DNA of 64,000 nucleotides from Rhodothermaceae bacterium Tc-Br11_B2g6_7 (lineage in GTDB: Bacteria; Bacteroidota; Rhodothermia; Rhodothermales; Salinibacteraceae): positions 32,096 through 96,095 of the forward strand of contig LKNB01000005.1 of the NCBI GenBank assembly GCA_001564055.1, given 5' to 3'. A program made the position numbers and the translations under genes. Under the pieces are notes generated by a model, which was not told the DNA's origin, ran no database searches, and was given only the letters and a program-made list of their open reading frames with translations. The first letter of the stretch is position 1. Every line of letters starts with the position of its first letter. Below are positions 1-64,000 of the stretch, in pieces.

Positions 1-1
1 G

Positions 2-265
2 GGGCCAAAGGAAAAACTCATCGGCTTTGTGATGGACGAACGCGGCATCCCACGCAGTGGCTACGCGTTGCACGCGCCTGACGAGGATGACGCGCCGATC
101 GGCCACGTGACCAGCGGCTCGCAGTCGCCTGTGCTGGAGCAGGGCATCGGCCTGGGCTACGTCCGTAACGAAGACGCCCTCACTACGCCCGGCGCTACGG
201 TCCACGTCATGATGCGGGGCCGCCCGCGCGCCGCTACCGTCGTCAAGCCCCCATTCCACACCTGA
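2..265 (+). CDS. gcvT: Aminomethyltransferase (glycine cleavage T protein), C-terminal part; gene begins upstream of the window
   Basis: Open frame continues to the left edge: PKEKLIGFVMDERGIPRSGY..., matching the GcvT C-terminal KLxGFVxxxRGIPRxGY pattern. Confidence 0.85.
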   Translation, partial: GPKEKLIGFVMDERGIPRSGYALHAPDEDDAPIGHVTSGSQSPVLEQGIGLGYVRNEDALTTPGATVHVMMRGRPRAATVVKPPFHT

Positions 266-348
266 TCCGTCGGCTGCTACCGGAGCCCAGCGGGTTCTAC
301 AGCCCACCCGCGCAGCATATACCCACCCCCTTTCCCCTTCCTTCGCTC

Positions 349-1071
349 ATGACGATCGACGTCTTCCTCACCAGCCACCCCGTCGCTGACGATGACGTGC
401 GCGGCCGCACCGTCGTGGTGGTGGACGTGCTCCGCGCGTCGTCTACCATCATCACGGCGCTGCATCATGGCGCGCGGGCGGTCGTGCCCGTGCCCGACAT
501 GGAAGAGGCCGGCAAGATCGCCTCCAACATGGACCCGGCCACCTACCTGCTGGGTGGCGAGCGAAAAGGCGACAAGATTGAGGGCTATCACCTGGGCAAC
601 TCGCCCCTGGAGTATGACGAGGCTACCGTGACAGGCCGCACCGTTATCCTCAACACGACCAACGGCACTCGGGCCCTGGCGCGTGCCCACGGAGCGGCAC
701 ACCTCACGGTCGGCGCGTTCTTGAATGCGCAAGCGGTGGTAGACGACATCCGCGCCCGCGGGCTCGATACCACGCTGGTCTGTGCCGGGCATCGCGACCA
801 CGTGGCGCTTGAGGACACGCTCTGCGCCGGTCTCCTGCTTCATTTGTTGTGGGATGGGGAACGACCCGACACGCTATCGGATACCGCTCACATCGCCCTC
901 ACACAGTACCAGCAGGACGCCGGCCGGCTGCAGGATGTGCTCCACCACGGATCGCATGCCCGGGCGCTGGCTGACAAAGGCTATGCCGACGACGTAACCT
1001 ACGCCTTTCAGCAAGACGTCCTGCCCGTGGTCCCAACGTATATCGACAATCGCCTCGTGCTTCGGTCGTAA
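349..1071 (+). CDS. comB: 2-phosphosulfolactate phosphatase-like (ComB family)
   Basis: VVVVDVLRASSTIITALHHGA..., LLGGERKGDKIEGYHLGNSPLEY, LNTTNGTRAL motifs of the ComB family. Confidence 0.85.
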   Translation: MTIDVFLTSHPVADDDVRGRTVVVVDVLRASSTIITALHHGARAVVPVPDMEEAGKIASNMDPATYLLGGERKGDKIEGYHLGNSPLEYDEATVTGRTVILNTTNGTRALARAHGAAHLTVGAFLNAQAVVDDIRARGLDTTLVCAGHRDHVALEDTLCAGLLLHLLWDGERPDTLSDTAHIALTQYQQDAGRLQDVLHHGSHARALADKGYADDVTYAFQQDVLPVVPTYIDNRLVLRS

Positions 1072-1095
1072 CATGGTGCGCTGCACGGTCTGCAG

Positions 1096-3735
1096 TTGGA
1101 TTGCTCCTCTTATCGTTGTACCTTGAAGGCTATGGCTGCTCGCAAAAAAAGCAAAAAGGCAACGGACGGCAGAAGCTTCATCTCCGACCAGCGCCGTAAA
1201 GAGATTCTGGGCCTGCTCGTGATGGGGCTGGCGCTGCTTGTAGCCCTGGCCGTCATCACCTACCATCCGGCCGATGATGCCCTCCTGGCCGACACGTCCG
1301 TCTGGGCCGCGCTAAGTCCGGGCGGCGGGGGCGACGTGCAAAACGCAGGCGGCCACCTCGGGGCGCTCCTGGCGCAGGCGCTCGTGCCACAGTTCATCGG
1401 GTACTGCTCGTTGCTGCTTCTGGGCCTGCTCGGAGCCTGGGGCTACGTCACGTTTCGAGGCCAGAAAACGGTGTACCTGCCGCTGCTAACGGTGCTGCTC
1501 GGGCTGGGCGCTTTCATCATGGCAACCGTCATTGGGTGGTTTGGGCATAGCCTGGAGGCCGATGTGGCCCACTGGAGCGGCGCCGTGGGCACGGGCGTGG
1601 CCGGTTGGCTGCAGCATGTGCTGGGGGCCGCCGGCTCATTCATTGTGCTGACGTTGCTGCTGCTCATCACCGCGCTGATGATCGTCGACCACGACATCCA
1701 GCGCTCGCTGGACCGCGTGGAGCAAAGCTTCCAGGGCGCCCGTGATGGCTTTGCGCGCTGGACCGGTGAGCTCAAGGAGCGTCAGGTGGAGCGGCGCGAG
1801 GAACGGGCGGCCCTCCGCGCGGAGAAGCAGGCCGCACAACAGGCTGAAACGCCGGAGCCCTCGCCCTCTCGAACCGCTGCCTCAGCATCGGCGAAGGACA
1901 AAGCCAACGCTCCTCCCCAGCCAGCGCCCCCTTCTCCGGTGGAGGAGGAGTCCGGCTTCCGGCCGTACCGGGGTGGCCCTCGTCTCAACGACCGGTTTCG
2001 GGAGGGACAACAGGGCACCCCGCAGCCTCAACGTGAGCGCCCCGCGCCTCCTCCCGCTCCGCCATCCCCGTCGCTATCGCCTCAGCCCGCGTCCAGCGGG
2101 GACCAGGCGCCCGCACCTGCTTCCGAGACCGCTTCCCCCGCATCTCCTGCGGAAGAAGAAGCCGGTATCGAGCTCACCGTGCGGGAGCGCGTGGAAGAAG
2201 AAAAGGCCGACACGCAGGCCCGCGCCGAGGACGCTACGCCGGACGATGCCCCGTATGCATTTCCGGCCTTGGACCTCCTGGACGAACCTGATCACAACGG
2301 GCCGCGCGTCGATCAGGAGGAACTGGAGCAAAACAAGGATACGCTGCTGGCTAAGCTGGAAACCTACAACATCGAGATCTCCAACATCGAAGCCGTCCCG
2401 GGGCCTACCGTCACCCGCTACGAGCTCACCCCTGCGCCGGGCGTCAAGGTCAGCCGCATCAAGTCGCTGGAGGATGACCTCGCGATGGCCATGGCGGCAC
2501 AGAGCATCCGCATGATCGCCCCCATCCCCGGCAAGTCGGCCGTGGGCGTAGAGGTGCCCAACCGCAACCGCGAGCTGGTCCGCCTCCGCGACGTCATCGG
2601 GACGGCCAAGTTTCAGGAGTCAGAGCACCTGCTCCCCATCGCGATGGGCAAGACGATTGAAGGCAAGGTCTACCTCATCGACCTGGCCAAGATGCCCCAC
2701 CTGCTGATTGCCGGCGCCACCGGCTCCGGAAAGTCGGTGGGCCTCAACAACCTGATCATCGGCCTCATCTATGCCTGCCATCCGCGGGACCTGAAGTTTG
2801 TGATGATCGACCCGAAGAAGATTGAGCTGCAGCAGTACGGCGGCCTGATCGAGCACTACCTCGCCATTCCGGATGATCTGGAGGAGCCCATCACGACCGA
2901 CTTCGAGGAGGCATTGGGCGTGCTGAAGAGCTGCGAGAAAGAGATGGAGCGCCGCTATGATCTCTTGTCGAAGGGTAGCGCGCGGTCTATCGTGGAGTAC
3001 AACAAGCGCCTGGCCGACGGCAAAATATCAGAAGACGACGACCACGAGCATCTGCCGTACATCGTAGTGGTGGTAGACGAGCTGGCCGATCTTATGATGA
3101 CAGCCGGCAAAGACATCGAGGAACCCATCACCCGTCTGGCGCAGATGGCCCGGGCCGTGGGGATTCATCTGGTGCTGGCCACGCAGCGCCCGTCAACGGA
3201 CGTCATCACAGGCCTCATCAAGGCCAACTTCCCCGCCCGCATCGCCTATCAGGTGCCCTCGCGCATTGACTCCCGGACGATCCTGGACGTCGGCGGCGCC
3301 GAGGGGCTCGTAGGCAACGGCGACATGCTCTACATGCGCGGCAACTTCCTGACGCGTCTGCAGGCGCCGTTCATCTCAGGCGAGGAGGTCAACCGGATCG
3401 TCGACCACGTCGCCGCACAAACGCGCCGCGGCCCGTACCTGCTGCCGCCGTCCGAGGAGAACAACGACAGTGAGCTGGCCACCGCGCTGGGCGTAGAGGA
3501 CACCGACGAGCTGTTTGACAAGGCCGCCCGCATCATCGTGCAGCATCAGCAGGGCTCCGTCTCGCTGCTTCAGCGCAAGCTGGCGGTCGGCTACACCCGC
3601 GCGGCCCGCATCGTGGACCAGCTGGAGGAAGCCGGCGTGGTCGGCCCGTTTGTCGGATCGAAGGCACGCGACGTGCTGGTGGGCGACATCGAAGAACTGA
3701 ACGACTTCTTGAACGCACGCGAAGAAGACGCCTGA
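1096..3735 (+). CDS. ftsK: DNA translocase FtsK/SpoIIIE; true start may be 1132 (MAARKKSKK)
   Basis: N-terminal TM segments, Pro-rich linker, Walker A AGATGSGKSVGLN, Walker B VVVVDELADLMM, C-terminal gamma-like winged helix. Confidence 0.95.
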   Translation: MDCSSYRCTLKAMAARKKSKKATDGRSFISDQRRKEILGLLVMGLALLVALAVITYHPADDALLADTSVWAALSPGGGGDVQNAGGHLGALLAQALVPQFIGYCSLLLLGLLGAWGYVTFRGQKTVYLPLLTVLLGLGAFIMATVIGWFGHSLEADVAHWSGAVGTGVAGWLQHVLGAAGSFIVLTLLLLITALMIVDHDIQRSLDRVEQSFQGARDGFARWTGELKERQVERREERAALRAEKQAAQQAETPEPSPSRTAASASAKDKANAPPQPAPPSPVEEESGFRPYRGGPRLNDRFREGQQGTPQPQRERPAPPPAPPSPSLSPQPASSGDQAPAPASETASPASPAEEEAGIELTVRERVEEEKADTQARAEDATPDDAPYAFPALDLLDEPDHNGPRVDQEELEQNKDTLLAKLETYNIEISNIEAVPGPTVTRYELTPAPGVKVSRIKSLEDDLAMAMAAQSIRMIAPIPGKSAVGVEVPNRNRELVRLRDVIGTAKFQESEHLLPIAMGKTIEGKVYLIDLAKMPHLLIAGATGSGKSVGLNNLIIGLIYACHPRDLKFVMIDPKKIELQQYGGLIEHYLAIPDDLEEPITTDFEEALGVLKSCEKEMERRYDLLSKGSARSIVEYNKRLADGKISEDDDHEHLPYIVVVVDELADLMMTAGKDIEEPITRLAQMARAVGIHLVLATQRPSTDVITGLIKANFPARIAYQVPSRIDSRTILDVGGAEGLVGNGDMLYMRGNFLTRLQAPFISGEEVNRIVDHVAAQTRRGPYLLPPSEENNDSELATALGVEDTDELFDKAARIIVQHQQGSVSLLQRKLAVGYTRAARIVDQLEEAGVVGPFVGSKARDVLVGDIEELNDFLNAREEDA

Positions 3736-3741
3736 GGGCTC

Positions 3742-4887
3742 ATGCCTGATTTTACAGAGGACCACTTTCCCACCCTTGGCATCCTCGGCGGCGGTCAGCT
3801 CGGCCGCATGATGGCGCTGGCCGCCATCCCGATGGGCATTCATGTACGCCTGCTCTCCCCTAAGCCGGCCGGCCCGATGCGCGAGGTGGGCGACGCAGCC
3901 GTAGCCGACTGGACGGACCCCGAGGTGCTGCGCGACTTCGCAGGGGCTTGCGATGTCGTCACCGTCGAGAGCGAATGGGCCCCGGCGGACCGCCTCCTGG
4001 AAGCAGCCCCTGAAACCGCCGTCTGGCCCCACCCCGACACCGTCCACACCATCCGCCACAAAGGCCGGCAGAAGGAGACGCTGCGCGATGCGGGGCTGCC
4101 CATGCCCTCATTCACTCGCTGCGCCACCCTTGCTGAAGCTCAGGAAGCCGCACGGCAGGTGGGCTTTCCGGCCCTGCTGAAAAAATTCGAAGGCTCGTAC
4201 GATGGGTACGGCAACGCTACCGTCCGCTCGCCCGAAGACGTCGAAGCAGGATGGGACGAGCTTGCCGCCGAGGACGGGCTGCTGGTAGAGGCCTTCGCCC
4301 CGTTCATCCGCGAGTTGGCCGTGCTCATCGCCCGCCGCCCCGATGGGCAGAGCGTCACCTACCCCGTCGTGTTTACGCTGCAAGAGGACCATCGCTGTAA
4401 GCGTGTAGAGGCTCCGGCTGCGATCTCGGAGGCCGTGCGCAACCGAGCGCAGGCTGTGGCTCACGATGCCGTGGAAGCCGTAAACGGCGTAGGCATCACC
4501 GCGGTGGAGCTCTTTGAGATGGAAGACGGGCAGGTGCTCGTCAACGAGCTCGCCCCGCGCCCCCACAACACCGGGCATTACACCATTGAGGGGTGCCGGA
4601 CGTCGCAGTTTGCCAACCACGTGCGGGCCGTGATGAACCTCCCGCTGGGGCCGCCAACGCTGCGCGATCCGGTGGCCGTAATGGCCAACGTCCTGGGCAC
4701 GCGCGAAGGCCGTGCCCGCCCTACCGGCTGGACCGACGCCTTGGGCGTACCCGATGCGGCCGTCCACATTTATGGCAAACCGGCCGTCTATCCCGAACGC
4801 AAGCTCGGCCACGTGACGGTCACCGGCAGCGACCGGGCCTCCGTACGCGAACGCGCCGAACGCGCCGCCAACTACCTCACCCTGTAA
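3742..4887 (+). CDS. purK: 5-(carboxyamino)imidazole ribonucleotide synthase
   Basis: [24 protein letters not shown]-grasp, [29 protein letters not shown]. Confidence 0.95.
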
Positions 4888-5006
4888 CACCGCTATACGG
4901 TACCAGCGCACACGCCTGCCCCGTCGCGTCCCGGGTCCGTGCCGTCCGGCAGCACGATGCGCCTCTGCGCCTCCGCCCCCATGCTCCCACATCCCCAAAC
5001 TTCCTC

Positions 5007-5498
5007 ATGCCCTCCCCCCGCGTAGGCGTTGCCATGGGCAGCGAATCTGACCTCCCCACCATGCAAGGCGCGATCGACACGCTGCGCGACTTCGATGTGT
5101 CGTTTGAGACGCGCGTGCTGTCGGCGCATCGCACGCCGCAGCGCATGCTAACGTACGCCCAGGAGGCGCGGAGCCGGGGCCTGCAGGTACTCATCGGTGG
5201 GGCTGGGGGTGCGGCTCACCTCCCCGGGATGCTCGCAGCAGCCACGACGTTGCCTGTCATCGGTGTCCCGGTGAAGTCGAGTAAGCTCAGCGGGCTGGAC
5301 TCCCTCCTCTCCATCGTGCAGATGCCGACAGGCGTGCCGGTAGCCACCGTCGCTATTGGCGGCGCAGCTAACGCGGCGCTGCTGGCTGTGCAGATCCTGT
5401 CCCTCAGCGATCCCAAACTGGCCGAGGCGCTTAACGACTACAAAGACGGCCTCACTGAAAAAGTAGACGGCATGGATGCGCGCGTACAGCAGGCGTAA
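5007..5498 (+). CDS. purE: 5-(carboxyamino)imidazole ribonucleotide mutase
   Basis: [53 protein letters not shown]; start ATG at 5007 inside the longer ORF 4593..5498. Confidence 0.95.
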
Positions 5499-5589
5499 GA
5501 CACGGCGGGGCCGGGTCGCGAGTGGTACAGTGAGCACGTCAAGGGGACGGTAGGGGGGTTCTCAGATACGCCCCCATCCCACCCCCAAA

Positions 5590-6816
5590 TCACCCGTCAT
5601 ACGCAATCCGCACGTAGCGCCGCTTGCCCACCTGCAGCACAAACGGGGGCTCTGTAGCCAGGTCGATGGTGCGCTTCCAGTTCTGCACCTTCTCGCCGTC
5701 AATCGACACCGCGTTCTGCTTGATCAGGCGGCGCGCCTCGCTGTTCGACTCCGTCAGCCTCGCCTGCGACATCAGGTTCAGCAGCCCGATGTGGGTATCC
5801 TGGTCGGGTGTGGGCGTAAACGTCTCCAGGTCATCCGGCACCGCTCCTTCGATGACCGTCTTCTGGAAATGCGTGCGTGCCTCGTGGGCTGCATCATCGC
5901 CATGGTACAGGGACACCAGCGTGTGCGCCAGCTCGTGCTTGGCGTCGCGCGGGTTCTCCTGAGCGAACGTGTGCAGGCGCTCCAGATCGTCTGTCGGGGC
6001 GTCTGTTGCCAGCTCAAAGTAGCGGTAGATGAGGTCGTCGGGAATAGATAGCGCCTTGCCATACATCTGCTCGGGCGCCTCGTCGATGCCGATGTAGTTG
6101 TCCAGCGACTTCGACATCTTCTCGCCGCCCCCCGTGCCCTCCAACAGCGGCAGTAGAATGCATACCTGGGGGTCGAGCCCTTTGGCCTGCTGCACCGACC
6201 GGCCCACGAGCAGGTTGAACCGCTGATCGGTACCCCCAAGCTCGATGTCGGCCTTGATGGCCACCGAGTCCTGCGCCTGTGCGAGCGGGTACAAAAATTC
6301 GTGCACGCCAATGGGGGCGCCGGCCTGGTAGCGTTGCTCAAAGTCGTCCCGCTCCAGCATCCGTGCCACCGTGTACTTACCGGCCAGCTCGATGACATCG
6401 CTAAACGACATCGCCTCCAGCCACTCCGAGTTGTAGACGATGCGCGTCTTGTCGGGGTCGAGGATCTTCGAGGCCTGCTCGAAATACGTCCGGCCGTTTT
6501 CACGCGTCTCCTCAAACGTCAGCGCCGGGCGCGTCTTGGAGCGGCCGCTGGGGTCGCCGATCATCCCCGTGAAGTCGCCAATGATAAGCACCGCCTGATG
6601 CCCCAGGTCCTGAAACTGCCGCAGCTTGCGGAGCACCACCGCATGGCCGATGTGAAGGTCGGGACGGCTCGGGTCGCAGCCCAGCTTAACCGTGAGGGGC
6701 GTACCCGTGGCTTCGGCCTGCTCCAGTTTTTCCGTGAGGGCAGCCTCCGGCACAATGTCTTCCACCCCACGGCGGATCTGCTTGAGTTGTTCGTCGATGG
6801 GAGGAAACGTCGGCAT
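5590..6816 (-). CDS. tyrS: Tyrosyl-tRNA synthetase
   Basis: HIGH-like DLHIGHAVVLRKL, KMSKS GGEKMSKSLDNYIG, C-terminal S4 domain. Confidence 0.95.
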   Translation of the reverse strand: MPTFPPIDEQLKQIRRGVEDIVPEAALTEKLEQAEATGTPLTVKLGCDPSRPDLHIGHAVVLRKLRQFQDLGHQAVLIIGDFTGMIGDPSGRSKTRPALTFEETRENGRTYFEQASKILDPDKTRIVYNSEWLEAMSFSDVIELAGKYTVARMLERDDFEQRYQAGAPIGVHEFLYPLAQAQDSVAIKADIELGGTDQRFNLLVGRSVQQAKGLDPQVCILLPLLEGTGGGEKMSKSLDNYIGIDEAPEQMYGKALSIPDDLIYRYFELATDAPTDDLERLHTFAQENPRDAKHELAHTLVSLYHGDDAAHEARTHFQKTVIEGAVPDDLETFTPTPDQDTHIGLLNLMSQARLTESNSEARRLIKQNAVSIDGEKVQNWKRTIDLATEPPFVLQVGKRRYVRIAYDG

Positions 6817-6852
6817 GATGCGTTGGTCGGTGGCGATGGATGAGCGCCGGGG

Positions 6853-7314
6853 CTACCGGCGGTTGTACTTGTTGATCTGTTGCTGCACGCGGCGCTTGGT
6901 GTCGCGCTCGGCGATGTCTTGGCGTTTGTCGTGGAGCTTCTTTCCTTTCCCGATGCCAATCTCCAGCTTGGCAATGCCCCGCTTGAAATACAGCATCAGC
7001 GGGACGATGGTGTAGCCCTGCTGCGACGTGGCTTTGTCGAACTTGCGGATTTCGTGCTTGTGCAGCAGCAGCTTGCGGCGACGGCGCGGCTCGTGGTTCT
7101 GCTGATTGCCGTGCGAATACGGCGAGATGTGAGCATTGATGAGGTACATCTCCCCGCCTTCTACATCGCAGTAGGCTTCGCCCAGGTTAATCCGGCCTTC
7201 CCGAATGGCCTTCACCTCGGTGCCCTTCAGCGCAATGCCAGCCTCTGCGGTCTCTTCGATCCGGTATTCGTGCCGCGCCTTACGATTTTTGGTGACGATT
7301 TTTATGCCACTCAT
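6853..7314 (-). CDS. smpB: SsrA-binding protein
   Basis: KIVTKNRKARHEYRIEETAEAGIALKGTEVKAIREGRINLGEAYC; start MSGIKI at 7314. Confidence 0.95.
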   Translation of the reverse strand: MSGIKIVTKNRKARHEYRIEETAEAGIALKGTEVKAIREGRINLGEAYCDVEGGEMYLINAHISPYSHGNQQNHEPRRRRKLLLHKHEIRKFDKATSQQGYTIVPLMLYFKRGIAKLEIGIGKGKKLHDKRQDIAERDTKRRVQQQINKYNRR

Positions 7315-7398
7315 AGCGTTAGGGGGTACGTGGCAAGGGTGGATAGCGAATGGACGTACATGGGCAACCGGCGTAGGGCACACGGCCTGCCGTGCTCG

Positions 7399-8283
7399 TC
7401 AGAGCAGCGGGCGCCGGTCCGTGTCCTGCTCTTCCTCATCCGGGAGAAAGTAGAGCGGCAGCTCCGGCACGTCATCTACCACATCATAGTAGAAGAGGTG
7501 CTGCCGAAACTCCGTAAGGCTGGCAATGGCCAGATCATCGAAGCGCACGCGGAGCCCGTCTTGGTAGAACTCGTGCAGTGCCGGGGAGGTCTCTTGGGAT
7601 TGTACCCAGAGGCTGCGGCGCTCGGCGGAGGCTTTCACCAGATCACGCACGGAGCGCACCGCATCGGGCGAGGCGGTGCCTTTCCGCATGGCGAAAACGC
7701 CCCACACCATCGGGTACTTGGCGTGCTCGAACCATTCCTGCCCCAGGTCCAGCGCAAGGTCCTCGTAGGAGCGGGTGGCCACTTCGGTGCCGATCACAAG
7801 GCGCGCGTCGGTATCCGCCGCGGTAATCTCTGCGATGGAGGCGCCTTCCAGAGCGATAAACTCGGGCACGATCCCGTAGTGCTCTTTCAGCACGATGCGG
7901 GCCAGCAGGGCCTCTTGTGGGTAGGCCGGATCGTAGGCGATGTGGCGAATCTGGCCCAGCCCATGCCGGAGCAGAATTTTGGCGTAGGGATAGGCCCACG
8001 TGGAGAGCGCGACGGCCGGCAGCACGTCGACGGCTTTGGGGTTGGTCAGTGGCACCAGCGTTGGCACCAGCGCCACGTCTACCTGTCCGCCCGTGAGCAG
8101 ATCAGCGCACTGCCGCATGTCGGCCCGGGCGACGCGGAGCGTGATGGGGGTCTCGATGTCATCGCGGGCCGATACCATAAACTCGGCCGGCGGGTAGTCC
8201 CAGATGGCAAGCTGCATGGCGGTGTAAGGCGATGAGAAAGAAGCCGACGCAACGGGCGTCGCAACAAAAACCCGCCGTCTCAT
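7399..8283 (-). CDS. mqnA: Menaquinone biosynthesis protein, MqnA/MqnD-type fold (likely MqnA, chorismate dehydratase); internal start near MQLAIWDY
   Basis: Periplasmic-binding-like sequence with VDVALVPTLVPL..., HIAYDPAYPQEALLARIVLKEHYG. Confidence 0.7.
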   Translation of the reverse strand: MRRRVFVATPVASASFSSPYTAMQLAIWDYPPAEFMVSARDDIETPITLRVARADMRQCADLLTGGQVDVALVPTLVPLTNPKAVDVLPAVALSTWAYPYAKILLRHGLGQIRHIAYDPAYPQEALLARIVLKEHYGIVPEFIALEGASIAEITAADTDARLVIGTEVATRSYEDLALDLGQEWFEHAKYPMVWGVFAMRKGTASPDAVRSVRDLVKASAERRSLWVQSQETSPALHEFYQDGLRVRFDDLAIASLTEFRQHLFYYDVVDDVPELPLYFLPDEEEQDTDRRPLL

Positions 8284-8297
8284 AACGAAGCGGCGGG
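8266..8297 (-). terminator. Rho-independent terminator downstream of rplS
   Basis: On the minus strand CCCGCCG-loop-CGGCGGG followed by TTTTT. Confidence 0.8.
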
Positions 8298-8337
8298 CGC
8301 GGCCGCTCCGTAGTAGAGCGGCAAGCTGTCGAACCAG

Positions 8338-8700
8338 TTACGACTTGGGGTCGCGCATGCGCTCGCGGATGCGGGCGGACTTGCCCTTGCGGTCGCGCAG
8401 GAAGTACAGCTTGGAGCGACGCACCCGTCCCTGGCGGTCCAGGTCGATCTTCGCGATACGGGGCGAGTGCAGCGGGAACGTGCGCTCGACGCCGATGCCA
8501 CCGGAGACCTTGCGCACGGTGAACGTCTTGTTCGCTCCGGAGCCGCGCTGCCGGATCACGACGCCCTTGAAGAGCTGAATGCGTTCCTTATCCCCTTCCA
8601 CGACCCGTACGTGGACGGTTACCGTGTCGCCGGGTTTGAAGTCGGGGTGGTCGTCGCGAAATTGCGTCGCTTCGACCAGGTTCATGAGATCGGTAGCCAT
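8338..8700 (-). CDS. rplS: 50S ribosomal protein L19
   Basis: [60 protein letters not shown]; start at 8700. Confidence 0.95.
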
Positions 8701-8770
8701 GACGTGCGGAGGTTTAATAACTATGGGGAATGAACAGGCCCGGCCGAGAGCCGGGGCCGCCTTTCGGCGT

Positions 8771-9472
8771 CTATAACGAAGTATCGGTGGTGTCGTGCAG
8801 CAAATCGGGCCGGCGCTCGGCGGTTTTTTCGCGACGCTGTGTGGCCCGCCAGGCGGCAATACGCTGGTGGTCCCCTGAGCGCAGGACCTCGGGGACCTCA
8901 CGGCCGCGGAAGGAGGCCGGGCGGGTGTACACCGGCGCATCGAGCGCGTCTTCCTGGAATGAATCGCTCAGGGCGGACTGGGCGTCGCCCAGCACCCCTG
9001 GAATCAATCGTGCGACCGCGTCAACCAGCACCAGCGCCGGAAGTTCGCCTCCGCTGAGCACGTAGTCGCCAATGGATATCTCGCGCGTAACGAAGGCATC
9101 GCGCACGCGCTGATCAATCCCTTTGTAGTGGCCCGCAATGAGCACCAGGTGCTGTCGCAGCGACAGCGCGTTCGCCATCGGCTGATCCAGCACCTCACCA
9201 TCTGGGGTCAGGAAGATGACCTCATCGGGAGCGGTGCTGGCGGTGGCCGTCACGTGCTCCACGGCAGCAAAAAGCGGCTCCGGCTTCAGCACCATACCGG
9301 CACCGCCACCGTACGGATAGTCGTCGATCTGCCGATGCTTGTCTGTCGCGAAGCTGCGCAGATCATGTACATGCACCGTCACAAGCCCCTTATCCTGGGC
9401 CCGGTGGAGGATGCTCTGGTCGAGCGGTCCCTCTACAATTTGCGGCAGTGCCGTGATGATGTCGATGCGCAT
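8771..9472 (-). CDS. trmD: tRNA (guanine-N1)-methyltransferase
   Basis: [59 protein letters not shown]; start at 9472. Confidence 0.95.
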
Positions 9473-9542
9473 GGCGCGGTGCAGCGTTCGTCTACTATTT
9501 CCGTGTATGTCCCGCGGGCTTAACGCCTGCAGGAGCAGATTT

Positions 9543-10079
9543 TCAGTCGAGCAACCCTTCAATCGGGCGGATGACAATGCGGCCGTCTTCCGGATTCAGT
9601 TCATCGATGAAGGCGGGTACACCGGGAATCATCGCGTCAGCTTTGCCCGGGCGTGCCACCACGTACACCGGATTAGCCGGCGTGTCGAGGATGTCCCGCA
9701 CGGTGCCAACAGGCTCACCGGTGTCTGTCTCGACAGCCAGCCCGACGAGATCGTGCAGGAAGACCTCATCGTCCGACACCGGGAGCTCGTCGAGGGGGGC
9801 GTAGACTGTTGCTCCTTTGAGCTGCTCGGCCGCCTCGCGACCATCAACGCCCGCAAGCCGGGTCAGCACCAGCGGGCCTTTTTTGGTCTGCTGATGCCGG
9901 ACGGAGGTCACGGTGTAGGCCGTCACGGCATCACTGGAACGCCCGAGGTACAGCGTATCCAGCGCTTCAAAGCGACCCGGATCGTCCGTTTCCGGGACAA
10001 TCTTTAGCTCGCCCCGGACGCCGTGGGGGCGCACTACCCTACCCATCTCAACAAGCGTATCGGTGTCAGGCATGGGCAT
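9543..10079 (-). CDS. rimM: Ribosome maturation factor RimM
   Basis: [43 protein letters not shown]; position between trmD and rpsP. Confidence 0.9.
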
Positions 10080-10109
10080 GGCAAACCGTGGCGCACGGGG
10101 TGTGGGAGC

Positions 10110-10853
10110 TTACTTGTCTTCCTTCTCGTCTTCCTCGTCCGTAGTGTCGTCCGCTTCAGCGTCGGCATCGGCGTCATCAGCCTTGGCTTTTGCATCGGCG
10201 TCATCAGCCTTGGCTTTTGCCTCGGCGTCATCGGCCGTAGCGTCGGCACTTTCGGCGTCAGCCTCTGGCGCGGCATCCGCTTCTTCAGCGGCTTCAGCTT
10301 TTTCAGCGGCCTCGGCCTCAGCTTTGGCCTCAGCTTCAGCTTTTGCTTTCGCCTTGGCCTCTTCCTCGGCCTTCTTCTTGGCTTCTGCGGCCTTCCGCTT
10401 GCGCTCCTCCTCTTCCTTGCGCTTGCGTTCGGCTTCCTCGGCCTCCAGCTTGGCGACGCGCTCGCGTTCAGCCTCCAGGGCTTGCTTGCGGCGCTCGGCA
10501 TCGGTAAGGGCGATGGAGGAGGCTTCGCGCTCCTCGTGGCGCTCCCGGTGCTCGGTCACGGCCTCCTCAATCTGCGGCTCGGAATACCCTTTCCGGCGCA
10601 TGTGCAGGGCCAGCATCACCCCCCGCTTGCTCAGGATGCTGCGTACGGTGTCGCTGGGCTGTGCGCCCTGCTCCAGCCAGTACAGCACGCGGTCTTCCTT
10701 GAGCGTTACCTCAGCGGGCTCGTTTAGCGGGTAGTACCGCCCTACATCTTCAATGTAGCGGCCGTCGCGCGCGCGGCGCTTATCGGCGGCTACAATCGCA
10801 AAAACGGGTACCTTCCGGCGGCCCATGCGTCGCAATCTCAGTCGTACGGACAC
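10110..10853 (-). CDS. rpsP: 30S ribosomal protein S16 with a long charged C-terminal extension
   Basis: MSVRLRLRRMGRRKVPVFAIVAADKRRARDGRYIEDVGRYYPL, followed by ~160 aa of Lys/Glu/Ala/Asp-rich sequence. Confidence 0.93.
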   Translation of the reverse strand: MSVRLRLRRMGRRKVPVFAIVAADKRRARDGRYIEDVGRYYPLNEPAEVTLKEDRVLYWLEQGAQPSDTVRSILSKRGVMLALHMRRKGYSEPQIEEAVTEHRERHEEREASSIALTDAERRKQALEAERERVAKLEAEEAERKRKEEEERKRKAAEAKKKAEEEAKAKAKAEAEAKAEAEAAEKAEAAEEADAAPEADAESADATADDAEAKAKADDADAKAKADDADADAEADDTTDEEDEKEDK

Positions 10854-10906
10854 GTGATTCGTGGTCTGTTGTGGGTGTTAAATCGAGTGATGCAGGCCTT
10901 CCGGGT

Positions 10907-12295
10907 TTAGAACGGCGGCTTTGCGCTGCCGCCCATCTTGCCCACATCCATATTGTTAAGCATTTGCTGGATGTCCATCTTCCGCCCCTTGCCCATGAGC
11001 TTGGACATCGACTTCATCATTTTCTTCATTTCCTTGAACTGCTTCAGCAGCTGGTTCACGTCGCGGACGCGGGCGCCACTGCCCTTGGCAATGCGCCGGC
11101 GGCGGCTGCCGTCGATGACGGAGGGATTCAGGCGCTCTTCGATCGTCATAGAGAGAATCATAGCCTCAATGTGCTTGAAGGCGTCATCGTCTACGTCGAG
11201 GTTGCGCACCTTTTTGCCGATGCCGGGAATCATACCCAGCAGGTCCTTCATCGAGCCCATCTTTTTGATGCGCTGCAGTTGCTGGTAGAAATCCTCGAAG
11301 TTGAAGTCGTCCGACTGCATCTTCTGCCGCAGCTTCTCGGCCTTCTTCTCGTCGAACTCCTCCTGGGCTTTCTCCACGAACGTGACAATGTCGCCCATCC
11401 CGAGGATGCGCTGCGACATGCGTTCGGGATAAAACTCCGTGAGCGCATCGAGCGTCTCGCCGGTGGAGGCAAACTTGATCGGTTTGTTGACGACGGAGCG
11501 AATGGAGAGGGCAGCGCCGCCGCGGGTGTCGCCGTCCAGTTTCGTGAGCACGACGCCATCGAAGTTCAACTGCTCGTTGAACTCCTTCGCCGTGTTTACA
11601 GCATCTTGCCCCGTCATGCTATCGACGACGAAGAGGATCTCGTGGGGCTCCACCGTGTCACGGATGTCAGTGACCTCCTGCATCATCCGCTCGTCTACGT
11701 GCATGCGGCCGGCCGTGTCGATGATGACGACGTCGCGGGCTTTGGTGCGGGCCTCTTCAACGGCCTCCTTTGCCACGCGAACGGCATCCTGCAAGGGCTC
11801 GCCGTTCTCCATGCGGGCATACACCGGCACATCGATTTCGCTGGCGAGCTTCTGCAGCTGGTTGACGGCAGCCGGACGATACACGTCGGCCGCAGCCAAT
11901 AGGGGGGCACGGCCTTGGCGGCGGAAGTGCCGGGCGAGCTTGGCGCAGAAGGTCGTCTTGCCCGAGCCCTGCAAGCCGGCCACGAGAATGACGGTAGGCG
12001 GATAGTCCGGCTCGTTGATGCCGACATGCTCGCCGCCCAGTAGTTCGGTCAGTTCGTCGTGTACAATCTTCACGAGTTGCTGCCCCGGCGTCACGGAGTT
12101 GAGCACCTCGTCGCCCGTGGCTTTTTCCTTCACCTGATCGGTGAAGTCGCGGGCCACCTGGTAGTTCACATCAGCATCCAGCAGCGCGCGGCGTATCTCG
12201 CGCATCGTCGCCGCAATGTTCAACTCGTTGATCCGTCCTTGACCCGTGACGTTTTTGATCGCGCCTTCGATCTTGTCAGATAAGCTTTCAAACAT
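10907..12295 (-). CDS. ffh: Signal recognition particle protein Ffh
   Basis: GLQGSGKTTFCAKLA, DTAGRMHVDERMMQEV, TKLDGDTRGGAALSI, Met-rich M domain. Confidence 0.96.
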   Translation of the reverse strand: MFESLSDKIEGAIKNVTGQGRINELNIAATMREIRRALLDADVNYQVARDFTDQVKEKATGDEVLNSVTPGQQLVKIVHDELTELLGGEHVGINEPDYPPTVILVAGLQGSGKTTFCAKLARHFRRQGRAPLLAAADVYRPAAVNQLQKLASEIDVPVYARMENGEPLQDAVRVAKEAVEEARTKARDVVIIDTAGRMHVDERMMQEVTDIRDTVEPHEILFVVDSMTGQDAVNTAKEFNEQLNFDGVVLTKLDGDTRGGAALSIRSVVNKPIKFASTGETLDALTEFYPERMSQRILGMGDIVTFVEKAQEEFDEKKAEKLRQKMQSDDFNFEDFYQQLQRIKKMGSMKDLLGMIPGIGKKVRNLDVDDDAFKHIEAMILSMTIEERLNPSVIDGSRRRRIAKGSGARVRDVNQLLKQFKEMKKMMKSMSKLMGKGRKMDIQQMLNNMDVGKMGGSAKPPF

Positions 12296-12447
12296 AACGT
12301 TGGTACACGGATGAGCAGTGCGGCGGCATCATGACGGTAGCGCATGCCAGAGGCGTGCGGCACCCAGCGCGAAATTGCCGGTAAAATAGCAATGCATAAG
12401 CACGATATGCAAGCATCGTTGATCCTGCGGCCATGGACCACCTACAG

Positions 12448-12849
12448 CTATTCCGTAGATTCTTCACGGGCCCGGGCCAGGTCGAGGGTCTCAACGGCAT
12501 GGCGGAGATGCGGGATCACGATAGAGCCGCCCACCACCAGTGCCACGTTCATGGCATCCTCCAGCTCTGCATCCGTATACCCGGCCTTCACGCACTGCAG
12601 CAGGTGGTAGTCGATGCAATCGTTGCAACGCAGCACCATCGAGGCCACAAGCCCGAGCAGTTCCTTCGTGTCCCCTGACAGTGCGCCGTCGTGGTACGCT
12701 GTAGTATCGAGGTTAAAGAAGCGCTTGGTGCCCCGGTGCGTGCCCTGCTGCAGGATGCGCTCGTTCATGCGCTCGCGGTAGGCATCGAACGCGTCCAGGC
12801 GGTTTGCGGCGGCGGTATCGGATGAAGGCATGGGTATGAGGAACGTCAT
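12448..12849 (-). CDS. Carboxymuconolactone decarboxylase / AhpD-like family protein; start possibly 12829
   Basis: SMVLRCNDCIDYHLLQCVKAGYTDAELEDAMNVALVVGGS with a CxxC..H active-site motif. Confidence 0.8.
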   Translation of the reverse strand: MTFLIPMPSSDTAAANRLDAFDAYRERMNERILQQGTHRGTKRFFNLDTTAYHDGALSGDTKELLGLVASMVLRCNDCIDYHLLQCVKAGYTDAELEDAMNVALVVGGSIVIPHLRHAVETLDLARAREESTE

Positions 12850-12944
12850 GAGCGATCGAAAAGGGCAACCACAGGCAGAGGCGCCGTGCCGGCAAAACCT
12901 CGGCGCTTCGTACGCCGTGTATAGCGTGAAGCGCGACTGTTTTC

Positions 12945-13562
12945 TTGCAACAGCTGATGCAGCCTATGATAGCAGAAGACGCAACAAAAGCGGCGCTGCG
13001 GCGGCGGTTTCGTGACCTTCGCGCGAAGGTGTGCCCTGCCGTACAGGCGCAGCGCAGCCAGGCAATGATCGCGCACACCCTCGCCCTACCTATGGTCGCG
13101 GCGGCGGACACCGTACACTGCTACTGGCCGCTGCTGGATCAGGGCGAGGTTGACACCCGCCCGCTCATCCGGGCCCTCCTCGACCGCGGCGTTCGGGTGG
13201 TGCTCCCGGTGGTGCGGCAGTTCAGTACCGCACGCGGCAATGCGCCCCGTATGGTGCACCGCGTGCTGGACGGGCGAGCGGCGCTGCATCCCAACCGGTG
13301 GCGCGTATGGGAGCCGCTGGCCGGATCGGAAGTCTTGCCGGCTGACCTCGACGTCATCATCACCCCCGCCCTGGGGGCCGACCGGCGGGGCTACCGCGTG
13401 GGCTTTGGGATGGGCTACTACGACGAGTTGCTGCAGGCCTCGCCGGCTCGGAGCGTTTGCCTGCTCTACGCTGCTGCTATCGCCCCCCGCGTACCGGCCG
13501 AAGCGCACGACACCCCCGTGGACGTGCTGGTAACGGAGGACGGCGTGAGACGTGTACCATAG
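12945..13562 (+). CDS. 5-formyltetrahydrofolate cyclo-ligase
   Basis: KAALRRRFRDLRAKV, LGADRRGYRVGFGMGYYDELL. Confidence 0.9.
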   Translation: MQQLMQPMIAEDATKAALRRRFRDLRAKVCPAVQAQRSQAMIAHTLALPMVAAADTVHCYWPLLDQGEVDTRPLIRALLDRGVRVVLPVVRQFSTARGNAPRMVHRVLDGRAALHPNRWRVWEPLAGSEVLPADLDVIITPALGADRRGYRVGFGMGYYDELLQASPARSVCLLYAAAIAPRVPAEAHDTPVDVLVTEDGVRRVP

Positions 13563-13613
13563 GCGGCTGGCAGCCTCAAATCATCAATTGAGGCGCGGCT
13601 GCGTAACAAACAA

Positions 13614-14339
13614 TTGCGCCCTATCGTACAGGCTTTGGCATCTAACAAATGGCGAGGACCCATGAGCTCACGACAGAAACAACGCACAGCTGACCGGGAC
13701 CACCTGCAGCAATCTCTGCAGGTGGACGACATCTCGTCCGTAGACCTGGACCGCCTCTCGCAGGACGAGCTCGAGTCAATCCTCTTCGAGCCTGATGCCG
13801 AGGACAGCAGCAGCCTCCTGAACCTGCCCAACCTGGCCGGGCTTGCGCTCATCGGCGTCGGCATTGCCTACCTGTTTCAGCAGCTGGACTTCCTGCAGGG
13901 GGTGGACCTGACCATGCTGGCGAACATGCTGCCGTTTATCGCCGGGATTCTCATCATCCTGGTGGGCTTTGGCGTGCTCTCGTGGAACCCCGACCGCAGC
14001 AGGGACACGCCCTCCCTTCGCTCGAAAACCGCACCCGACGTCACGCCCGAAGAAGAGGCTTCCCTGCGCGAGGCGCTGAAGGATCACCTGCGCGACCGCG
14101 ACGCCGAGAAGCGCTCGCGCCTCACCAAGTCGCGCTTCAACAAGAAGATCTCCGGCGTATGCGGGGGGCTGGCCGAGTATTTCAACATCGACCCCACGCT
14201 CGTACGCATCATCTTTGTCGCCGGCACCATCTTCTCTTCCGGCACCTTCATTCTGCTATACATCGCGCTGGCGCTCATTCTGGATAAGCCGGACGACCTG
14301 TCCTCTGACGAAGTGATCTCTATCATCCGCGACTCCTAA
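13614..14339 (+). CDS. PspC-domain membrane protein; start possibly 13662
   Basis: RLTKSRFNKKISGVCGGLAEYFNIDPTLVRIIFV (PspC domain) plus additional TM segments. Confidence 0.85.
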   Translation: MRPIVQALASNKWRGPMSSRQKQRTADRDHLQQSLQVDDISSVDLDRLSQDELESILFEPDAEDSSSLLNLPNLAGLALIGVGIAYLFQQLDFLQGVDLTMLANMLPFIAGILIILVGFGVLSWNPDRSRDTPSLRSKTAPDVTPEEEASLREALKDHLRDRDAEKRSRLTKSRFNKKISGVCGGLAEYFNIDPTLVRIIFVAGTIFSSGTFILLYIALALILDKPDDLSSDEVISIIRDS

Positions 14340-14355
14340 CTTCCCCCGCTGCCTG

Positions 14356-14547
14356 ATGGCCTCTAAAAAGCTGACCAAATCTACGACCAATCGCATGATC
14401 GCCGGCGTGTGCGGCGGTGTTGGCGAGTATTTTGACATCGACCCCACCATTGTGCGGGTGCTGTATGTGGTAATCAGCCTGTTCTCTGCTGCCTTTCCTG
14501 GCCTCATCGTCTACATTGCGCTGGCCCTCATCCTGCCCGAACGGTAG
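14356..14547 (+). CDS. Small stand-alone PspC-domain protein
   Basis: KLTKSTTNRMIAGVCGGVGEYFDIDPTIVRVLYVVISLFSAAFPGLIVYIALALILPE. Confidence 0.85.
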   Translation: MASKKLTKSTTNRMIAGVCGGVGEYFDIDPTIVRVLYVVISLFSAAFPGLIVYIALALILPER

Positions 14548-14684
14548 CCTACCCCGCAACACTGCCACCCTGCAGGCACCCCGAGCGCCTCGAGTGGAAA
14601 TGTAACGCAGGCGGCAGGAGTCCAGGAGGCGCCTGAACCCGTCGGCACTGCCTGCCGTACCGGCTGCATATCTGTACTCTCGGA

Positions 14685-16544
14685 GTGCTTTCGCCCATGA
14701 CGGACCACCTGCAGGACAAGCTCGACCATCTCCCCACCCAGCCCGGCGTCTACCTGCACAAAGACGCCGAGGGGACGGTGCTGTACGTGGGCAAAGCCAA
14801 AAATTTGCGCAGCCGCGTGCGCTCGTACTTTCACAAAAGCCGCCCGAAGAGTGGACGTATCTCTATTCTGGTGAAGAAAATCGCCGATGTCTCCGTGATC
14901 GTGACCGACACGGAAGCCGAGGCGCTGATCCTTGAGAACAACCTCATCAAGAAGCACCAGCCACGCTACAACGTCAATCTCAAGGACGACAAGACGTACC
15001 CCTACATTTGCATCAAAAACGAGCGGTTTCCGCGCGTCTTCCCTACCCGGACTGTGCGGCAGGATGGCTCTACCTACTTCGGGCCCTACACCGACGTGAA
15101 GACGATGCGGTTGATGCTCGACACCATCCGCTCGACCTTTAAGCTGCGCACGTGCAGCCTCAAGCTCAATCCCGAGCCCATTGAGGCAGGCACGTACGAT
15201 GTGTGCCTGCAATACCACATCAACAACTGCAAGGGCCCGTGCGAAGGGCTGCAGTCGGAGGAAGACTACAACGCCACCATCGACCGCGTGGAGCGGCTCC
15301 TGAACGGCAAGACAAAGGGCCTGGTCGATGACCTGCAGGAGCAAATGGTGCAGCTCGCGGCGGATATGGAGTATGAGGCCGCCGCTGACATGCGCGACCG
15401 TATCAAAGCCCTGAAGAAGTTCTCCCGCCGGCAGAAGATTGTCAGCCAAGACTTTGACGACCGCGACCTCTTTGCGCTGGAGGTGGACGAGGAAAACGAC
15501 GTAGCCTGCACCGCCATGTTCAAGGTGCGAGAGGGCAAGGTGATCGGGCGGCAGCACAAGTACATCAAATCCGTGACCGAGCACGAGCCGGGGGGGCTGC
15601 TGCAGTCGTTTGTGGAGCGCTACTATGCGGAGGCGAACTTCTTCCCGGACGAGGTGCTGCTGTCGCACGATCTGCCCGCACCCGAGCCGCTGGAGGAGCT
15701 CCTCCGCGAGCGCAAGGGCCGCATTGTGCCGGTCAAGCGCCCGCAACGAGGCGAGAAAGCCAGCCTCATGCGCATGGTGGGGGCCAACGCCCGCCTCTTG
15801 GTTGACGAGTGGAAGCTGCAGGAATACAAACGGCAGCAGGCCCGCGTCCCCCATGCCGTGCAGGCGCTGCGCGATGACCTGCGGATGGACAAGCTGCCGC
15901 GCCGCATCGAATGCTTTGACATCTCCCACCTGGGCGGTACCGGCACGGTGGCTTCGTGCGTGGTCTTCACCGATGGCACGCCGCGCAAAAGCGACTACCG
16001 CACCTACAAGATCCGCTCCGCCGAAGGCCGTCCCGACGATTTCAAGGCCATGCGCGAGGTCATCCAGCGTCGCTACCGTCGCATCAAGGAGGAGAACGGC
16101 CCGTGGCCCGACCTCGTGGTGATTGACGGCGGGAAGGGACAACTCTCCAGTGCGGTGGCTTCGCTGAAGGCCACCGAGGCGTTTGATCAGGTGCGGGTCA
16201 TTGGGCTGGCCAAGCGTCTGGAAGAGGTGTACCGGCCCGGCGATTCCGACCCGCTCTTTATTGCGAAGGACAGCGCTGCCCTGCAACTGCTCCAGCGCGT
16301 GCGCGACGAGGCCCACCGGTTCGCGGTACAGTACCAGCGCAAGCGTCGGAAGAAAACGACCCTCACCAACGAGCTGGAAACCATCACCGGTATTGGCCCG
16401 AAGACCGCACAGACGCTCATCCGTCACTTTGGCTCTGTGCAACGGGTGAAAGAAGCCGACGCAGACGCCATTGCAGACCTCGTGGGCCCGGCGAAAGCGC
16501 AAAAGGTGGCTGATTACTTTTCCTCTACCGCTGACCAAGAGTAG
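14685..16544 (+). CDS. uvrC: Excinuclease ABC subunit C; start likely 14697
   Basis: GIY-YIG LPTQPGVYLHKDAEGTVLYVGKAKNLRSRVRSYF; UvrB-binding region; C-terminal HhH. Confidence 0.96.
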   Translation: MLSPMTDHLQDKLDHLPTQPGVYLHKDAEGTVLYVGKAKNLRSRVRSYFHKSRPKSGRISILVKKIADVSVIVTDTEAEALILENNLIKKHQPRYNVNLKDDKTYPYICIKNERFPRVFPTRTVRQDGSTYFGPYTDVKTMRLMLDTIRSTFKLRTCSLKLNPEPIEAGTYDVCLQYHINNCKGPCEGLQSEEDYNATIDRVERLLNGKTKGLVDDLQEQMVQLAADMEYEAAADMRDRIKALKKFSRRQKIVSQDFDDRDLFALEVDEENDVACTAMFKVREGKVIGRQHKYIKSVTEHEPGGLLQSFVERYYAEANFFPDEVLLSHDLPAPEPLEELLRERKGRIVPVKRPQRGEKASLMRMVGANARLLVDEWKLQEYKRQQARVPHAVQALRDDLRMDKLPRRIECFDISHLGGTGTVASCVVFTDGTPRKSDYRTYKIRSAEGRPDDFKAMREVIQRRYRRIKEENGPWPDLVVIDGGKGQLSSAVASLKATEAFDQVRVIGLAKRLEEVYRPGDSDPLFIAKDSAALQLLQRVRDEAHRFAVQYQRKRRKKTTLTNELETITGIGPKTAQTLIRHFGSVQRVKEADADAIADLVGPAKAQKVADYFSSTADQE

Positions 16545-16693
16545 AACCGCCCTCCGTGCTTCTGCAGACGTGGATGGTTGAGTATACCCGGGTGAACCGT
16601 AGCCAAACCTCCCCCCTGTGGTCCGCTTTTCATCCTTGAAAAACCACCTGTTGCACCGTATCTTGGGGCATTAAGAGTCTTTTCACCTGTACG

Positions 16694-16888
16694 GTGCAGG
16701 TTATGGAGAGTATCACTGCTGCCCTGCTGCTGGTCGTGATTCAGTTTATCCTGATTCCGACGCTGCTCCTCGTGGCAACCCCCTATGTGCTCGTGAAAGC
16801 CTGCTTTGGCCCGGGGCCGTACCTGAGCAACGTGCAGGCCGAGTACGAGCACCTCTACGCGCGGCTGCGGAGCATCTTCCGGAAGTAA
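16694..16888 (+). CDS. Small hydrophobic protein, unknown function
   Basis: 64 aa, one strongly hydrophobic segment; no family recognised. Confidence 0.45.
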   Translation: MQVMESITAALLLVVIQFILIPTLLLVATPYVLVKACFGPGPYLSNVQAEYEHLYARLRSIFRK

Positions 16889-17063
16889 ACGCAGCCTGTC
16901 GATAGGCTGAAACGCTGGAACGCATCCCACGGCGGTGGTGTACGGGATGCCGACGCTGGGGCGCGCTGCCCCGCTTTCGTGTGCGTGGCTGGTCGGGCAC
17001 CGCCTTCGGGCCCACCTCAGCCGTCCGCCGCGCCGCCATCTGATTAGCAGGCGTTCCCCACGT

Positions 17064-20003
17064 ATGAACTGGAAGCTTGTCGACCGCCTCACCGCTGCTG
17101 CGGTCTTTGTGTTTGCCCTGGTGCTATACCTCTTCACTGTAGCGCCCACCGTGTCGTTTTGGGACCCCGGGGAGCGCATTGCGGTCTCTTACGGCCTACA
17201 GATCCCGCACCCGCCGGGAGCCCCCTTCTACATGCTGGTGGGGCGGTTTTTCTCCATGGTTGCGACCACGGATTACGTAGCGCTGGCCGTCAACCTGATC
17301 TCCGTACTCTCAGCGGCAGGAACGGTGCTGCTGGCGTATCTCATCATTCTCCAGTTTGTGCGCGAATGGAGCACGGAGCCGCGCAGCGCTTGGCCCCTTG
17401 GGCTGCGCATCGCCGCGTATGCCGGCGGCATGATCGGAGCGCTGACGCTGGCCGTCTCAGACTCGTTCTGGTTTAACGCGGTAGAGGCGGAGACCTACGC
17501 GTTCTCCACGTTCTTCACGGCGCTCTGTGTGTGGCTGGCGCTGAAGTGGAGCGAGCGCGCCCAGTCCTTTGATCAGGCCCTGAAGCAGCGCGAGGCCACC
17601 GGGGGCTTTGGCACGGGCACCGAGCGCTGGCTCTTTGTGATCGCCTACCTCTACGGGCTTGCTATTGGCGTCCACCTGCTGAGCCTGCTCTCGCTCTTCT
17701 TCGTAGCGCTGATTGTATTTTTCCGGCGCTTCGACAACCCCGCCTGGACCTGGCAACAGCGCTGGGCGTGGATCGTGGCTACCGGCGCCATCGCCTCCGC
17801 GGTGTTCTTGCTGCTCTACCCCGGCATTATTCAGATGCTGCCGGCCTTCTTGCAGGAGCGCGCCTTCCCCCTGCTTACCCTGCTGGGGTTTGCCCTGCTC
17901 ATTGTGTTTGCGGTCTATTACACACAGACACGCCGGTTGGAGTACGCTAACATGGTGGCCGTGTATCTGCTGCTGGCCATGATCGGCTACTCCTCCTACG
18001 CGCTGATCCCCATTCGCAGCGCAACCAATCCCCCCATCGACCAGAACAATCCCGAGACGGTCGAAGCGTTCGTGTCCTACATGCAGCGCGAGCAATACGG
18101 ACAACGCCCGCTGCTGACGGGGCCCACCTACGACAACCGCACGGGTCAGATCAATCGGGAGCAGGAGTCCTTCTTCCCCCGCCGCTGGTCTGAACAGAGC
18201 CCGGCGCATCTGCAGGTGTATAGCCAGTACAATTCCGACTGGCAGTTCCTCTGGCAATATCAAATTGGGCACATGTACGCCCGGTACTTCCTGTGGAACT
18301 TCATGGGCCGTGCGAGCGATCTGCAGGACGCCCCGGCCATCACGGGCATCTCCTGGCTGGACGCCACCTCACAAGAGCCTGTGGCCGGGCAGACGCCCAG
18401 CGAGGAGGCTTCCCGCAGCGTGTATTACGGCTTACCGCTTTTGCTTGGGCTCTTCGGACTGTTCTTTCACTTCGCGGCTGACTGGCGGCGGGCCTTTAGC
18501 CTGCTGATTTTCTTTCTTATTACCAGCGTCGGGATCATTCTGTACCTAAACCAGACGCCGATGCAGCCGCGGGAGCGGGACTACTCCTATGCAGGCAGCT
18601 TCTTCGCCTTTAGCCTGTGGGTGGGGATTGGCGGTACGGGCCTGCTGCTCCTGGCACGCGACCTCTTGGCCGACTACCTCGATGCCGCCAAAACGTACGG
18701 CGCTATGCTGGGCCTGGGGGGGCTCTTGCTGCTGGCCGTGCCAGGACTGATGCTCTCGCAGAACTACTTCACCCACGACCGCTCCGGAAATTACGTCGCC
18801 AACGACTATGCCTATAACCTCCTGATGAGCCTGGAGGAAAATGCCATTGTGTTTACCAACGGAGACAACGACACCTTCCCGCTCTGGTACCTGCAGGAGG
18901 TGGAGGGCATCCGGCAGGACGTGCGCGTGGTGAACCTGTCGCTGCTGCAAACGCCATGGTATGTGCGGCAGCTGAAGCATCAGCAGGCCCGCGATTCGGC
19001 GCCGCTGCCGATTTCGATGGACGACGACATGATCGACGATCTTTCGTTCGTCCGATGGACACCGCGGGAGGTGACGCTACCCGTGGATACGGATGCGCTG
19101 GTGGAACGTGGAGCCATCATTGCAGAAGATACCGATGCCGTTGAAGCCCCCATGCGGTGGGAGGTGACCGGCCGGGAGATACAGCGTGACCTCCGGGTCC
19201 TGTTTGGCTCGGACATCGCGCTACTCGACATCCTGCAGACGAACGCACAGCAAGGATGGGAGCGGCCTATCTACTTTGCCATCACGGTCGCACCGGATGG
19301 CATGCTCAACCTGCAAAACTACTTTCAGCTGGAAGGCAAAGCGTTTCGGGTGGTCCCCATCCGGCACGACCGGCAACTGGGGCGCGTGGTACCCGGCATC
19401 ACCGATGCCCGGCTCGACAACTTTCGCCTGCGCAACGTAAATTCGCCTGACGTCTACTTCGACCAAAACGCCCGGCAGATGCTGGACAACTACCGGCGCA
19501 TCTACGCCCACGCCGCCGAGGGCCTGGCCGAAGCGGGATATCCTGACCGCGGCGAGGCGGCGCTCGACTGGATTATGGAGTACATGCCATTTGAAACGCT
19601 GGCCGGTGACGAGCGCTCGTACGTCAACCTGGCACGTGCTTACGAAGCCGTAGGGGCGCAGGATCGTGCCATCAGCTTATTGCAGCAGGCCGAACCCCTG
19701 GTGCTAACCCAACTGGAGCAGGCCCGCACCTCGCGCGACCAGGAGTATGCCGCCCAGTTCGTGCAGTTGCTCCGGTTCACCTACCTGGACGCTAATGCGT
19801 TTGAGGAGGCAGCCGCGTTTAGTGATCGGCTGGCCGACCTCTTACAAGACGATTCCTTCCGCGAATCTGCGGAGGAGCTACGGGCACGGTACGAAGACGT
19901 GGACGCCGAGGACGTGCTGCCCGATGCGGCGCCCGACGCCCCGCTCCCCCCGCCAGGCCAAACGCCCCCTGATGCCCCACCGCCCTCCGAGCCGCAGCCG
20001 TAG
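17064..20003 (+). CDS. DUF2723-family membrane glycosyltransferase-like protein
   Basis: APTVSFWDPGERIAVSYGLQIPHPPGAPFYMLVGRFFSM, multiple TM segments, C-terminal TPR-like and Pro-rich tail; start MNWKLVDR at 17064. Confidence 0.85.
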   Translation: MNWKLVDRLTAAAVFVFALVLYLFTVAPTVSFWDPGERIAVSYGLQIPHPPGAPFYMLVGRFFSMVATTDYVALAVNLISVLSAAGTVLLAYLIILQFVREWSTEPRSAWPLGLRIAAYAGGMIGALTLAVSDSFWFNAVEAETYAFSTFFTALCVWLALKWSERAQSFDQALKQREATGGFGTGTERWLFVIAYLYGLAIGVHLLSLLSLFFVALIVFFRRFDNPAWTWQQRWAWIVATGAIASAVFLLLYPGIIQMLPAFLQERAFPLLTLLGFALLIVFAVYYTQTRRLEYANMVAVYLLLAMIGYSSYALIPIRSATNPPIDQNNPETVEAFVSYMQREQYGQRPLLTGPTYDNRTGQINREQESFFPRRWSEQSPAHLQVYSQYNSDWQFLWQYQIGHMYARYFLWNFMGRASDLQDAPAITGISWLDATSQEPVAGQTPSEEASRSVYYGLPLLLGLFGLFFHFAADWRRAFSLLIFFLITSVGIILYLNQTPMQPRERDYSYAGSFFAFSLWVGIGGTGLLLLARDLLADYLDAAKTYGAMLGLGGLLLLAVPGLMLSQNYFTHDRSGNYVANDYAYNLLMSLEENAIVFTNGDNDTFPLWYLQEVEGIRQDVRVVNLSLLQTPWYVRQLKHQQARDSAPLPISMDDDMIDDLSFVRWTPREVTLPVDTDALVERGAIIAEDTDAVEAPMRWEVTGREIQRDLRVLFGSDIALLDILQTNAQQGWERPIYFAITVAPDGMLNLQNYFQLEGKAFRVVPIRHDRQLGRVVPGITDARLDNFRLRNVNSPDVYFDQNARQMLDNYRRIYAHAAEGLAEAGYPDRGEAALDWIMEYMPFETLAGDERSYVNLARAYEAVGAQDRAISLLQQAEPLVLTQLEQARTSRDQEYAAQFVQLLRFTYLDANAFEEAAAFSDRLADLLQDDSFRESAEELRARYEDVDAEDVLPDAAPDAPLPPPGQTPPDAPPPSEPQP

Positions 20004-20242
20004 GGCACCAAACGGATAGGGAGAAGCATCCGGTAGTCTGGTACGCATGTGAGGCTCAACCGCTGGCTCTTCCGCCGGCGATGCTGTACGGTGTCGCCCC
20101 GGAACCTCACCACGCGCCTCCGTCGCTGGCGCGCAGCCCCGCTGTTTCGTCCTATACGGCAGACAGCGAACGTCATGCTGCCTGATGGCTGCTGAAATAG
20201 AGGCTGGAGCCATAAGGGAGCCAAACTTTTTCGTGTGTGTAT

Positions 20243-20272
20243 TTGCAAATAATTTACGTTTTCACTTATACT
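20243..20272 (+). promoter_or_regulatory. Sigma70-like promoter for the cold-shock gene
   Basis: TTGCAA (20243-20248), 18-nt spacer, TATACT (20267-20272) in a locally AT-rich intergenic region. Confidence 0.55.
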
Positions 20273-20407
20273 ATACAATACACACAAACGGTTGAGCATC
20301 GCCTTCCACCCACCATTGGAGGTAGTATGCGTTAGCAGGTGGTTGTTACCATGGCCACCGTCCGCATTTTGTACATCAGTATCATTAGCGTTCCAGGAGG
20401 CAACCTT

Positions 20408-20782
20408 ATGACGACGCAACGCAGTGTAGTGAAGTGGTTTGATGCGAAAAAGGGCTACGGTTTTATTGTTCACCCGCGAGGAGGCGCTGATATATTTGTG
20501 CACTACTCGCAGATTATCTCGGACAAGGAGTTTAAGACGCTCCGGACGGGCCAGGTTGTAGAGTATGAGCTTACCGACGGTCCGAAAGGGCCCCACGCCG
20601 CGGAGGTGGTGCTCATTGAAGACACCATGGCGGCGACGTCCAACGGCCAGGCTACCGACGGCAAACAGCACACGCGGGGAACGGAGACGGCCGTCGCACC
20701 GCAGGTGTCTTCCAACGGCACTGCAGCCTCGCACGACGACGCGCCGGCCGAAGAAGAAGCGCATATCTCCTACGCGGATTAA
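20408..20782 (+). CDS. Cold-shock domain protein with a low-complexity C-terminal tail
   Basis: GTVKWF-type SVVKWFDAKKGYGFIVHPRGGADIFVHYSQI; ATG preceded by AGGAGG. Confidence 0.9.
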   Translation: MTTQRSVVKWFDAKKGYGFIVHPRGGADIFVHYSQIISDKEFKTLRTGQVVEYELTDGPKGPHAAEVVLIEDTMAATSNGQATDGKQHTRGTETAVAPQVSSNGTAASHDDAPAEEEAHISYAD

Positions 20783-20896
20783 GCGCCGGTCATTGTATTT
20801 CGGTGCGGCAGCCGCTATTTTCCGAATGCATGCGTGGTTTTATCTGCGCGTTCTGCGCATGCGCTGCGCGGCTGCCCTTACCACTTGCGATGCCCT

Positions 20897-21358
20897 ATGG
20901 CTTTTTCTTTTTCCGAGACGGACGTCGAGCGAATGGCGTCGGTGTTTGGCGTTGATCCTGTACAGGACGGTACGGTGACGCGCTTCGAACTGACTCATTC
21001 GGAAAGTGGGCGACGCCTGACCGTCGAGCTCACCCGCATCCGGGATCTGCCAGACACGTTGGCCACGGAGGAGCCCCTCTACCTCGTGTCGGTTTATGCG
21101 CCCAGTTCATTTCTGCAATTGCAGGGCTGTACGGGTTTTATTGCCAGCCAAGAGCTCGGCGAGGTGATCTTTTTTGCTCGTCAGGGCGGCGTCACAAACG
21201 GCCTCGTCATTGAGCGCGAGGCGGCCTGTTCGCTGTACGCCAACGTGGCCAATCGTATGCTCTCTACCGACTTCACGCAGCTCCCCTCTGAGCTTGTGAT
21301 GAGCAGTGTGGCCCTGTCGATGAGCGAGACGCTCTTCAGCGACTTCAACGGTTCGTGA
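20897..21358 (+). CDS. Hypothetical protein
   Basis: ORF of ~153 aa from MAFSFSETDVERM, co-directional with ybeY; no family recognised. Confidence 0.6.
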   Translation: MAFSFSETDVERMASVFGVDPVQDGTVTRFELTHSESGRRLTVELTRIRDLPDTLATEEPLYLVSVYAPSSFLQLQGCTGFIASQELGEVIFFARQGGVTNGLVIEREAACSLYANVANRMLSTDFTQLPSELVMSSVALSMSETLFSDFNGS

Positions 21359-21373
21359 GCGCAGTTGTAGCCT

Positions 21374-21811
21374 ATGGCTTCTGACGTCATCCATGTGCAT
21401 CAGCAACACCCGGAGCGCACCCTTGAGGTAGCGCAGGTGCGCGCGCTCGTGACCCGCATGGCTGCCGCAGAGGGGATACCGATCGGTGAGGTTAGCATCG
21501 TCCTGGCCGACCACCCCACCGTGCTGGAGCTCAACCGCCGCTTCCTGAACCACGACTACGTCACGGACGTGCTGGCCTTTCCCCTCAGCGAGGACGGTGA
21601 CGAAGCACTGACCGGGGAGGTGTACGTGGACCTCGATACCGCTGCCGAGCGCCATGCCGAGTTCGAGGCCTCCTTCACCGAGGAGGCCCTGCGGTACGTC
21701 GTCCACGGCGTGCTGCACCTCATGGGCTATACGGATACTACCGAGAAAGGGCGGCACGCTATGCGCACGAAAGAAGACGATTATTTGCGCCAGGCGCGCC
21801 TCGCTGGCTGA
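21374..21811 (+). CDS. ybeY: Endoribonuclease YbeY (rRNA maturation factor)
   Basis: LNHDYVTDVLAFPLSED, VVHGVLHLMGYTDTTEKGRHAMRTKED (H-x3-H-x5-H-type motif). Confidence 0.92.
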   Translation: MASDVIHVHQQHPERTLEVAQVRALVTRMAAAEGIPIGEVSIVLADHPTVLELNRRFLNHDYVTDVLAFPLSEDGDEALTGEVYVDLDTAAERHAEFEASFTEEALRYVVHGVLHLMGYTDTTEKGRHAMRTKEDDYLRQARLAG

Positions 21812-21915
21812 ACCGCACACGCCCTCCCCTGTACGTTATATTATCATTACGGTGCAGGCATCTCACCATTTCGGCCTGCCACACACGTTGACGTTCCTTA
21901 ACCCGTGAGGTACAC

Positions 21916-22230
21916 ATGAACATCCAGATCACAGCCCGCAACTTCGATGCCTCTCCCAAGCTGCGTGCCTATGCCGAAGAAAGCGTTCAGAAGCTCGAGC
22001 GCTTCTATGATGGCATCGTCGAGATAGAAATTTTCATCGGGAAGAACGACAACCCCAGCGCTGATAAGTCGGCTGAGCTAAATGTGACCGTCTACGGAAA
22101 GCGTCTGCGAACAGAGGCGGAAGACACCTCCTTCGAATCGGCCATCGATGACTCCGTAAACAAGATGCGGCGGCGCCTCAAAAAGTATAAGGCAAAAATG
22201 CGCAGCACCGACCAGGACTACATGAAGTGA
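21916..22230 (+). CDS. hpf: Ribosome hibernation promoting factor (HPF/YfiA family)
   Basis: MNIQITARNFDASPKLRAYAEESVQKLERFYDGIVEIEIFI..., DSVNKMRRRLKKYKAKMR. Confidence 0.88.
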   Translation: MNIQITARNFDASPKLRAYAEESVQKLERFYDGIVEIEIFIGKNDNPSADKSAELNVTVYGKRLRTEAEDTSFESAIDDSVNKMRRRLKKYKAKMRSTDQDYMK

Positions 22231-22259
22231 GCAGGACGCATGCCTTTTACTTCGCCTCG

Positions 22260-22290
22260 GCCCGGCCCCCTTTCGTGGTCGGGCTTTTTT
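22260..22290 (+). terminator. Rho-independent terminator between convergent hpf and metF
   Basis: GCCCGGCC-loop-GGTCGGGC followed by TTTTTT. Confidence 0.8.
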
Positions 22291-22357
22291 AATGCGCCCT
22301 GCCTTGAGCGTAAGCGACCATCCTTCTGCGTCGCTACGTCCCGGCCGCATGCGGTCG

Positions 22358-23314
22358 CTATGCCATTTCACGAATGGGGTCCACGACCTGCTTTACGATG
22401 TCCGCGCGCTGCATAATGTAGAAGTGCACGCTGGGCACCCCGGCGTCCATCAGCTCCTCACACTGCTTCCGAGCCCACTCAATGCCGATGTCGGCGACGT
22501 GCTCTGGCTTGGCGGCTTCTACCTCAGCAGCAAGTGCTTCGGGAATCTTCAGATGGAAGCGGCTGGGCAGCAGCTGCAGGTGGCGCTTCCGGGTGAGGAT
22601 TTTAAGGCCTGGAATGATCGGGACATCAATGCCCACATCGCGGCATTTCTCAACAAAGGTGAAGAACGCCGCGTTATCGAAGAACATCTGCGTCGTCACG
22701 TAGTGCGCACCTGCATCCACCTTGCGCTTCAGGTTTAAGATATCCCACGTTAGGTTGGGGGCCTTGAAGTGCTTCTCCGGGTAGCCCGCGACACCGACAC
22801 AGAAATCCACCGGCGCTGGGTCGATCAGCTCTTCGAGATAGCGCCCCTCATTCATGTCGTCAATCTGCCGCACCAGATCGATAGCATACTCATTCGACGA
22901 ACGTCCGTCGGGCACAGGCTTATTGTACCCATTATCATCCCCGCGCAGGGCCATCACATTCCGTACCCCGAGGTAGTTCAGCTCGATGAGGGCGTCCTCC
23001 GTCTCTTCCCGGGTAAACCCGTGGCACAGCAAATGAGGCACTGCTTGGACGCCGAACCGGCTCTGAATGGCTGCGCACAGCCCAATGGTCCCCGGTCGCT
23101 TACGTTTTACGCGCCGGCGCCACGTACCATCGCCGCTTTCCACATACTCTACCTTTGCCGAGTGGCTCGTTACATCAATGAACGGCGGATCGTACGGCAT
23201 CAACTCCTCCACCACATTCATCACCTCGCTGATAGAGCCCCCACGCTTCGGAGGGATTATTTCGTACGATATCAGCGGCTCTGTGGCCCGGTCGAGTAAC
23301 TCGACAACTTTCAT
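22358..23314 (-). CDS. metF: Methylenetetrahydrofolate reductase
   Basis: SYEIIPPKRGGSISEV, NVMALRGDDNGYNKP, VDAGAHYVTTQMFFDNAAFFTFVEKCRDVGIDVPIIPGLKIL. Confidence 0.95.
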   Translation of the reverse strand: MKVVELLDRATEPLISYEIIPPKRGGSISEVMNVVEELMPYDPPFIDVTSHSAKVEYVESGDGTWRRRVKRKRPGTIGLCAAIQSRFGVQAVPHLLCHGFTREETEDALIELNYLGVRNVMALRGDDNGYNKPVPDGRSSNEYAIDLVRQIDDMNEGRYLEELIDPAPVDFCVGVAGYPEKHFKAPNLTWDILNLKRKVDAGAHYVTTQMFFDNAAFFTFVEKCRDVGIDVPIIPGLKILTRKRHLQLLPSRFHLKIPEALAAEVEAAKPEHVADIGIEWARKQCEELMDAGVPSVHFYIMQRADIVKQVVDPIREMA

Positions 23315-23412
23315 ATTCGGTTGGTGACTTTGTAAAGCAAATCTGTAAATTACCACTGGATGCGCTACTTTTTACAACCGCGTGTAGTACACACCTACTA
23401 ATTCCTGGTTCG

Positions 23413-24033
23413 ATGACTGGCCTTATCTTCTCTTCTGTTACGGAAATCCAACCTTTCCTTCAGCGCTACCGTCGGGGGCGATTTGAGTCGCTCACGGAGG
23501 GGGAATGGCGCGGCGACAACGATGTTGTCGTGTGCGTCACCGGCATGGGCAAAATCAAAAGCACCTTATGCGTGGAGCGCATGCTCAAGCAGGAGTCGAT
23601 TGAGCGGCTACTCCATGTGGGGACGTGTACGGCCCTGAAGGACAGCTTCGACGTTGGCCAGGCCGTGGCAGCCTCCCATGTGATGGAGGGCGACCGCATC
23701 GAGCTGGCGGCGCCGGCCTACCCACGCATGCCCCTTGCCGTAGCCTTCGACGATCTGGAGGAGGCCATCCTTGTGACGCAGGAGCACACCATTCAGGGCG
23801 ATGATGAGGAGAGCTACTGGCAGCGCATCGCCGACATCAGCGACATGAGTGGATACGCCGTCGCCTACGTGGCCGCCACGAATGGCGTCCCCTGCCATAT
23901 CGTAAAGGTGGTGTCTGGGAGATTGGCCGGCGACGCGGATAACTTTCAGGACGACCTTCGGGCCGCACAAGAGGGGGTTGCCGATGTTGCCCTGCGAGCG
24001 ATCGAGCAGTGGCGGACAGAGGAGGCGAAATAA
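23413..24033 (+). CDS. Nucleoside phosphorylase/nucleosidase superfamily protein
   Basis: VCVTGMGKIKSTLCVERML, LLHVGTCTALKDSFDVGQAVAASHVMEGD; C-terminal VVSGRLAGDADNF. Confidence 0.7.
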   Translation: MTGLIFSSVTEIQPFLQRYRRGRFESLTEGEWRGDNDVVVCVTGMGKIKSTLCVERMLKQESIERLLHVGTCTALKDSFDVGQAVAASHVMEGDRIELAAPAYPRMPLAVAFDDLEEAILVTQEHTIQGDDEESYWQRIADISDMSGYAVAYVAATNGVPCHIVKVVSGRLAGDADNFQDDLRAAQEGVADVALRAIEQWRTEEAK

Positions 24034-24057
24034 GGATCCGCAGGCCAATGGGTGCCG

Positions 24058-24375
24058 TCAGTTGCGCCGCATCTCGATGTCATCCAGCCAGGCCTGCGGC
24101 ATCCCGATGGAGTGGCCGTCTTCGTAGTGATACGGCACCTTGTCCAGATGGTGGGCCCGGTAGGCGCGCTGGTCTTCTCGAATCTCACGCACCCCGACCG
24201 GCACCAGATCGCCCGAGGCCGTCTTTTGCTCCCGCACGACAATCGGGTCCTTCTCGAAGGGCAACGGCTGCTCCGGAAACAGAATCCGGTAGGCCGTGAC
24301 GGCCGTCCACGTCAGCACAAAGAACAGCAGAGGCGCAGCGACTATAGCCAGTATGAGATAAATGAGCGCAACCAT
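24058..24375 (-). CDS. Small membrane-anchored protein at the end of the oxidase cluster
   Basis: 105 aa, N-terminal TM VALIYLILAIVAAPLLFFVLTW, co-directional with cox genes. Confidence 0.6.
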   Translation of the reverse strand: MVALIYLILAIVAAPLLFFVLTWTAVTAYRILFPEQPLPFEKDPIVVREQKTASGDLVPVGVREIREDQRAYRAHHLDKVPYHYEDGHSIGMPQAWLDDIEMRRN

Positions 24376-24512
24376 CGCCGCCGGGCAAAAGAGAAAAGAG
24401 CCGCTGGGTGTAGCATTGTTACTTCACCACAATTTTAGCTTTTGGTGCAGGCATCGGTTCCTGCAGTACACCCACGTGGCACCTTCGGTAGGCAGCGGCA
24501 AATCGGGAAGGA

Positions 24513-24947
24513 TCAGCTTTCATCGTCGGGAGCGTCGTCATCCCCGTCCATGAAGTCCCCAGGAGCTACGCGCAGCTGCTCCGCATCCGGCTCGCGAGCC
24601 CGGAGGGCTTCCTCTTCGCGCTCCTGCTGCGAGATGGTAATGGAGCTCACGTTGTCCAGATCGCCGCGAAAGACGGTATCCAGCATGGTGAAGATGATGA
24701 AGATCCCCACGAAGACGACCCCTACTGTGATGGTAAGCGCGTTCACTCGGCTGTCGTACTTGAGCGCCATAAAAAAGACAAGCACAAGCACGGCCTTCGT
24801 CGAGGCAATGGCCAGGGCTACGGGGATTTCCAGCACGCCGAAGTCAATACCCTTTGCCGTGATTACCGTGAGAATCGTCAAGCCAATAAGAGTGGCAAAA
24901 ACGCTGAAGAGCGTCTTTTTCGGGATGATATGATGTCCTTGGGCCAT
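24513..24947 (-). CDS. Cytochrome c oxidase subunit IV (prokaryotic type)
   Basis: Three TM segments; VALAIASTKAVLVLVFFMALKYDSRVNALT typical of small COX4-like subunits; position after subunit III. Confidence 0.8.
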   Translation of the reverse strand: MAQGHHIIPKKTLFSVFATLIGLTILTVITAKGIDFGVLEIPVALAIASTKAVLVLVFFMALKYDSRVNALTITVGVVFVGIFIIFTMLDTVFRGDLDNVSSITISQQEREEEALRAREPDAEQLRVAPGDFMDGDDDAPDDES

Positions 24948-24993
24948 AGCGTAGGGTCAGTCGGTAGGAAGCGAAGAGGCGCCGCACCGCTCG

Positions 24994-25689
24994 CTAAATG
25001 AGGTAGAGGAGGGGAAAGAGAAAGATCCAGATCAGGTCCACAAAGTGCCAGTAGAGCCCTCCCAGCTCAACGGGCGTGTACCACTCCGGCGAGAAGTGAT
25101 TACGGAGCGCCCGGTAGATCAGCCAGGCGAAAAGCCCCATGCCCACAATCACGTGAACCGCGTGAATACCCGTCATCACGTAATAGATACTGAAATACTG
25201 GACCGCGTTCGGTACATCCAGAAAGGCGTATGACCCCGTTGGGTTGAACGCCTCTCCCGGGAAGATGCCGTTGGCAAACTTGTCTGTGTACTCAAAATAC
25301 TTGATCACCAAAAAGACAACAGCGAGCCCCAGCGTTGCAGACAGGCTGGTAATCATGGCCTTCGTATTGCCTTTCTGAATGAAGTGGATGGAGAGCGCCA
25401 CCGTTAGGGAGGAAGCCAGCAGTACAATGGTGTTTGCGAGGCCCATCCGCCAGTCCAGCGCCTCCGCACCCACGGCAAATGCCTCGGGGTACCACTGCAG
25501 GTACACCGCGAAGGCCACAAACATACCACTAAAGAGCAGCAGCTCCGTCACCAGAAATAGCCACATGCCCAGCTTGGCCGAGCCAAACTGCTGATCGAGC
25601 GAGAGGAAGTGGTGTTGAAGCCGTTCGTGGTGCCCATGGCCGTCGCCATGCGCCTGCACGTCCTGCGTTTCTTGAGTCTGGGTTGCCAT
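24994..25689 (-). CDS. Cytochrome c oxidase subunit III
   Basis: LGMWLFLVTELLLFSGMFVAFAVY, GIHAVHVIVGMGL, VELGGLYWHFVDLIWIFLFPLLYL. Confidence 0.93.
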   Translation of the reverse strand: MATQTQETQDVQAHGDGHGHHERLQHHFLSLDQQFGSAKLGMWLFLVTELLLFSGMFVAFAVYLQWYPEAFAVGAEALDWRMGLANTIVLLASSLTVALSIHFIQKGNTKAMITSLSATLGLAVVFLVIKYFEYTDKFANGIFPGEAFNPTGSYAFLDVPNAVQYFSIYYVMTGIHAVHVIVGMGLFAWLIYRALRNHFSPEWYTPVELGGLYWHFVDLIWIFLFPLLYLI

Positions 25690-25771
25690 GTGTACGTAAA
25701 GGCACAGGTGAAAGGGGGCGCCGGGGCGGCACAGCTACCGGGCCGTCGGCGGGTTCAGTACAGAGCAGCCG

Positions 25772-27499
25772 TCAGGTGGACTCCGTCTCGCGGGGAAGAG
25801 CGGGCTCCGAGGTAGCGCCGTCGCCAGCCCCATCGCCTACATGCCGCGGTCCGAAGACCTCGTCAGCCAGGTGAAAATCGTACGGCCCACGGGTCACAAT
25901 CGGGGTGCGGGTAAAGTTGTGCGGATCCGGTGGTGAGGTGGCCATGGTCCACTCCAGCGTAGCCGCGCCCCACGGGTTGGAGGTCGCCTTCTCACCCCAG
26001 AACAGGGAGTGCACCATATAGCCCAGCACGAGGAACAGGCCTGCGGCCAGCACCAGGGAGCTTATGGTGGATACCTGGTGCAGAAAGGTAAACTCTTCCA
26101 CGTAGGTGGCATAGCGCCGTGGCATACCCCGCGCGCCAAGAATCAGCTGGGGAAAGAAGGTAGCGTTGAACCCAATAAAGATGAGGATCGCCCCAATTTT
26201 ACCCAGCGTCTCGTTATACATTTTACCGGTGATCTTGGGCCACCAGTAGTGCATCCCTCCCAGCAGCGCAATGACGGTTCCGCCCATCATCACATAGTGG
26301 AAGTGCCCCACCACATAGTATGTGTCGTGCAGGTGAACGTCCACCGCCAGCACACCAACCATAATCCCGGTCAACCCACCAATGGTAAACAGGAAGAGGA
26401 ACGACAGGGCGTATAGCATGGGCGTCTGTAGCCACACCGACCCCTTATACATCGTGGCCACCCAGTTAAAGATTTTAATGCCTGATGGAATACCGATCAG
26501 GTAGGTAATGAGCGAGAACACAATGCCCGAGATGGCCGACTGCCCAGAGACGAACATGTGGTGGCCCCAGACGAGGAAGCCCAGCAACGCGATCGCTACC
26601 GACGAGAGCGCAATGGCCTTGTAGCCAAAGATACGCTGGCGCGAGAAGGCTGTCATCAGTTCTGATATAATGCCGAAGGCCGGCAGAATCATGATGTACA
26701 CGGCCGGGTGGCTGTAAAACCAGAAGAAGTGCTGAAAGAGGATCGGATCGCCACCCAGGGCGGGGTCGAAGATGCCAATTTGCAGGAGGCGCTCCAGGAA
26801 GAGCAGGATCATCGTGATTCCGATGACCGGCGTGGCGAGCACCATCACAATGCTGGTGGCATAGAGGCCCCAGACGAAGAGCGGCAGCCGGTTCCACGTA
26901 AGGCCGGGCGCCCGCATCTTGTGGATGGTGACGATAAAGTTGATTCCCGTAAAGATTGAGGAGAAGCCCGCGATGAAGATCGCCAGCGTCATGTACAGCA
27001 CCGACATGCTACCCGACGACGAGTACGGGGTGTAGAACGTCCACCCGGTATCGACCGAACCCACCAGGAGCGCCGTGACCACCAGCGCGCCTCCAATCAT
27101 GTACACGTACCAACTGGCCAGGTTAAGCCGGGGGAAGGCCACGTCTTTGGCGCCCAGTTGCATGGGCAGCACGAAGTTACCCAGAATAGCCGGAATGGAG
27201 GGCACGATAAACAAAAAGACCATCATGATGCCGTGCATCGTGAAGGTCTGATTGTACGCATCGTTGCTCATGATCGTCTCGCCCGGCATGAAAAGCTCCA
27301 GGCGAACAGCAATGGCAAGCAGACCGGCGATCAGGAAGACAGTCGCCAGCGTGACGGCGTACAGCACCCCGATGCGCTTGTGGTCCAGCGTCAGCAACCA
27401 CGACCGGATGGTCTTCTGATGGTTCAGATAGTTGGGCGCCTCCGAAGAGCCAGCCGCTGAGGCCGAGCCTCCATCGTGCGTTGCTGTAGCTGAAGACAT
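25772..27499 (-). CDS. Cytochrome c oxidase subunit I
   Basis: [50 protein letters not shown]. Confidence 0.96.
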
Positions 27500-27590
27500 A
27501 GGTCGTTACGTGATCTGATGGGATAATCTGGCTATGCAAATGCCACGCTGCACCGTCGGTTTCTGGCGCCTGGGCATCGTGTAGGGCGCG

Positions 27591-28529
27591 TTACTCCAGT
27601 TCTTTGATGTAGGCAACCAATGCATTGATCTCTCGCTCCGAGAGGCGCGCATACGAGGGCATCACGCCCGCTGGATACCCCTCTACCACCTGTGCCGTGG
27701 GCTCGATAATCATTTGGCGGAGGTAGTTCTCGTCTGCCGTTACGGTCTCCCCGCTTTGCAGCAGCCGATCGTTCATGTAGAGCCCTTGCATGGTGGGCCC
27801 TATACCGGAGGTGCCGTCAATGCTGTGGCACTGCTGGCACCCCTGCTGCCCAAACAGGCGTTCGCCCAGTTCCGGTAGTGGGATGTCCTCGTCCATGGCA
27901 GCATCAGCCAGCCACTCGTTAAAGTCAGTTTGCGAGTGCACGTGCACGGTCGCGATCATTTCGGCGTGCTGCGTGCCGCAGTATTCAGAGCAGAAAAGGT
28001 GATACTCCCCTTCGCGCGTGGCTTCAAACCACACCGAGGAGTAGCGATCGGGCAGCACGTCCTGCTTCACGCGGAAGGCCGGAATGAAGAGGCTGTGCAG
28101 CACATCCTCGCTGCTCATGTTGACCTTCACCGGCCGATCGACCGGAACGTGGAGGTTGTTAGACGACGCGCCATTCGGGTAATCGAAGCTCCAGCCCCAT
28201 GAGAAGGCCGTCGCCTGAATTTCGTACGCGTTGGGCGGCGCCACGGTTAGCTTCAGGTAGCCCTGAAAGCCCCACGTGAATACCAGCAGCACCAGGATGG
28301 TGGGAATCACCACCCAGGAGATTTCCAACAGCTTGCTTTCCTTAATGGGCTGGGGCGCATCGTCCGCGCTGCGGCGGCGATATGTGTACGCCAGGTAAAT
28401 CAGGCCGCCTACAACCAGCAGCATGATGGCCAAGCTCGTCCAGGTGACGAAGTAGAAGAGCCAGTCGATTTCAGACGCAACGGTCGATGCGCCCTCGGGA
28501 AGCCATACGGTTCCGTTGGAATTACCCAT
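27591..28529 (-). CDS. Cytochrome c oxidase subunit II with fused C-terminal cytochrome c domain (caa3 type)
   Basis: CuA motif CSEYCGTQHAEM, then heme c motif CQQCHS; start MGNSNGTVW at 28529. Confidence 0.93.
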   Translation of the reverse strand: MGNSNGTVWLPEGASTVASEIDWLFYFVTWTSLAIMLLVVGGLIYLAYTYRRRSADDAPQPIKESKLLEISWVVIPTILVLLVFTWGFQGYLKLTVAPPNAYEIQATAFSWGWSFDYPNGASSNNLHVPVDRPVKVNMSSEDVLHSLFIPAFRVKQDVLPDRYSSVWFEATREGEYHLFCSEYCGTQHAEMIATVHVHSQTDFNEWLADAAMDEDIPLPELGERLFGQQGCQQCHSIDGTSGIGPTMQGLYMNDRLLQSGETVTADENYLRQMIIEPTAQVVEGYPAGVMPSYARLSEREINALVAYIKELE

Positions 28530-28554
28530 GATGGTTAGGGTCAAGCAAAAAGAA

Positions 28555-29403
28555 TCAGGTGGTTGCTGAGGGGTGGGCGTTGTCCCACGCACTCAACTGT
28601 TTGTTTTCCCGCCGCCAGAACACCAGCAGTACGCCCCCCAGCGCAAACGCGCCGAGGATGCTGCCGATTTTCATGACGTTCCACGCATGCAGTACATAAG
28701 CGTTTGAGGACGGGTCGAACTGAAAGCAGTACATGATCGCCCGATCCATGATCGAGCCCACACGTCCTTCCGAAGCTTCGACGAGTGCGTTGCGCATGTC
28801 GCGCTCTGGGAAACGCATACCGTGGAGATACCGCGTAATCGTGCCGTCCCCACTGATAAAAATAAGCGTCGATGGATGCGCGTACTCCTGCTGTTCTTCC
28901 ACCCACGTGAACGTAAACCCTACCGATTCCGTGAGCTGGGCGATAGCTGCTTCATCCCCCGTCAGAAAGTGCCACCCGTCTGCTGCTTCTGGTCTGTTAA
29001 GTTCTGCTAAGTAACGGTCTTTCTGACGCTTAGCTACCTCCGGCGTTTCAATTGCGTTGAAGCTCACCGTCAGCTTCTCAAACTCCTCACCCGGCGTCCA
29101 GGCCAGCTCGCGCAGGCTTTCGGTGACGCCATCCAGGATAAGGCTGCAGAGCATCGGACATTCATGGTAGACGAGCGACAGCACAACGGGCGTCTCCCCG
29201 TCCAGGAAGTCGGACAGCTGTACGGCCTCGCCCGCTTCATTATAGAAGGTGGCGTCGGTCGCGACTTGCTCTCCGAGCTTTTCTACGAGGTCTACTTCAT
29301 CGTAGATGGCATTGGTTTGTCCCGAACGCTGTGCCAGCGTATCGGCGGGCCAGACCATCAGAATCCCTACGACCAGCAGATATGTGAGCACATGCCGCAA
29401 CAT
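28555..29403 (-). CDS. SCO1/SenC-family copper chaperone
   Basis: LVYHECPMLCSLILDGVTESL (CxxxC), signal peptide, C-terminal TM. Confidence 0.88.
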   Translation of the reverse strand: MLRHVLTYLLVVGILMVWPADTLAQRSGQTNAIYDEVDLVEKLGEQVATDATFYNEAGEAVQLSDFLDGETPVVLSLVYHECPMLCSLILDGVTESLRELAWTPGEEFEKLTVSFNAIETPEVAKRQKDRYLAELNRPEAADGWHFLTGDEAAIAQLTESVGFTFTWVEEQQEYAHPSTLIFISGDGTITRYLHGMRFPERDMRNALVEASEGRVGSIMDRAIMYCFQFDPSSNAYVLHAWNVMKIGSILGAFALGGVLLVFWRRENKQLSAWDNAHPSATT

Positions 29404-29463
29404 AGGGTGTGATAGGAAAGGATTGGAGTAGTAGCCATCGAATACACGCCTCTCCTACGTCCG

Positions 29464-30273
29464 TCACGGGGAGGCGGGTTCATCCGACGGGAAAGCGAGC
29501 GTCGTATCCTCTGCCGTTTCAGCTTCGCGTGCCATGAGGTCGATGGCCCGGTCGATGGGAATGCGGAATACGTCGTCCTCGCCCTCTACGGCCTCGAACT
29601 GCGTCAGCAAGCGTTGCGCCTGCGCGCGGGTCTCACGGAGCTCCGGATAGTTGGCCGTGGCGGCCACGTCTGACCGAAGATTGGCGGTGGTGCTGCCGTA
29701 CAGCTGGAAGACCACGGCCACCAACATCCCGATGATCACGATGGTGACCACCGTCAGCGCCAGGATTTGGCTGGCTTCAATACCCTCATGCTCCACGCCC
29801 ATCTCCTCTTCCTGGTCGCGGTAGTCTTGAGAGCCGGTGACTTCCGCCCGCACCTCCAGGGAGGCGGCGCGAAAGAGTTCAGCTACCGGGCCATAGTCCT
29901 CCTCGGCATCTGGGCGCGAGGCCACTGCGGCCATAGCTTCGAGCATCTCCGGCGTGGCCACGATAAACTGAGCGGGTGGCCCGAACGTGCCAAAGTGGTC
30001 ATCGTGCTCCGTCCGCATCCGCCAGTAAAACCCCTCATTCTCCACATCCTCGAAGGGGCCCCTCACCGTGCGGCGCGTAGCGGGTTCGACGGCAATACTC
30101 AGCGCGATGTCCTCAAAGTTGCGATCGCGCGCAACCTGTATTTCGTACCCTTCAGCTCCCTCAACAGGCTTCCACTGAAACGTAATCGGCCCAGGTTCTA
30201 CGGGCTGCCGTTCTACGGGGGCAATCAGCTCGGGCGGCGGGAGCGCGTCGGTATGGGAGGTGTTTTCAGGCAT
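29464..30273 (-). CDS. Single-TM protein with fibronectin-III-like N-terminal domain, unknown function
   Basis: ITFQWKPVEGAEGYEIQVARDRNFEDI...FYWRMR (Fn3-like), later hydrophobic ILALTVVTIVIIGMLVAVVFQLY. Confidence 0.65.
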   Translation of the reverse strand: MPENTSHTDALPPPELIAPVERQPVEPGPITFQWKPVEGAEGYEIQVARDRNFEDIALSIAVEPATRRTVRGPFEDVENEGFYWRMRTEHDDHFGTFGPPAQFIVATPEMLEAMAAVASRPDAEEDYGPVAELFRAASLEVRAEVTGSQDYRDQEEEMGVEHEGIEASQILALTVVTIVIIGMLVAVVFQLYGSTTANLRSDVAATANYPELRETRAQAQRLLTQFEAVEGEDDVFRIPIDRAIDLMAREAETAEDTTLAFPSDEPASP

Positions 30274-30380
30274 AGCGTTGTCTTTCAAGAACGTACAGGT
30301 GTGACGTAGCACCCTGCACGTAGGATCAGCACAGGGGGTGAAACGGGCATGAAAACAAGGGGGCGACGGTAGAGCGCTGC

Positions 30381-31649
30381 TTAAAAGTTTTCAAATTTTA
30401 GCGACCGCTGCAGATACGGATCCTTCTGTGGGACCAGTGGATGGCGGCTCAACCGGTACACGATAGCGCCAACGAAGATGCCCAACAGTCCAAGGCCGAC
30501 GGAGATATCTACCCAGTGAAAGCCGCCCTCAGCGAACGCGTTGGGGAAGGCCACCCAGTGCAGGTCGAACCAGTGCATGACGATCAGCCACCCGGCCATC
30601 ACGCTAAGCAGCGGTAGCGCGCGCTTGGCGGCCCGGGGAAGCAAGATGAGGAAGGGCAGCACAAAGTGGAAGATCACCAGCGCATTGGTGTGGGCCATCC
30701 AGCCGCCCTCAAACCGCATGCGGTACCAGACCGTCGTTTCGGGAATGTTGGCGTACCAAAGCAGCATGTACTGACTGGTGGCGATGTAGGCCCAGAACGC
30801 CGTCATGGCGAACATCCATTTGCCGAGGTCATGGTAGTGCTCCGTCGTGATGGTCTGCTGCAACATGCCCCCACGGCGCTGCAAGAACCCGGCAATGAGC
30901 GTGATGAGGCAGACAGCACTCAGGAAGGCGCCTGCGAAGTAGTAGATGCCGAAGATCGTCGAATACCAGTGCGGCTCAAGCGTCATGAGCAGATCCATAG
31001 CGGCAAACGCTGTGGTCACGCCAAACACGGGGATGCCCCAGGCGCTGGTGAACCGAAGATTGTAGTTCGTGTCCGGCGCATGTTCTACATCGCTGGCCAG
31101 GGAGCGCGTGTACAGCTTGTACGATAGCACCGTCCACGCCAGGAAGTAGATGGCGAGGCGTGCAAAGAAGAAGGGCTCGTTCAGGTAGGGCGACTTCCCG
31201 TCGATGATGGGATCGAAGTCCGGGGACGCCGGATCGAGAAGCTCCGGATGCGTCCAGTGATAGAGGTCGTACATCCCCAGCAGTATGGGGATCGAAAGCA
31301 CAGCCAGCATGGGGAAGCTATAGGCCACTGCCTCCGCGATACGCCGGACCACCGTGCTCCAGTGAGCCTTTGTGATGTGGTGGATCAGCAGGAAGAACAG
31401 CGCGCCCAGCGCAATGCTAAGCAAGAACGACCACCCCGTGAGGTAGGCGTAGAGGAAACGCTGGGTCTCGCCGGTAAAGAGCGTCACCAGGCTCAGGATG
31501 AGGAGCGCGGCGCCCAGCGCCGTGGGGATCACCCAGGAGCGGACGCTGGCGGTAAACCGATACCGGTCCTCAGCGTGATCCTGCGTCGGCTGCACCGGAT
31601 CAATCAGCCAGGTAAGGGGCGAACTGGAGGATGTGGGCTTTTCTGCCAT
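30381..31649 (-). CDS. actF: Alternative complex III subunit ActF
   Basis: 10-TM-like protein next to ActE/ActD; SAWGIPVFGVTTAFAAMDLLMTLEPHWYSTIFGIYYFAG; start MAEKPTSS at 31649. Confidence 0.88.
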   Translation of the reverse strand: MAEKPTSSSSPLTWLIDPVQPTQDHAEDRYRFTASVRSWVIPTALGAALLILSLVTLFTGETQRFLYAYLTGWSFLLSIALGALFFLLIHHITKAHWSTVVRRIAEAVAYSFPMLAVLSIPILLGMYDLYHWTHPELLDPASPDFDPIIDGKSPYLNEPFFFARLAIYFLAWTVLSYKLYTRSLASDVEHAPDTNYNLRFTSAWGIPVFGVTTAFAAMDLLMTLEPHWYSTIFGIYYFAGAFLSAVCLITLIAGFLQRRGGMLQQTITTEHYHDLGKWMFAMTAFWAYIATSQYMLLWYANIPETTVWYRMRFEGGWMAHTNALVIFHFVLPFLILLPRAAKRALPLLSVMAGWLIVMHWFDLHWVAFPNAFAEGGFHWVDISVGLGLLGIFVGAIVYRLSRHPLVPQKDPYLQRSLKFENF

Positions 31650-31724
31650 GGAAAGGGAGGCGTGGTCGGAAACGCAGAATGAATGGTAGAGGCTGCCGTA
31701 GCGGAGGCGCACATGCGACGTGCG

Positions 31725-32393
31725 TTACTCCTCGCCGGTACGTCCGCCTTGGATGTTGGCACTACGGCCCTGCTCAATTTCTCGGATAACGCTGCCGGGA
31801 AGGTCGCCTTCGCCAGCGTACTGGCTACGCTGGAGGGCCCGGATGTACCCCACGATGGCCCAGCGGTCGGACACCGAGATCTGCTGCGCGTAGCCGGGCA
31901 TGCTCCGGACGCCATTGGCTACGACATCGTACAGGTAACCGTCCGAGACTTCGTCGCGCAGACGGGAGCTATGGTAGGTTTGCGCCGGGGTGTAGCCATA
32001 ATCCCCTGTCATGATGATGCCCTGCCCATCCCCGGCCTCGCCATGACACATGGAGCAGTAAATGTTGTAGCGGTTTTGCCCCCGCTCCAAAAACTCGCGG
32101 GTTACCGCCAGCGGAATGCGCTCAATCAGGTTACCCTCTTCGTCGCGCCCGGTGTAAAAGCGGGTATCTTCCTTGAGGTTACCCCGAGCCACCGATCCGG
32201 CCACCGGTCGCCGGTCGGCCATCCCATCCGCAAAGAATGGATTGGCCTCTTGCGGGCCGAAGCTCTCGTCGTAGTACATATTTTGCTGCGGCTGAATGGG
32301 CTCCCGCTCCGAGCGCATTTCACGGCAGCCCGTGAGCAGCACAAGCGCAGCCAGCACAAGCGTTAAGGAGGATGAGGTCAGAAGACTCCGCAT
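31725..32393 (-). CDS. actE: Alternative complex III monoheme cytochrome c subunit ActE (lipoprotein)
   Basis: Lipobox LVLLTGC, heme motif CSMCHGEAGDGQG; start at 32393. Confidence 0.87.
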   Translation of the reverse strand: MRSLLTSSSLTLVLAALVLLTGCREMRSEREPIQPQQNMYYDESFGPQEANPFFADGMADRRPVAGSVARGNLKEDTRFYTGRDEEGNLIERIPLAVTREFLERGQNRYNIYCSMCHGEAGDGQGIIMTGDYGYTPAQTYHSSRLRDEVSDGYLYDVVANGVRSMPGYAQQISVSDRWAIVGYIRALQRSQYAGEGDLPGSVIREIEQGRSANIQGGRTGEE

Positions 32394-32442
32394 GGTGCAA
32401 CGGGTTAAATCGGTAGGTAGCAAATGGACCCAGTGGGGCAGG

Positions 32443-33057
32443 CTATTCGGACGTGGCCGTGGCCGTCTCACGGTCTTCGATCACCTCGACGTTGTATCCG
32501 CCGATGCTTTCCAGAAATTCCTGGGTGCGCTCCAGCTCAAACTGCCCGTCGTTGGCGCCGATGTGCAGGAAGAAGCCGTCATCGGTAGCGCGCCGGAAGT
32601 TCTCGGAGTAAAACAGGGGGTTGTACGGCCGGGGGAGTCCGTTGAGCGCCAGCATCGCCGCCACCGCCGTGAGGGCAGAAAACAGGATGGTGAGCTCAAA
32701 CATGATGGGGGTAGACGGCTCCGTTGAGAAGAAGGGCTTCCCGCTGATGTTGAGCGGATAGTCAATCGCCCCCATCCACCACTGCATCCACACGGCCAGC
32801 GCCAGCCCGGCCAGTGCCCCCCCAAACACGATGGGACCAATGATGGACTGCCCCAGCCCCATTGCCTTGTCCATCCCGTGCACCGGGAAGGGGCTGTGCG
32901 TGTCAAAGTACCGGTAGCCGGCTTTGCGCGTCTCGCGGGCGGCATCCAGCAGGGTTCCCGGGTTCGAGAACTCCGCCAGGACGCCGTAGGTGGTGTCGCC
33001 GTTGCTTTCGAAGATGCCCATCGAAAGCTTAATCTGACGGGTGAGTTGCTTTAGCAT
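32443..33057 (-). CDS. actD: Alternative complex III subunit ActD (DUF3341)
   Basis: YGVLAEFSNPGTLLDAARETRKAGYRYFDTHSPFPVHGMDKAMGL, two TM segments. Confidence 0.9.
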   Translation of the reverse strand: MLKQLTRQIKLSMGIFESNGDTTYGVLAEFSNPGTLLDAARETRKAGYRYFDTHSPFPVHGMDKAMGLGQSIIGPIVFGGALAGLALAVWMQWWMGAIDYPLNISGKPFFSTEPSTPIMFELTILFSALTAVAAMLALNGLPRPYNPLFYSENFRRATDDGFFLHIGANDGQFELERTQEFLESIGGYNVEVIEDRETATATSE

Positions 33058-33115
33058 GGCTCAGGACGTTGAGAAATCAGAAGGTGCGGGCAGCGACCAT
33101 CAGAGCTGGCGCCGC

Positions 33116-34570
33116 TCAGGAGGTCCCTCCAGAGGGCTGTGGGGCGGGCGTGGGCGTCCCGGCACTGTGGCCGTCGCCGTGGTCATCGTAAAAGTGCGGA
33201 TCCGCCTCCGGCATCACACCCTTCACTTCAGACACGGCCACCATGGGCACGAACCGAAGGAAGAGCAGGAACAGGAAGAAGAACAGCCCGAACGACCCGA
33301 TGAAGGTGCCGATATCCACAAACGTGGGCGTGTAGTAGCCCCAGGAGCTCGGCAGGAAGTCGCGGTGGAGCGAGGTGATCGTAATCACAAACCGCTCAAA
33401 CCACATCCCGATGTTTACCACGATGGAGATGGCAAACATGAGGGGGATGCTTCGCCTGAAGCGACGCACCCAGAATAACTGAGGCGCTATCAGGTTACAC
33501 GTCATCATGATCCAATAGGCCCACGCGTACGGACCGATGGCCCGGTTAAGGAAGGCGTATTGCTCGTACTCCACCATGGAATACCACGCCACGAAAAACT
33601 CGGTGATGTACGCGAAGCCCACAATCGACCCGGTCACCAGGATAACGATATTCATCTTCTCCAAGTGGTCCAGCGTAATCAAGTCCTTCAGGTTGTAGAT
33701 GACCCGGGCCACCACCAGCAACGTCATCACCATCGCAAAGCCAGAAAAGATGGCCCCGGCCACAAAGTAGGGCGGAAAGATGGTGGTATGCCAACCGGGG
33801 ATGATGGACACCGCAAAGTCAAACGACACCACGGAGTGCACGGAAAGCACCAGCGGGGTGGCCAGGCCGGCCAGGATGAGGTAGGTCTTCTCATAGTTGC
33901 GCCAGTGGCGGTTGGCGCCGGTCCAACCCAGAGAGAAAAAGCCCAGGACGCGCTTGCGCCAGATGTTCTTCGCGCGATCGCGCAGCGTGGCCAGATCCGG
34001 GACAAGGCCTACGTACCAGAAGAGGAGCGAGACGGTGAAGTACACGGACACTGCGAACACGTCCCACAGCAACGGACTCTTAAACTGCGGCCACATCTCC
34101 ATCTGGTTGGGGATGGGCAGCATCCAGTAGACGACCCAGACGCGCCCCACGTGGAAGGTGGGGAAGATGAGGGCACAGATAACGGCAAAGATGGTCATCG
34201 CCTCCGCCGCCCGGTTGATGGATGTCCGCCAGGACTGCCGGAAGAGGAAGAGCACCGCCGAGATGAGCGTACCGGCGTGACCGATGCCCACCCAGAAGAC
34301 AAAGTTTACGATGGGCCAACCCCAGGCCACGGGCTGGTTGTTGCCCCACACGCCCACGCCGTTCCAGACCTGGTAGGCCAGCATGGTGAGCAGCAGGACT
34401 ACGCCGAGCGAGGCGACGGAAAAGGCCGCAAGCCACGCCATCGGCGTTTTTTTCTCCGCGTGGTGGGAGACCAGGTTGGTAATGTCGTGGAACGAGTGCT
34501 CGCCCTTCACCAGGGTGGGAGGACCTTCGTAGTACTCCGCTTGCTGGCCGCTTTGTGGGTGGTTGGCCAC
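33116..34570 (-). CDS. actC: Alternative complex III NrfD-like quinol-interacting subunit ActC
   Basis: NrfD/PsrC-like membrane protein; [40 protein letters not shown], position between ActB and ActD. Confidence 0.92.
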
Positions 34571-34631
34571 GATGTATAAGGGTCTTCTGGATAGAACGGG
34601 TCAGACCGGCAGCGAACCGCCGGGGCGTGAA

Positions 34632-37600
34632 TCAGGCGGTGCGCCGGGCTTCGTCGAGGCGGGGGTTGGGATTGCGCACCCGGCCCAGGTAGGAGGTGCG
34701 CGGCTTGAGGTTGTACTCGCTCAGCATCTCGTACCGGCGCGGGTTGGCCTTCCAGCGGTTTACTTCGCTGTCGGTGTCGTTGAGGTCGCCAAAGGTAATG
34801 GCACCGGCGGGGCAGGCCTGCTGGCAGGCGGTCTTCATCTCGCCGTCGCGAATGTCGCGGTCCTCAATGTTGGCGCGCTGCTGCGTGCCGCGAATGCGGT
34901 GGATGCAGTACGAGCACTTCTCCATCACGCCGCGCGAGCGGACCGTGACGTCGGGGTTGAGGCCCATCCGCGTGGTCGTCGGCAGCGTCTTGCTCCAGTT
35001 ATAATAGTTAAACTTCCGCACCTTATAGGGGCAGTTGTTGGAGCAGTAGCGCGTGCCAATGCAGCGGTTGTAAATCATCTGGTTCATCCCGTCGGGCGAG
35101 TGGTAGGTGGCTGCCACAGGGCAGACCGCCTCGCACGGGGCGTTCTCGCAGTGCTGGCAGGGTACCGGCTGCAGGACCATCTGCGGATCTTCGGGCACGT
35201 CCTCCGGCTCTACGCCGGGGCTTACAAAGTACCGGTCGATCCGGAGCCAGTGCATCTCGCGACCATTGCCTACCTCCTGCTTGCCAATGACCTGGATGTT
35301 GTTTTCGCTCTGGCACGCCACCACACAGGCATTACAGCCGGTACAGGCGTTCAGGTCGATGACCATCCCCCACTGGTTTTTATAGTAGGGATTGTTGCGC
35401 ATGGCCGGCTGATCCTTCGGGTGATCCTCTTCCCACAGCTCGGGATACGTGCGCGCATCCTCGCCTTTGGGGATGTAGGGCTCCACGTCCATCACAAACT
35501 CGGGGTTTGCCTGGAACTCCTCGTACGTGCCCATGCGATAGAGCGGCCGCGACTCCAGCTCGATAGCCCCGTGCTCCATCGTCGTCACGATCTGGTACGT
35601 CTGCCCCGTAGCACTGACGGAGGCGTTCGGGGCTACCCGGAGGGCTTCGGTGGTGCGGAGGGGCGCCACGCTGGTGCCCACGCCGGTTCCAATGGCGCGC
35701 CCCTGCCCGTAAATGTCGGTGTAGTCGTCGGTGTCAAAGAAGTTGGTGTTGCGGGCTGACCGGCGCGAGTGGATGTCCCGGCCGTACCCCATGGACACCG
35801 TGACCACGCCGTCGGCATGCCCGGGCTGTATCCATACAGGGAGCTCTACGCTGGTGCCATTGACGCTCACCTCAATCAGGTCGGCGTAGTAGTTGCCGGC
35901 GCTGTAGCGCACCTCCAGGCCCAACTCTTCGGCTGTGCCGGGGCTTACCATAGCCACGTTGTCCCACACGATCTTGGTGGTGGGGTCAGGCAGCTCTTGC
36001 ATCCACGCATTGTTGGCAAAGCGGCCGTCGTACACGCTGGGATCGAGCCGGAAGACGACTTCGAGGCCGTCGGCTTCCCCGTGGTCTTCCAGGGTGATGG
36101 CGGCCGCGCTGGGGGTAACGGTGGTGTAGCCGGTATCCGGCTGGAACCCGCTGTGCAACACCCGGCGCCAGTCGCGCTCGAAGTTTTCGGAGAGCACCCC
36201 GCGCCATTGTGCGCGAACGATGTCGTACCCGGACTGGTCACGGCCCGTGGCGAAGGCGTTCAGGATTTCGATGGCGGAATGGGCGTCTTCGTACAGCGGT
36301 GCAATCAGCGGCTGAGCGACTGACAGCGTGCCGTCGTAGCTCCGGCCATCGCCCCAGCTTTCGAGGTAGTGTGCCAGCGGCACATGCCAGGCACAGGCGC
36401 GCGCCGTCTCGTCTACGTGCAGCCCGGCGTGCACCGTACGCCGCACATTGGCGAGCGCTTCAGCAAAGTTCAGGTCAGCCGGGGCATCATAGACCGGGTT
36501 TACGCCAAGCATCAGCACCACATCGATGGCGCCAGCTTGCATATCCTCCACCAGCGCGGTCAGTGCTTCGGCCTGCGCGGGCTCCGGCTGGGGCGGCTGC
36601 GTGCCTTCTTCCGTGTCATAGAGAAGCATGGTGGTGCCGATCGCCCCCAAGGCGTCGTTGATGGCAGCGCAGAGCGCATGCACCTCGGGGGGCTGCGCAT
36701 CGCCGGCCAGGAGCACGCCGTTGGCGCCAGCAGCCTCCAGGTCTTCCACGATAGCCTCGACCACGGGGTGGCCTGCAAAGCGATCGCCGGCGGTGCCTAC
36801 GTCGCCCACGCCCAGCCCGGCAGCGATAGCTGCGGCAAAGGCGCGCACATCGGTAGAGCGCATGCGCTCGCGGTGGTCGGCTTGCGCGCCGGTAATGGTG
36901 TAGTTGCTCTCGGCCACGTAGAGGCGGCTCATGGCGTCTTCCGGGCCGTTGAGGCGGCGGCCATCCGCGAAGCGCCGGTTGTTCATCACAGAATTGACGT
37001 CCGTAGCCCCGAGGAAGTCAGCTTCAAGGCTGACGATAACCTCGGCCTCGTCAAACCGGTAATCCGGCAGGTAGGGCGCACCGAAGGCCTGCTGCATGCC
37101 CAGTCGGGCCGGATCCTCTCCTCGCGGATCGTACGTTATCCATTGAACCTCCGCGTACTGCGCTTCCAGTTGCGCGCGCAGGGCGGCCGTGGTGGGCGCA
37201 TAAGACGGCTCGGCGAGGACCGCGATGGAGCGGTTGGCCGCATCGGCGTGCATCTCCCGCGCGAAGTCAACAAACGCCCGCCAGCTGGTGTCGGAGCGGT
37301 CTTGCTGTACGGTGCGGGAGCGGTCGGGGTCGTACAGGTTTAGGATGGAGGCCTGCTCAAAGACGCTGGTGGCGCCGTGGCCCTGCGGGTGCTCCGCGTT
37401 ACCTTCCACCTTGGTGGGGCGCCCCTCGCTGTTGCGCACCAGCAGGCTCCGCAGGTGCCCCTGGAAGGGCATCGCCGTGGCATAGCGCATGGCTACACCT
37501 TCGATGACCTCCTCTGGCTTCCGCGCGTAGGCCAAGATCTTTTCCGTCGGGCGCCGGCAAGCGGCAAGCCCGCCCATGGCCAGCGAGGCCCCCATCAGCT

Positions 37601-37889
37601 GCAGGAACTGCCGGCGGTTAGCGCCACTGGGCGGCTCTTCGGCTCCGGGCCGAAATTCGTTTTTGGTGACCTCCTTGTAGTCGGGATCTTCCTCTAACTG
37701 AGCTACGCTGCGCCAGAACCGCTGCTTGGGCTTCTCGCGGTACGCATCGCCTGCCTCAATTACGGGCAGCTCAATCATCCCATCGCCCGAGGCGCCAGCG
37801 GCAGTATCAGCCGCAGCATCATCAGGAGCATCGGAGGGCGTGTAGTCGTCGGCCATAGCAGCGCGTTCGTCCGTCTGTGGGTTACGCAT
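34632..37889 (-). CDS. actB: Alternative complex III large Fe-S/molybdopterin-oxidoreductase-like subunit ActB
   Basis: Tat-like NRRQFLQLMGASLAMGGLAAC; ferredoxin motifs CTGCNACVVAC, CQHCENAPCEAVCP, CIGTRYCSNNCP, CSYCIHRI...ACQQACP. Confidence 0.93.
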   Translation of the reverse strand: MRNPQTDERAAMADDYTPSDAPDDAAADTAAGASGDGMIELPVIEAGDAYREKPKQRFWRSVAQLEEDPDYKEVTKNEFRPGAEEPPSGANRRQFLQLMGASLAMGGLAACRRPTEKILAYARKPEEVIEGVAMRYATAMPFQGHLRSLLVRNSEGRPTKVEGNAEHPQGHGATSVFEQASILNLYDPDRSRTVQQDRSDTSWRAFVDFAREMHADAANRSIAVLAEPSYAPTTAALRAQLEAQYAEVQWITYDPRGEDPARLGMQQAFGAPYLPDYRFDEAEVIVSLEADFLGATDVNSVMNNRRFADGRRLNGPEDAMSRLYVAESNYTITGAQADHRERMRSTDVRAFAAAIAAGLGVGDVGTAGDRFAGHPVVEAIVEDLEAAGANGVLLAGDAQPPEVHALCAAINDALGAIGTTMLLYDTEEGTQPPQPEPAQAEALTALVEDMQAGAIDVVLMLGVNPVYDAPADLNFAEALANVRRTVHAGLHVDETARACAWHVPLAHYLESWGDGRSYDGTLSVAQPLIAPLYEDAHSAIEILNAFATGRDQSGYDIVRAQWRGVLSENFERDWRRVLHSGFQPDTGYTTVTPSAAAITLEDHGEADGLEVVFRLDPSVYDGRFANNAWMQELPDPTTKIVWDNVAMVSPGTAEELGLEVRYSAGNYYADLIEVSVNGTSVELPVWIQPGHADGVVTVSMGYGRDIHSRRSARNTNFFDTDDYTDIYGQGRAIGTGVGTSVAPLRTTEALRVAPNASVSATGQTYQIVTTMEHGAIELESRPLYRMGTYEEFQANPEFVMDVEPYIPKGEDARTYPELWEEDHPKDQPAMRNNPYYKNQWGMVIDLNACTGCNACVVACQSENNIQVIGKQEVGNGREMHWLRIDRYFVSPGVEPEDVPEDPQMVLQPVPCQHCENAPCEAVCPVAATYHSPDGMNQMIYNRCIGTRYCSNNCPYKVRKFNYYNWSKTLPTTTRMGLNPDVTVRSRGVMEKCSYCIHRIRGTQQRANIEDRDIRDGEMKTACQQACPAGAITFGDLNDTDSEVNRWKANPRRYEMLSEYNLKPRTSYLGRVRNPNPRLDEARRTA

Positions 37890-37907
37890 TAAGTATCGCG
37901 GGGGCTT

Positions 37908-38555
37908 CTAATAGTGGCAGGCAGAGCAGTTGGTCGGCGGCTGGATGCCTTGTTCACGAATACGCTCCAGATTGCGCTCTACAAAGTCGGCTGGTTGCAC
38001 GTAATTCATAGTCGTGATCTCCTCATTCGGCCGCAGGTAGAGCTCCGGCTGGCGGTGGCACTCCAGGCACCAGCCCATAGACAGGGACTCGGCTTGGTAG
38101 ACGACCTCCATCTCGCTGATCTGCCCGTGGCATGTTTCGCACCCCACGCCTGCGTCCACGTGCCCGGCGTGGCTAAAGTGCGCGTAGTCGGGCAGGTGAT
38201 GCACCTTCACCCATTCGATGGGCCGGCCAGACGCCCAGCTCTCCCGGACCGGGAGCAGCTTAAGCGACTGCGTCTGGATCTGGTTGTGGCAGTTCATGCA
38301 GGTTTGCGTAGACGGCACGTTGGCGTGGCTGGAGACCTCCACCCAGTTGTGGCAGTACTGGCAGTCCATGCCCAGCTCTCCGGCATGCAGGCGGTGGCTA
38401 AACTCCACCGGTTGGCTGGGCTGGTATCCCGTCCACAAGAAATCAGGCGAGAAGTAGTACCACACCAGCAGGATAAGAAGCACGCCGCCAAACATGGTGC
38501 CGACCAGCGATACGACCGGCAGGTTGTTGGCCTTTTTCGGAAAGATCTGAGGCAT
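37908..38555 (-). CDS. actA: Alternative complex III pentaheme cytochrome c subunit ActA
   Basis: Five CxxCH motifs: CQYCH, CMNCH, CETCH, CLECH, CSACH. Confidence 0.92.
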   Translation of the reverse strand: MPQIFPKKANNLPVVSLVGTMFGGVLLILLVWYYFSPDFLWTGYQPSQPVEFSHRLHAGELGMDCQYCHNWVEVSSHANVPSTQTCMNCHNQIQTQSLKLLPVRESWASGRPIEWVKVHHLPDYAHFSHAGHVDAGVGCETCHGQISEMEVVYQAESLSMGWCLECHRQPELYLRPNEEITTMNYVQPADFVERNLERIREQGIQPPTNCSACHY

Positions 38556-38871
38556 TGCGGGGCGTCAGGCGAGTTGGATGTAAGGCACAGGAGGTGCGCT
38601 ATGGGGGCGGCTTGTAGGGAAGCCGTGGGGGTACAGTAAGAGGGCCCAGCAGATTGGCGCGCAGACTCCTGAAGCGTCAAGTAGCGCCCAATGTACAATA
38701 CCGACACATTATGTTACAACTATTTTAAAGCCGTAACGGGCGTCGCCGTGGCCTATTCACATCATCTTAGAGACGGGACCTTTCGCACAGATGAAAAGGG
38801 CTTAACTTCCTGTTCTGTAAGACCCTGAGTTGTAATGATAGGTCCCGCATGGCCGGCATATCCACAGAACA

Positions 38872-40443
38872 TCAATCTCCGCCACCCGGCTGCGCAGTGG
38901 AGTTTGCCACGCCATCTTCCTCTGCCAAGGGGTAAGCGGGCGGGCGTTGCTCGGCGGTCAGTACCTCCTCTACGGCTGCCGTGTTGTGGAGCATGGTCCC
39001 CGTAATCCGCTGAAACCGCCAGCTTAGCAACACCGCAGCCACCGTCAGCCCCGTGACGAGCCCCCACCAGAGCCCCACGGCGCCGAGATCGAGGTAGAGC
39101 CCCAGCCCGGCCCCGACGCCCAGCCCGAGGCCCCAGTAGGAGATAAACGCGATCACCATCGGCACCCGGGTATCCTTGAGGCCGCGGAGCGCGCCAGCGG
39201 CGGCCACCTGTAGGCCATCGGCCAACTGAAAGACTGCAGCGACGCCCAGCAGCGTGGCGGCCAGCGAGATCACCGCCGGGGCGTCGGGCATCGTCTCTGC
39301 CATGAAGGCTCGCGCGATGGGCTCCGGAAACGTCCAGAACAGGAGCGCGGTGCCCACTGTGCACACCGTAGCCAGCGACAGTCCCGCGTATCCGGCCCAC
39401 CGGGCTTGTAGAGGGGCCCGGGCGCCTACGCGCTGCCCCACCCGCACGGACGTTGCAATGCCTACCCCCAGCGGGAGCATAAAGGCAATGGCCGCGCACT
39501 GCACCGCGATCTGGTGAGCCGCCAGCTCAATCGTCCCCAGCAGCCCCACCAGCAGGGCGGTCATGGTGAAGAGGCCCGCCTCCATCCCCCACTGCACCCC
39601 GATGGGCCACCCGATGCGAAACAGCGCCCGAAAATACGTAGGATCGGGCCGCCCCACATGCTCAAAAATGTGATACGCCTGGAAGTCAGAGGCCCGCATA
39701 ACGTACAGTAGCAGGAGCCCAAACATGACGGTATAGACGATCGCGCTGGCGATGCCCGTCCCGACCAGCCCAAGCGCGGGAACGCCCAGGGCCCCAAACA
39801 TCAACACGTAATTGGCCCCCACGTTGAGCACCGCACAGGTAAAGATGATGAGGGTAACAGGTAAGGGCCGGGAGACGCCCTCCACAAAACACCGCAGGGC
39901 CATAAACCAAAACGCGGGGAGGAGTCCCAGGGCCATCATCCGCAGATACGCCTGCGCGATCTCGACCGTCTGGTCGGCCTGCCCCATCAGCCGCCAGAAC
40001 GGCGCCACGTTCCAGAGGAGAAGCACCGCCGGCACGGCCAGCGCCAGGCCCAGCCAGAAGCCCTGCCGCACGGCGCGGCCGGCTTTTCGCGGAGCCGCGG
40101 CGCCAAAGGCCTGCGACACCATCGGCCCCACGGCGGACAACACCCCGAAGCCCATCACCAGGATAAAGAAGAAGGTGGTGTTGCCCAGCGCCACGCCGGC
40201 GAGTTCCTCTGCGCCCAGGCGCCCAACCATCAGGGTGTCCACAAAGCCGAGGGATACCTGCCCCAGTTGGGTGGCCACCACGGGCGCCGCCAGCGGCAGC
40301 AAGCGCTGCACTTCGGTCTGATAGATGGAGGAAACGGACGACACAGGGGCACACGGCAGGCGCAGAAAAGGAGGGGCTATACGCGCTGGCCTCGCGGGCG
40401 TTCGAGACGTTCTTCCGTCGCCCACACGCCCGACGCTCCCCAT
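38872..40443 (-). CDS. MATE-family multidrug/Na+ antiporter; start may be internal (~40344)
   Basis: APVVATQLGQVSLGFVDTLMVGRLGAEELAGVALGNTTFF, 12-TM pattern. Confidence 0.92.
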   Translation of the reverse strand: MGSVGRVGDGRTSRTPARPARIAPPFLRLPCAPVSSVSSIYQTEVQRLLPLAAPVVATQLGQVSLGFVDTLMVGRLGAEELAGVALGNTTFFFILVMGFGVLSAVGPMVSQAFGAAAPRKAGRAVRQGFWLGLALAVPAVLLLWNVAPFWRLMGQADQTVEIAQAYLRMMALGLLPAFWFMALRCFVEGVSRPLPVTLIIFTCAVLNVGANYVLMFGALGVPALGLVGTGIASAIVYTVMFGLLLLYVMRASDFQAYHIFEHVGRPDPTYFRALFRIGWPIGVQWGMEAGLFTMTALLVGLLGTIELAAHQIAVQCAAIAFMLPLGVGIATSVRVGQRVGARAPLQARWAGYAGLSLATVCTVGTALLFWTFPEPIARAFMAETMPDAPAVISLAATLLGVAAVFQLADGLQVAAAGALRGLKDTRVPMVIAFISYWGLGLGVGAGLGLYLDLGAVGLWWGLVTGLTVAAVLLSWRFQRITGTMLHNTAAVEEVLTAEQRPPAYPLAEEDGVANSTAQPGGGD

Positions 40444-40467
40444 GTCAGCAACGCCCGGGCGGCCCCT

Positions 40468-40881
40468 CTACTCCATCTGCAGCTGATGCACTACCCGGAT
40501 GCAGTGTCCCTTTACGTAGGGCAGATCGGCCGCGGTAGCCGTCGCCTCGGCCGCCGGCGTGTGCACGCCCAGTTGAGGCCACACCACGGGCGGGTGCTCC
40601 TGCTGCGCAGCCCGAGCCACGGCATCCTCCACCATCGCCGCCGCTGCCGAGGGCCGGCGAAAGATGTTGACGATATCAATGCGCACGTCCGCGGGCACGG
40701 CCGCGAGGTCCGGGTAGCTGGTGAGGCCCAACGCGGCGTCAATCTCGGGATTGACCGGTACAATGGTATAGCCGGCGTCCTGCAGGTAGCGCGCGATCTG
40801 GTGACTGGTGCGCGTCAGGCGGTCGGAGCAGCCGACCACGGCGATGGTCTGGGCCGCCTGAAGATGATCGGCAGGGGTCAT
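40468..40881 (-). CDS. CoA-binding domain protein (YccU-like)
   Basis: [46 protein letters not shown]; start at 40881. Confidence 0.88.
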
Positions 40882-41078
40882 CAATACGAAAGGAGGGTTA
40901 CGAACGGGAATCGACCGTTGAGGAACGTGCCACACGCCTCTGGTGTCCTTGCCACCCAGCCACGCCGTGCTTTCGTCACACGGTTCTCATCCCATCTGTG
41001 TGCGGTTGGTCTGCGGATTTGTATATTAAATGGTCTACCGGGACGCACCGCACGACTGCTGCATCATTCCCTCCTGTT

Positions 41079-42107
41079 ATGCCGAACAATGATTCGCAAT
41101 ACCTCCTCGACTTTGAGAAGCCGCTCGTAGAGCTGGAGCAAAAGCTTGACGAGATGCGCACGCTTGACGCGAACAACCTCTCCATCGACCTTTCGGAGGA
41201 GATCGCCGCGCTGGAATCGCGCGTGAAGGAACTGGAGCGCTCCATCTACCAGAACCTCACGCGCTGGCAGCGGGTGCAGATCGCCCGTCATCCGCTGCGG
41301 CCCTACACGCAGGACTTCATCGATGCCCTCACGGAGGACTTTGTGGAGCTCCACGGCGACCGGGCCTATGGCGACGACCGCGCCATCGTGGGCGGCTTTG
41401 CCTCGTTCAAAGGGGCCCAGCATGGCTATGCGGACCAGACGGTGCTCGTGCTCGGCCACCAGAAAGGGCGCGATACGAAAGAGCGCAAGTTTCGGCGGTT
41501 TGGGATGCCCAACCCCGAAGGCTACCGTAAGGCGCTGCGCCTGATGAAGCTCGCGGCCAAGTTCAACAAGCCCGTCATTACGCTGCTGGATACGCCCGGC
41601 GCGTTCCCCGGCCTCGAAGCCGAGCAACGGGGCCAGGCCGAGGCCATCGCCCGCAACCTGTTTGAGATGGCGCAGCTCCCGGTGCCCATTGTGGTGGTGG
41701 TGATTGGCGAGGGCGCCTCCGGTGGAGCGCTGGGCATTGGGGTGGGCGACCGCATGCTGATGCTGGAGAACGCCTGGTACTCGGTGATCTCACCGGAGAG
41801 CTGCTCGTCGATTCTGTGGCGCTCCTGGGATTACAAAGAAGAGGCCGCGCGTGCGCTCAAACTCACGGCGCCCGACCTGGTGGAGGTCGGCGTGGTGGAC
41901 GAGATCGTACCGGAGCCGACGGGCGGCGCCCACCGCGATCCGGAGCAGCTCTTTACCACTACCGGACAGGCCATCGCGCAGGTGCTCCACGACCTGCAGG
42001 CCCTTTCCGTACCCGACTTGTTGGATGCCCGCCTGCGCAATCTCGACCAGATGGGCATCTTCGACGAGGCCCCGGCCAACCCCTCGGTTGCCGCCCCAAC
42101 CTCGTAA
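41079..42107 (+). CDS. accA: Acetyl-CoA carboxylase carboxyltransferase subunit alpha
   Basis: [74 protein letters not shown]. Confidence 0.96.
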
Positions 42108-42138
42108 CTTCCTGCTGCTTGCGTAACCGGTTTGCCTC

Positions 42139-42564
42139 ATGGCCACCTATCAGTTTGACTACCGTCACCGCGTACGCTACCGCGAATGCGACCCCATGGG
42201 GGTGGTGTACCACACCCACTTTGTCGATTATTTTGAGGCCGCCCGCACGGAAGCCCTCCGCGAAATGGGCCTTGCGTACAAAGCGCTGGAGGACCGCGGC
42301 GTGATGATGCCGGTGGTGGACCTTGGCCTCCAGTTCAAGCGCCCCGCGCATTACGACGATGAGTTGGTCATCCGCGCGATGTTTAGCGAGGCGCCCACCA
42401 GCAGCATCACCATCACCTACGAGGTGCGCCGTGCGGGCGAGGCCAAGGTCCTCGTCACCGGTCATGTAACGCTTTGCTTTGTGGATGCCGAACGCCGCCG
42501 CCCCGTGCGGGCGCCGGACGACGTGCAGGCCCTGTTCGAGACCGCCTTAAAGCGAGCGGCGTGA
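42139..42564 (+). CDS. Acyl-CoA thioesterase, 4HBT/YbgC-type
   Basis: YQFDYRHRVRYRECDPMGVVYHTHFVDYFEAARTEALREMG. Confidence 0.9.
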   Translation: MATYQFDYRHRVRYRECDPMGVVYHTHFVDYFEAARTEALREMGLAYKALEDRGVMMPVVDLGLQFKRPAHYDDELVIRAMFSEAPTSSITITYEVRRAGEAKVLVTGHVTLCFVDAERRRPVRAPDDVQALFETALKRAA

Positions 42565-42676
42565 CAGCGGAAGGATCTCCGTCTTCGGCAGCCCCCCTTC
42601 GTCCTTAGCACCCTATCCGTTGCCCCCCGTTCGCCCCTCGTGACGCCAGACCTCCGCTCACCCACGTGCTGATGCC

Positions 42677-43306
42677 ATGCTTGTACAAGACCTGATGCAG
42701 GCGCCCGTTCACACCGCCACAGCCGATCAGTCGCTGGGCGCCGTCTACGCCTTCATGCAGAACCAGCAGGTGCGCCACCTGCCGGTGCTACGCGACGACC
42801 GCCTCGTGGGCGTCATCACGGACCGCGACCTCCGCCTCGCCACGAGTCAACTGCGCAGCGATCCGTTCGACCCCACCGATGCGGTGGCCGATGTGATGAG
42901 CCAGCCGCCCCACACGGCGGGTCCGCTCGATCCCATCGAAGAGGCCGCCCGCCTGATGCGGCAGCATGCCATCGGATGCCTGCCCGTGGTGGACGGCGAG
43001 ATCCTCGTCGGCATCGTAACGGGCACAGACCTGCTGGATGCGCTCATGCGCCTGACCGGCATCAGCAAGCCTGGCGGGCGCCTGGAAGTACGCCTGCCCG
43101 ATGAGACCGGACAACTGGCGCGCCTGACGGCCACGGTGGCACGGCAAGGCGGCAACATTCGCTCCGTCCTCTCCTACAGCGAATCTGCCAACGCGCTGCG
43201 CGTGCTCTTTCAGGTCGACACCATCAAAACCCGCGCACTGGCACGGGCCCTCCATGCCGAGGGCATTGACGTGCTCTGGCCCCCCATCGGCCCGCCTACG
43301 GCCTGA
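42677..43306 (+). CDS. CBS-domain-pair protein with C-terminal ACT-like domain
   Basis: Two CBS repeats (VRHLPVLRDDRLVGVITDRDL; AIGCLPVVDGEILVGIVTGTDLL), then VRLPDETGQLARLTATVARQGGNIRSVLSY. Confidence 0.88.
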   Translation: MLVQDLMQAPVHTATADQSLGAVYAFMQNQQVRHLPVLRDDRLVGVITDRDLRLATSQLRSDPFDPTDAVADVMSQPPHTAGPLDPIEEAARLMRQHAIGCLPVVDGEILVGIVTGTDLLDALMRLTGISKPGGRLEVRLPDETGQLARLTATVARQGGNIRSVLSYSESANALRVLFQVDTIKTRALARALHAEGIDVLWPPIGPPTA

Positions 43307-43359
43307 TCCCCAACACCGCTGTCCGTTCGCCCTCCTCGCGCCGCTCTCCCCCGGGACGC

Positions 43360-44499
43360 ATGCCGTCGTTTACCTTTCATCCCGACTACTACCGGTACTA
43401 CTTCGGGCCGGAGCACCCGTTTAGCCCGGTGCGGCAGGAGATGCTGCTCTCGCTCTTGGAGGCACTGGAGGTTCCCCTGCCCCTTGACGAGCCGGCCCCC
43501 GCCTCCCGCGAAGCCCTGTGCACCGTCCACGCGCCAGCCTTTGTAGACGCGGTAGCCCAGGCCGCACCTGACGACCCGACTACGCACGACACCGCGAAAG
43601 GACTGGGCACGGCCGATGTGCCGGTGTTTGAGGACATGCACGACGCGGCCCGGCTCCTGGTCGGCGGGACGCTCCATGCCGCCCAGGCCGTGGCCTCCGG
43701 CCAGACGCCGAAGGCGCTGCAGCTGGGGGGCGGCCTGCACCACGGCCACGCCGCCCTCGCCTCCGGGTTTTGCGTCTATAACGATCTGTCGGTGGCCATT
43801 CATCATCTGCGGGCGGAAGGGCTGCGCGTGGCGTACCTGGACGTCGACGTCCACCACGGCGACGGCGTCCAGGCCCTGCACTACGACGACCCCGACGTGC
43901 TCACCCTGAGCCTCCACGAAACGGGCCGCTACCTCTTTCCGGGCACGGGCCGCGTGCACGAACTGGGCCGGGATGCCGGGAAAGGCTATAGCCTGAACGT
44001 GCCGCTGGAGCCCTTCACCGAGGACGACAGCTACCTCGACGTGTTCGAGCGCGTGGTGCCGTATGCGCTGGACCACTTCCAGCCCGATGTGCTGCTGGTG
44101 CAGTGCGGCGCGGATGCGCATTTCAGCGATCCGCTGGCCGACCTGCTGCTTACGACCCAGGGGTTCGAGCGCCTTTTCCGCCGCATCCTGGCACTGACCG
44201 ATGAGTACACCGACGGGCGGGCGGTCCTTACCCTCGGCGGCGGCTATGCACCGGACGCCACGGTGCGCATCTGGGCCCTCCTGATTCTCCTGCTTCAGAA
44301 CCATCCCCTACCCGACGCCCTCCCGGCCGACTGGTTGGCCACCTGGAGCGAACAGCTCGACGCCACCCTCACCCCCACCCTGCACGACGCCCCGCAGGCG
44401 TTCGACATCCCGCGCCGCGATACCATTGCCGCTCAGAATACGCAGGTGAGCAAACGCCTGCTGGAGCTCGTGGCGCCTGCCTGGTATCAGGCGTGGTGA
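43360..44499 (+). CDS. Histone deacetylase-like / acetoin utilisation AcuC family protein
   Basis: GGLHHGHAALASGFCVYNDLSVAIHHL, VAYLDVDVHHGDGVQ, VQCGADAHFSDPL, LTLGGGYAP. Confidence 0.92.
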   Translation: MPSFTFHPDYYRYYFGPEHPFSPVRQEMLLSLLEALEVPLPLDEPAPASREALCTVHAPAFVDAVAQAAPDDPTTHDTAKGLGTADVPVFEDMHDAARLLVGGTLHAAQAVASGQTPKALQLGGGLHHGHAALASGFCVYNDLSVAIHHLRAEGLRVAYLDVDVHHGDGVQALHYDDPDVLTLSLHETGRYLFPGTGRVHELGRDAGKGYSLNVPLEPFTEDDSYLDVFERVVPYALDHFQPDVLLVQCGADAHFSDPLADLLLTTQGFERLFRRILALTDEYTDGRAVLTLGGGYAPDATVRIWALLILLLQNHPLPDALPADWLATWSEQLDATLTPTLHDAPQAFDIPRRDTIAAQNTQVSKRLLELVAPAWYQAW

Positions 44500-44650
44500 C
44501 GGGGCTTTTTTTGCGTATGGGGGTGTGGGCGTGTGGGGGTGGCACACGAGCGTCAGGGAATTGAGGATTCAACGCTGCCTTTTTGGCTTGGGCTTGACTC
44601 GCGCGTTACGGCCGCTCCACTGCGCAACACGTCCGTCCCAGGCGTGACGC
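44351..44650. repeat. Direct repeat copy 1 (3' end of HDAC-like gene plus downstream region)
   Basis: AACAGCTCGACGCCACCCTCACCCCC...GCGTGACGC recurs near-identically at 48130-48429. Confidence 0.95.
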
Positions 44651-44805
44651 GAGGCAAGCGCGCCAGCAAATCTCGGCACGTCATCGCACGCAACCGGAGG
44701 GGGCTGACTGCTTCCTCAGTGTAGACCTACTCGCTCCTTTCCAGGCAGCCTCAAGACCGCGGACGGCCGGGCGTTGGAAGCGTTACCCAAAATCTTTCGC
44801 CACGG

Positions 44806-44836
44806 ATGGAATGAAGCAACGGCCGGGGGCATCTAA
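44806..44836 (+). promoter_or_regulatory. Putative ECF-sigma promoter upstream of the ECF sigma gene
   Basis: ATGGAATGAA-N14-CATCTAA; same motif and identical spacing at 46530-46560. Confidence 0.5.
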
Positions 44837-44915
44837 CCTTTAAAGCCACTGATCATGCACCGCGTGCAGTAGCGTGTGATAAGCCGCGCTCCCTCTCTGC
44901 TAACGGACACTGCTG

Positions 44916-45518
44916 ATGCCGTCTTCCGATTCGGTTGAAGGTACGCCCGCTACCGGCACCTCTGATGAGGAACTCCTGCGGCGCGTACGCGCGGGCAACC
45001 GCCACGCGTTTCGGCAACTTGTGGAGCGCTATGAAGACCGCGTAGCGGCAACGATCATCGGCATGCTCGGTCCGGGAGCCGACGCCGACGATGCTGGCCA
45101 GGAAACCTTTGTTCGGCTATTTGAGCGCGTGGATCAGTTCAGAGGCGAAAGCACCCTCGGCACCTACCTCACGCGCATTGCCATCAACCAGGCGCTGCAG
45201 GTCCTCCGCAAACGCAAACGCTGGACCCGCCGCTTTTTCAGCCGCGAGGCACATGCAGACGAACTGCCCCACCCGACGGGCGACGCCCGCGACGATCTTG
45301 AACGCGAAGAACGAAAGCAGCTGACATACCGCGCGCTTCAGGCGTTGTCGGAAGACCATCGCAGCGTGGTCGTCCTGCGCCTGCTGCAAGGCTACTCGAC
45401 CAAAGAAACCGCGGAGATCCTCGACATCCCGGAAGGCACGGTGATGTCGCGTCTCTACCGCGCGTCAAACCAGCTCAAAGAACAGCTCGCTCCCTTACTC
45501 GCCCCCGACACGCCCTAA
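44916..45518 (+). CDS. ECF-family RNA polymerase sigma factor
   Basis: ADDAGQETFVRLFERVDQFRGESTLGTYLTRIAINQALQVLRKRKR (sigma2), EILDIPEGTVMSRLYRASNQLKEQL (sigma4). Confidence 0.93.
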   Translation: MPSSDSVEGTPATGTSDEELLRRVRAGNRHAFRQLVERYEDRVAATIIGMLGPGADADDAGQETFVRLFERVDQFRGESTLGTYLTRIAINQALQVLRKRKRWTRRFFSREAHADELPHPTGDARDDLEREERKQLTYRALQALSEDHRSVVVLRLLQGYSTKETAEILDIPEGTVMSRLYRASNQLKEQLAPLLAPDTP

Positions 45519-45538
45519 CCCGCTCGCAGAGCTTCACC

Positions 45539-46015
45539 ATGACCCACCTTCCTTCAGACAAGGCCGGCACGGATCCCAGCCGGCGGCACGAACAGTTGCT
45601 TCGCTTTCTTGAGGGGTCGCTTGCCCCGCAAGAAGAGGCGCGGCTTTCAGCACAACTGGCCCGCGATGCGCAGCTGCAACAGGAACTGCGCACGCTCTCG
45701 ACTCTGCGCGAGACCATCGAACCAGCCACTGGCGCCACCTTCGATTCGGGATTCCCGCAGCGGGTCATGAAGCGGCTTCCGTCTGCTGCATCCGCTTCCG
45801 AAACCCTTGGGAGTTTTCACGAGGCGCTGCCCTGGGCCTTTCTTCGCGTAGCCGTAGTCGCCCTCCTGCTGACCGCAGGGCTTGGCGCCTACAATGCGGG
45901 GACCCACCTTCAAATGGACGGGGAGGCCTCCCTCGTTGAGGCGGTGCTGGGGCTTCCAGACGTCTCGATGGAAACGGCTCTGGCGTACGACATCTTCGAA
46001 GCGACAGACAACTGA
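45539..46015 (+). CDS. Anti-sigma factor-like single-TM protein
   Basis: Cytosolic helical N-terminus followed by TM FLRVAVVALLLTAGLGAY; directly downstream of the sigma gene. Confidence 0.7.
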   Translation: MTHLPSDKAGTDPSRRHEQLLRFLEGSLAPQEEARLSAQLARDAQLQQELRTLSTLRETIEPATGATFDSGFPQRVMKRLPSAASASETLGSFHEALPWAFLRVAVVALLLTAGLGAYNAGTHLQMDGEASLVEAVLGLPDVSMETALAYDIFEATDN

Positions 46016-46076
46016 CCGGCCGGACGCCTCCAACCGACGCACTCCAACCATTTCGTGCACCGCGCACGCATACCCC

Positions 46077-46502
46077 ATGACGGACTGGCTCTCGTTTTCG
46101 CCCCGCACAAAGTCGATCCTCATCCTCGTGAGCACCCTCCTGGTAGGCGTGCTCCTCGGGGCCGTGCTCAATGCCTGGCTCGCTCAGGACCGCCTCGAAC
46201 GTCTTCATGCCATGCGCTCGGCCGACGGGTTTGAACGCATGGTGGAGCGCCGTGTGCAGCCGGTATCTGACGAACAGGCCGCACAGCTATCGACCGTGAT
46301 GGAGGAATGGGCGCCACGCATGGCCCAGCAGCGCAGGGCACACCGGCGTGAGGCGCGCGCCCTGATGGACTCTCTGCGCGCCGATCTTCAACCCATCCTG
46401 AACGAGGAGCAGATGCAGCGGCTGGACGAACGCCTCGGGCCGCGCGGCGGAGGGCGGAACGGTGAACGCGAGCGCCACAGACGCGGACGCGACCGCGAGT
46501 GA
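46077..46502 (+). CDS. Membrane-anchored periplasmic Spy/heavy-metal-sensor-like protein
   Basis: N-terminal TM ILILVSTLLVGVLLGAVLNAWL; helical QPVSDEQAAQLSTVMEEWAPRM...LQPILNEEQMQRLDE; start at 46077. Confidence 0.6.
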   Translation: MTDWLSFSPRTKSILILVSTLLVGVLLGAVLNAWLAQDRLERLHAMRSADGFERMVERRVQPVSDEQAAQLSTVMEEWAPRMAQQRRAHRREARALMDSLRADLQPILNEEQMQRLDERLGPRGGGRNGERERHRRGRDRE

Positions 46503-46529
46503 CGTGATCCTAAACACGTTGCACTGTGC

Positions 46530-46560
46530 ATGGAATGAAAGCTGGACGTCCGGCATCCAA
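46530..46560 (+). promoter_or_regulatory. Putative ECF-sigma promoter upstream of the Spy/LTxxQ-like gene
   Basis: ATGGAATGAA-N14-CATCCAA; matches 44806-44836. Confidence 0.5.
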
Positions 46561-46633
46561 TAGATACAGCGCAAACCGAAAGCCTTTTGCCTGACACAGA
46601 TCTCCCTCTACACTCAGCAAAACGGAGTCAGCC

Positions 46634-47569
46634 ATGAACACAATTGCACGTTCTACGCGACCTATTCGCCCCTCCCTTATCTACTCCATCGGCATGGTCC
46701 TTTTGGCCGCGATCATGCTGGTCGGCACAACTGGAACAGCCAACAGCACGCCGAATAATGCGGTCCTTGATACGCTTACGACCGTGGAGCTCTCGGATGC
46801 CTTTGTTCAGGCAGCCCAAACCGCAGAGTTGTCGAACGAAGAGATGACGCTGCTGCGTGACGTGATGGCCGAAGCCTCCGACACCCGAGGCGATCCCGCG
46901 GCCATGTGGCACGCTACAACCACGGCATATGAAAACTTGCGCTCGGATCAGCGCACCGCACTCGCTGAAGCCTTGCAGGAGGTCCAGGGCGAGCGTGGCC
47001 CGGCGCAGGGCGAACGGCGCCAGGCCCAACGCCGTCAGATGCGGCAGCAACAAGGCGCCGCCGACCGCCCGCAGCGCAGGCAAACGCGGCGCGACGACGA
47101 CCAACGTGCCCGTGAGCAGCAGAATAGCGAACGGTTCCGCGGGCTCGGGCTTACGGATGAGCAGCAAGAAGAACTGACGTCTCTGCGTGAGGAGTACAAC
47201 GAGAAGATCCGCGCGCTGCGACCTGCCCGGGGCGAGCGTCCGGATGAAGAGACACGACAGGAAATACAAGGCCTCCGTGCGGAATTGCGGATGGCCGAGC
47301 GGGAAATTCTAACCGAGGAACAGCGCGCCCAGCTTGAGGAGCGGCGGGACCCACAGGGCGAACGACGCCAGGCCCAACGCCGCCAGATGCGACAGCAGCA
47401 GGATGCCGCCGACCGACCGCAGCGCAGGCAAACGCGGCGCGGCGATCGACAGCCTGCGAACATCGAAGCTATGGCAGAAGCCCTCGACCTGACCACAGAG
47501 CAACGCGAGATGATGCACTTCCACCACGCGCTACGTGCGGAAGTGCAGCGCATGCGCCGCAATCGCTGA
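46634..47569 (+). CDS. Exported Arg/Gln-rich Spy/LTxxQ-like protein with internal repeats
   Basis: N-terminal hydrophobic segment, LTDEQQEELTSLREEYNEKIRAL, LTEEQRAQLEE, LTTEQREMM; duplicated GERRQAQRRQMRQQQ.AADRPQRRQTRR block. Confidence 0.65.
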   Translation: MNTIARSTRPIRPSLIYSIGMVLLAAIMLVGTTGTANSTPNNAVLDTLTTVELSDAFVQAAQTAELSNEEMTLLRDVMAEASDTRGDPAAMWHATTTAYENLRSDQRTALAEALQEVQGERGPAQGERRQAQRRQMRQQQGAADRPQRRQTRRDDDQRAREQQNSERFRGLGLTDEQQEELTSLREEYNEKIRALRPARGERPDEETRQEIQGLRAELRMAEREILTEEQRAQLEERRDPQGERRQAQRRQMRQQQDAADRPQRRQTRRGDRQPANIEAMAEALDLTTEQREMMHFHHALRAEVQRMRRNR

Positions 47570-48101
47570 GAGACCCGTTGGCGTTCACGAGGCCCAAGTG
47601 CACGTCGCGCTCCATGGCCACTGATCCATCGCTCAAGAGCTGCGGCCTGTGGGCCCGATCTTTGTCGGGTCTACTACGCCCGCCGGTCCACGCCTTCACT
47701 CCGTGTAGAAGCGATTGAGCCATCATTCCCTGGACAGAAGAAAAGAAGAGGCGGTTTATATGTAGTGGATGCGTGACACGCCATATGCTCAGCCCGACCG
47801 CCTTATTGCTGGGTTGAGATACCCAGTGGAAAGTCAGGGTTGCCCGATCGCTAAGAGACCGCTTGGTGGCCTTGCCCCACTTTTGTGGACAGGGATGATG
47901 CTCGGGCCGTTTTCTCGTCACGTCCGCCCCGGGCGTGACGCGAGGGAAGCGCGACGCCCAACCTACCATCTGTCACGGAGAGCACTTATACACCGTCCAT
48001 CTCATGGTGCCAGCATTGTGCTGATGTTTTCGGTCCATCAGCCATAAGCGGTAAGGCAGACCAAGCCGGCCGTTGCATTGCACGCGGAGCGTGCTTGGTG
48101 C

Positions 48102-48124
48102 GCTCCCACGCAGAGCATGGGAGC
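48102..48124. repeat. REP-like palindrome
   Basis: GCTCCCA-CGCAGAGCA-TGGGAGC perfect 7-bp stem. Confidence 0.6.
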
Positions 48125-48129
48125 GAGAA

Positions 48130-48429
48130 AACAGCTCGACGCCACCCTCACCCCCACCCTGCACGACGCCCCGCAGGCGTTCGACATCCCGCGCCGCGAT
48201 ACCATTGCCGCTCAGAATACGCAGGTGAGCAAGCGCCGGCTCGAGCTTGTGGCGCCCGCCTGGTATCAGGCGTGGTGACGGGGCCTTTTTTGCGTATGGG
48301 GGTATAGGCGTGTAGGCGTGGCACCCGAGCGTCGGGGAATGGAGGATTCAACGCTGCCTTTTTGGCTTGGGCTTGACTCGCGCGTTACGGCCGCTCCACT
48401 GCGCAACACGTCCGTCCCGGGCGTGACGC
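48130..48429. repeat. Direct repeat copy 2, containing a truncated copy of the HDAC-like gene 3' end (stop at ~48278)
   Basis: Encodes QLDATLTPTLHDAPQAFDIPRRDTIAAQNTQVSKRRLELVAPAWYQAW*, same as the C-terminus of 43360..44499 with a few changes. Confidence 0.93.
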
Positions 48430-48574
48430 ACCTTCGGGACTGTCCTCGGTCCCAGGCCTGCGGGAGGCCACGCTCCTAAAGTCACAAGACGCGGGGCTGC
48501 CGGCAACGAACCCCGGAACTCACGTATCGTACTGTGTGGTTCATTACGCAACCACAATAAACCACCCGCGACCC

Positions 48575-48823
48575 ATGGCCGCTCTTACGCTAAAAGGGAT
48601 CCCCGAAGAGGTGATGGAGCGCCTTCGCGCCCTGGCCGATAAGGAGCGTCGAAGTCTGAACCAGCAGGCGATCTTGCTCCTGGAACGCGCCGTCGCCGAG
48701 CAACCGGCATCCTTCAGCACAGCCTACGAGCAGTTCCGCGAGCAACGCGGCCCCTCACCGCTCAACGAGGAAGACCTTGACCGCTTACGTAGTGAAGATC
48801 CTGGACGAGAGGTCCGGCTATGA
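48575..48823 (+). CDS. FitA/VapB-like ribbon-helix-helix antitoxin
   Basis: MAALTLKGIPEEVMERLRALADKERRSLNQQAILLLERAV; stop overlaps the downstream PIN gene start by 4 nt. Confidence 0.85.
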   Translation: MAALTLKGIPEEVMERLRALADKERRSLNQQAILLLERAVAEQPASFSTAYEQFREQRGPSPLNEEDLDRLRSEDPGREVRL

Positions 48824-49239
48824 TCACGTACCTGTTGGATACAAATGTCATTTCTGAGCCCGTTCGTCCTGACCCAAACGACGCCGTCCTTGCCCAGCTG
48901 AATGCGCACAGTAGTGAGGTGGCGCTGCCTGCACCCGCGTGGCACGAACTGGTCTACGGCGCCGAGCGGTTGCCCGAAGGCAAGCGGCGGAGTTACCTGA
49001 TGCGCTACCTTACGGAGGTGGTGCGTCCCTCCATGCCCATCGTACCGTACGACGACGAGGCGGCCCGCTGGCATGGCATCGCCCGTGCAGCGCTGGAAGC
49101 CGAGGGGCGCACGCAACCATTTGTCGACGGGCAGATTGCGGCCATCGCTTCGACGCGCAGCCTTATTCTGGTCACGCGCAATACGTCAGACTTTGAGGCC
49201 TACGACGAGCTTCACGTGGAAGACTGGTTTTCTGGCTGA
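48820..49239 (+). CDS. PIN-domain toxin (VapC/FitB type)
   Basis: YLLDTNVISEPVRP, ELVYGAERLPEGKR, PFVDGQIAAIASTRSLILVTRNTSDFE. Confidence 0.9.
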   Translation: MITYLLDTNVISEPVRPDPNDAVLAQLNAHSSEVALPAPAWHELVYGAERLPEGKRRSYLMRYLTEVVRPSMPIVPYDDEAARWHGIARAALEAEGRTQPFVDGQIAAIASTRSLILVTRNTSDFEAYDELHVEDWFSG

Positions 49240-49370
49240 TACGTCCCTGCGGGTGACGCCGGCGGCCCCGGTCCCGAGCCGACCCGAAGCTCCACGCTGC
49301 CCCCCACTGCGACTGTCTCCCGTCGCAAGCTATCGGTGTGCCACCCCTTCACCTCCGGCCGGGACGATTG
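49240..49370. repeat. Dispersed intergenic repeat, copy similar to 55260-55406
   Basis: Shared ACGTCCC..GGGTGACGC, CGGTCCC.AGCCGAC and TATCGGTGTGCCACCCCTTCACCTCCGGCCGGGACGAT blocks. Confidence 0.7.
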
Positions 49371-49445
49371 GGACGAGCATCGCAGGCCTGCCGCCGCCTC
49401 CACCGACACGCCTGATCTCCATCAAACGCATCGGTAACCTCGACC

Positions 49446-50552
49446 CTACACTTCCCGCAGCCGCACCACCTCGCCAAACGGCACCTCGTCGGAGGGGGCG
49501 CCGCCGGGGGGTACGACCCACAGGGTCGGGTGAGCGGGGCACCCTGGGAAGTCGCCGTAGAGGTCGGTGAAGTAGACGGCCACATGGCGACCCACGGATC
49601 GGCGGGTGTCCTCCGCGATCGCCTCGAAGAACGGCACGAAGGAGGTGCCACCGCCGCCTTCGGGTGTGGGTCGGGCGAGGGCCTGCTGCAGATCGTACGG
49701 GCCGTAAAGTCCGGCGTCGGCGTAGTACAGCCGGGCGTTGACGTGCGGGTAGACGCGGGTGATGCCGCGCAATTCGCCGATGAAGGTGGCGAGAAGTTCC
49801 TCGCTGATGGAGCCGCTCGTGTCCACACAGACCGACAGCTCCACCGATTCCTGTTCGAGCGTTTCGAGGTAGAGGCGCTGGTGCAGGAAGCGCCGGTCGA
49901 AATGCTCGAAGTCGGTGGGCGTGCGGGTGGCAAAGCGCCAGAGCGCCGTGCGCCAGTCGACCTGCGGCTCGGTGATGCGGCCGATTGCCCGCTCCAATCC
50001 GGCGCGTAGCCGGCCCTTCCCCTGCCGATGCACGTGAGCCGCCTGACGCAACGCTTGCTTCCAGCCCGCCGAAAGCTGGGCTTCGTTTGTGTCTCCTTGC
50101 TTCAGCAGATCCTCCCAGTTCGAGGGTAGCTCAATCGCGAGTTCCTGCTCCGGCGGCAGGCAGCTGTATACCTCCTCCACGCTGTAGGCCTGCAATTCCT
50201 CGTCGCGCACGGGGCCCTCGGGAAGCTCAAAGCCCGCCTCCTCCACGATGCCATTCACGACGATGTCTGCGGCGACATTCCACCGCCGGCGCTGCCGCCT
50301 GACGCCCCGCGGCACGTGCAGCAGCGCGGCGTGTAGCACTTCGTGCACGAGCAGCCCCATCAGCCGCGGGGTGGTCTGCTGATCGGCGAAGGCGGGGTTC
50401 ATGAAGATGTACCGGCCGTCCGTGGCGGCGGTGGGCACGCGGTCGGTGTAGCGGATGTCGGTGTGCAGGAGGAGCGTCCCGAAGAAGGGCTCGCGCGCCC
50501 GGATGGCCATGATGGCCCGGCTCATGCGATGCTCTATAGCTTGGGAAGGCAT
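49446..50552 (-). CDS. DUF2201 (putative metallopeptidase plus VWA-like) protein
   Basis: LMGLLVHEVLHAALLHVPRGVRRQ (HExxH-like), VDTSGSISEELLATFIGELRGI (MIDAS-like). Confidence 0.82.
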   Translation of the reverse strand: MPSQAIEHRMSRAIMAIRAREPFFGTLLLHTDIRYTDRVPTAATDGRYIFMNPAFADQQTTPRLMGLLVHEVLHAALLHVPRGVRRQRRRWNVAADIVVNGIVEEAGFELPEGPVRDEELQAYSVEEVYSCLPPEQELAIELPSNWEDLLKQGDTNEAQLSAGWKQALRQAAHVHRQGKGRLRAGLERAIGRITEPQVDWRTALWRFATRTPTDFEHFDRRFLHQRLYLETLEQESVELSVCVDTSGSISEELLATFIGELRGITRVYPHVNARLYYADAGLYGPYDLQQALARPTPEGGGGTSFVPFFEAIAEDTRRSVGRHVAVYFTDLYGDFPGCPAHPTLWVVPPGGAPSDEVPFGEVVRLREV

Positions 50553-50596
50553 GAAGTGAGGTCACCTGAAAAATGCAAGGATGGCGAAGCTGGATT

Positions 50597-50705
50597 GGAG
50601 GCTGTTTGTTACGTTAAGCAGCTGTTGCCCGAGGTCTGCGCAGCCATGGTGCAGCTTACGGCTCTCTCATAATGCGGGCCGTGCCGTGGGAAGCAAACAG
50701 CCTCC
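50597..50705. repeat. Small element bounded by 12-bp inverted repeats
   Basis: GGAGGCTGTTTG (50597-50608) and CAAACAGCCTCC (50694-50705). Confidence 0.6.
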
Positions 50706-51057
50706 CGCCCCGGCGTGAAACACATGAGCAACATATCGACACTGGGTATGCGTGAAACTGATGCTTTTACCTGCTGCGTTCGAGTCACACCAGGGTGCAA
50801 GCATCATCACAGGTTTGGCCAACAGCGACTACCTGGCTTCAGTGCCTCAAGCACACAGCGATGGCCAGGCGCCGCACCTCTTGGATGGATCCTCGATCGG
50901 AGTCGAGGATGACTTCGGGGGAAGCGTGGAGATAGCATGATGAGTCGTGCCTTGTTTTAGCTTTTGGTAACCGCGAGTCCCGGCGTACGGCCTACCGCTT
51001 CCAGTTATTGAGCCACCGCTGCCCTTCACGCACGCTCCGCATCTGTCAAACAGTCAC

Positions 51058-52077
51058 TCAAAGGTGCGCGACCACCGCGCTGATGGCGCGCTGCAGTCGT
51101 TCGACGGTGCCGTTGCCCTGTGCGCGCTCGATGAAGCGCCCCATCTCCCCTTGCTGCCGCAGGCGGGGGAGCACGTTCTGGGCGTAGAGCTGCGTGAACT
51201 CGTCCGGTGCGTTCGCGCCCATCCACACAAACCCACGCAGGGCCTGCTCGGCGTTCTCGGCGCGCACGCTCAGCCCGGTCGTGATCGCGTATCTTTTCGA
51301 CGGCTCCTCGGGGAAGACGACCGTCCCCTCGTCCTCCGCCAGGATCTTCTCGAAGTCAGGCAGATCGTCGTAGATGTCGAGGTAGGCGTAAAACTCGCCG
51401 GCGGGCCCTTCGCCGATGGCCGTGGCGAGGTCCAGCGCGGGCTCGCCTGTGCTGTAGAGCCACGAGGCCATCTCCCACGAGCGGGGCGACGGCCACGCCG
51501 GGTGGTCCGGGCTCATGTTGAATAGCAGCTCGGGCCGAAAGGAAAGGAAGGCCTGGATGTGCTCGTGCAGACCCTCGCGTAGGGCGTACCGGCGGAAGGA
51601 CTCAAGATCGGGCGCTACGTCGAGATGGATAAACCGATTGGCCACCGGCGCCGGCATATCGAACACCGCTGCCCTGTCCTCCTTCCGGTTGCCCGCTGCC
51701 CAGATGTACCATCCGTCGGGTAGCGTGTAGCTGCCCACCTTCCGGTCGAGGATCAGCTGCTGCGCGATGCCCTGCACCGTGGGCGCGGCCATGTTCACCT
51801 CATCCAGAAACAGCACCCCCTGCCCCTCCCGTGGAAGGAAGTCAGGCGCGTACCAGGTGGCCGATCGGTCGTCATCGCGGGGCACCGGCAGCCCGCGGAG
51901 ATCGGTCGGCGCGAGCTGGCTCAGCCGGACATCAACCAGATCGAGCTCCCGCGCGGCGGCCACTTCAGCCACGATGCTGGACTTGCCAATACCGGGCGGT
52001 CCCCAGATCATGAGGCTCATCCGGAGGTCGTGCTGCAGCACGTTTTCGAGAAAGCGTTGCAGAGTCGAAGGCGTCAT
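51058..52077 (-). CDS. MoxR-family AAA+ ATPase
   Basis: MIWGPPGIGKSSIVAEVAA, GVLFLDEVNMAAPTVQGIAQQLILDRKVG, AAGNRKED. Confidence 0.88.
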   Translation of the reverse strand: MTPSTLQRFLENVLQHDLRMSLMIWGPPGIGKSSIVAEVAAARELDLVDVRLSQLAPTDLRGLPVPRDDDRSATWYAPDFLPREGQGVLFLDEVNMAAPTVQGIAQQLILDRKVGSYTLPDGWYIWAAGNRKEDRAAVFDMPAPVANRFIHLDVAPDLESFRRYALREGLHEHIQAFLSFRPELLFNMSPDHPAWPSPRSWEMASWLYSTGEPALDLATAIGEGPAGEFYAYLDIYDDLPDFEKILAEDEGTVVFPEEPSKRYAITTGLSVRAENAEQALRGFVWMGANAPDEFTQLYAQNVLPRLRQQGEMGRFIERAQGNGTVERLQRAISAVVAHL

Positions 52078-52274
52078 GTTGCGCAGGGAGTTTCGTTCAC
52101 AAACAGTTCGGAAGGTGCATCCGGATGTGCCTGAAACCGCTCAAACACATCGGGATCGTGGCTTTCTATCACAAATAGCCTTTCCAGACAATGGAACGGC
52201 AGTGTTTCTCTTGACAGGAGGTCCCGCAGGTAGTCGTTCGCAAATACTCTGGGATCCGCCCAGGGCAATCGCAA
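52074..52274 (-). pseudogene. 3' remnant of a gene coupled to the MoxR gene, apparently truncated at its 5' side next to the IS remnant
   Basis: TGA overlaps the MoxR ATG (52074-52077); ORF has no clear ATG start and abuts the transposase fragment stop at 52280. Confidence 0.5.
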
Positions 52275-52279
52275 GAACG

Positions 52280-52618
52280 CTAAAGGCCGCTGAGCACTTT
52301 ACGCAGGTACGCTTCATCCCACCCCGCGCGGAGTCGTCGGTTCTTGATGCCCGCTGAGCTGGTCGGCTCTTGCTTCAGCAGGTTCAGCGCCAGGCGGCGC
52401 ACCACCGCCATGTTTTGCGTCGCATGTCTTGTACGGATATATCTCTCGTCTTCCCGGAAGGCTACGTCCAAGACCCAGTGCAGCTTAATCTCAATGTGCC
52501 AGTGCTGGCGCACCGCGCGTAGCAGCACCTCGGCCTCAGGAGCAAGGCTGCTGATGTAGTAGCGCCGCTGCGTCGTTGTCTTCTCGCCATCGAACCGCTC
52601 GTGCTGGACCATGCACAC
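52280..52618 (-). mobile_element. ISAs1-family transposase, C-terminal fragment
   Basis: YYISSLAPEAEVLLRAVRQHWHIEIKLHWVLDVAFREDERYIRTRHATQNMAVVRRLALNLLKQE, characteristic of ISAs1 DDE C-termini; N-terminal portion absent. Confidence 0.85.
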
Positions 52619-52743
52619 CGTGGGCAGCTCCTGAATTATCAGACCCCCAAGTTGTTTGCGAACCGTTCTACCAGCACCAACCCAACCAACCGTGAACCAG
52701 CGCAGTTACTAATGTAGACCCTGGCACACAAAACGGGGGCATC

Positions 52744-53163
52744 TCACAGGCGCAGCGCGTTGAACACTCGCGCCAGCTCGGCCCCGGCCTGCACGGTCAG
52801 GCGCTCGTTGTCGCCCACCAGCAGCAGCTTCTGATGCGCCTCGGCGATCGCCTCAACGGCCTCAATAACCAGCAACGCGGCGGTGCCGGCGGACAGGAGC
52901 CGGTAGCCTTTCGCCTGCAGCAGCGGCCACACAAGGGCTTTCGCCCAGGCCGTGGGGGCCGTGCAGGTGAGGCCCACCCAGCCGTCGGCGGCCTGCGCTA
53001 CCGCATCCTCCAGTGCTCGGCCGGTCCGGGCCTGCGGCACGAAGACCAGCTTGACATCGGTGGGGTGCTGGCGACACAGAGACACAACAGACGAGAGGGC
53101 CATGGCGGTGGTCAGTACGGCGTGGGTGATAGTGTCATTGAAACGGGCTGCTGCCCACACCAC
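52744..53163 (-). pseudogene. Probable gene fragment, weakly resembling the N-terminus of AddB/UvrD-associated proteins
   Basis: KLVFVPQARTGRALEDAVAQAADGWVGLTCTAPTAWAKALVWPLLQ; short, next to the IS remnant. Confidence 0.3.
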
Positions 53164-53429
53164 TGGCTCCTCCCTTTCTTGGCAGGCCCCCGGAGTGGCA
53201 GCAGGTATACTCTAACCATCGACCCCACAGCCAGCGCCTTAAGAGCGGCACCCAAAAATCGCGTGGACAGGACCACCCCGGCCTGCGGCTCTCTCTTGCT
53301 GTCGCCCGCGCGACAGCCGGAGGGGCCTGTCGTTTAGAGCCAGCTACCGTTGCGTAGCCTGTTAATATCCGGACTGGATAGCCGATCACATAAGCCCATG
53401 GTTATCTCACCACGTACCCCTGTTTTGTT

Positions 53430-55127
53430 ATGGCCCGGATGATTCCCACGTACAATCCGCCTACGGATAGCGCCGCAGAGGCGAAGGTCTACTGCTGGCT
53501 CGCGGAAGGCCTTCCCGATGACTACGATGTCTATCACTCGGTAGACCTGTTTCATAAGACCGAACGAGGCCTGCGGGAAGCGGAGGCGGATTTCGTGATC
53601 GTGCATCCGACCAAAGGCCTGCTTATCCTTGAAGTGAAGGGCGGTCAGGAGATTTACTATGACGGGCAGGTCTGGCACTCCATCTCGCATTTCGGCGGCG
53701 ACTACGTGACCAAAGACCCCTTCAAACAGGGGAGACATAACCTGCACCAGTTGCTCAAGCGCGGCAAAGATGTAGGGCTCTGGCAGAAGGAGTCCGAGAT
53801 CAATTTCCTGCGCGGCTACGGCGTGGTCTTTCCTGACGTAGCCTGGACGGGCAACGAGCCCCTTCCCGCTCACGCGGATCATCTCCTGATTCGTGATCAA
53901 CGCCTTCGCGTCGACACCAAACAGCAGATCGATCGGCTGTTTAACCCGTGGGGCCGTCAGGAAGGAGGTAACACCACTGCCAGAGTCCAGCTGCGGGCCT
54001 TCACGCAGGAAGTGCTACAGCCCACCTTTCGCGTAAAGCCCTCCCTTAAACTTCAGATTGCGGAGAACGACGACACGTTCGTGCGCCTAACGGAGGGGCA
54101 GAACAAGACCTACAACGGCGTCCTGAAGACCAACCGGCGGGCGCTCATTGAAGGGTATGCGGGTACGGGCAAGACCTTTCTGGCCCTGCACCGGGCGGCC
54201 GACCTCGGGCGCGAGGGGCACCGTACGCTGTTTCTCTGCTTCAACCGGCACCTGTCCACCTACGCCCAACAGCAGGCCGCCGACGTCCCCAACCTCACGG
54301 TGTCGACGTTTCATCACCTGGCCAAACAGGCCGCCGCAACGACCCCGGGCCTCCGGTTTCCTTCCCGCCCGGATACCGACTTCTGGACGACTGGGGCCGC
54401 AGACTTGCTACTGGAAGCTGCCGAGCGCACGGGACTCTCGTTTGATGCTATCCTGGTGGATGAAGCGCAGGATTTTCAGGACGCCTGGTGGGTGGCCGTG
54501 CAGTCCCTCCTTACGGACGACGCCTATTTCTATGTCTTCACCGATCCCGGCCAAAATATCTACCACGGCAACCTGAGCGACGAATTGGGTCTGCCCACCA
54601 CCATCTGCCTCACAGAAAATTGCCGCTCCACCCGGGAGATCCGCACGTTTGCAGGCTCTATCTTGCAGCGCGACGAAGATAGCGCCGCGTTCGTGGTCCA
54701 GGGCCAGCCCGTCGCCACGGAAGCCTTTGAGCAGCGGGAGGATCAGTACGAACAGCTCCGCACGATCGTGAAGCAGTTGAAGCAGGATGAGAACCTCCGT
54801 TCAAAGGACCTGCTGCTGCTCTCCCCCTACACGTACGACAACATGCTGCTGGCCGATCACAACCACCGCCTCGGCGGCTACAAGGTGGCGCCATACGACC
54901 CCCTCACCCCGCCCGACGAGCAAACGCTCTACTACGAGAGTCTGCAGGCTTTTAAGGGCATGGAGGCCCCGGTGGTGGTGCTATTTGACGTCCGTCTTGA
55001 CTCCAGCGCCAATACCCGCGAAAACATGTACGTGGCCGCCTCTCGGGCTCAGCATGTGCTGTATGTGCTCCACGAAAAGGGATGGAAAGAGGACATGGTG
55101 GCGGCACAGCACCCTGCTGCTGCTTAG
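53430..55127 (+). CDS. NERD-domain plus UvrD-like superfamily I helicase
   Basis: NERD: EAKVYCWLAEGLPDDYDVYHSV...EADFVIVHPTKGLLILEVKGG; helicase: GYAGTGKTFLALHRA, ILVDEAQDF, LTENCRSTREI. Confidence 0.9.
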   Translation: MARMIPTYNPPTDSAAEAKVYCWLAEGLPDDYDVYHSVDLFHKTERGLREAEADFVIVHPTKGLLILEVKGGQEIYYDGQVWHSISHFGGDYVTKDPFKQGRHNLHQLLKRGKDVGLWQKESEINFLRGYGVVFPDVAWTGNEPLPAHADHLLIRDQRLRVDTKQQIDRLFNPWGRQEGGNTTARVQLRAFTQEVLQPTFRVKPSLKLQIAENDDTFVRLTEGQNKTYNGVLKTNRRALIEGYAGTGKTFLALHRAADLGREGHRTLFLCFNRHLSTYAQQQAADVPNLTVSTFHHLAKQAAATTPGLRFPSRPDTDFWTTGAADLLLEAAERTGLSFDAILVDEAQDFQDAWWVAVQSLLTDDAYFYVFTDPGQNIYHGNLSDELGLPTTICLTENCRSTREIRTFAGSILQRDEDSAAFVVQGQPVATEAFEQREDQYEQLRTIVKQLKQDENLRSKDLLLLSPYTYDNMLLADHNHRLGGYKVAPYDPLTPPDEQTLYYESLQAFKGMEAPVVVLFDVRLDSSANTRENMYVAASRAQHVLYVLHEKGWKEDMVAAQHPAAA

Positions 55128-55259
55128 AAAGCGGCGGTCAGATGCGCAAGCCGACCAGATGGGAGATTATCGGTGTGCAAACAGCTTCTACTCGCTCGTG
55201 CCGTTGGCGGGGGGAGAGTCTACGCCGTGGTGCACGGGTGCTGCCTCGCCCCCTAAATC

Positions 55260-55406
55260 GCTCGTCACGTCCGTCCCGGGCGTGACGCCCGCCGGGACCG
55301 TCCCCGGTCCCAAGCCGACGGGAGGCTACCATTCGGTCCATCACCGCGATCGGTTCCAGTCACAAATTATCGGTTTGCCACGCCTTCACCCCCGGCCGGG
55401 ACGATC
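55260..55406. repeat. Dispersed intergenic repeat
   Basis: CGTCACGTCCGTCCCGGGCGTGACG inverted repeat, GGGACCGTCCCCGGTCCC hairpin, TATCGGTTTGCCACGCCTTCACCCCCGGCCGGGACGAT. Confidence 0.7.
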
Positions 55407-55518
55407 ATTAGAGGGTTGCCTCTGCATGAACCGCCCACCTCCTTGTCATCCCCACCTCGAGTGTGACGCACCCTCGATAGCGTGTGATGCATGCGCGATT
55501 CCTGTCTTAGGACCACCC

Positions 55519-56562
55519 TCACACCGCCGGCACCCACACCTGTTGCAGCGGGATCTGCGCTTTGAATTCGGACTCCAGGTTCTCGTAGTGCTGCAGCATC
55601 AGCTGAATGAACCCATCGCGGTCGAACAGCGCGACCGTCTGGTGGGCGTGCTCCGCTTCGAGTTTGGCGTCGCGCGTAAAGCCGCCGGTGGAAACAAAGA
55701 TGCCTTTCTCGTCGGACCGTAACGTGCCAATGAATGAGCGCATCTCCGGACCGCCCGAGGTGCTCTGCCTATGCTTAACCTGAGCCTTGATGAGCGGCTG
55801 TTCAAAACCGAACGCGTCCGGGTGGGCGACGATATCCACGCCTCGATCGGGGCCGGGTGGGGTGCTCACGGCTTCAAAGCCCATGGCGCGCAGCACGCCG
55901 GCCACCAGGTCCTGAAAGTCAAACGGATCGAGGCCGTGGATCAGATCGGCAATGCGCTCGTCGGCCTGTGCCTTTACCTCATCGTACAGCGGCGGCGCCT
56001 CATCGGCTCCATCTTCTTCCGTTATCACTGCCGCGGGCTCTCCGCGCGAGAGGCGCTTAATCTCTTCGATATAATCCGTCAGGGAGAATACGGTCAGCGA
56101 GCTACCCATCGAGTTGCGGGCGGCTGTGCTGAACGCATCACGGGAAATCCGGCGCTCCCAATCTACCGGACGCGTGTGGTCATAGTCTTCATCCAGCATG
56201 CCCGGGCGGTAGGCATAGTCCCCGGAGATCCGGCCGATGAGTAGCTCCCGGCTGGCTTTGATGTACGTGAGCACATAGTCGCCCTCCTGCACCTCGCGAA
56301 CGAAGCGGTACAGTTGCCCGGCATTGACGGCCCGGCGGTGTTTGGAATGATCGGGATAAACGTCCCGGTAGCGCTCCTTAAACTCCGCGCGGGTCTGAAG
56401 GCCGGAGAGGTCACCCATCGCTGTCCAGCCAATCGCTACAATTTTAAGCTCCTCCAGCCGATCGGGCAGTTCATTTTCATTACCGGCGCGGACCATCCAG
56501 GCGTTTGCTTGGGGCATTAGGTCTGAATTGTCAGTTGTGAGTTGTCGAAGGTACTTGCTCAT
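55519..56562 (-). CDS. Restriction endonuclease: N-terminal EVE/PUA-like domain plus C-terminal Mrr-type PD-(D/E)XK nuclease
   Basis: N-term WMVRAGNENELPDRLEELKIVAIGWTAMGDLS...VQEGDYVLTYIKASRELLIGRISGDYAY; C-term FQDLVAGVLRAMGFEAVSTPPGPDRGVDIVAHPD...IKAQVKHR. Confidence 0.85.
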   Translation of the reverse strand: MSKYLRQLTTDNSDLMPQANAWMVRAGNENELPDRLEELKIVAIGWTAMGDLSGLQTRAEFKERYRDVYPDHSKHRRAVNAGQLYRFVREVQEGDYVLTYIKASRELLIGRISGDYAYRPGMLDEDYDHTRPVDWERRISRDAFSTAARNSMGSSLTVFSLTDYIEEIKRLSRGEPAAVITEEDGADEAPPLYDEVKAQADERIADLIHGLDPFDFQDLVAGVLRAMGFEAVSTPPGPDRGVDIVAHPDAFGFEQPLIKAQVKHRQSTSGGPEMRSFIGTLRSDEKGIFVSTGGFTRDAKLEAEHAHQTVALFDRDGFIQLMLQHYENLESEFKAQIPLQQVWVPAV

Positions 56563-59500
56563 TGGCCCGTCACATACCGCTCCAGACGTTTCAGGTCCTC
56601 CATCCTGCGCACTTCAACCAGCCGGTAACCGAGTGCTCGCAACCGGTTGCGTTTTTCGCGATCTGCCTCGCTAACGTAATCTTTATCGTGATCACTGCCG
56701 TCTACAAAGACAACGATGCGGGGCTCATAGTAAAAGTCAGCGATTGCGATGGGCACATCATCGCCATCGAACACCGTCCGCTGCGCGCCATCTGGCAGCG
56801 GTAGTCGCTGCTTGACGATAGCCTCCAGCACTTTTCGCTCAAAGGTCGATTCGCATGCGGCTTCGAGTGCCGCATATCGCTTGGTGGCGTCCTCCTGTTT
56901 CGCTTCCAGCGTGAGCGATGTAAGTTGCCGCAGGAAGGGTACCACCAGGGTTCGATCCAAGAGGTCGTGGTCGCGCTGATTGTAAAAGGAAAGCAGGCAG
57001 TCATAGCACGCTTTTTCGCAGCCTTCCTCGTCATCGGCATGGAGAATGCGTAGCGCCTCACGAATAACGGCCCGAAGCCGTGGTGGCTTAGTGAGCTGCT
57101 TGACGGCGCCGGTCCCTCCCTCTGCGGTTTCGAAAAGAACGATACGCCGCCGGTCGGCATCTTCCGGCACCTCACCGACAAAGCTCTGCACCTCACTCTC
57201 GTCCAGATCCATCGCTATCGTGAGGGCGCGTTCCAGTGTGTGGCGTAGCGTCGTGAAGAAGGCCTCCGTGTTCTCGACATCCGCCGGGGCACGACATTCG
57301 AGCGTGACCACATCGTTTTCGGAGCGGGTAAACAGATGCACCTGATCCAACACGTCATCGACGGACGCATTATTGGGGCACGTCCGACCATCTGAACCCT
57401 CCGCCGTGTGGTCTGAAGCAGCCTTCGATGTTAGCAACCAGGTGTTGCACGCGGTGCAGTAATTGAACCCGGGGGGCTCATCGCGCTCTTCATCCAGGTG
57501 CGGCCCGGAGTTGATCGTCAGCACGCGCCCGTTGTGCTCGTAGGTTACTTCTGCTTGCTCCTCGCTACCTGACAGCACGCTGAAGGTGGACCGCTTGCCG
57601 GGCTCGTAATAGGTATCAATTTGATACCCTTTCCGCATCCGCTCCTCCTCGTCTGCGGTAATCGACTGCCGTCGCATGGCCACCATGTCGGGCATTGGAA
57701 GCCCACGCGTGATAGGATGTTCGTGCTCCAACGACTCGTTGCATACCTTGCATCGTACGAGCCGTGTGTTCTCTTCCCCCATGTAGACGGTATCACAACC
57801 CGGGCATACCAGAATTTTCTCGAACGCAAGCCCGTCGTCTTCCTGGGTTTGAGGGCGCCCGTAGGTAACCGCGTACTTGCTTCCCGCGAAGTAGATGATG
57901 TTACCCGGCGCATACTCGCGGAGCGCCAGGACAGGGTCGCGGCGCAGCTCGCGGTCGCGGTCTGAGAATGACACACTCGTGGTCTGTCGCGGAAACGCAT
58001 AGTTCGGCAGGAAGCCCTGGCTGCCAAGGTAGCGATACGTGTAAAACGTACCTTTCCCGTCGCGCATCGAATGCAGTCGGCCCTCGATGACCCGGCGCCG
58101 CACCTGCAGCGAGCGGTCATGGGCGTCACGGCCGAGGCGGCGATTAATTTCCTGTCGCTCCTTGGTTAGGCGCACGTACTCTTCGCGCCACGGCTCGAAG
58201 CTGGCGTCCAGACGATCGACAAATCGCGTCACGGTGTCATCTGCGTGCCCTCGGTCGAACCACGCAAGGGATGCTTCTTCCCTGCTGAAGGCCCGTAGTA
58301 CAGCATCAACGAGTTCAGCTCGCTGCTTCTGGATGGCAGCGCCCAGGTCCGTCCGAAGATCCTGGTAAAGTGGAAACGTCGGCTCGTCGACGTTGAGTAT
58401 CTCCTTTGGACGAGAGGGAAGCTTCCATACGCCACGGTGGGCCAAAAGCTCAAGTACCAGGGCATGCGTGTGACTGCGGATGAGTTGCTTGTTGTCGAGG
58501 AGAAACCGTGGGGGGCTAATTTTTCCAGAGATGATGCGCTCCGGATAGCGGTAGAAGTACTGGTCGTGTGGCCCCCGGTATTGCCCGGCACCACAAAACA
58601 CGCTAATTAAGGCCGGCTGCCCCTTTCGTCCAGCGCGTCCGGCGCGCTGCGCATAATTTGAAGGGTTTGGTGGCACGTTGCGCATGTACACATTGGAGAG
58701 CGACCCGATATCGATGCCCAGCTCCATGGTGGGCGTGCACACAAGCACATTCGTGGGATCCTCGTCGCTTTGAAAGGCGCGTTCGATGCGCTGGCGATCT
58801 TCGCCGCTTACTTGGCCGCTATGCTCCTCGGCGTACACCGGGACGCCCTGGCCAAGCGGCTGATCATATTCAAGCCGAAAATAGTTCTGGCTGAGGTCAA
58901 CATCGCTATCGAGCATGTTGCATGAGCGCTCCGTGCAGACATCAGTTACGTTGAAGTGCTGCACACTCCCACAACGAGGGCAGACCTGATGCTTCGTCTC
59001 GTCGGTGGCAACAAGCTCAATGAGATCCGAGGGTACCATGTAAAGCGTACCGGCATACTTGACATGATGCGTGGTAAGAAACTCCACCTCGGGGGAGGAT
59101 AGCGTGCCTACCGTTGCCTGCAGCACCTCTACGGCTTCCATATACTCTACGTTAAGTGCTCGCTTGGTCCACGCGATGAAGGTGGTGCTGGCGTGCACAA
59201 AGCGCAGCACCTCAGCGTTCTTAGACCGGTTGGATGCCTCGTCGCTGTACCCTGTGGGTTTAATGAACGTGTCACTGACGTCCCCCTCGAGAAACGCTGC
59301 CGGGTTCAGTTTGCCCAAGACCCGGCGCTTGAAGTTATTGAAGTTGGTCAGCGCATCATGCTGTACCGCCAGGCGCTTGCGCATAATGTCCAGAAAGCCG
59401 CGCAGGTAGTCTTCCCGCATATCGGCGTCGAGGTCCTGCAGGACAGGCACGGTCTTCCATGGCTCCTCATCCGCGGCGAGCCGATCCAGACCGCCATAAT

Positions 59501-61784
59501 CCACGCGAAGGAGGCCGGTGTCCTCAAGGTTCTGATGTATGCGACGGTGCGTGCGGCGTAGGTCATGCAGCACGGCAAACTCAAGGTATTCCTCGAACCT
59601 ACGCGAGTCCCCCGCCCCCCGGCGGTATTTGCCGCCTGACTTCTTTTCATAGGTAGGTAGTGCTGCTGCATCCTCCAGCGCACTGTACACCTCGTACCCC
59701 GCCTCTTGCAGCGTTAGCCGGCCACCACTCTCCTCTACTGCTTTGTAGAGCGCCCGCCTGAACTGCAGCCGCTTCTGTAGATCGGTCATGTGCGCGGCCT
59801 GAAGCGCGGTGTCCTGCCTGTTATCCGAAAAGGCAATAACCTTACGCTCAGAAGGCGCCGAGGCGTGCAGCGTATTGGAGACAATCACGTCGGTAGCCGT
59901 TGAGCGCCCAACGGTACCGAACGTAAATAGCTTATTGAATTCAGAAGGTCGGCGGTCGTACGTGATGCCGCACGAGAGGCAGAGCAAAAAGGGTTCGTGT
60001 AGCATCGCCATCGGCTCCCCCTCGCCATCAAGGTCGCTCAGCTTGTTTTCGTTGGCGTTGCACCACAGATTCCGGGGTACGGCATCCTTGTATTTTTTGC
60101 GCACGTTCCCCGTGTCCGTGAGCCAGTTCTCTGGCAGGGGGAGTTCGTTGGTGTCGTGGTGTCCGGGGTATAGATAAACCGGGCTTCCCTCCTCCACCTC
60201 AGCTCCCATCTCGCGCGGCTCCAGCGAACCGTCTTCCTTGACGATCGCGCTGTAGTACTCCTGCCCGCAGCCTCGGCAAAAGTACATCGGGTAGGCTGGT
60301 CGCTCTCGCTCATGCTCCGCGACGCACGTGGGGCAAATGCGCTCACCACGGTCGTTGAGGTGGTGCGTATCCGGGGTGAGGCACGAGAGAATACCGCGTC
60401 CCTGCGTAAAGAAGGCATGCAGCTTCGGAACGAGGCGGGCCGCAGGTTCATCGCTGTGGGAATCTTCGAGGAGCGGAGCAGAGCCTATCAGGATCGCGGC
60501 CTGAAGCTCTCGCAACGCATCTGTGCGGGAAGCCCCTGGCCGGTAGCGCGCCCTATACTCCTCCACCAGGTCGGGCAAAGAGGCTGCGCTTTCAGCCAGA
60601 GCTTCCTCCAAGAACTTTAGCGTCGCCTGGCTGGCTAACGCGTTGCCAAGCGCTGTGCCTGAGCGCTCATGGTCCTGCAGCGTGCGACCAAGCAGCGCCT
60701 CGGCCAGCGCCGCTACCGCGTCCTTGGAGCCGTCAAAGGTAGCGAGGGCCTCCGCCGAGACTTGCACGGTAGGCGCCAGATCGGTGTCGCCCGTGCCGGC
60801 CATGGGGAGATACGATTCCCCGACGACGTTTTCGCGCTTGAAGGTTTCACCGAAGAGCTTGGTCGCAAACTCCGCGATGAGCTCCTCCGCATCCTCCCCT
60901 TCGCCGCTCTGGACGGTCGCGCTGGTGGCAATGCAGCGAAGTTCACCCGCGGTATCTGTATGCTCTTTCAGTCGACGGATGAGACAAGCCACGTCCGAAC
61001 CCCGGCTGCCTGTGTAGGTGTGCACCTCATCCAGCACAAGAAAGCGAAGCACCCCGGCGTGGGCTGGCGGGAAGAGCTTTCGGTCGTTGAAGCGCGTCAG
61101 GAGCAGCTCCAACATGACGTAGTTCGTCATGAGGATGTCAGGTGGGCTCTCCTGGATCTCCTCCCGGCTGATGATTTCGCTGTCAAACGGCTCAGCGCGG
61201 CCCGTGAGGTTGCTGAACTCGGCCCGTGCGCGATCGGCGCTGCTCAGGGTATCGCCAGTGTAGCGGGCCAGGGTGAGGCCAGACCCTGCCAGGCGCTGTG
61301 CAAAGTCCTCGTACTGCGAGTTGGCCAGCGCATTCATCGGGTAGATGATGACGGCCTTGATGCCACTGACGCCTTCATCGCGTAGGCGAAGGCACTCGCT
61401 TACGATAGGGATGCCAAAGGTGAAGGACTTACCCGAGCCCGTACCGGTGGCCACGATGGTGTTGTGGCCGGAGGTGATGGCCCGTACGGCTTCGGACTGA
61501 TGCTTGTACGGCTTGATCGGCGCGGCCTCTCGGTTTCCGTCCTCCACCGTAAACACCTTCGGCGTTTCCGGATGCAGCGCCCCTTCCTCGACGAGGACAT
61601 CAAAGCCCGCTCCCGGCTTGAAACGGCGGCCCAGCTCGATGTAGGGATCGCGCCAAAGGAGCGTGCCCTCCTGCACGCGGTCCTGCACCCACGCGTCGAT
61701 TACCGGGTTGCGGAATTGCTGGAAGGTGTGGACGTACCGCTTATAGGCATCCTGAACGTGGTCGAGCGTGGTGAAGGGGTTCAT
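56559..61784 (-). CDS. 1741-aa DEAH-type superfamily II helicase with DUF1998 region and C-terminal Vsr/PD-(D/E)XK-like domain
   Basis: Walker A ATGTGSGKSFTF, LVLDEVHTY, SATVQ, QRAGRAGRKGQ; Zn-finger-like CPRCG..., CPGCDTVY...CKVC; CEKACYDCLLSFYNQRDHDLLDR; C-term VPIAIADFYYEPRIVVFVDGSDH. Confidence 0.88.
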   Translation of the reverse strand: MNPFTTLDHVQDAYKRYVHTFQQFRNPVIDAWVQDRVQEGTLLWRDPYIELGRRFKPGAGFDVLVEEGALHPETPKVFTVEDGNREAAPIKPYKHQSEAVRAITSGHNTIVATGTGSGKSFTFGIPIVSECLRLRDEGVSGIKAVIIYPMNALANSQYEDFAQRLAGSGLTLARYTGDTLSSADRARAEFSNLTGRAEPFDSEIISREEIQESPPDILMTNYVMLELLLTRFNDRKLFPPAHAGVLRFLVLDEVHTYTGSRGSDVACLIRRLKEHTDTAGELRCIATSATVQSGEGEDAEELIAEFATKLFGETFKRENVVGESYLPMAGTGDTDLAPTVQVSAEALATFDGSKDAVAALAEALLGRTLQDHERSGTALGNALASQATLKFLEEALAESAASLPDLVEEYRARYRPGASRTDALRELQAAILIGSAPLLEDSHSDEPAARLVPKLHAFFTQGRGILSCLTPDTHHLNDRGERICPTCVAEHERERPAYPMYFCRGCGQEYYSAIVKEDGSLEPREMGAEVEEGSPVYLYPGHHDTNELPLPENWLTDTGNVRKKYKDAVPRNLWCNANENKLSDLDGEGEPMAMLHEPFLLCLSCGITYDRRPSEFNKLFTFGTVGRSTATDVIVSNTLHASAPSERKVIAFSDNRQDTALQAAHMTDLQKRLQFRRALYKAVEESGGRLTLQEAGYEVYSALEDAAALPTYEKKSGGKYRRGAGDSRRFEEYLEFAVLHDLRRTHRRIHQNLEDTGLLRVDYGGLDRLAADEEPWKTVPVLQDLDADMREDYLRGFLDIMRKRLAVQHDALTNFNNFKRRVLGKLNPAAFLEGDVSDTFIKPTGYSDEASNRSKNAEVLRFVHASTTFIAWTKRALNVEYMEAVEVLQATVGTLSSPEVEFLTTHHVKYAGTLYMVPSDLIELVATDETKHQVCPRCGSVQHFNVTDVCTERSCNMLDSDVDLSQNYFRLEYDQPLGQGVPVYAEEHSGQVSGEDRQRIERAFQSDEDPTNVLVCTPTMELGIDIGSLSNVYMRNVPPNPSNYAQRAGRAGRKGQPALISVFCGAGQYRGPHDQYFYRYPERIISGKISPPRFLLDNKQLIRSHTHALVLELLAHRGVWKLPSRPKEILNVDEPTFPLYQDLRTDLGAAIQKQRAELVDAVLRAFSREEASLAWFDRGHADDTVTRFVDRLDASFEPWREEYVRLTKERQEINRRLGRDAHDRSLQVRRRVIEGRLHSMRDGKGTFYTYRYLGSQGFLPNYAFPRQTTSVSFSDRDRELRRDPVLALREYAPGNIIYFAGSKYAVTYGRPQTQEDDGLAFEKILVCPGCDTVYMGEENTRLVRCKVCNESLEHEHPITRGLPMPDMVAMRRQSITADEEERMRKGYQIDTYYEPGKRSTFSVLSGSEEQAEVTYEHNGRVLTINSGPHLDEERDEPPGFNYCTACNTWLLTSKAASDHTAEGSDGRTCPNNASVDDVLDQVHLFTRSENDVVTLECRAPADVENTEAFFTTLRHTLERALTIAMDLDESEVQSFVGEVPEDADRRRIVLFETAEGGTGAVKQLTKPPRLRAVIREALRILHADDEEGCEKACYDCLLSFYNQRDHDLLDRTLVVPFLRQLTSLTLEAKQEDATKRYAALEAACESTFERKVLEAIVKQRLPLPDGAQRTVFDGDDVPIAIADFYYEPRIVVFVDGSDHDKDYVSEADREKRNRLRALGYRLVEVRRMEDLKRLERYVTGQ

Positions 61785-61954
61785 AAAAGCAGCAGCCGAG
61801 TTCGATTAAATATTCCTTTACGAAAGACTGATAGTAAATAAATTTCCGGCACACTGGAGACGATGCCTGCAAGGGATCACAAGCCGTCACAGCAAACAAC
61901 GACCTTCGACATGGAGCACCTGGTCCGTCCGGTAAACTTATTGGTTATACTGTG

Positions 61955-63160
61955 TTAATCTTCGACCTTATTCCTCTCTCCATCATCGTTCTTTTCCAGT
62001 CTCTTCAGTTCCTCCTCTGGCGTCTCGTATATATTGATGGGGTCAATGTTGATCGTCGGACTCTGGAGAGACAAGTTTACCGCCCGGTCTTTGGTCATTG
62101 TCTCTTGTTGGAGGCTGAATTGCGCTTCGCTCAGAAACCACTTAGCAAACTCATCTTTCCAGTTTAGCTTTTTCTTAGCGGGTATAACGTTTAGCTTGCG
62201 GTTTACACACCAAGTAAAGAGATCTGCGACCTGAATGAGAATATCCTGCTTTGAGTCGACAGCCTCGAACTTAGCACAATGAAGTTGGTCGTTGAAGATG
62301 GGTCCAACATCTCTATCTAATTGGTTTCGTATGAGGGTAAGAACGCGATCATCATATCCTGTTTCTTCAGCATCCTTGGCGAAAGAGAGCTTTCTCGGTA
62401 GGACTATCCTGTTTGATTCAACCTCGTGCTCCAGTCCTCTTCTTATAAGCCAGTAATAGAGATCAGCAATTACCCTCCCCTCATCCTGGAATCCTCGGTT
62501 CGGGATGCTAATCGCCTTAAAACCAATAATACCCTCACGTAGAACGAATCGCTCAATAAACTCGCGATACTTTGGGACGCGATACTTAGTCACCTCGGAC
62601 GAATGGAACTCATAGGAGACATCATTCCTGTCTTTCCAAGCGTTTGTCTCAACAACGAAGCGAGGATACTCGCCTATTGCCAAGAGCCAAACACTGCCCA
62701 CGAGAAGATGATCGGCATTCTTTCCACTCTCGTCCGCATTCACAAAGATGCTAGGTGCGGGGATGTCTTTTGACGCGTATTCGTCACGATGATCCTTGTA
62801 AAGTTGTTTGCGATGCCGTGCTACTCTTTCATCCGTTGCCCGGAATAACTTGAGGTCGTTCTGAATATGTGCACGTGCCCGCTTCAGGCTGGTTAACCTC
62901 TCGAGTTTGTACATATTTTCAAACGCAACCATACCTCCGCTTAGAAGGTTACGCTGGAAAACCTGCCAGTACTGAAGCTGAAGAGTTACGTCTGAGTTGC
63001 GGGTTTCCGGATACTGAGACAGAATATATGCGACGCGAGATTGAAGAGACGTTAACTTACGTTCGTCACGAACCTGAGCGAGAATTTTCTGTCGTTTTTC
63101 TTCTACCTTTTCAGCTTCGCCGTCTTCAAATAGATCGGCCTGTTTGGCTTTATAAGACAT
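61955..63160 (-). CDS. DUF3800-like protein (RNase H-like fold) with N-terminal helical domain
   Basis: SIFVNADESGKNADHLLVGSVWLL and C-terminal DILIQVADLFTWCVNRKLN, consistent with DUF3800. Confidence 0.7.
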   Translation of the reverse strand: MSYKAKQADLFEDGEAEKVEEKRQKILAQVRDERKLTSLQSRVAYILSQYPETRNSDVTLQLQYWQVFQRNLLSGGMVAFENMYKLERLTSLKRARAHIQNDLKLFRATDERVARHRKQLYKDHRDEYASKDIPAPSIFVNADESGKNADHLLVGSVWLLAIGEYPRFVVETNAWKDRNDVSYEFHSSEVTKYRVPKYREFIERFVLREGIIGFKAISIPNRGFQDEGRVIADLYYWLIRRGLEHEVESNRIVLPRKLSFAKDAEETGYDDRVLTLIRNQLDRDVGPIFNDQLHCAKFEAVDSKQDILIQVADLFTWCVNRKLNVIPAKKKLNWKDEFAKWFLSEAQFSLQQETMTKDRAVNLSLQSPTINIDPINIYETPEEELKRLEKNDDGERNKVED

Positions 63161-63266
63161 TGTATCTGAATCCTACGTTAAAGCAATATAACCCTTGTCC
63201 GAGCGTCGATGAAAAAGCTCACGCGTCAACCACTCGTTCTCAGGATAAGAAAGAATTCATTTCCTG

Positions 63267-63638
63267 TCAGAGCAAGTTTTCAGCGGCATCTACAAATCGT
63301 TCCACATCGGCCAGAAGATCTGCCGCGGCCTCTGACTCGAACACCGCAAAGGCATCGTAGTCAGCCCGGTTACGCATAGTCTCCGCCACAGCTAAGATGC
63401 CGGCCGTAGCACGCGGAATGCGACCGGTGCGCACGAAGTGATACGAAAACCGTGTCTTCACGCCGGCGTGCGAACCGGGGGTCTCATCCACGGTGACCAA
63501 CGTGGCCCGCGCGGCATCAAAAGCGGCGTAGTAGGCCCGGTTGACAGCTGCCTCCGTTCGATCGTGCTCCAGCAGAAGCCGGGCATCATTTAAGGCCTGG
63601 CGGGCCTTTCTCATGAGCGCCTCCGCATTTTCGCTCAT
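63267..63638 (-). CDS. HEPN-domain protein
   Basis: LMRKARQALNDARLLLEHDRTEAAVNRAYYAAFDAARATL...ETMRNRADYDAFAVF. Confidence 0.87.
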   Translation of the reverse strand: MSENAEALMRKARQALNDARLLLEHDRTEAAVNRAYYAAFDAARATLVTVDETPGSHAGVKTRFSYHFVRTGRIPRATAGILAVAETMRNRADYDAFAVFESEAAADLLADVERFVDAAENLL

Positions 63639-63982
63639 AGCGCCACGCCCTCCCGGTCAATATTGCGAAGGAGCGGTCGATCTTGGTGAGCAAACTCGTC
63701 CTCACTGAGGTGGACAAGCGACAGAGATACCCCGTGATGTACGGCTACGTCAATAACGATATCGCTGGTGCGCCGTGCTTCGTTTAGCGGATCTACGTCT
63801 CCACCAAGAACGATCAGCACGTCCACGTCGCTGTCCGCGCGAGCGTCCCCGCGGGCATGCGAACCGAAGACGACCAGTCGCTGGAGCCGATCGCCATACG
63901 TCTCTCGGAGCGACTCACGGAGTTCCCGAAGGGCGGCATGGACCCGGAGGGGCATGTCCAGAATGTTTAGCGTGTCGGGCAT
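63635..63982 (-). CDS. MNT-type minimal nucleotidyltransferase
   Basis: RLQRLVVFGSHARGDARADSDVDVLIVL (GSxxxGxxxxxSDxDxxV); stop overlaps HEPN start by 4 nt. Confidence 0.88.
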   Translation of the reverse strand: MPDTLNILDMPLRVHAALRELRESLRETYGDRLQRLVVFGSHARGDARADSDVDVLIVLGGDVDPLNEARRTSDIVIDVAVHHGVSLSLVHLSEDEFAHQDRPLLRNIDREGVAL

Positions 63983-64000
63983 GGGACCTATCTACTGTTA

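Follow-up and report, generated by a model that had tools for sequence, protein, structure and literature searches.

ARMADA type I is a bacterial antiphage system described in 2025 (Bell et al., bioRxiv; PMC12458937), and a reversed gene order has been reported for it from many archaea and cyanobacteria. The EVE-PD(D/E)XK type IV enzymes have also been published already (Bell et al. 2020, PMC7641849), and McrBC type IV systems are known to adjoin both a DISARM-like YprA cassette and type I RM (PMC11090510). Here we analyzed a window of 64,000 nucleotides from Rhodothermaceae bacterium Tc-Br11_B2g6_7 (contig LKNB01000005.1), in which the initial annotation had proposed an undescribed defence system of two or three genes, comprising a giant helicase, an EVE-Mrr endonuclease and a DUF3800 protein. 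That proposal is not upheld, as the helicase groups within the clade of ARMADA type I and neither EVE-Mrr nor DUF3800 is a conserved partner of it. Instead, the locus most probably (with a probability of roughly 0.8) represents the right-hand end of an ARMADA I locus in reversed order that is truncated where the contig stops; EVE-Mrr would be a type IV endonuclease appended downstream as an accessory. This reading is based on gene content, homology, clade membership, synteny, fold and catalytic residues. The locus combines known parts in a new way and is not an undescribed system.

All three open reading frames reported initially were recovered (55519-56562, 56559-61784 and 61955-63160), co-directional on the reverse strand, with the DUF3800 gene 170 nt upstream of the helicase gene. 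Two points were overlooked in that first reading. A HEPN-MNT pair (63267-63982), consisting of a HEPN protein (63267-63638, reverse strand) and an MNT nucleotidyltransferase (63635-63982, reverse strand), lies directly upstream of the DUF3800 gene, and the end of the window is also the end of the contig (63983-64000; G000:C7:96095), which stops 2.2 kb upstream of the helicase.

Family of the giant helicase

The 1741-aa helicase (56559-61784, reverse strand) contains the expected DEAD (5e-23), Helicase_C (1e-13) and MZB (DUF1998; 7e-9) domains according to Pfam, followed at its C-terminus by a Vsr/PD-(D/E)XK-like nuclease motif (ADFYY...VVFVDGSDH...D..KR..L..LGY; residues ~1673-1730, 56595-56768, reverse strand). 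Judged from the motif only, this Vsr-like C-terminus is conserved across the ARMADA I clade, and it may have nuclease activity. The earlier placement of the helicase in the DISARM/Druantia-like YprA family was borne out, as was the view of the locus as antiphage-type machinery. In the phylogenetic tree, which contains no Druantia reference sequence, the window helicase lies within a 38-row clade (SH-aLRT 100) that is distinct from a clade of ~2000-aa helicases, the latter displaying an ARMADA II-like gene order where the flanks suffice. No relatives of the helicase were found in the viral contigs searched.

It is scarcely credible that the locus is a Druantia system in which a DruE helicase has taken an unusual partner. 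DruE belongs to the same YprA defence-helicase family, and the best PADLOC matches of the window helicase are DruE1 (454 bits) and DruE3 (425 bits); however, DruA-D and DruH were not found by Pfam and PADLOC among the visible neighbours, and the loci of related helicases have BrxHII and PglX. In addition, the C-terminus is Vsr-like, whereas type III Druantia has two PLD domains there (PMC12458937). The DruE models match ARMADA helicases because PADLOC-DB 2.0 (2023) is older than the description of ARMADA, and the present assignment thus corrects a likely mis-call. Druantia membership of the helicase is rejected. DISARM was rejected as well, since it needs a split DrmA helicase and DUF1998 protein (DrmB), and here helicase and DUF1998 form one open reading frame.

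ARMADA I partners and the contig end

Full-length homologues of the helicase (59-60% identity) are encoded by two genomes of the same family, G004 and G017. The G017 locus has both ARMADA I partners, a DrmD/BrxHII-like protein (405 bits) and a DrmMI-like methyltransferase, and the G004 locus is complete, with BrxHII, PglX, HEPN-MNT and helicase. In G004 the helicase is immediately preceded by an MNT-HEPN pair that matches the window pair at 65% identity for MNT and 76% for HEPN; among the four HEPN matches in that genome, the one adjoining the helicase is the best. Across the 47 helicase loci of the supported clade, 42 carry a BrxHII-like helicase and a PglX-like methyltransferase. Five do not carry both. 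In two of these, the window locus and L040, the contig breaks off a short way upstream, and in L120 and L142 the cut comes behind or inside BrxHII, leaving L123 as the only locus in the clade that truly lacks the two genes.

The window locus therefore shares with ARMADA type I the YprA helicase clade, the Vsr-like C-terminus, the reversed gene order and orthologous loci (G004 and G017) in which BrxHII and PglX are present. It differs in that the contig stops short of BrxHII and PglX, and in its additional EVE-Mrr, DUF3800 and HEPN-MNT genes, which were not found described for ARMADA I in the available portion of PMC12458937, although its supplementary tables may list an association with EVE-Mrr. 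The initial annotation had recognised no methyltransferase gene beside the pair and on that ground, among others, had matched it to no named system. Since the window ends at the contig end, the missing methyltransferase is no evidence of absence; it reflects a contig-end effect or a loss and not a family trait. We infer that BrxHII-like and PglX-like genes lie past the contig end, which would make the locus an example of a known system that seems new owing to the end of a contig.

Alternatively, the locus may be a reduced remnant, in which BrxHII and PglX have been lost from the lineage and an orphan YprA helicase is left beside a solo, still functional EVE-Mrr type IV nuclease. The assembly to which the window belongs (88.9% complete) gave no PglX-like match and, for BrxHII, weak SNF2-type matches only; the same-genus MAG G002 also lacks PglX and a strong BrxHII match, as does G001. 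Furthermore, the helicase of G002 is interrupted by an in-frame TAA at codon 98, and one clade member, L123, truly lacks both genes. It should be noted that in the window and in G002 alike the contig breaks off a short way before the helicase region on its upstream side, such that loss of these genes and an assembly gap are indistinguishable. Against a remnant, the window helicase is intact with all motifs present, and synteny with the complete locus of G004 holds through HEPN-MNT, up to the very end of the contig. Taken together, we consider a remnant unlikely. A repurposing of the ARMADA I helicase in this genus, in which it would function without PglX and BrxHII and with EVE-Mrr as a methyltransferase-free, modification-dependent helicase-nuclease system, is very unlikely.

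The EVE-Mrr endonuclease

From the start codon common to its relatives, EVE-Mrr is a predicted type IV endonuclease of 332 aa (55519-56517, reverse strand). Its Mrr catalytic domain (55597-55938, reverse strand; Mrr_cat 2e-22 in Pfam) has catalytic residues D228, Q246 and K248 (numbered from Met16), of which D228 and K248 are invariant in 16 sequences and position 246 is Q or E. The reader domain (56038-56517, reverse strand) is EVE/YTH-like, of the PUA superfamily, by AlphaFold model and Foldseek. The model has a pLDDT of 85.5, and its top Foldseek match is the EVE protein 1zce (E 3e-4), with YTH domains next; these top matches have a probability of 1.00 and TM 0.4-0.57. W31 and W120 are candidate residues of the base pocket. 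By sequence, Pfam EVE did not match the reader even at E 10, hhalign gave a probability of 22% when the reader was compared with a small set of EVE sequences and of 0.1-39% for individual EVE proteins, and searching PDB profiles with just the reader domain returned nothing credible. Because EVE is undetected by sequence alone, the assignment of the reader was decided by the predicted fold: the initial call of an EVE domain stands as EVE/YTH-like in fold, but not as EVE by Pfam.

Fold and catalytic residues agree with the earlier view of EVE-Mrr as a modification-dependent (type IV) nuclease, an activity that is predicted. The PADLOC match to PDC-S02 spans the whole protein (E 1e-107), and EVE-Mrr is of the already known EVE-PD(D/E)XK type IV kind, with which it shares an EVE-like reader and a PD-(D/E)XK (Mrr) nuclease; here it stands beside an ARMADA I helicase, whereas type I RM is the more usual neighbour. 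The PDB structures that match best over the full length, MspJI and AspBHI (4f0p and 4oc8), likewise combine a modification reader with an Mrr-like nuclease, but their reader is SRA-like and that of this locus is EVE/YTH-like.

The ATGA overlap between the helicase and EVE-Mrr genes had been taken as a sign of translational coupling, a suggestion that lost ground. The upstream ATG at 56562 is present and would give a protein of 347 aa; however, homologues start 15 codons later, at the residue matching Met16 (56517), the PDC-S02 profile alignment begins at residue 18, and the sister MAG G002 has no ATG, GTG or TTG upstream of the equivalent Met, so that the overlap is not kept there. The ATGA overlap is thus probably not in use, and the homologue starts make a gap of 41 nt between the two genes likely (46 nt in the sister MAG).

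It is very unlikely that the two genes form a dedicated system lacking a methyltransferase, with EVE-Mrr fed or activated by the helicase to carry out helicase-assisted, modification-dependent restriction. In two MAGs of the same genus the genes lie side by side in one direction (82-96% identical), but beyond this the pair did not prove conserved: EVE-Mrr is absent from 44 of the 47 helicase loci and from the nearest relatives, G004 and G017, the overlap is not conserved, and elsewhere EVE-Mrr is found with type I RM (its usual neighbour), with BREX or alone.

Accessory genes and proposed mode of action

Under the ARMADA I reading, the gene order would be BrxHII-like helicase, PglX-like methyltransferase, variable inserted genes and YprA helicase, with EVE-Mrr appended. 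By analogy with work on ARMADA and DruE, PglX would methylate host DNA as a mark of self, and the BrxHII-like ATPase, together with the YprA helicase and the Vsr-like nuclease domain of the latter, would load on unmarked invading DNA, unwind it and cut it. EVE-Mrr would act independently, its EVE/YTH-like pocket flipping out a non-host modified base and its Mrr domain cutting, and may therefore cover phages that evade the methylation-based system by having modified DNA. Among the inserted genes, HEPN-MNT is probably a toxin-antitoxin guard. The DUF3800 gene (61955-63160, reverse strand; protein of 401 aa; DUF3800 6e-6 in Pfam) is itself a variable insert in the locus, and DUF3800 was rejected as a core component, being present in none of the other 46 helicase loci. 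A NERD-UvrD gene located downstream in the window was not found in the sister MAG contig.

In G244, an EVE-Mrr lies 18 nt after PglX in an intact ARMADA I operon ordered helicase-BrxHII-PglX-EVE-Mrr, and EVE-Mrr has apparently joined ARMADA I twice. EVE-Mrr often neighbours defences that work by methylation (type I RM, BREX and ARMADA), and such neighbourhoods fit a division of labour between an arm that acts against unmarked DNA and another that acts against modified DNA escaping the first. The same reader is also carried by McrB-type AAA_5 and HNH proteins.

The helicase and its ARMADA type I relatives

All three open reading frames proposed in the initial annotation were found at the expected positions: a 347-aa protein with a Pfam Mrr_cat domain (EVE-Mrr, 55519-56562, minus strand), a 1741-aa YprA helicase with DEAD, Helicase_C and MZB (DUF1998) domains (56559-61784, minus), and a DUF3800-domain protein (61955-63160, minus), with a HEPN gene and an MNT gene, also identified by Pfam, upstream of the latter (63267-63982). 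In the PADLOC search which that annotation recommended, the Mrr protein matched PDC-S02 (E 1e-107), the helicase DruE1/E3 (454 and 425 bits) and the DUF3800 protein, weakly, PDC-M04A. The helicase motifs are intact (Walker A, DEVH, motif VI, the DUF1998 cysteines and a Vsr-like C-terminal motif).

The best plasmid relatives of the helicase come from Natrinema, Haloquadratum and Natribaculum (44-45%), Thermus (37%), and cyanobacteria, Deinococcus and Nocardioides (~30%), and a BrxHII-like helicase and a large PglX-like methyltransferase lie nearby in 12 of the 12 inspected. The homologues in the same-family genomes G017 (59%) and G004 (60%) also have both genes, on the helicase strand. A tree of 49 helicases places the window protein within a 38-row clade (support 100), and both genes occur in 42 of all 47 clade loci fetched, a count that includes loci added later and placed by similarity and context rather than by a new tree (G004, L197-L203, L205). 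Of the remaining five, four are truncated (the window and the sister MAG locus L040 by contig ends, L120 and L142 after or within BrxHII), and L123 is the single locus genuinely missing both. The set YprA/BrxHII/PglX corresponds to ARMADA type I as defined in Bell et al. 2025 (PMC12458937), where a reversed gene order is reported for many archaea and cyanobacteria; the clade loci match that definition in gene set, including the reversed order. The BrxHII-PglX-YprA order of ARMADA II is seen, where flanks are complete enough, in a separate clade of ~2000-aa helicases. Most probably, the locus is an already described system, ARMADA I, that the contig end truncates and that carries poorly conserved inserts plus an accessory nuclease of a familiar type.

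At L123 (G067:C1:15000-34999, 1104-13949), putative type III CRISPR (RAMP/Cmr-like) genes immediately precede the ARMADA I-clade helicase, which looks like an orphan helicase in a candidate CRISPR operon, the CRISPR call being made by eye from protein starts.

The contig end and same-family synteny

The window covers positions 32096-96095 of its contig (G000:C7), the contig also ends at 96095, and the DNA upstream of MNT is unseen. Hence the reported lack of a methyltransferase beside the helicase cannot show that the system has none. The window order (MNT, HEPN, DUF3800, YprA helicase, EVE-Mrr) can be compared with that of G004 (BrxHII, a small conserved gene, PglX, several small genes, MNT, HEPN, YprA helicase), the two sharing 65% identity in MNT and 76% in HEPN; among the four HEPN matches across the G004 genome, the one upstream of the helicase ranks first. 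This synteny is the strongest sign that the window locus would continue into PglX and BrxHII. Against such a continuation, neither gene was found anywhere in the window's assembly, which is 88.9% complete.

Several neighbouring features were also observed. The PglX-helicase interval of reversed-order ARMADA I loci seems often to hold toxin-antitoxin modules (G017:C4, G004:C21, L092, L095, window 63267-63982), namely DarTG in G017, HEPN-MNT in G004 and the window, PIN/AbrB in Chroococcidiopsis and UPF0175/DUF3368 in Euhalothece. Between BrxHII and PglX, both same-family loci encode a ~350-370-aa protein (G017:C4:535439-536560, G004:C21:6381-7436; 37% identical); the G017 copy matches no Pfam family. 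In the window, a NERD-UvrD helicase (53430-55127, plus; PADLOC RTasNERD-Hel, 232 bits) is convergent to EVE-Mrr and has no homologue in the L040 contig, a transposase fragment (DDE_Tnp_1, 52280-52618, minus) lies close to the island's downstream edge, and a VapC-like protein (48820-49239, plus) is 76% identical to the one directly upstream of BrxHII in the G004 locus.

EVE-Mrr as a probable accessory nuclease

The ATGA overlap from which translational coupling had been proposed is present in the sequence, but EVE-Mrr homologues begin at a residue matching Met16 (56517). No usable start was found upstream of the equivalent residue in L040, whose helicase and EVE-Mrr are 96% and 82% identical to those of the window, and the spacing between the genes is likely 41 nt in the window and 46 nt in L040. 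Codon 98 of the L040 helicase is an in-frame TAA, which may reflect either decay of the gene there or an error in the MAG sequence.

Nor does the pair recur broadly across genomes, with EVE-Mrr present in only 3/47 helicase loci: the window, L040 of the same genus, and L119 in genome G244, where it lies 18 nt after PglX. Its relatives elsewhere mostly adjoin type I RM genes (L042-L044, L048, L050-L053, L157, L158, L204), while others adjoin BREX genes (once, L054) or another methyltransferase-helicase set (once, L049), or stand alone. This rarity, together with the helicase's place in the ARMADA I clade, argues against the undescribed system first suggested; the combination of ARMADA I with EVE-Mrr is worth noting, and no new system name is warranted. 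McrBC (type IV) has been reported adjoining type I RM and a DISARM-like YprA cassette (PMC11090510), and it adjoins ARMADA I genes on the Nocardioides plasmid pNOCA01. In the ARMADA I locus of Chlorohelix (L093, 24089 onward), PglX is followed by a protein with an EVE domain (Pfam EVE, 3e-12).

The Mrr part keeps its catalytic residues (D228, Q246, K248), and the family profile matches MspJI (E 1e-5) and AspBHI in the PDB, in agreement with Foldseek on the full model. Neither Pfam nor hhalign detected EVE in the N-terminal domain; EVE/YTH structures are the top 28 PDB matches of its AlphaFold model (pLDDT 85.5), at modest TM-scores (0.4-0.57) that make this a fold assignment rather than one of specificity. 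The first match is Agrobacterium Atu2648 (1zce), an EVE-domain structure. The protein has the type IV architecture, EVE-PD(D/E)XK, that Bell et al. 2020 described (PMC7641849).

Proposed mechanism and other carriers of the reader domain

Beyond the gene content, clade, synteny, fold and catalytic residues, which are shown here, a division of labour may be proposed. PglX would mark host DNA, BrxHII and the YprA helicase-nuclease would attack DNA without the mark, EVE-Mrr would separately cut DNA with foreign modifications, and HEPN-MNT may guard the locus. YTH domains bind m6A, the expected product of PglX-type enzymes, so the EVE-Mrr reader would have to recognise a different base or ignore the host motif. 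DruE, a related helicase, loads on 3' single strands (PMC13192584), and ARMADA II is reported to protect without abortive infection (PMC12458937).

The same reader domain also occurs on one HNH protein and on McrB-type AAA_5 ATPases (L010 in G017:C1, L039, L007), with two copies in one L010 protein and a separate Pfam EVE domain alongside in L039.
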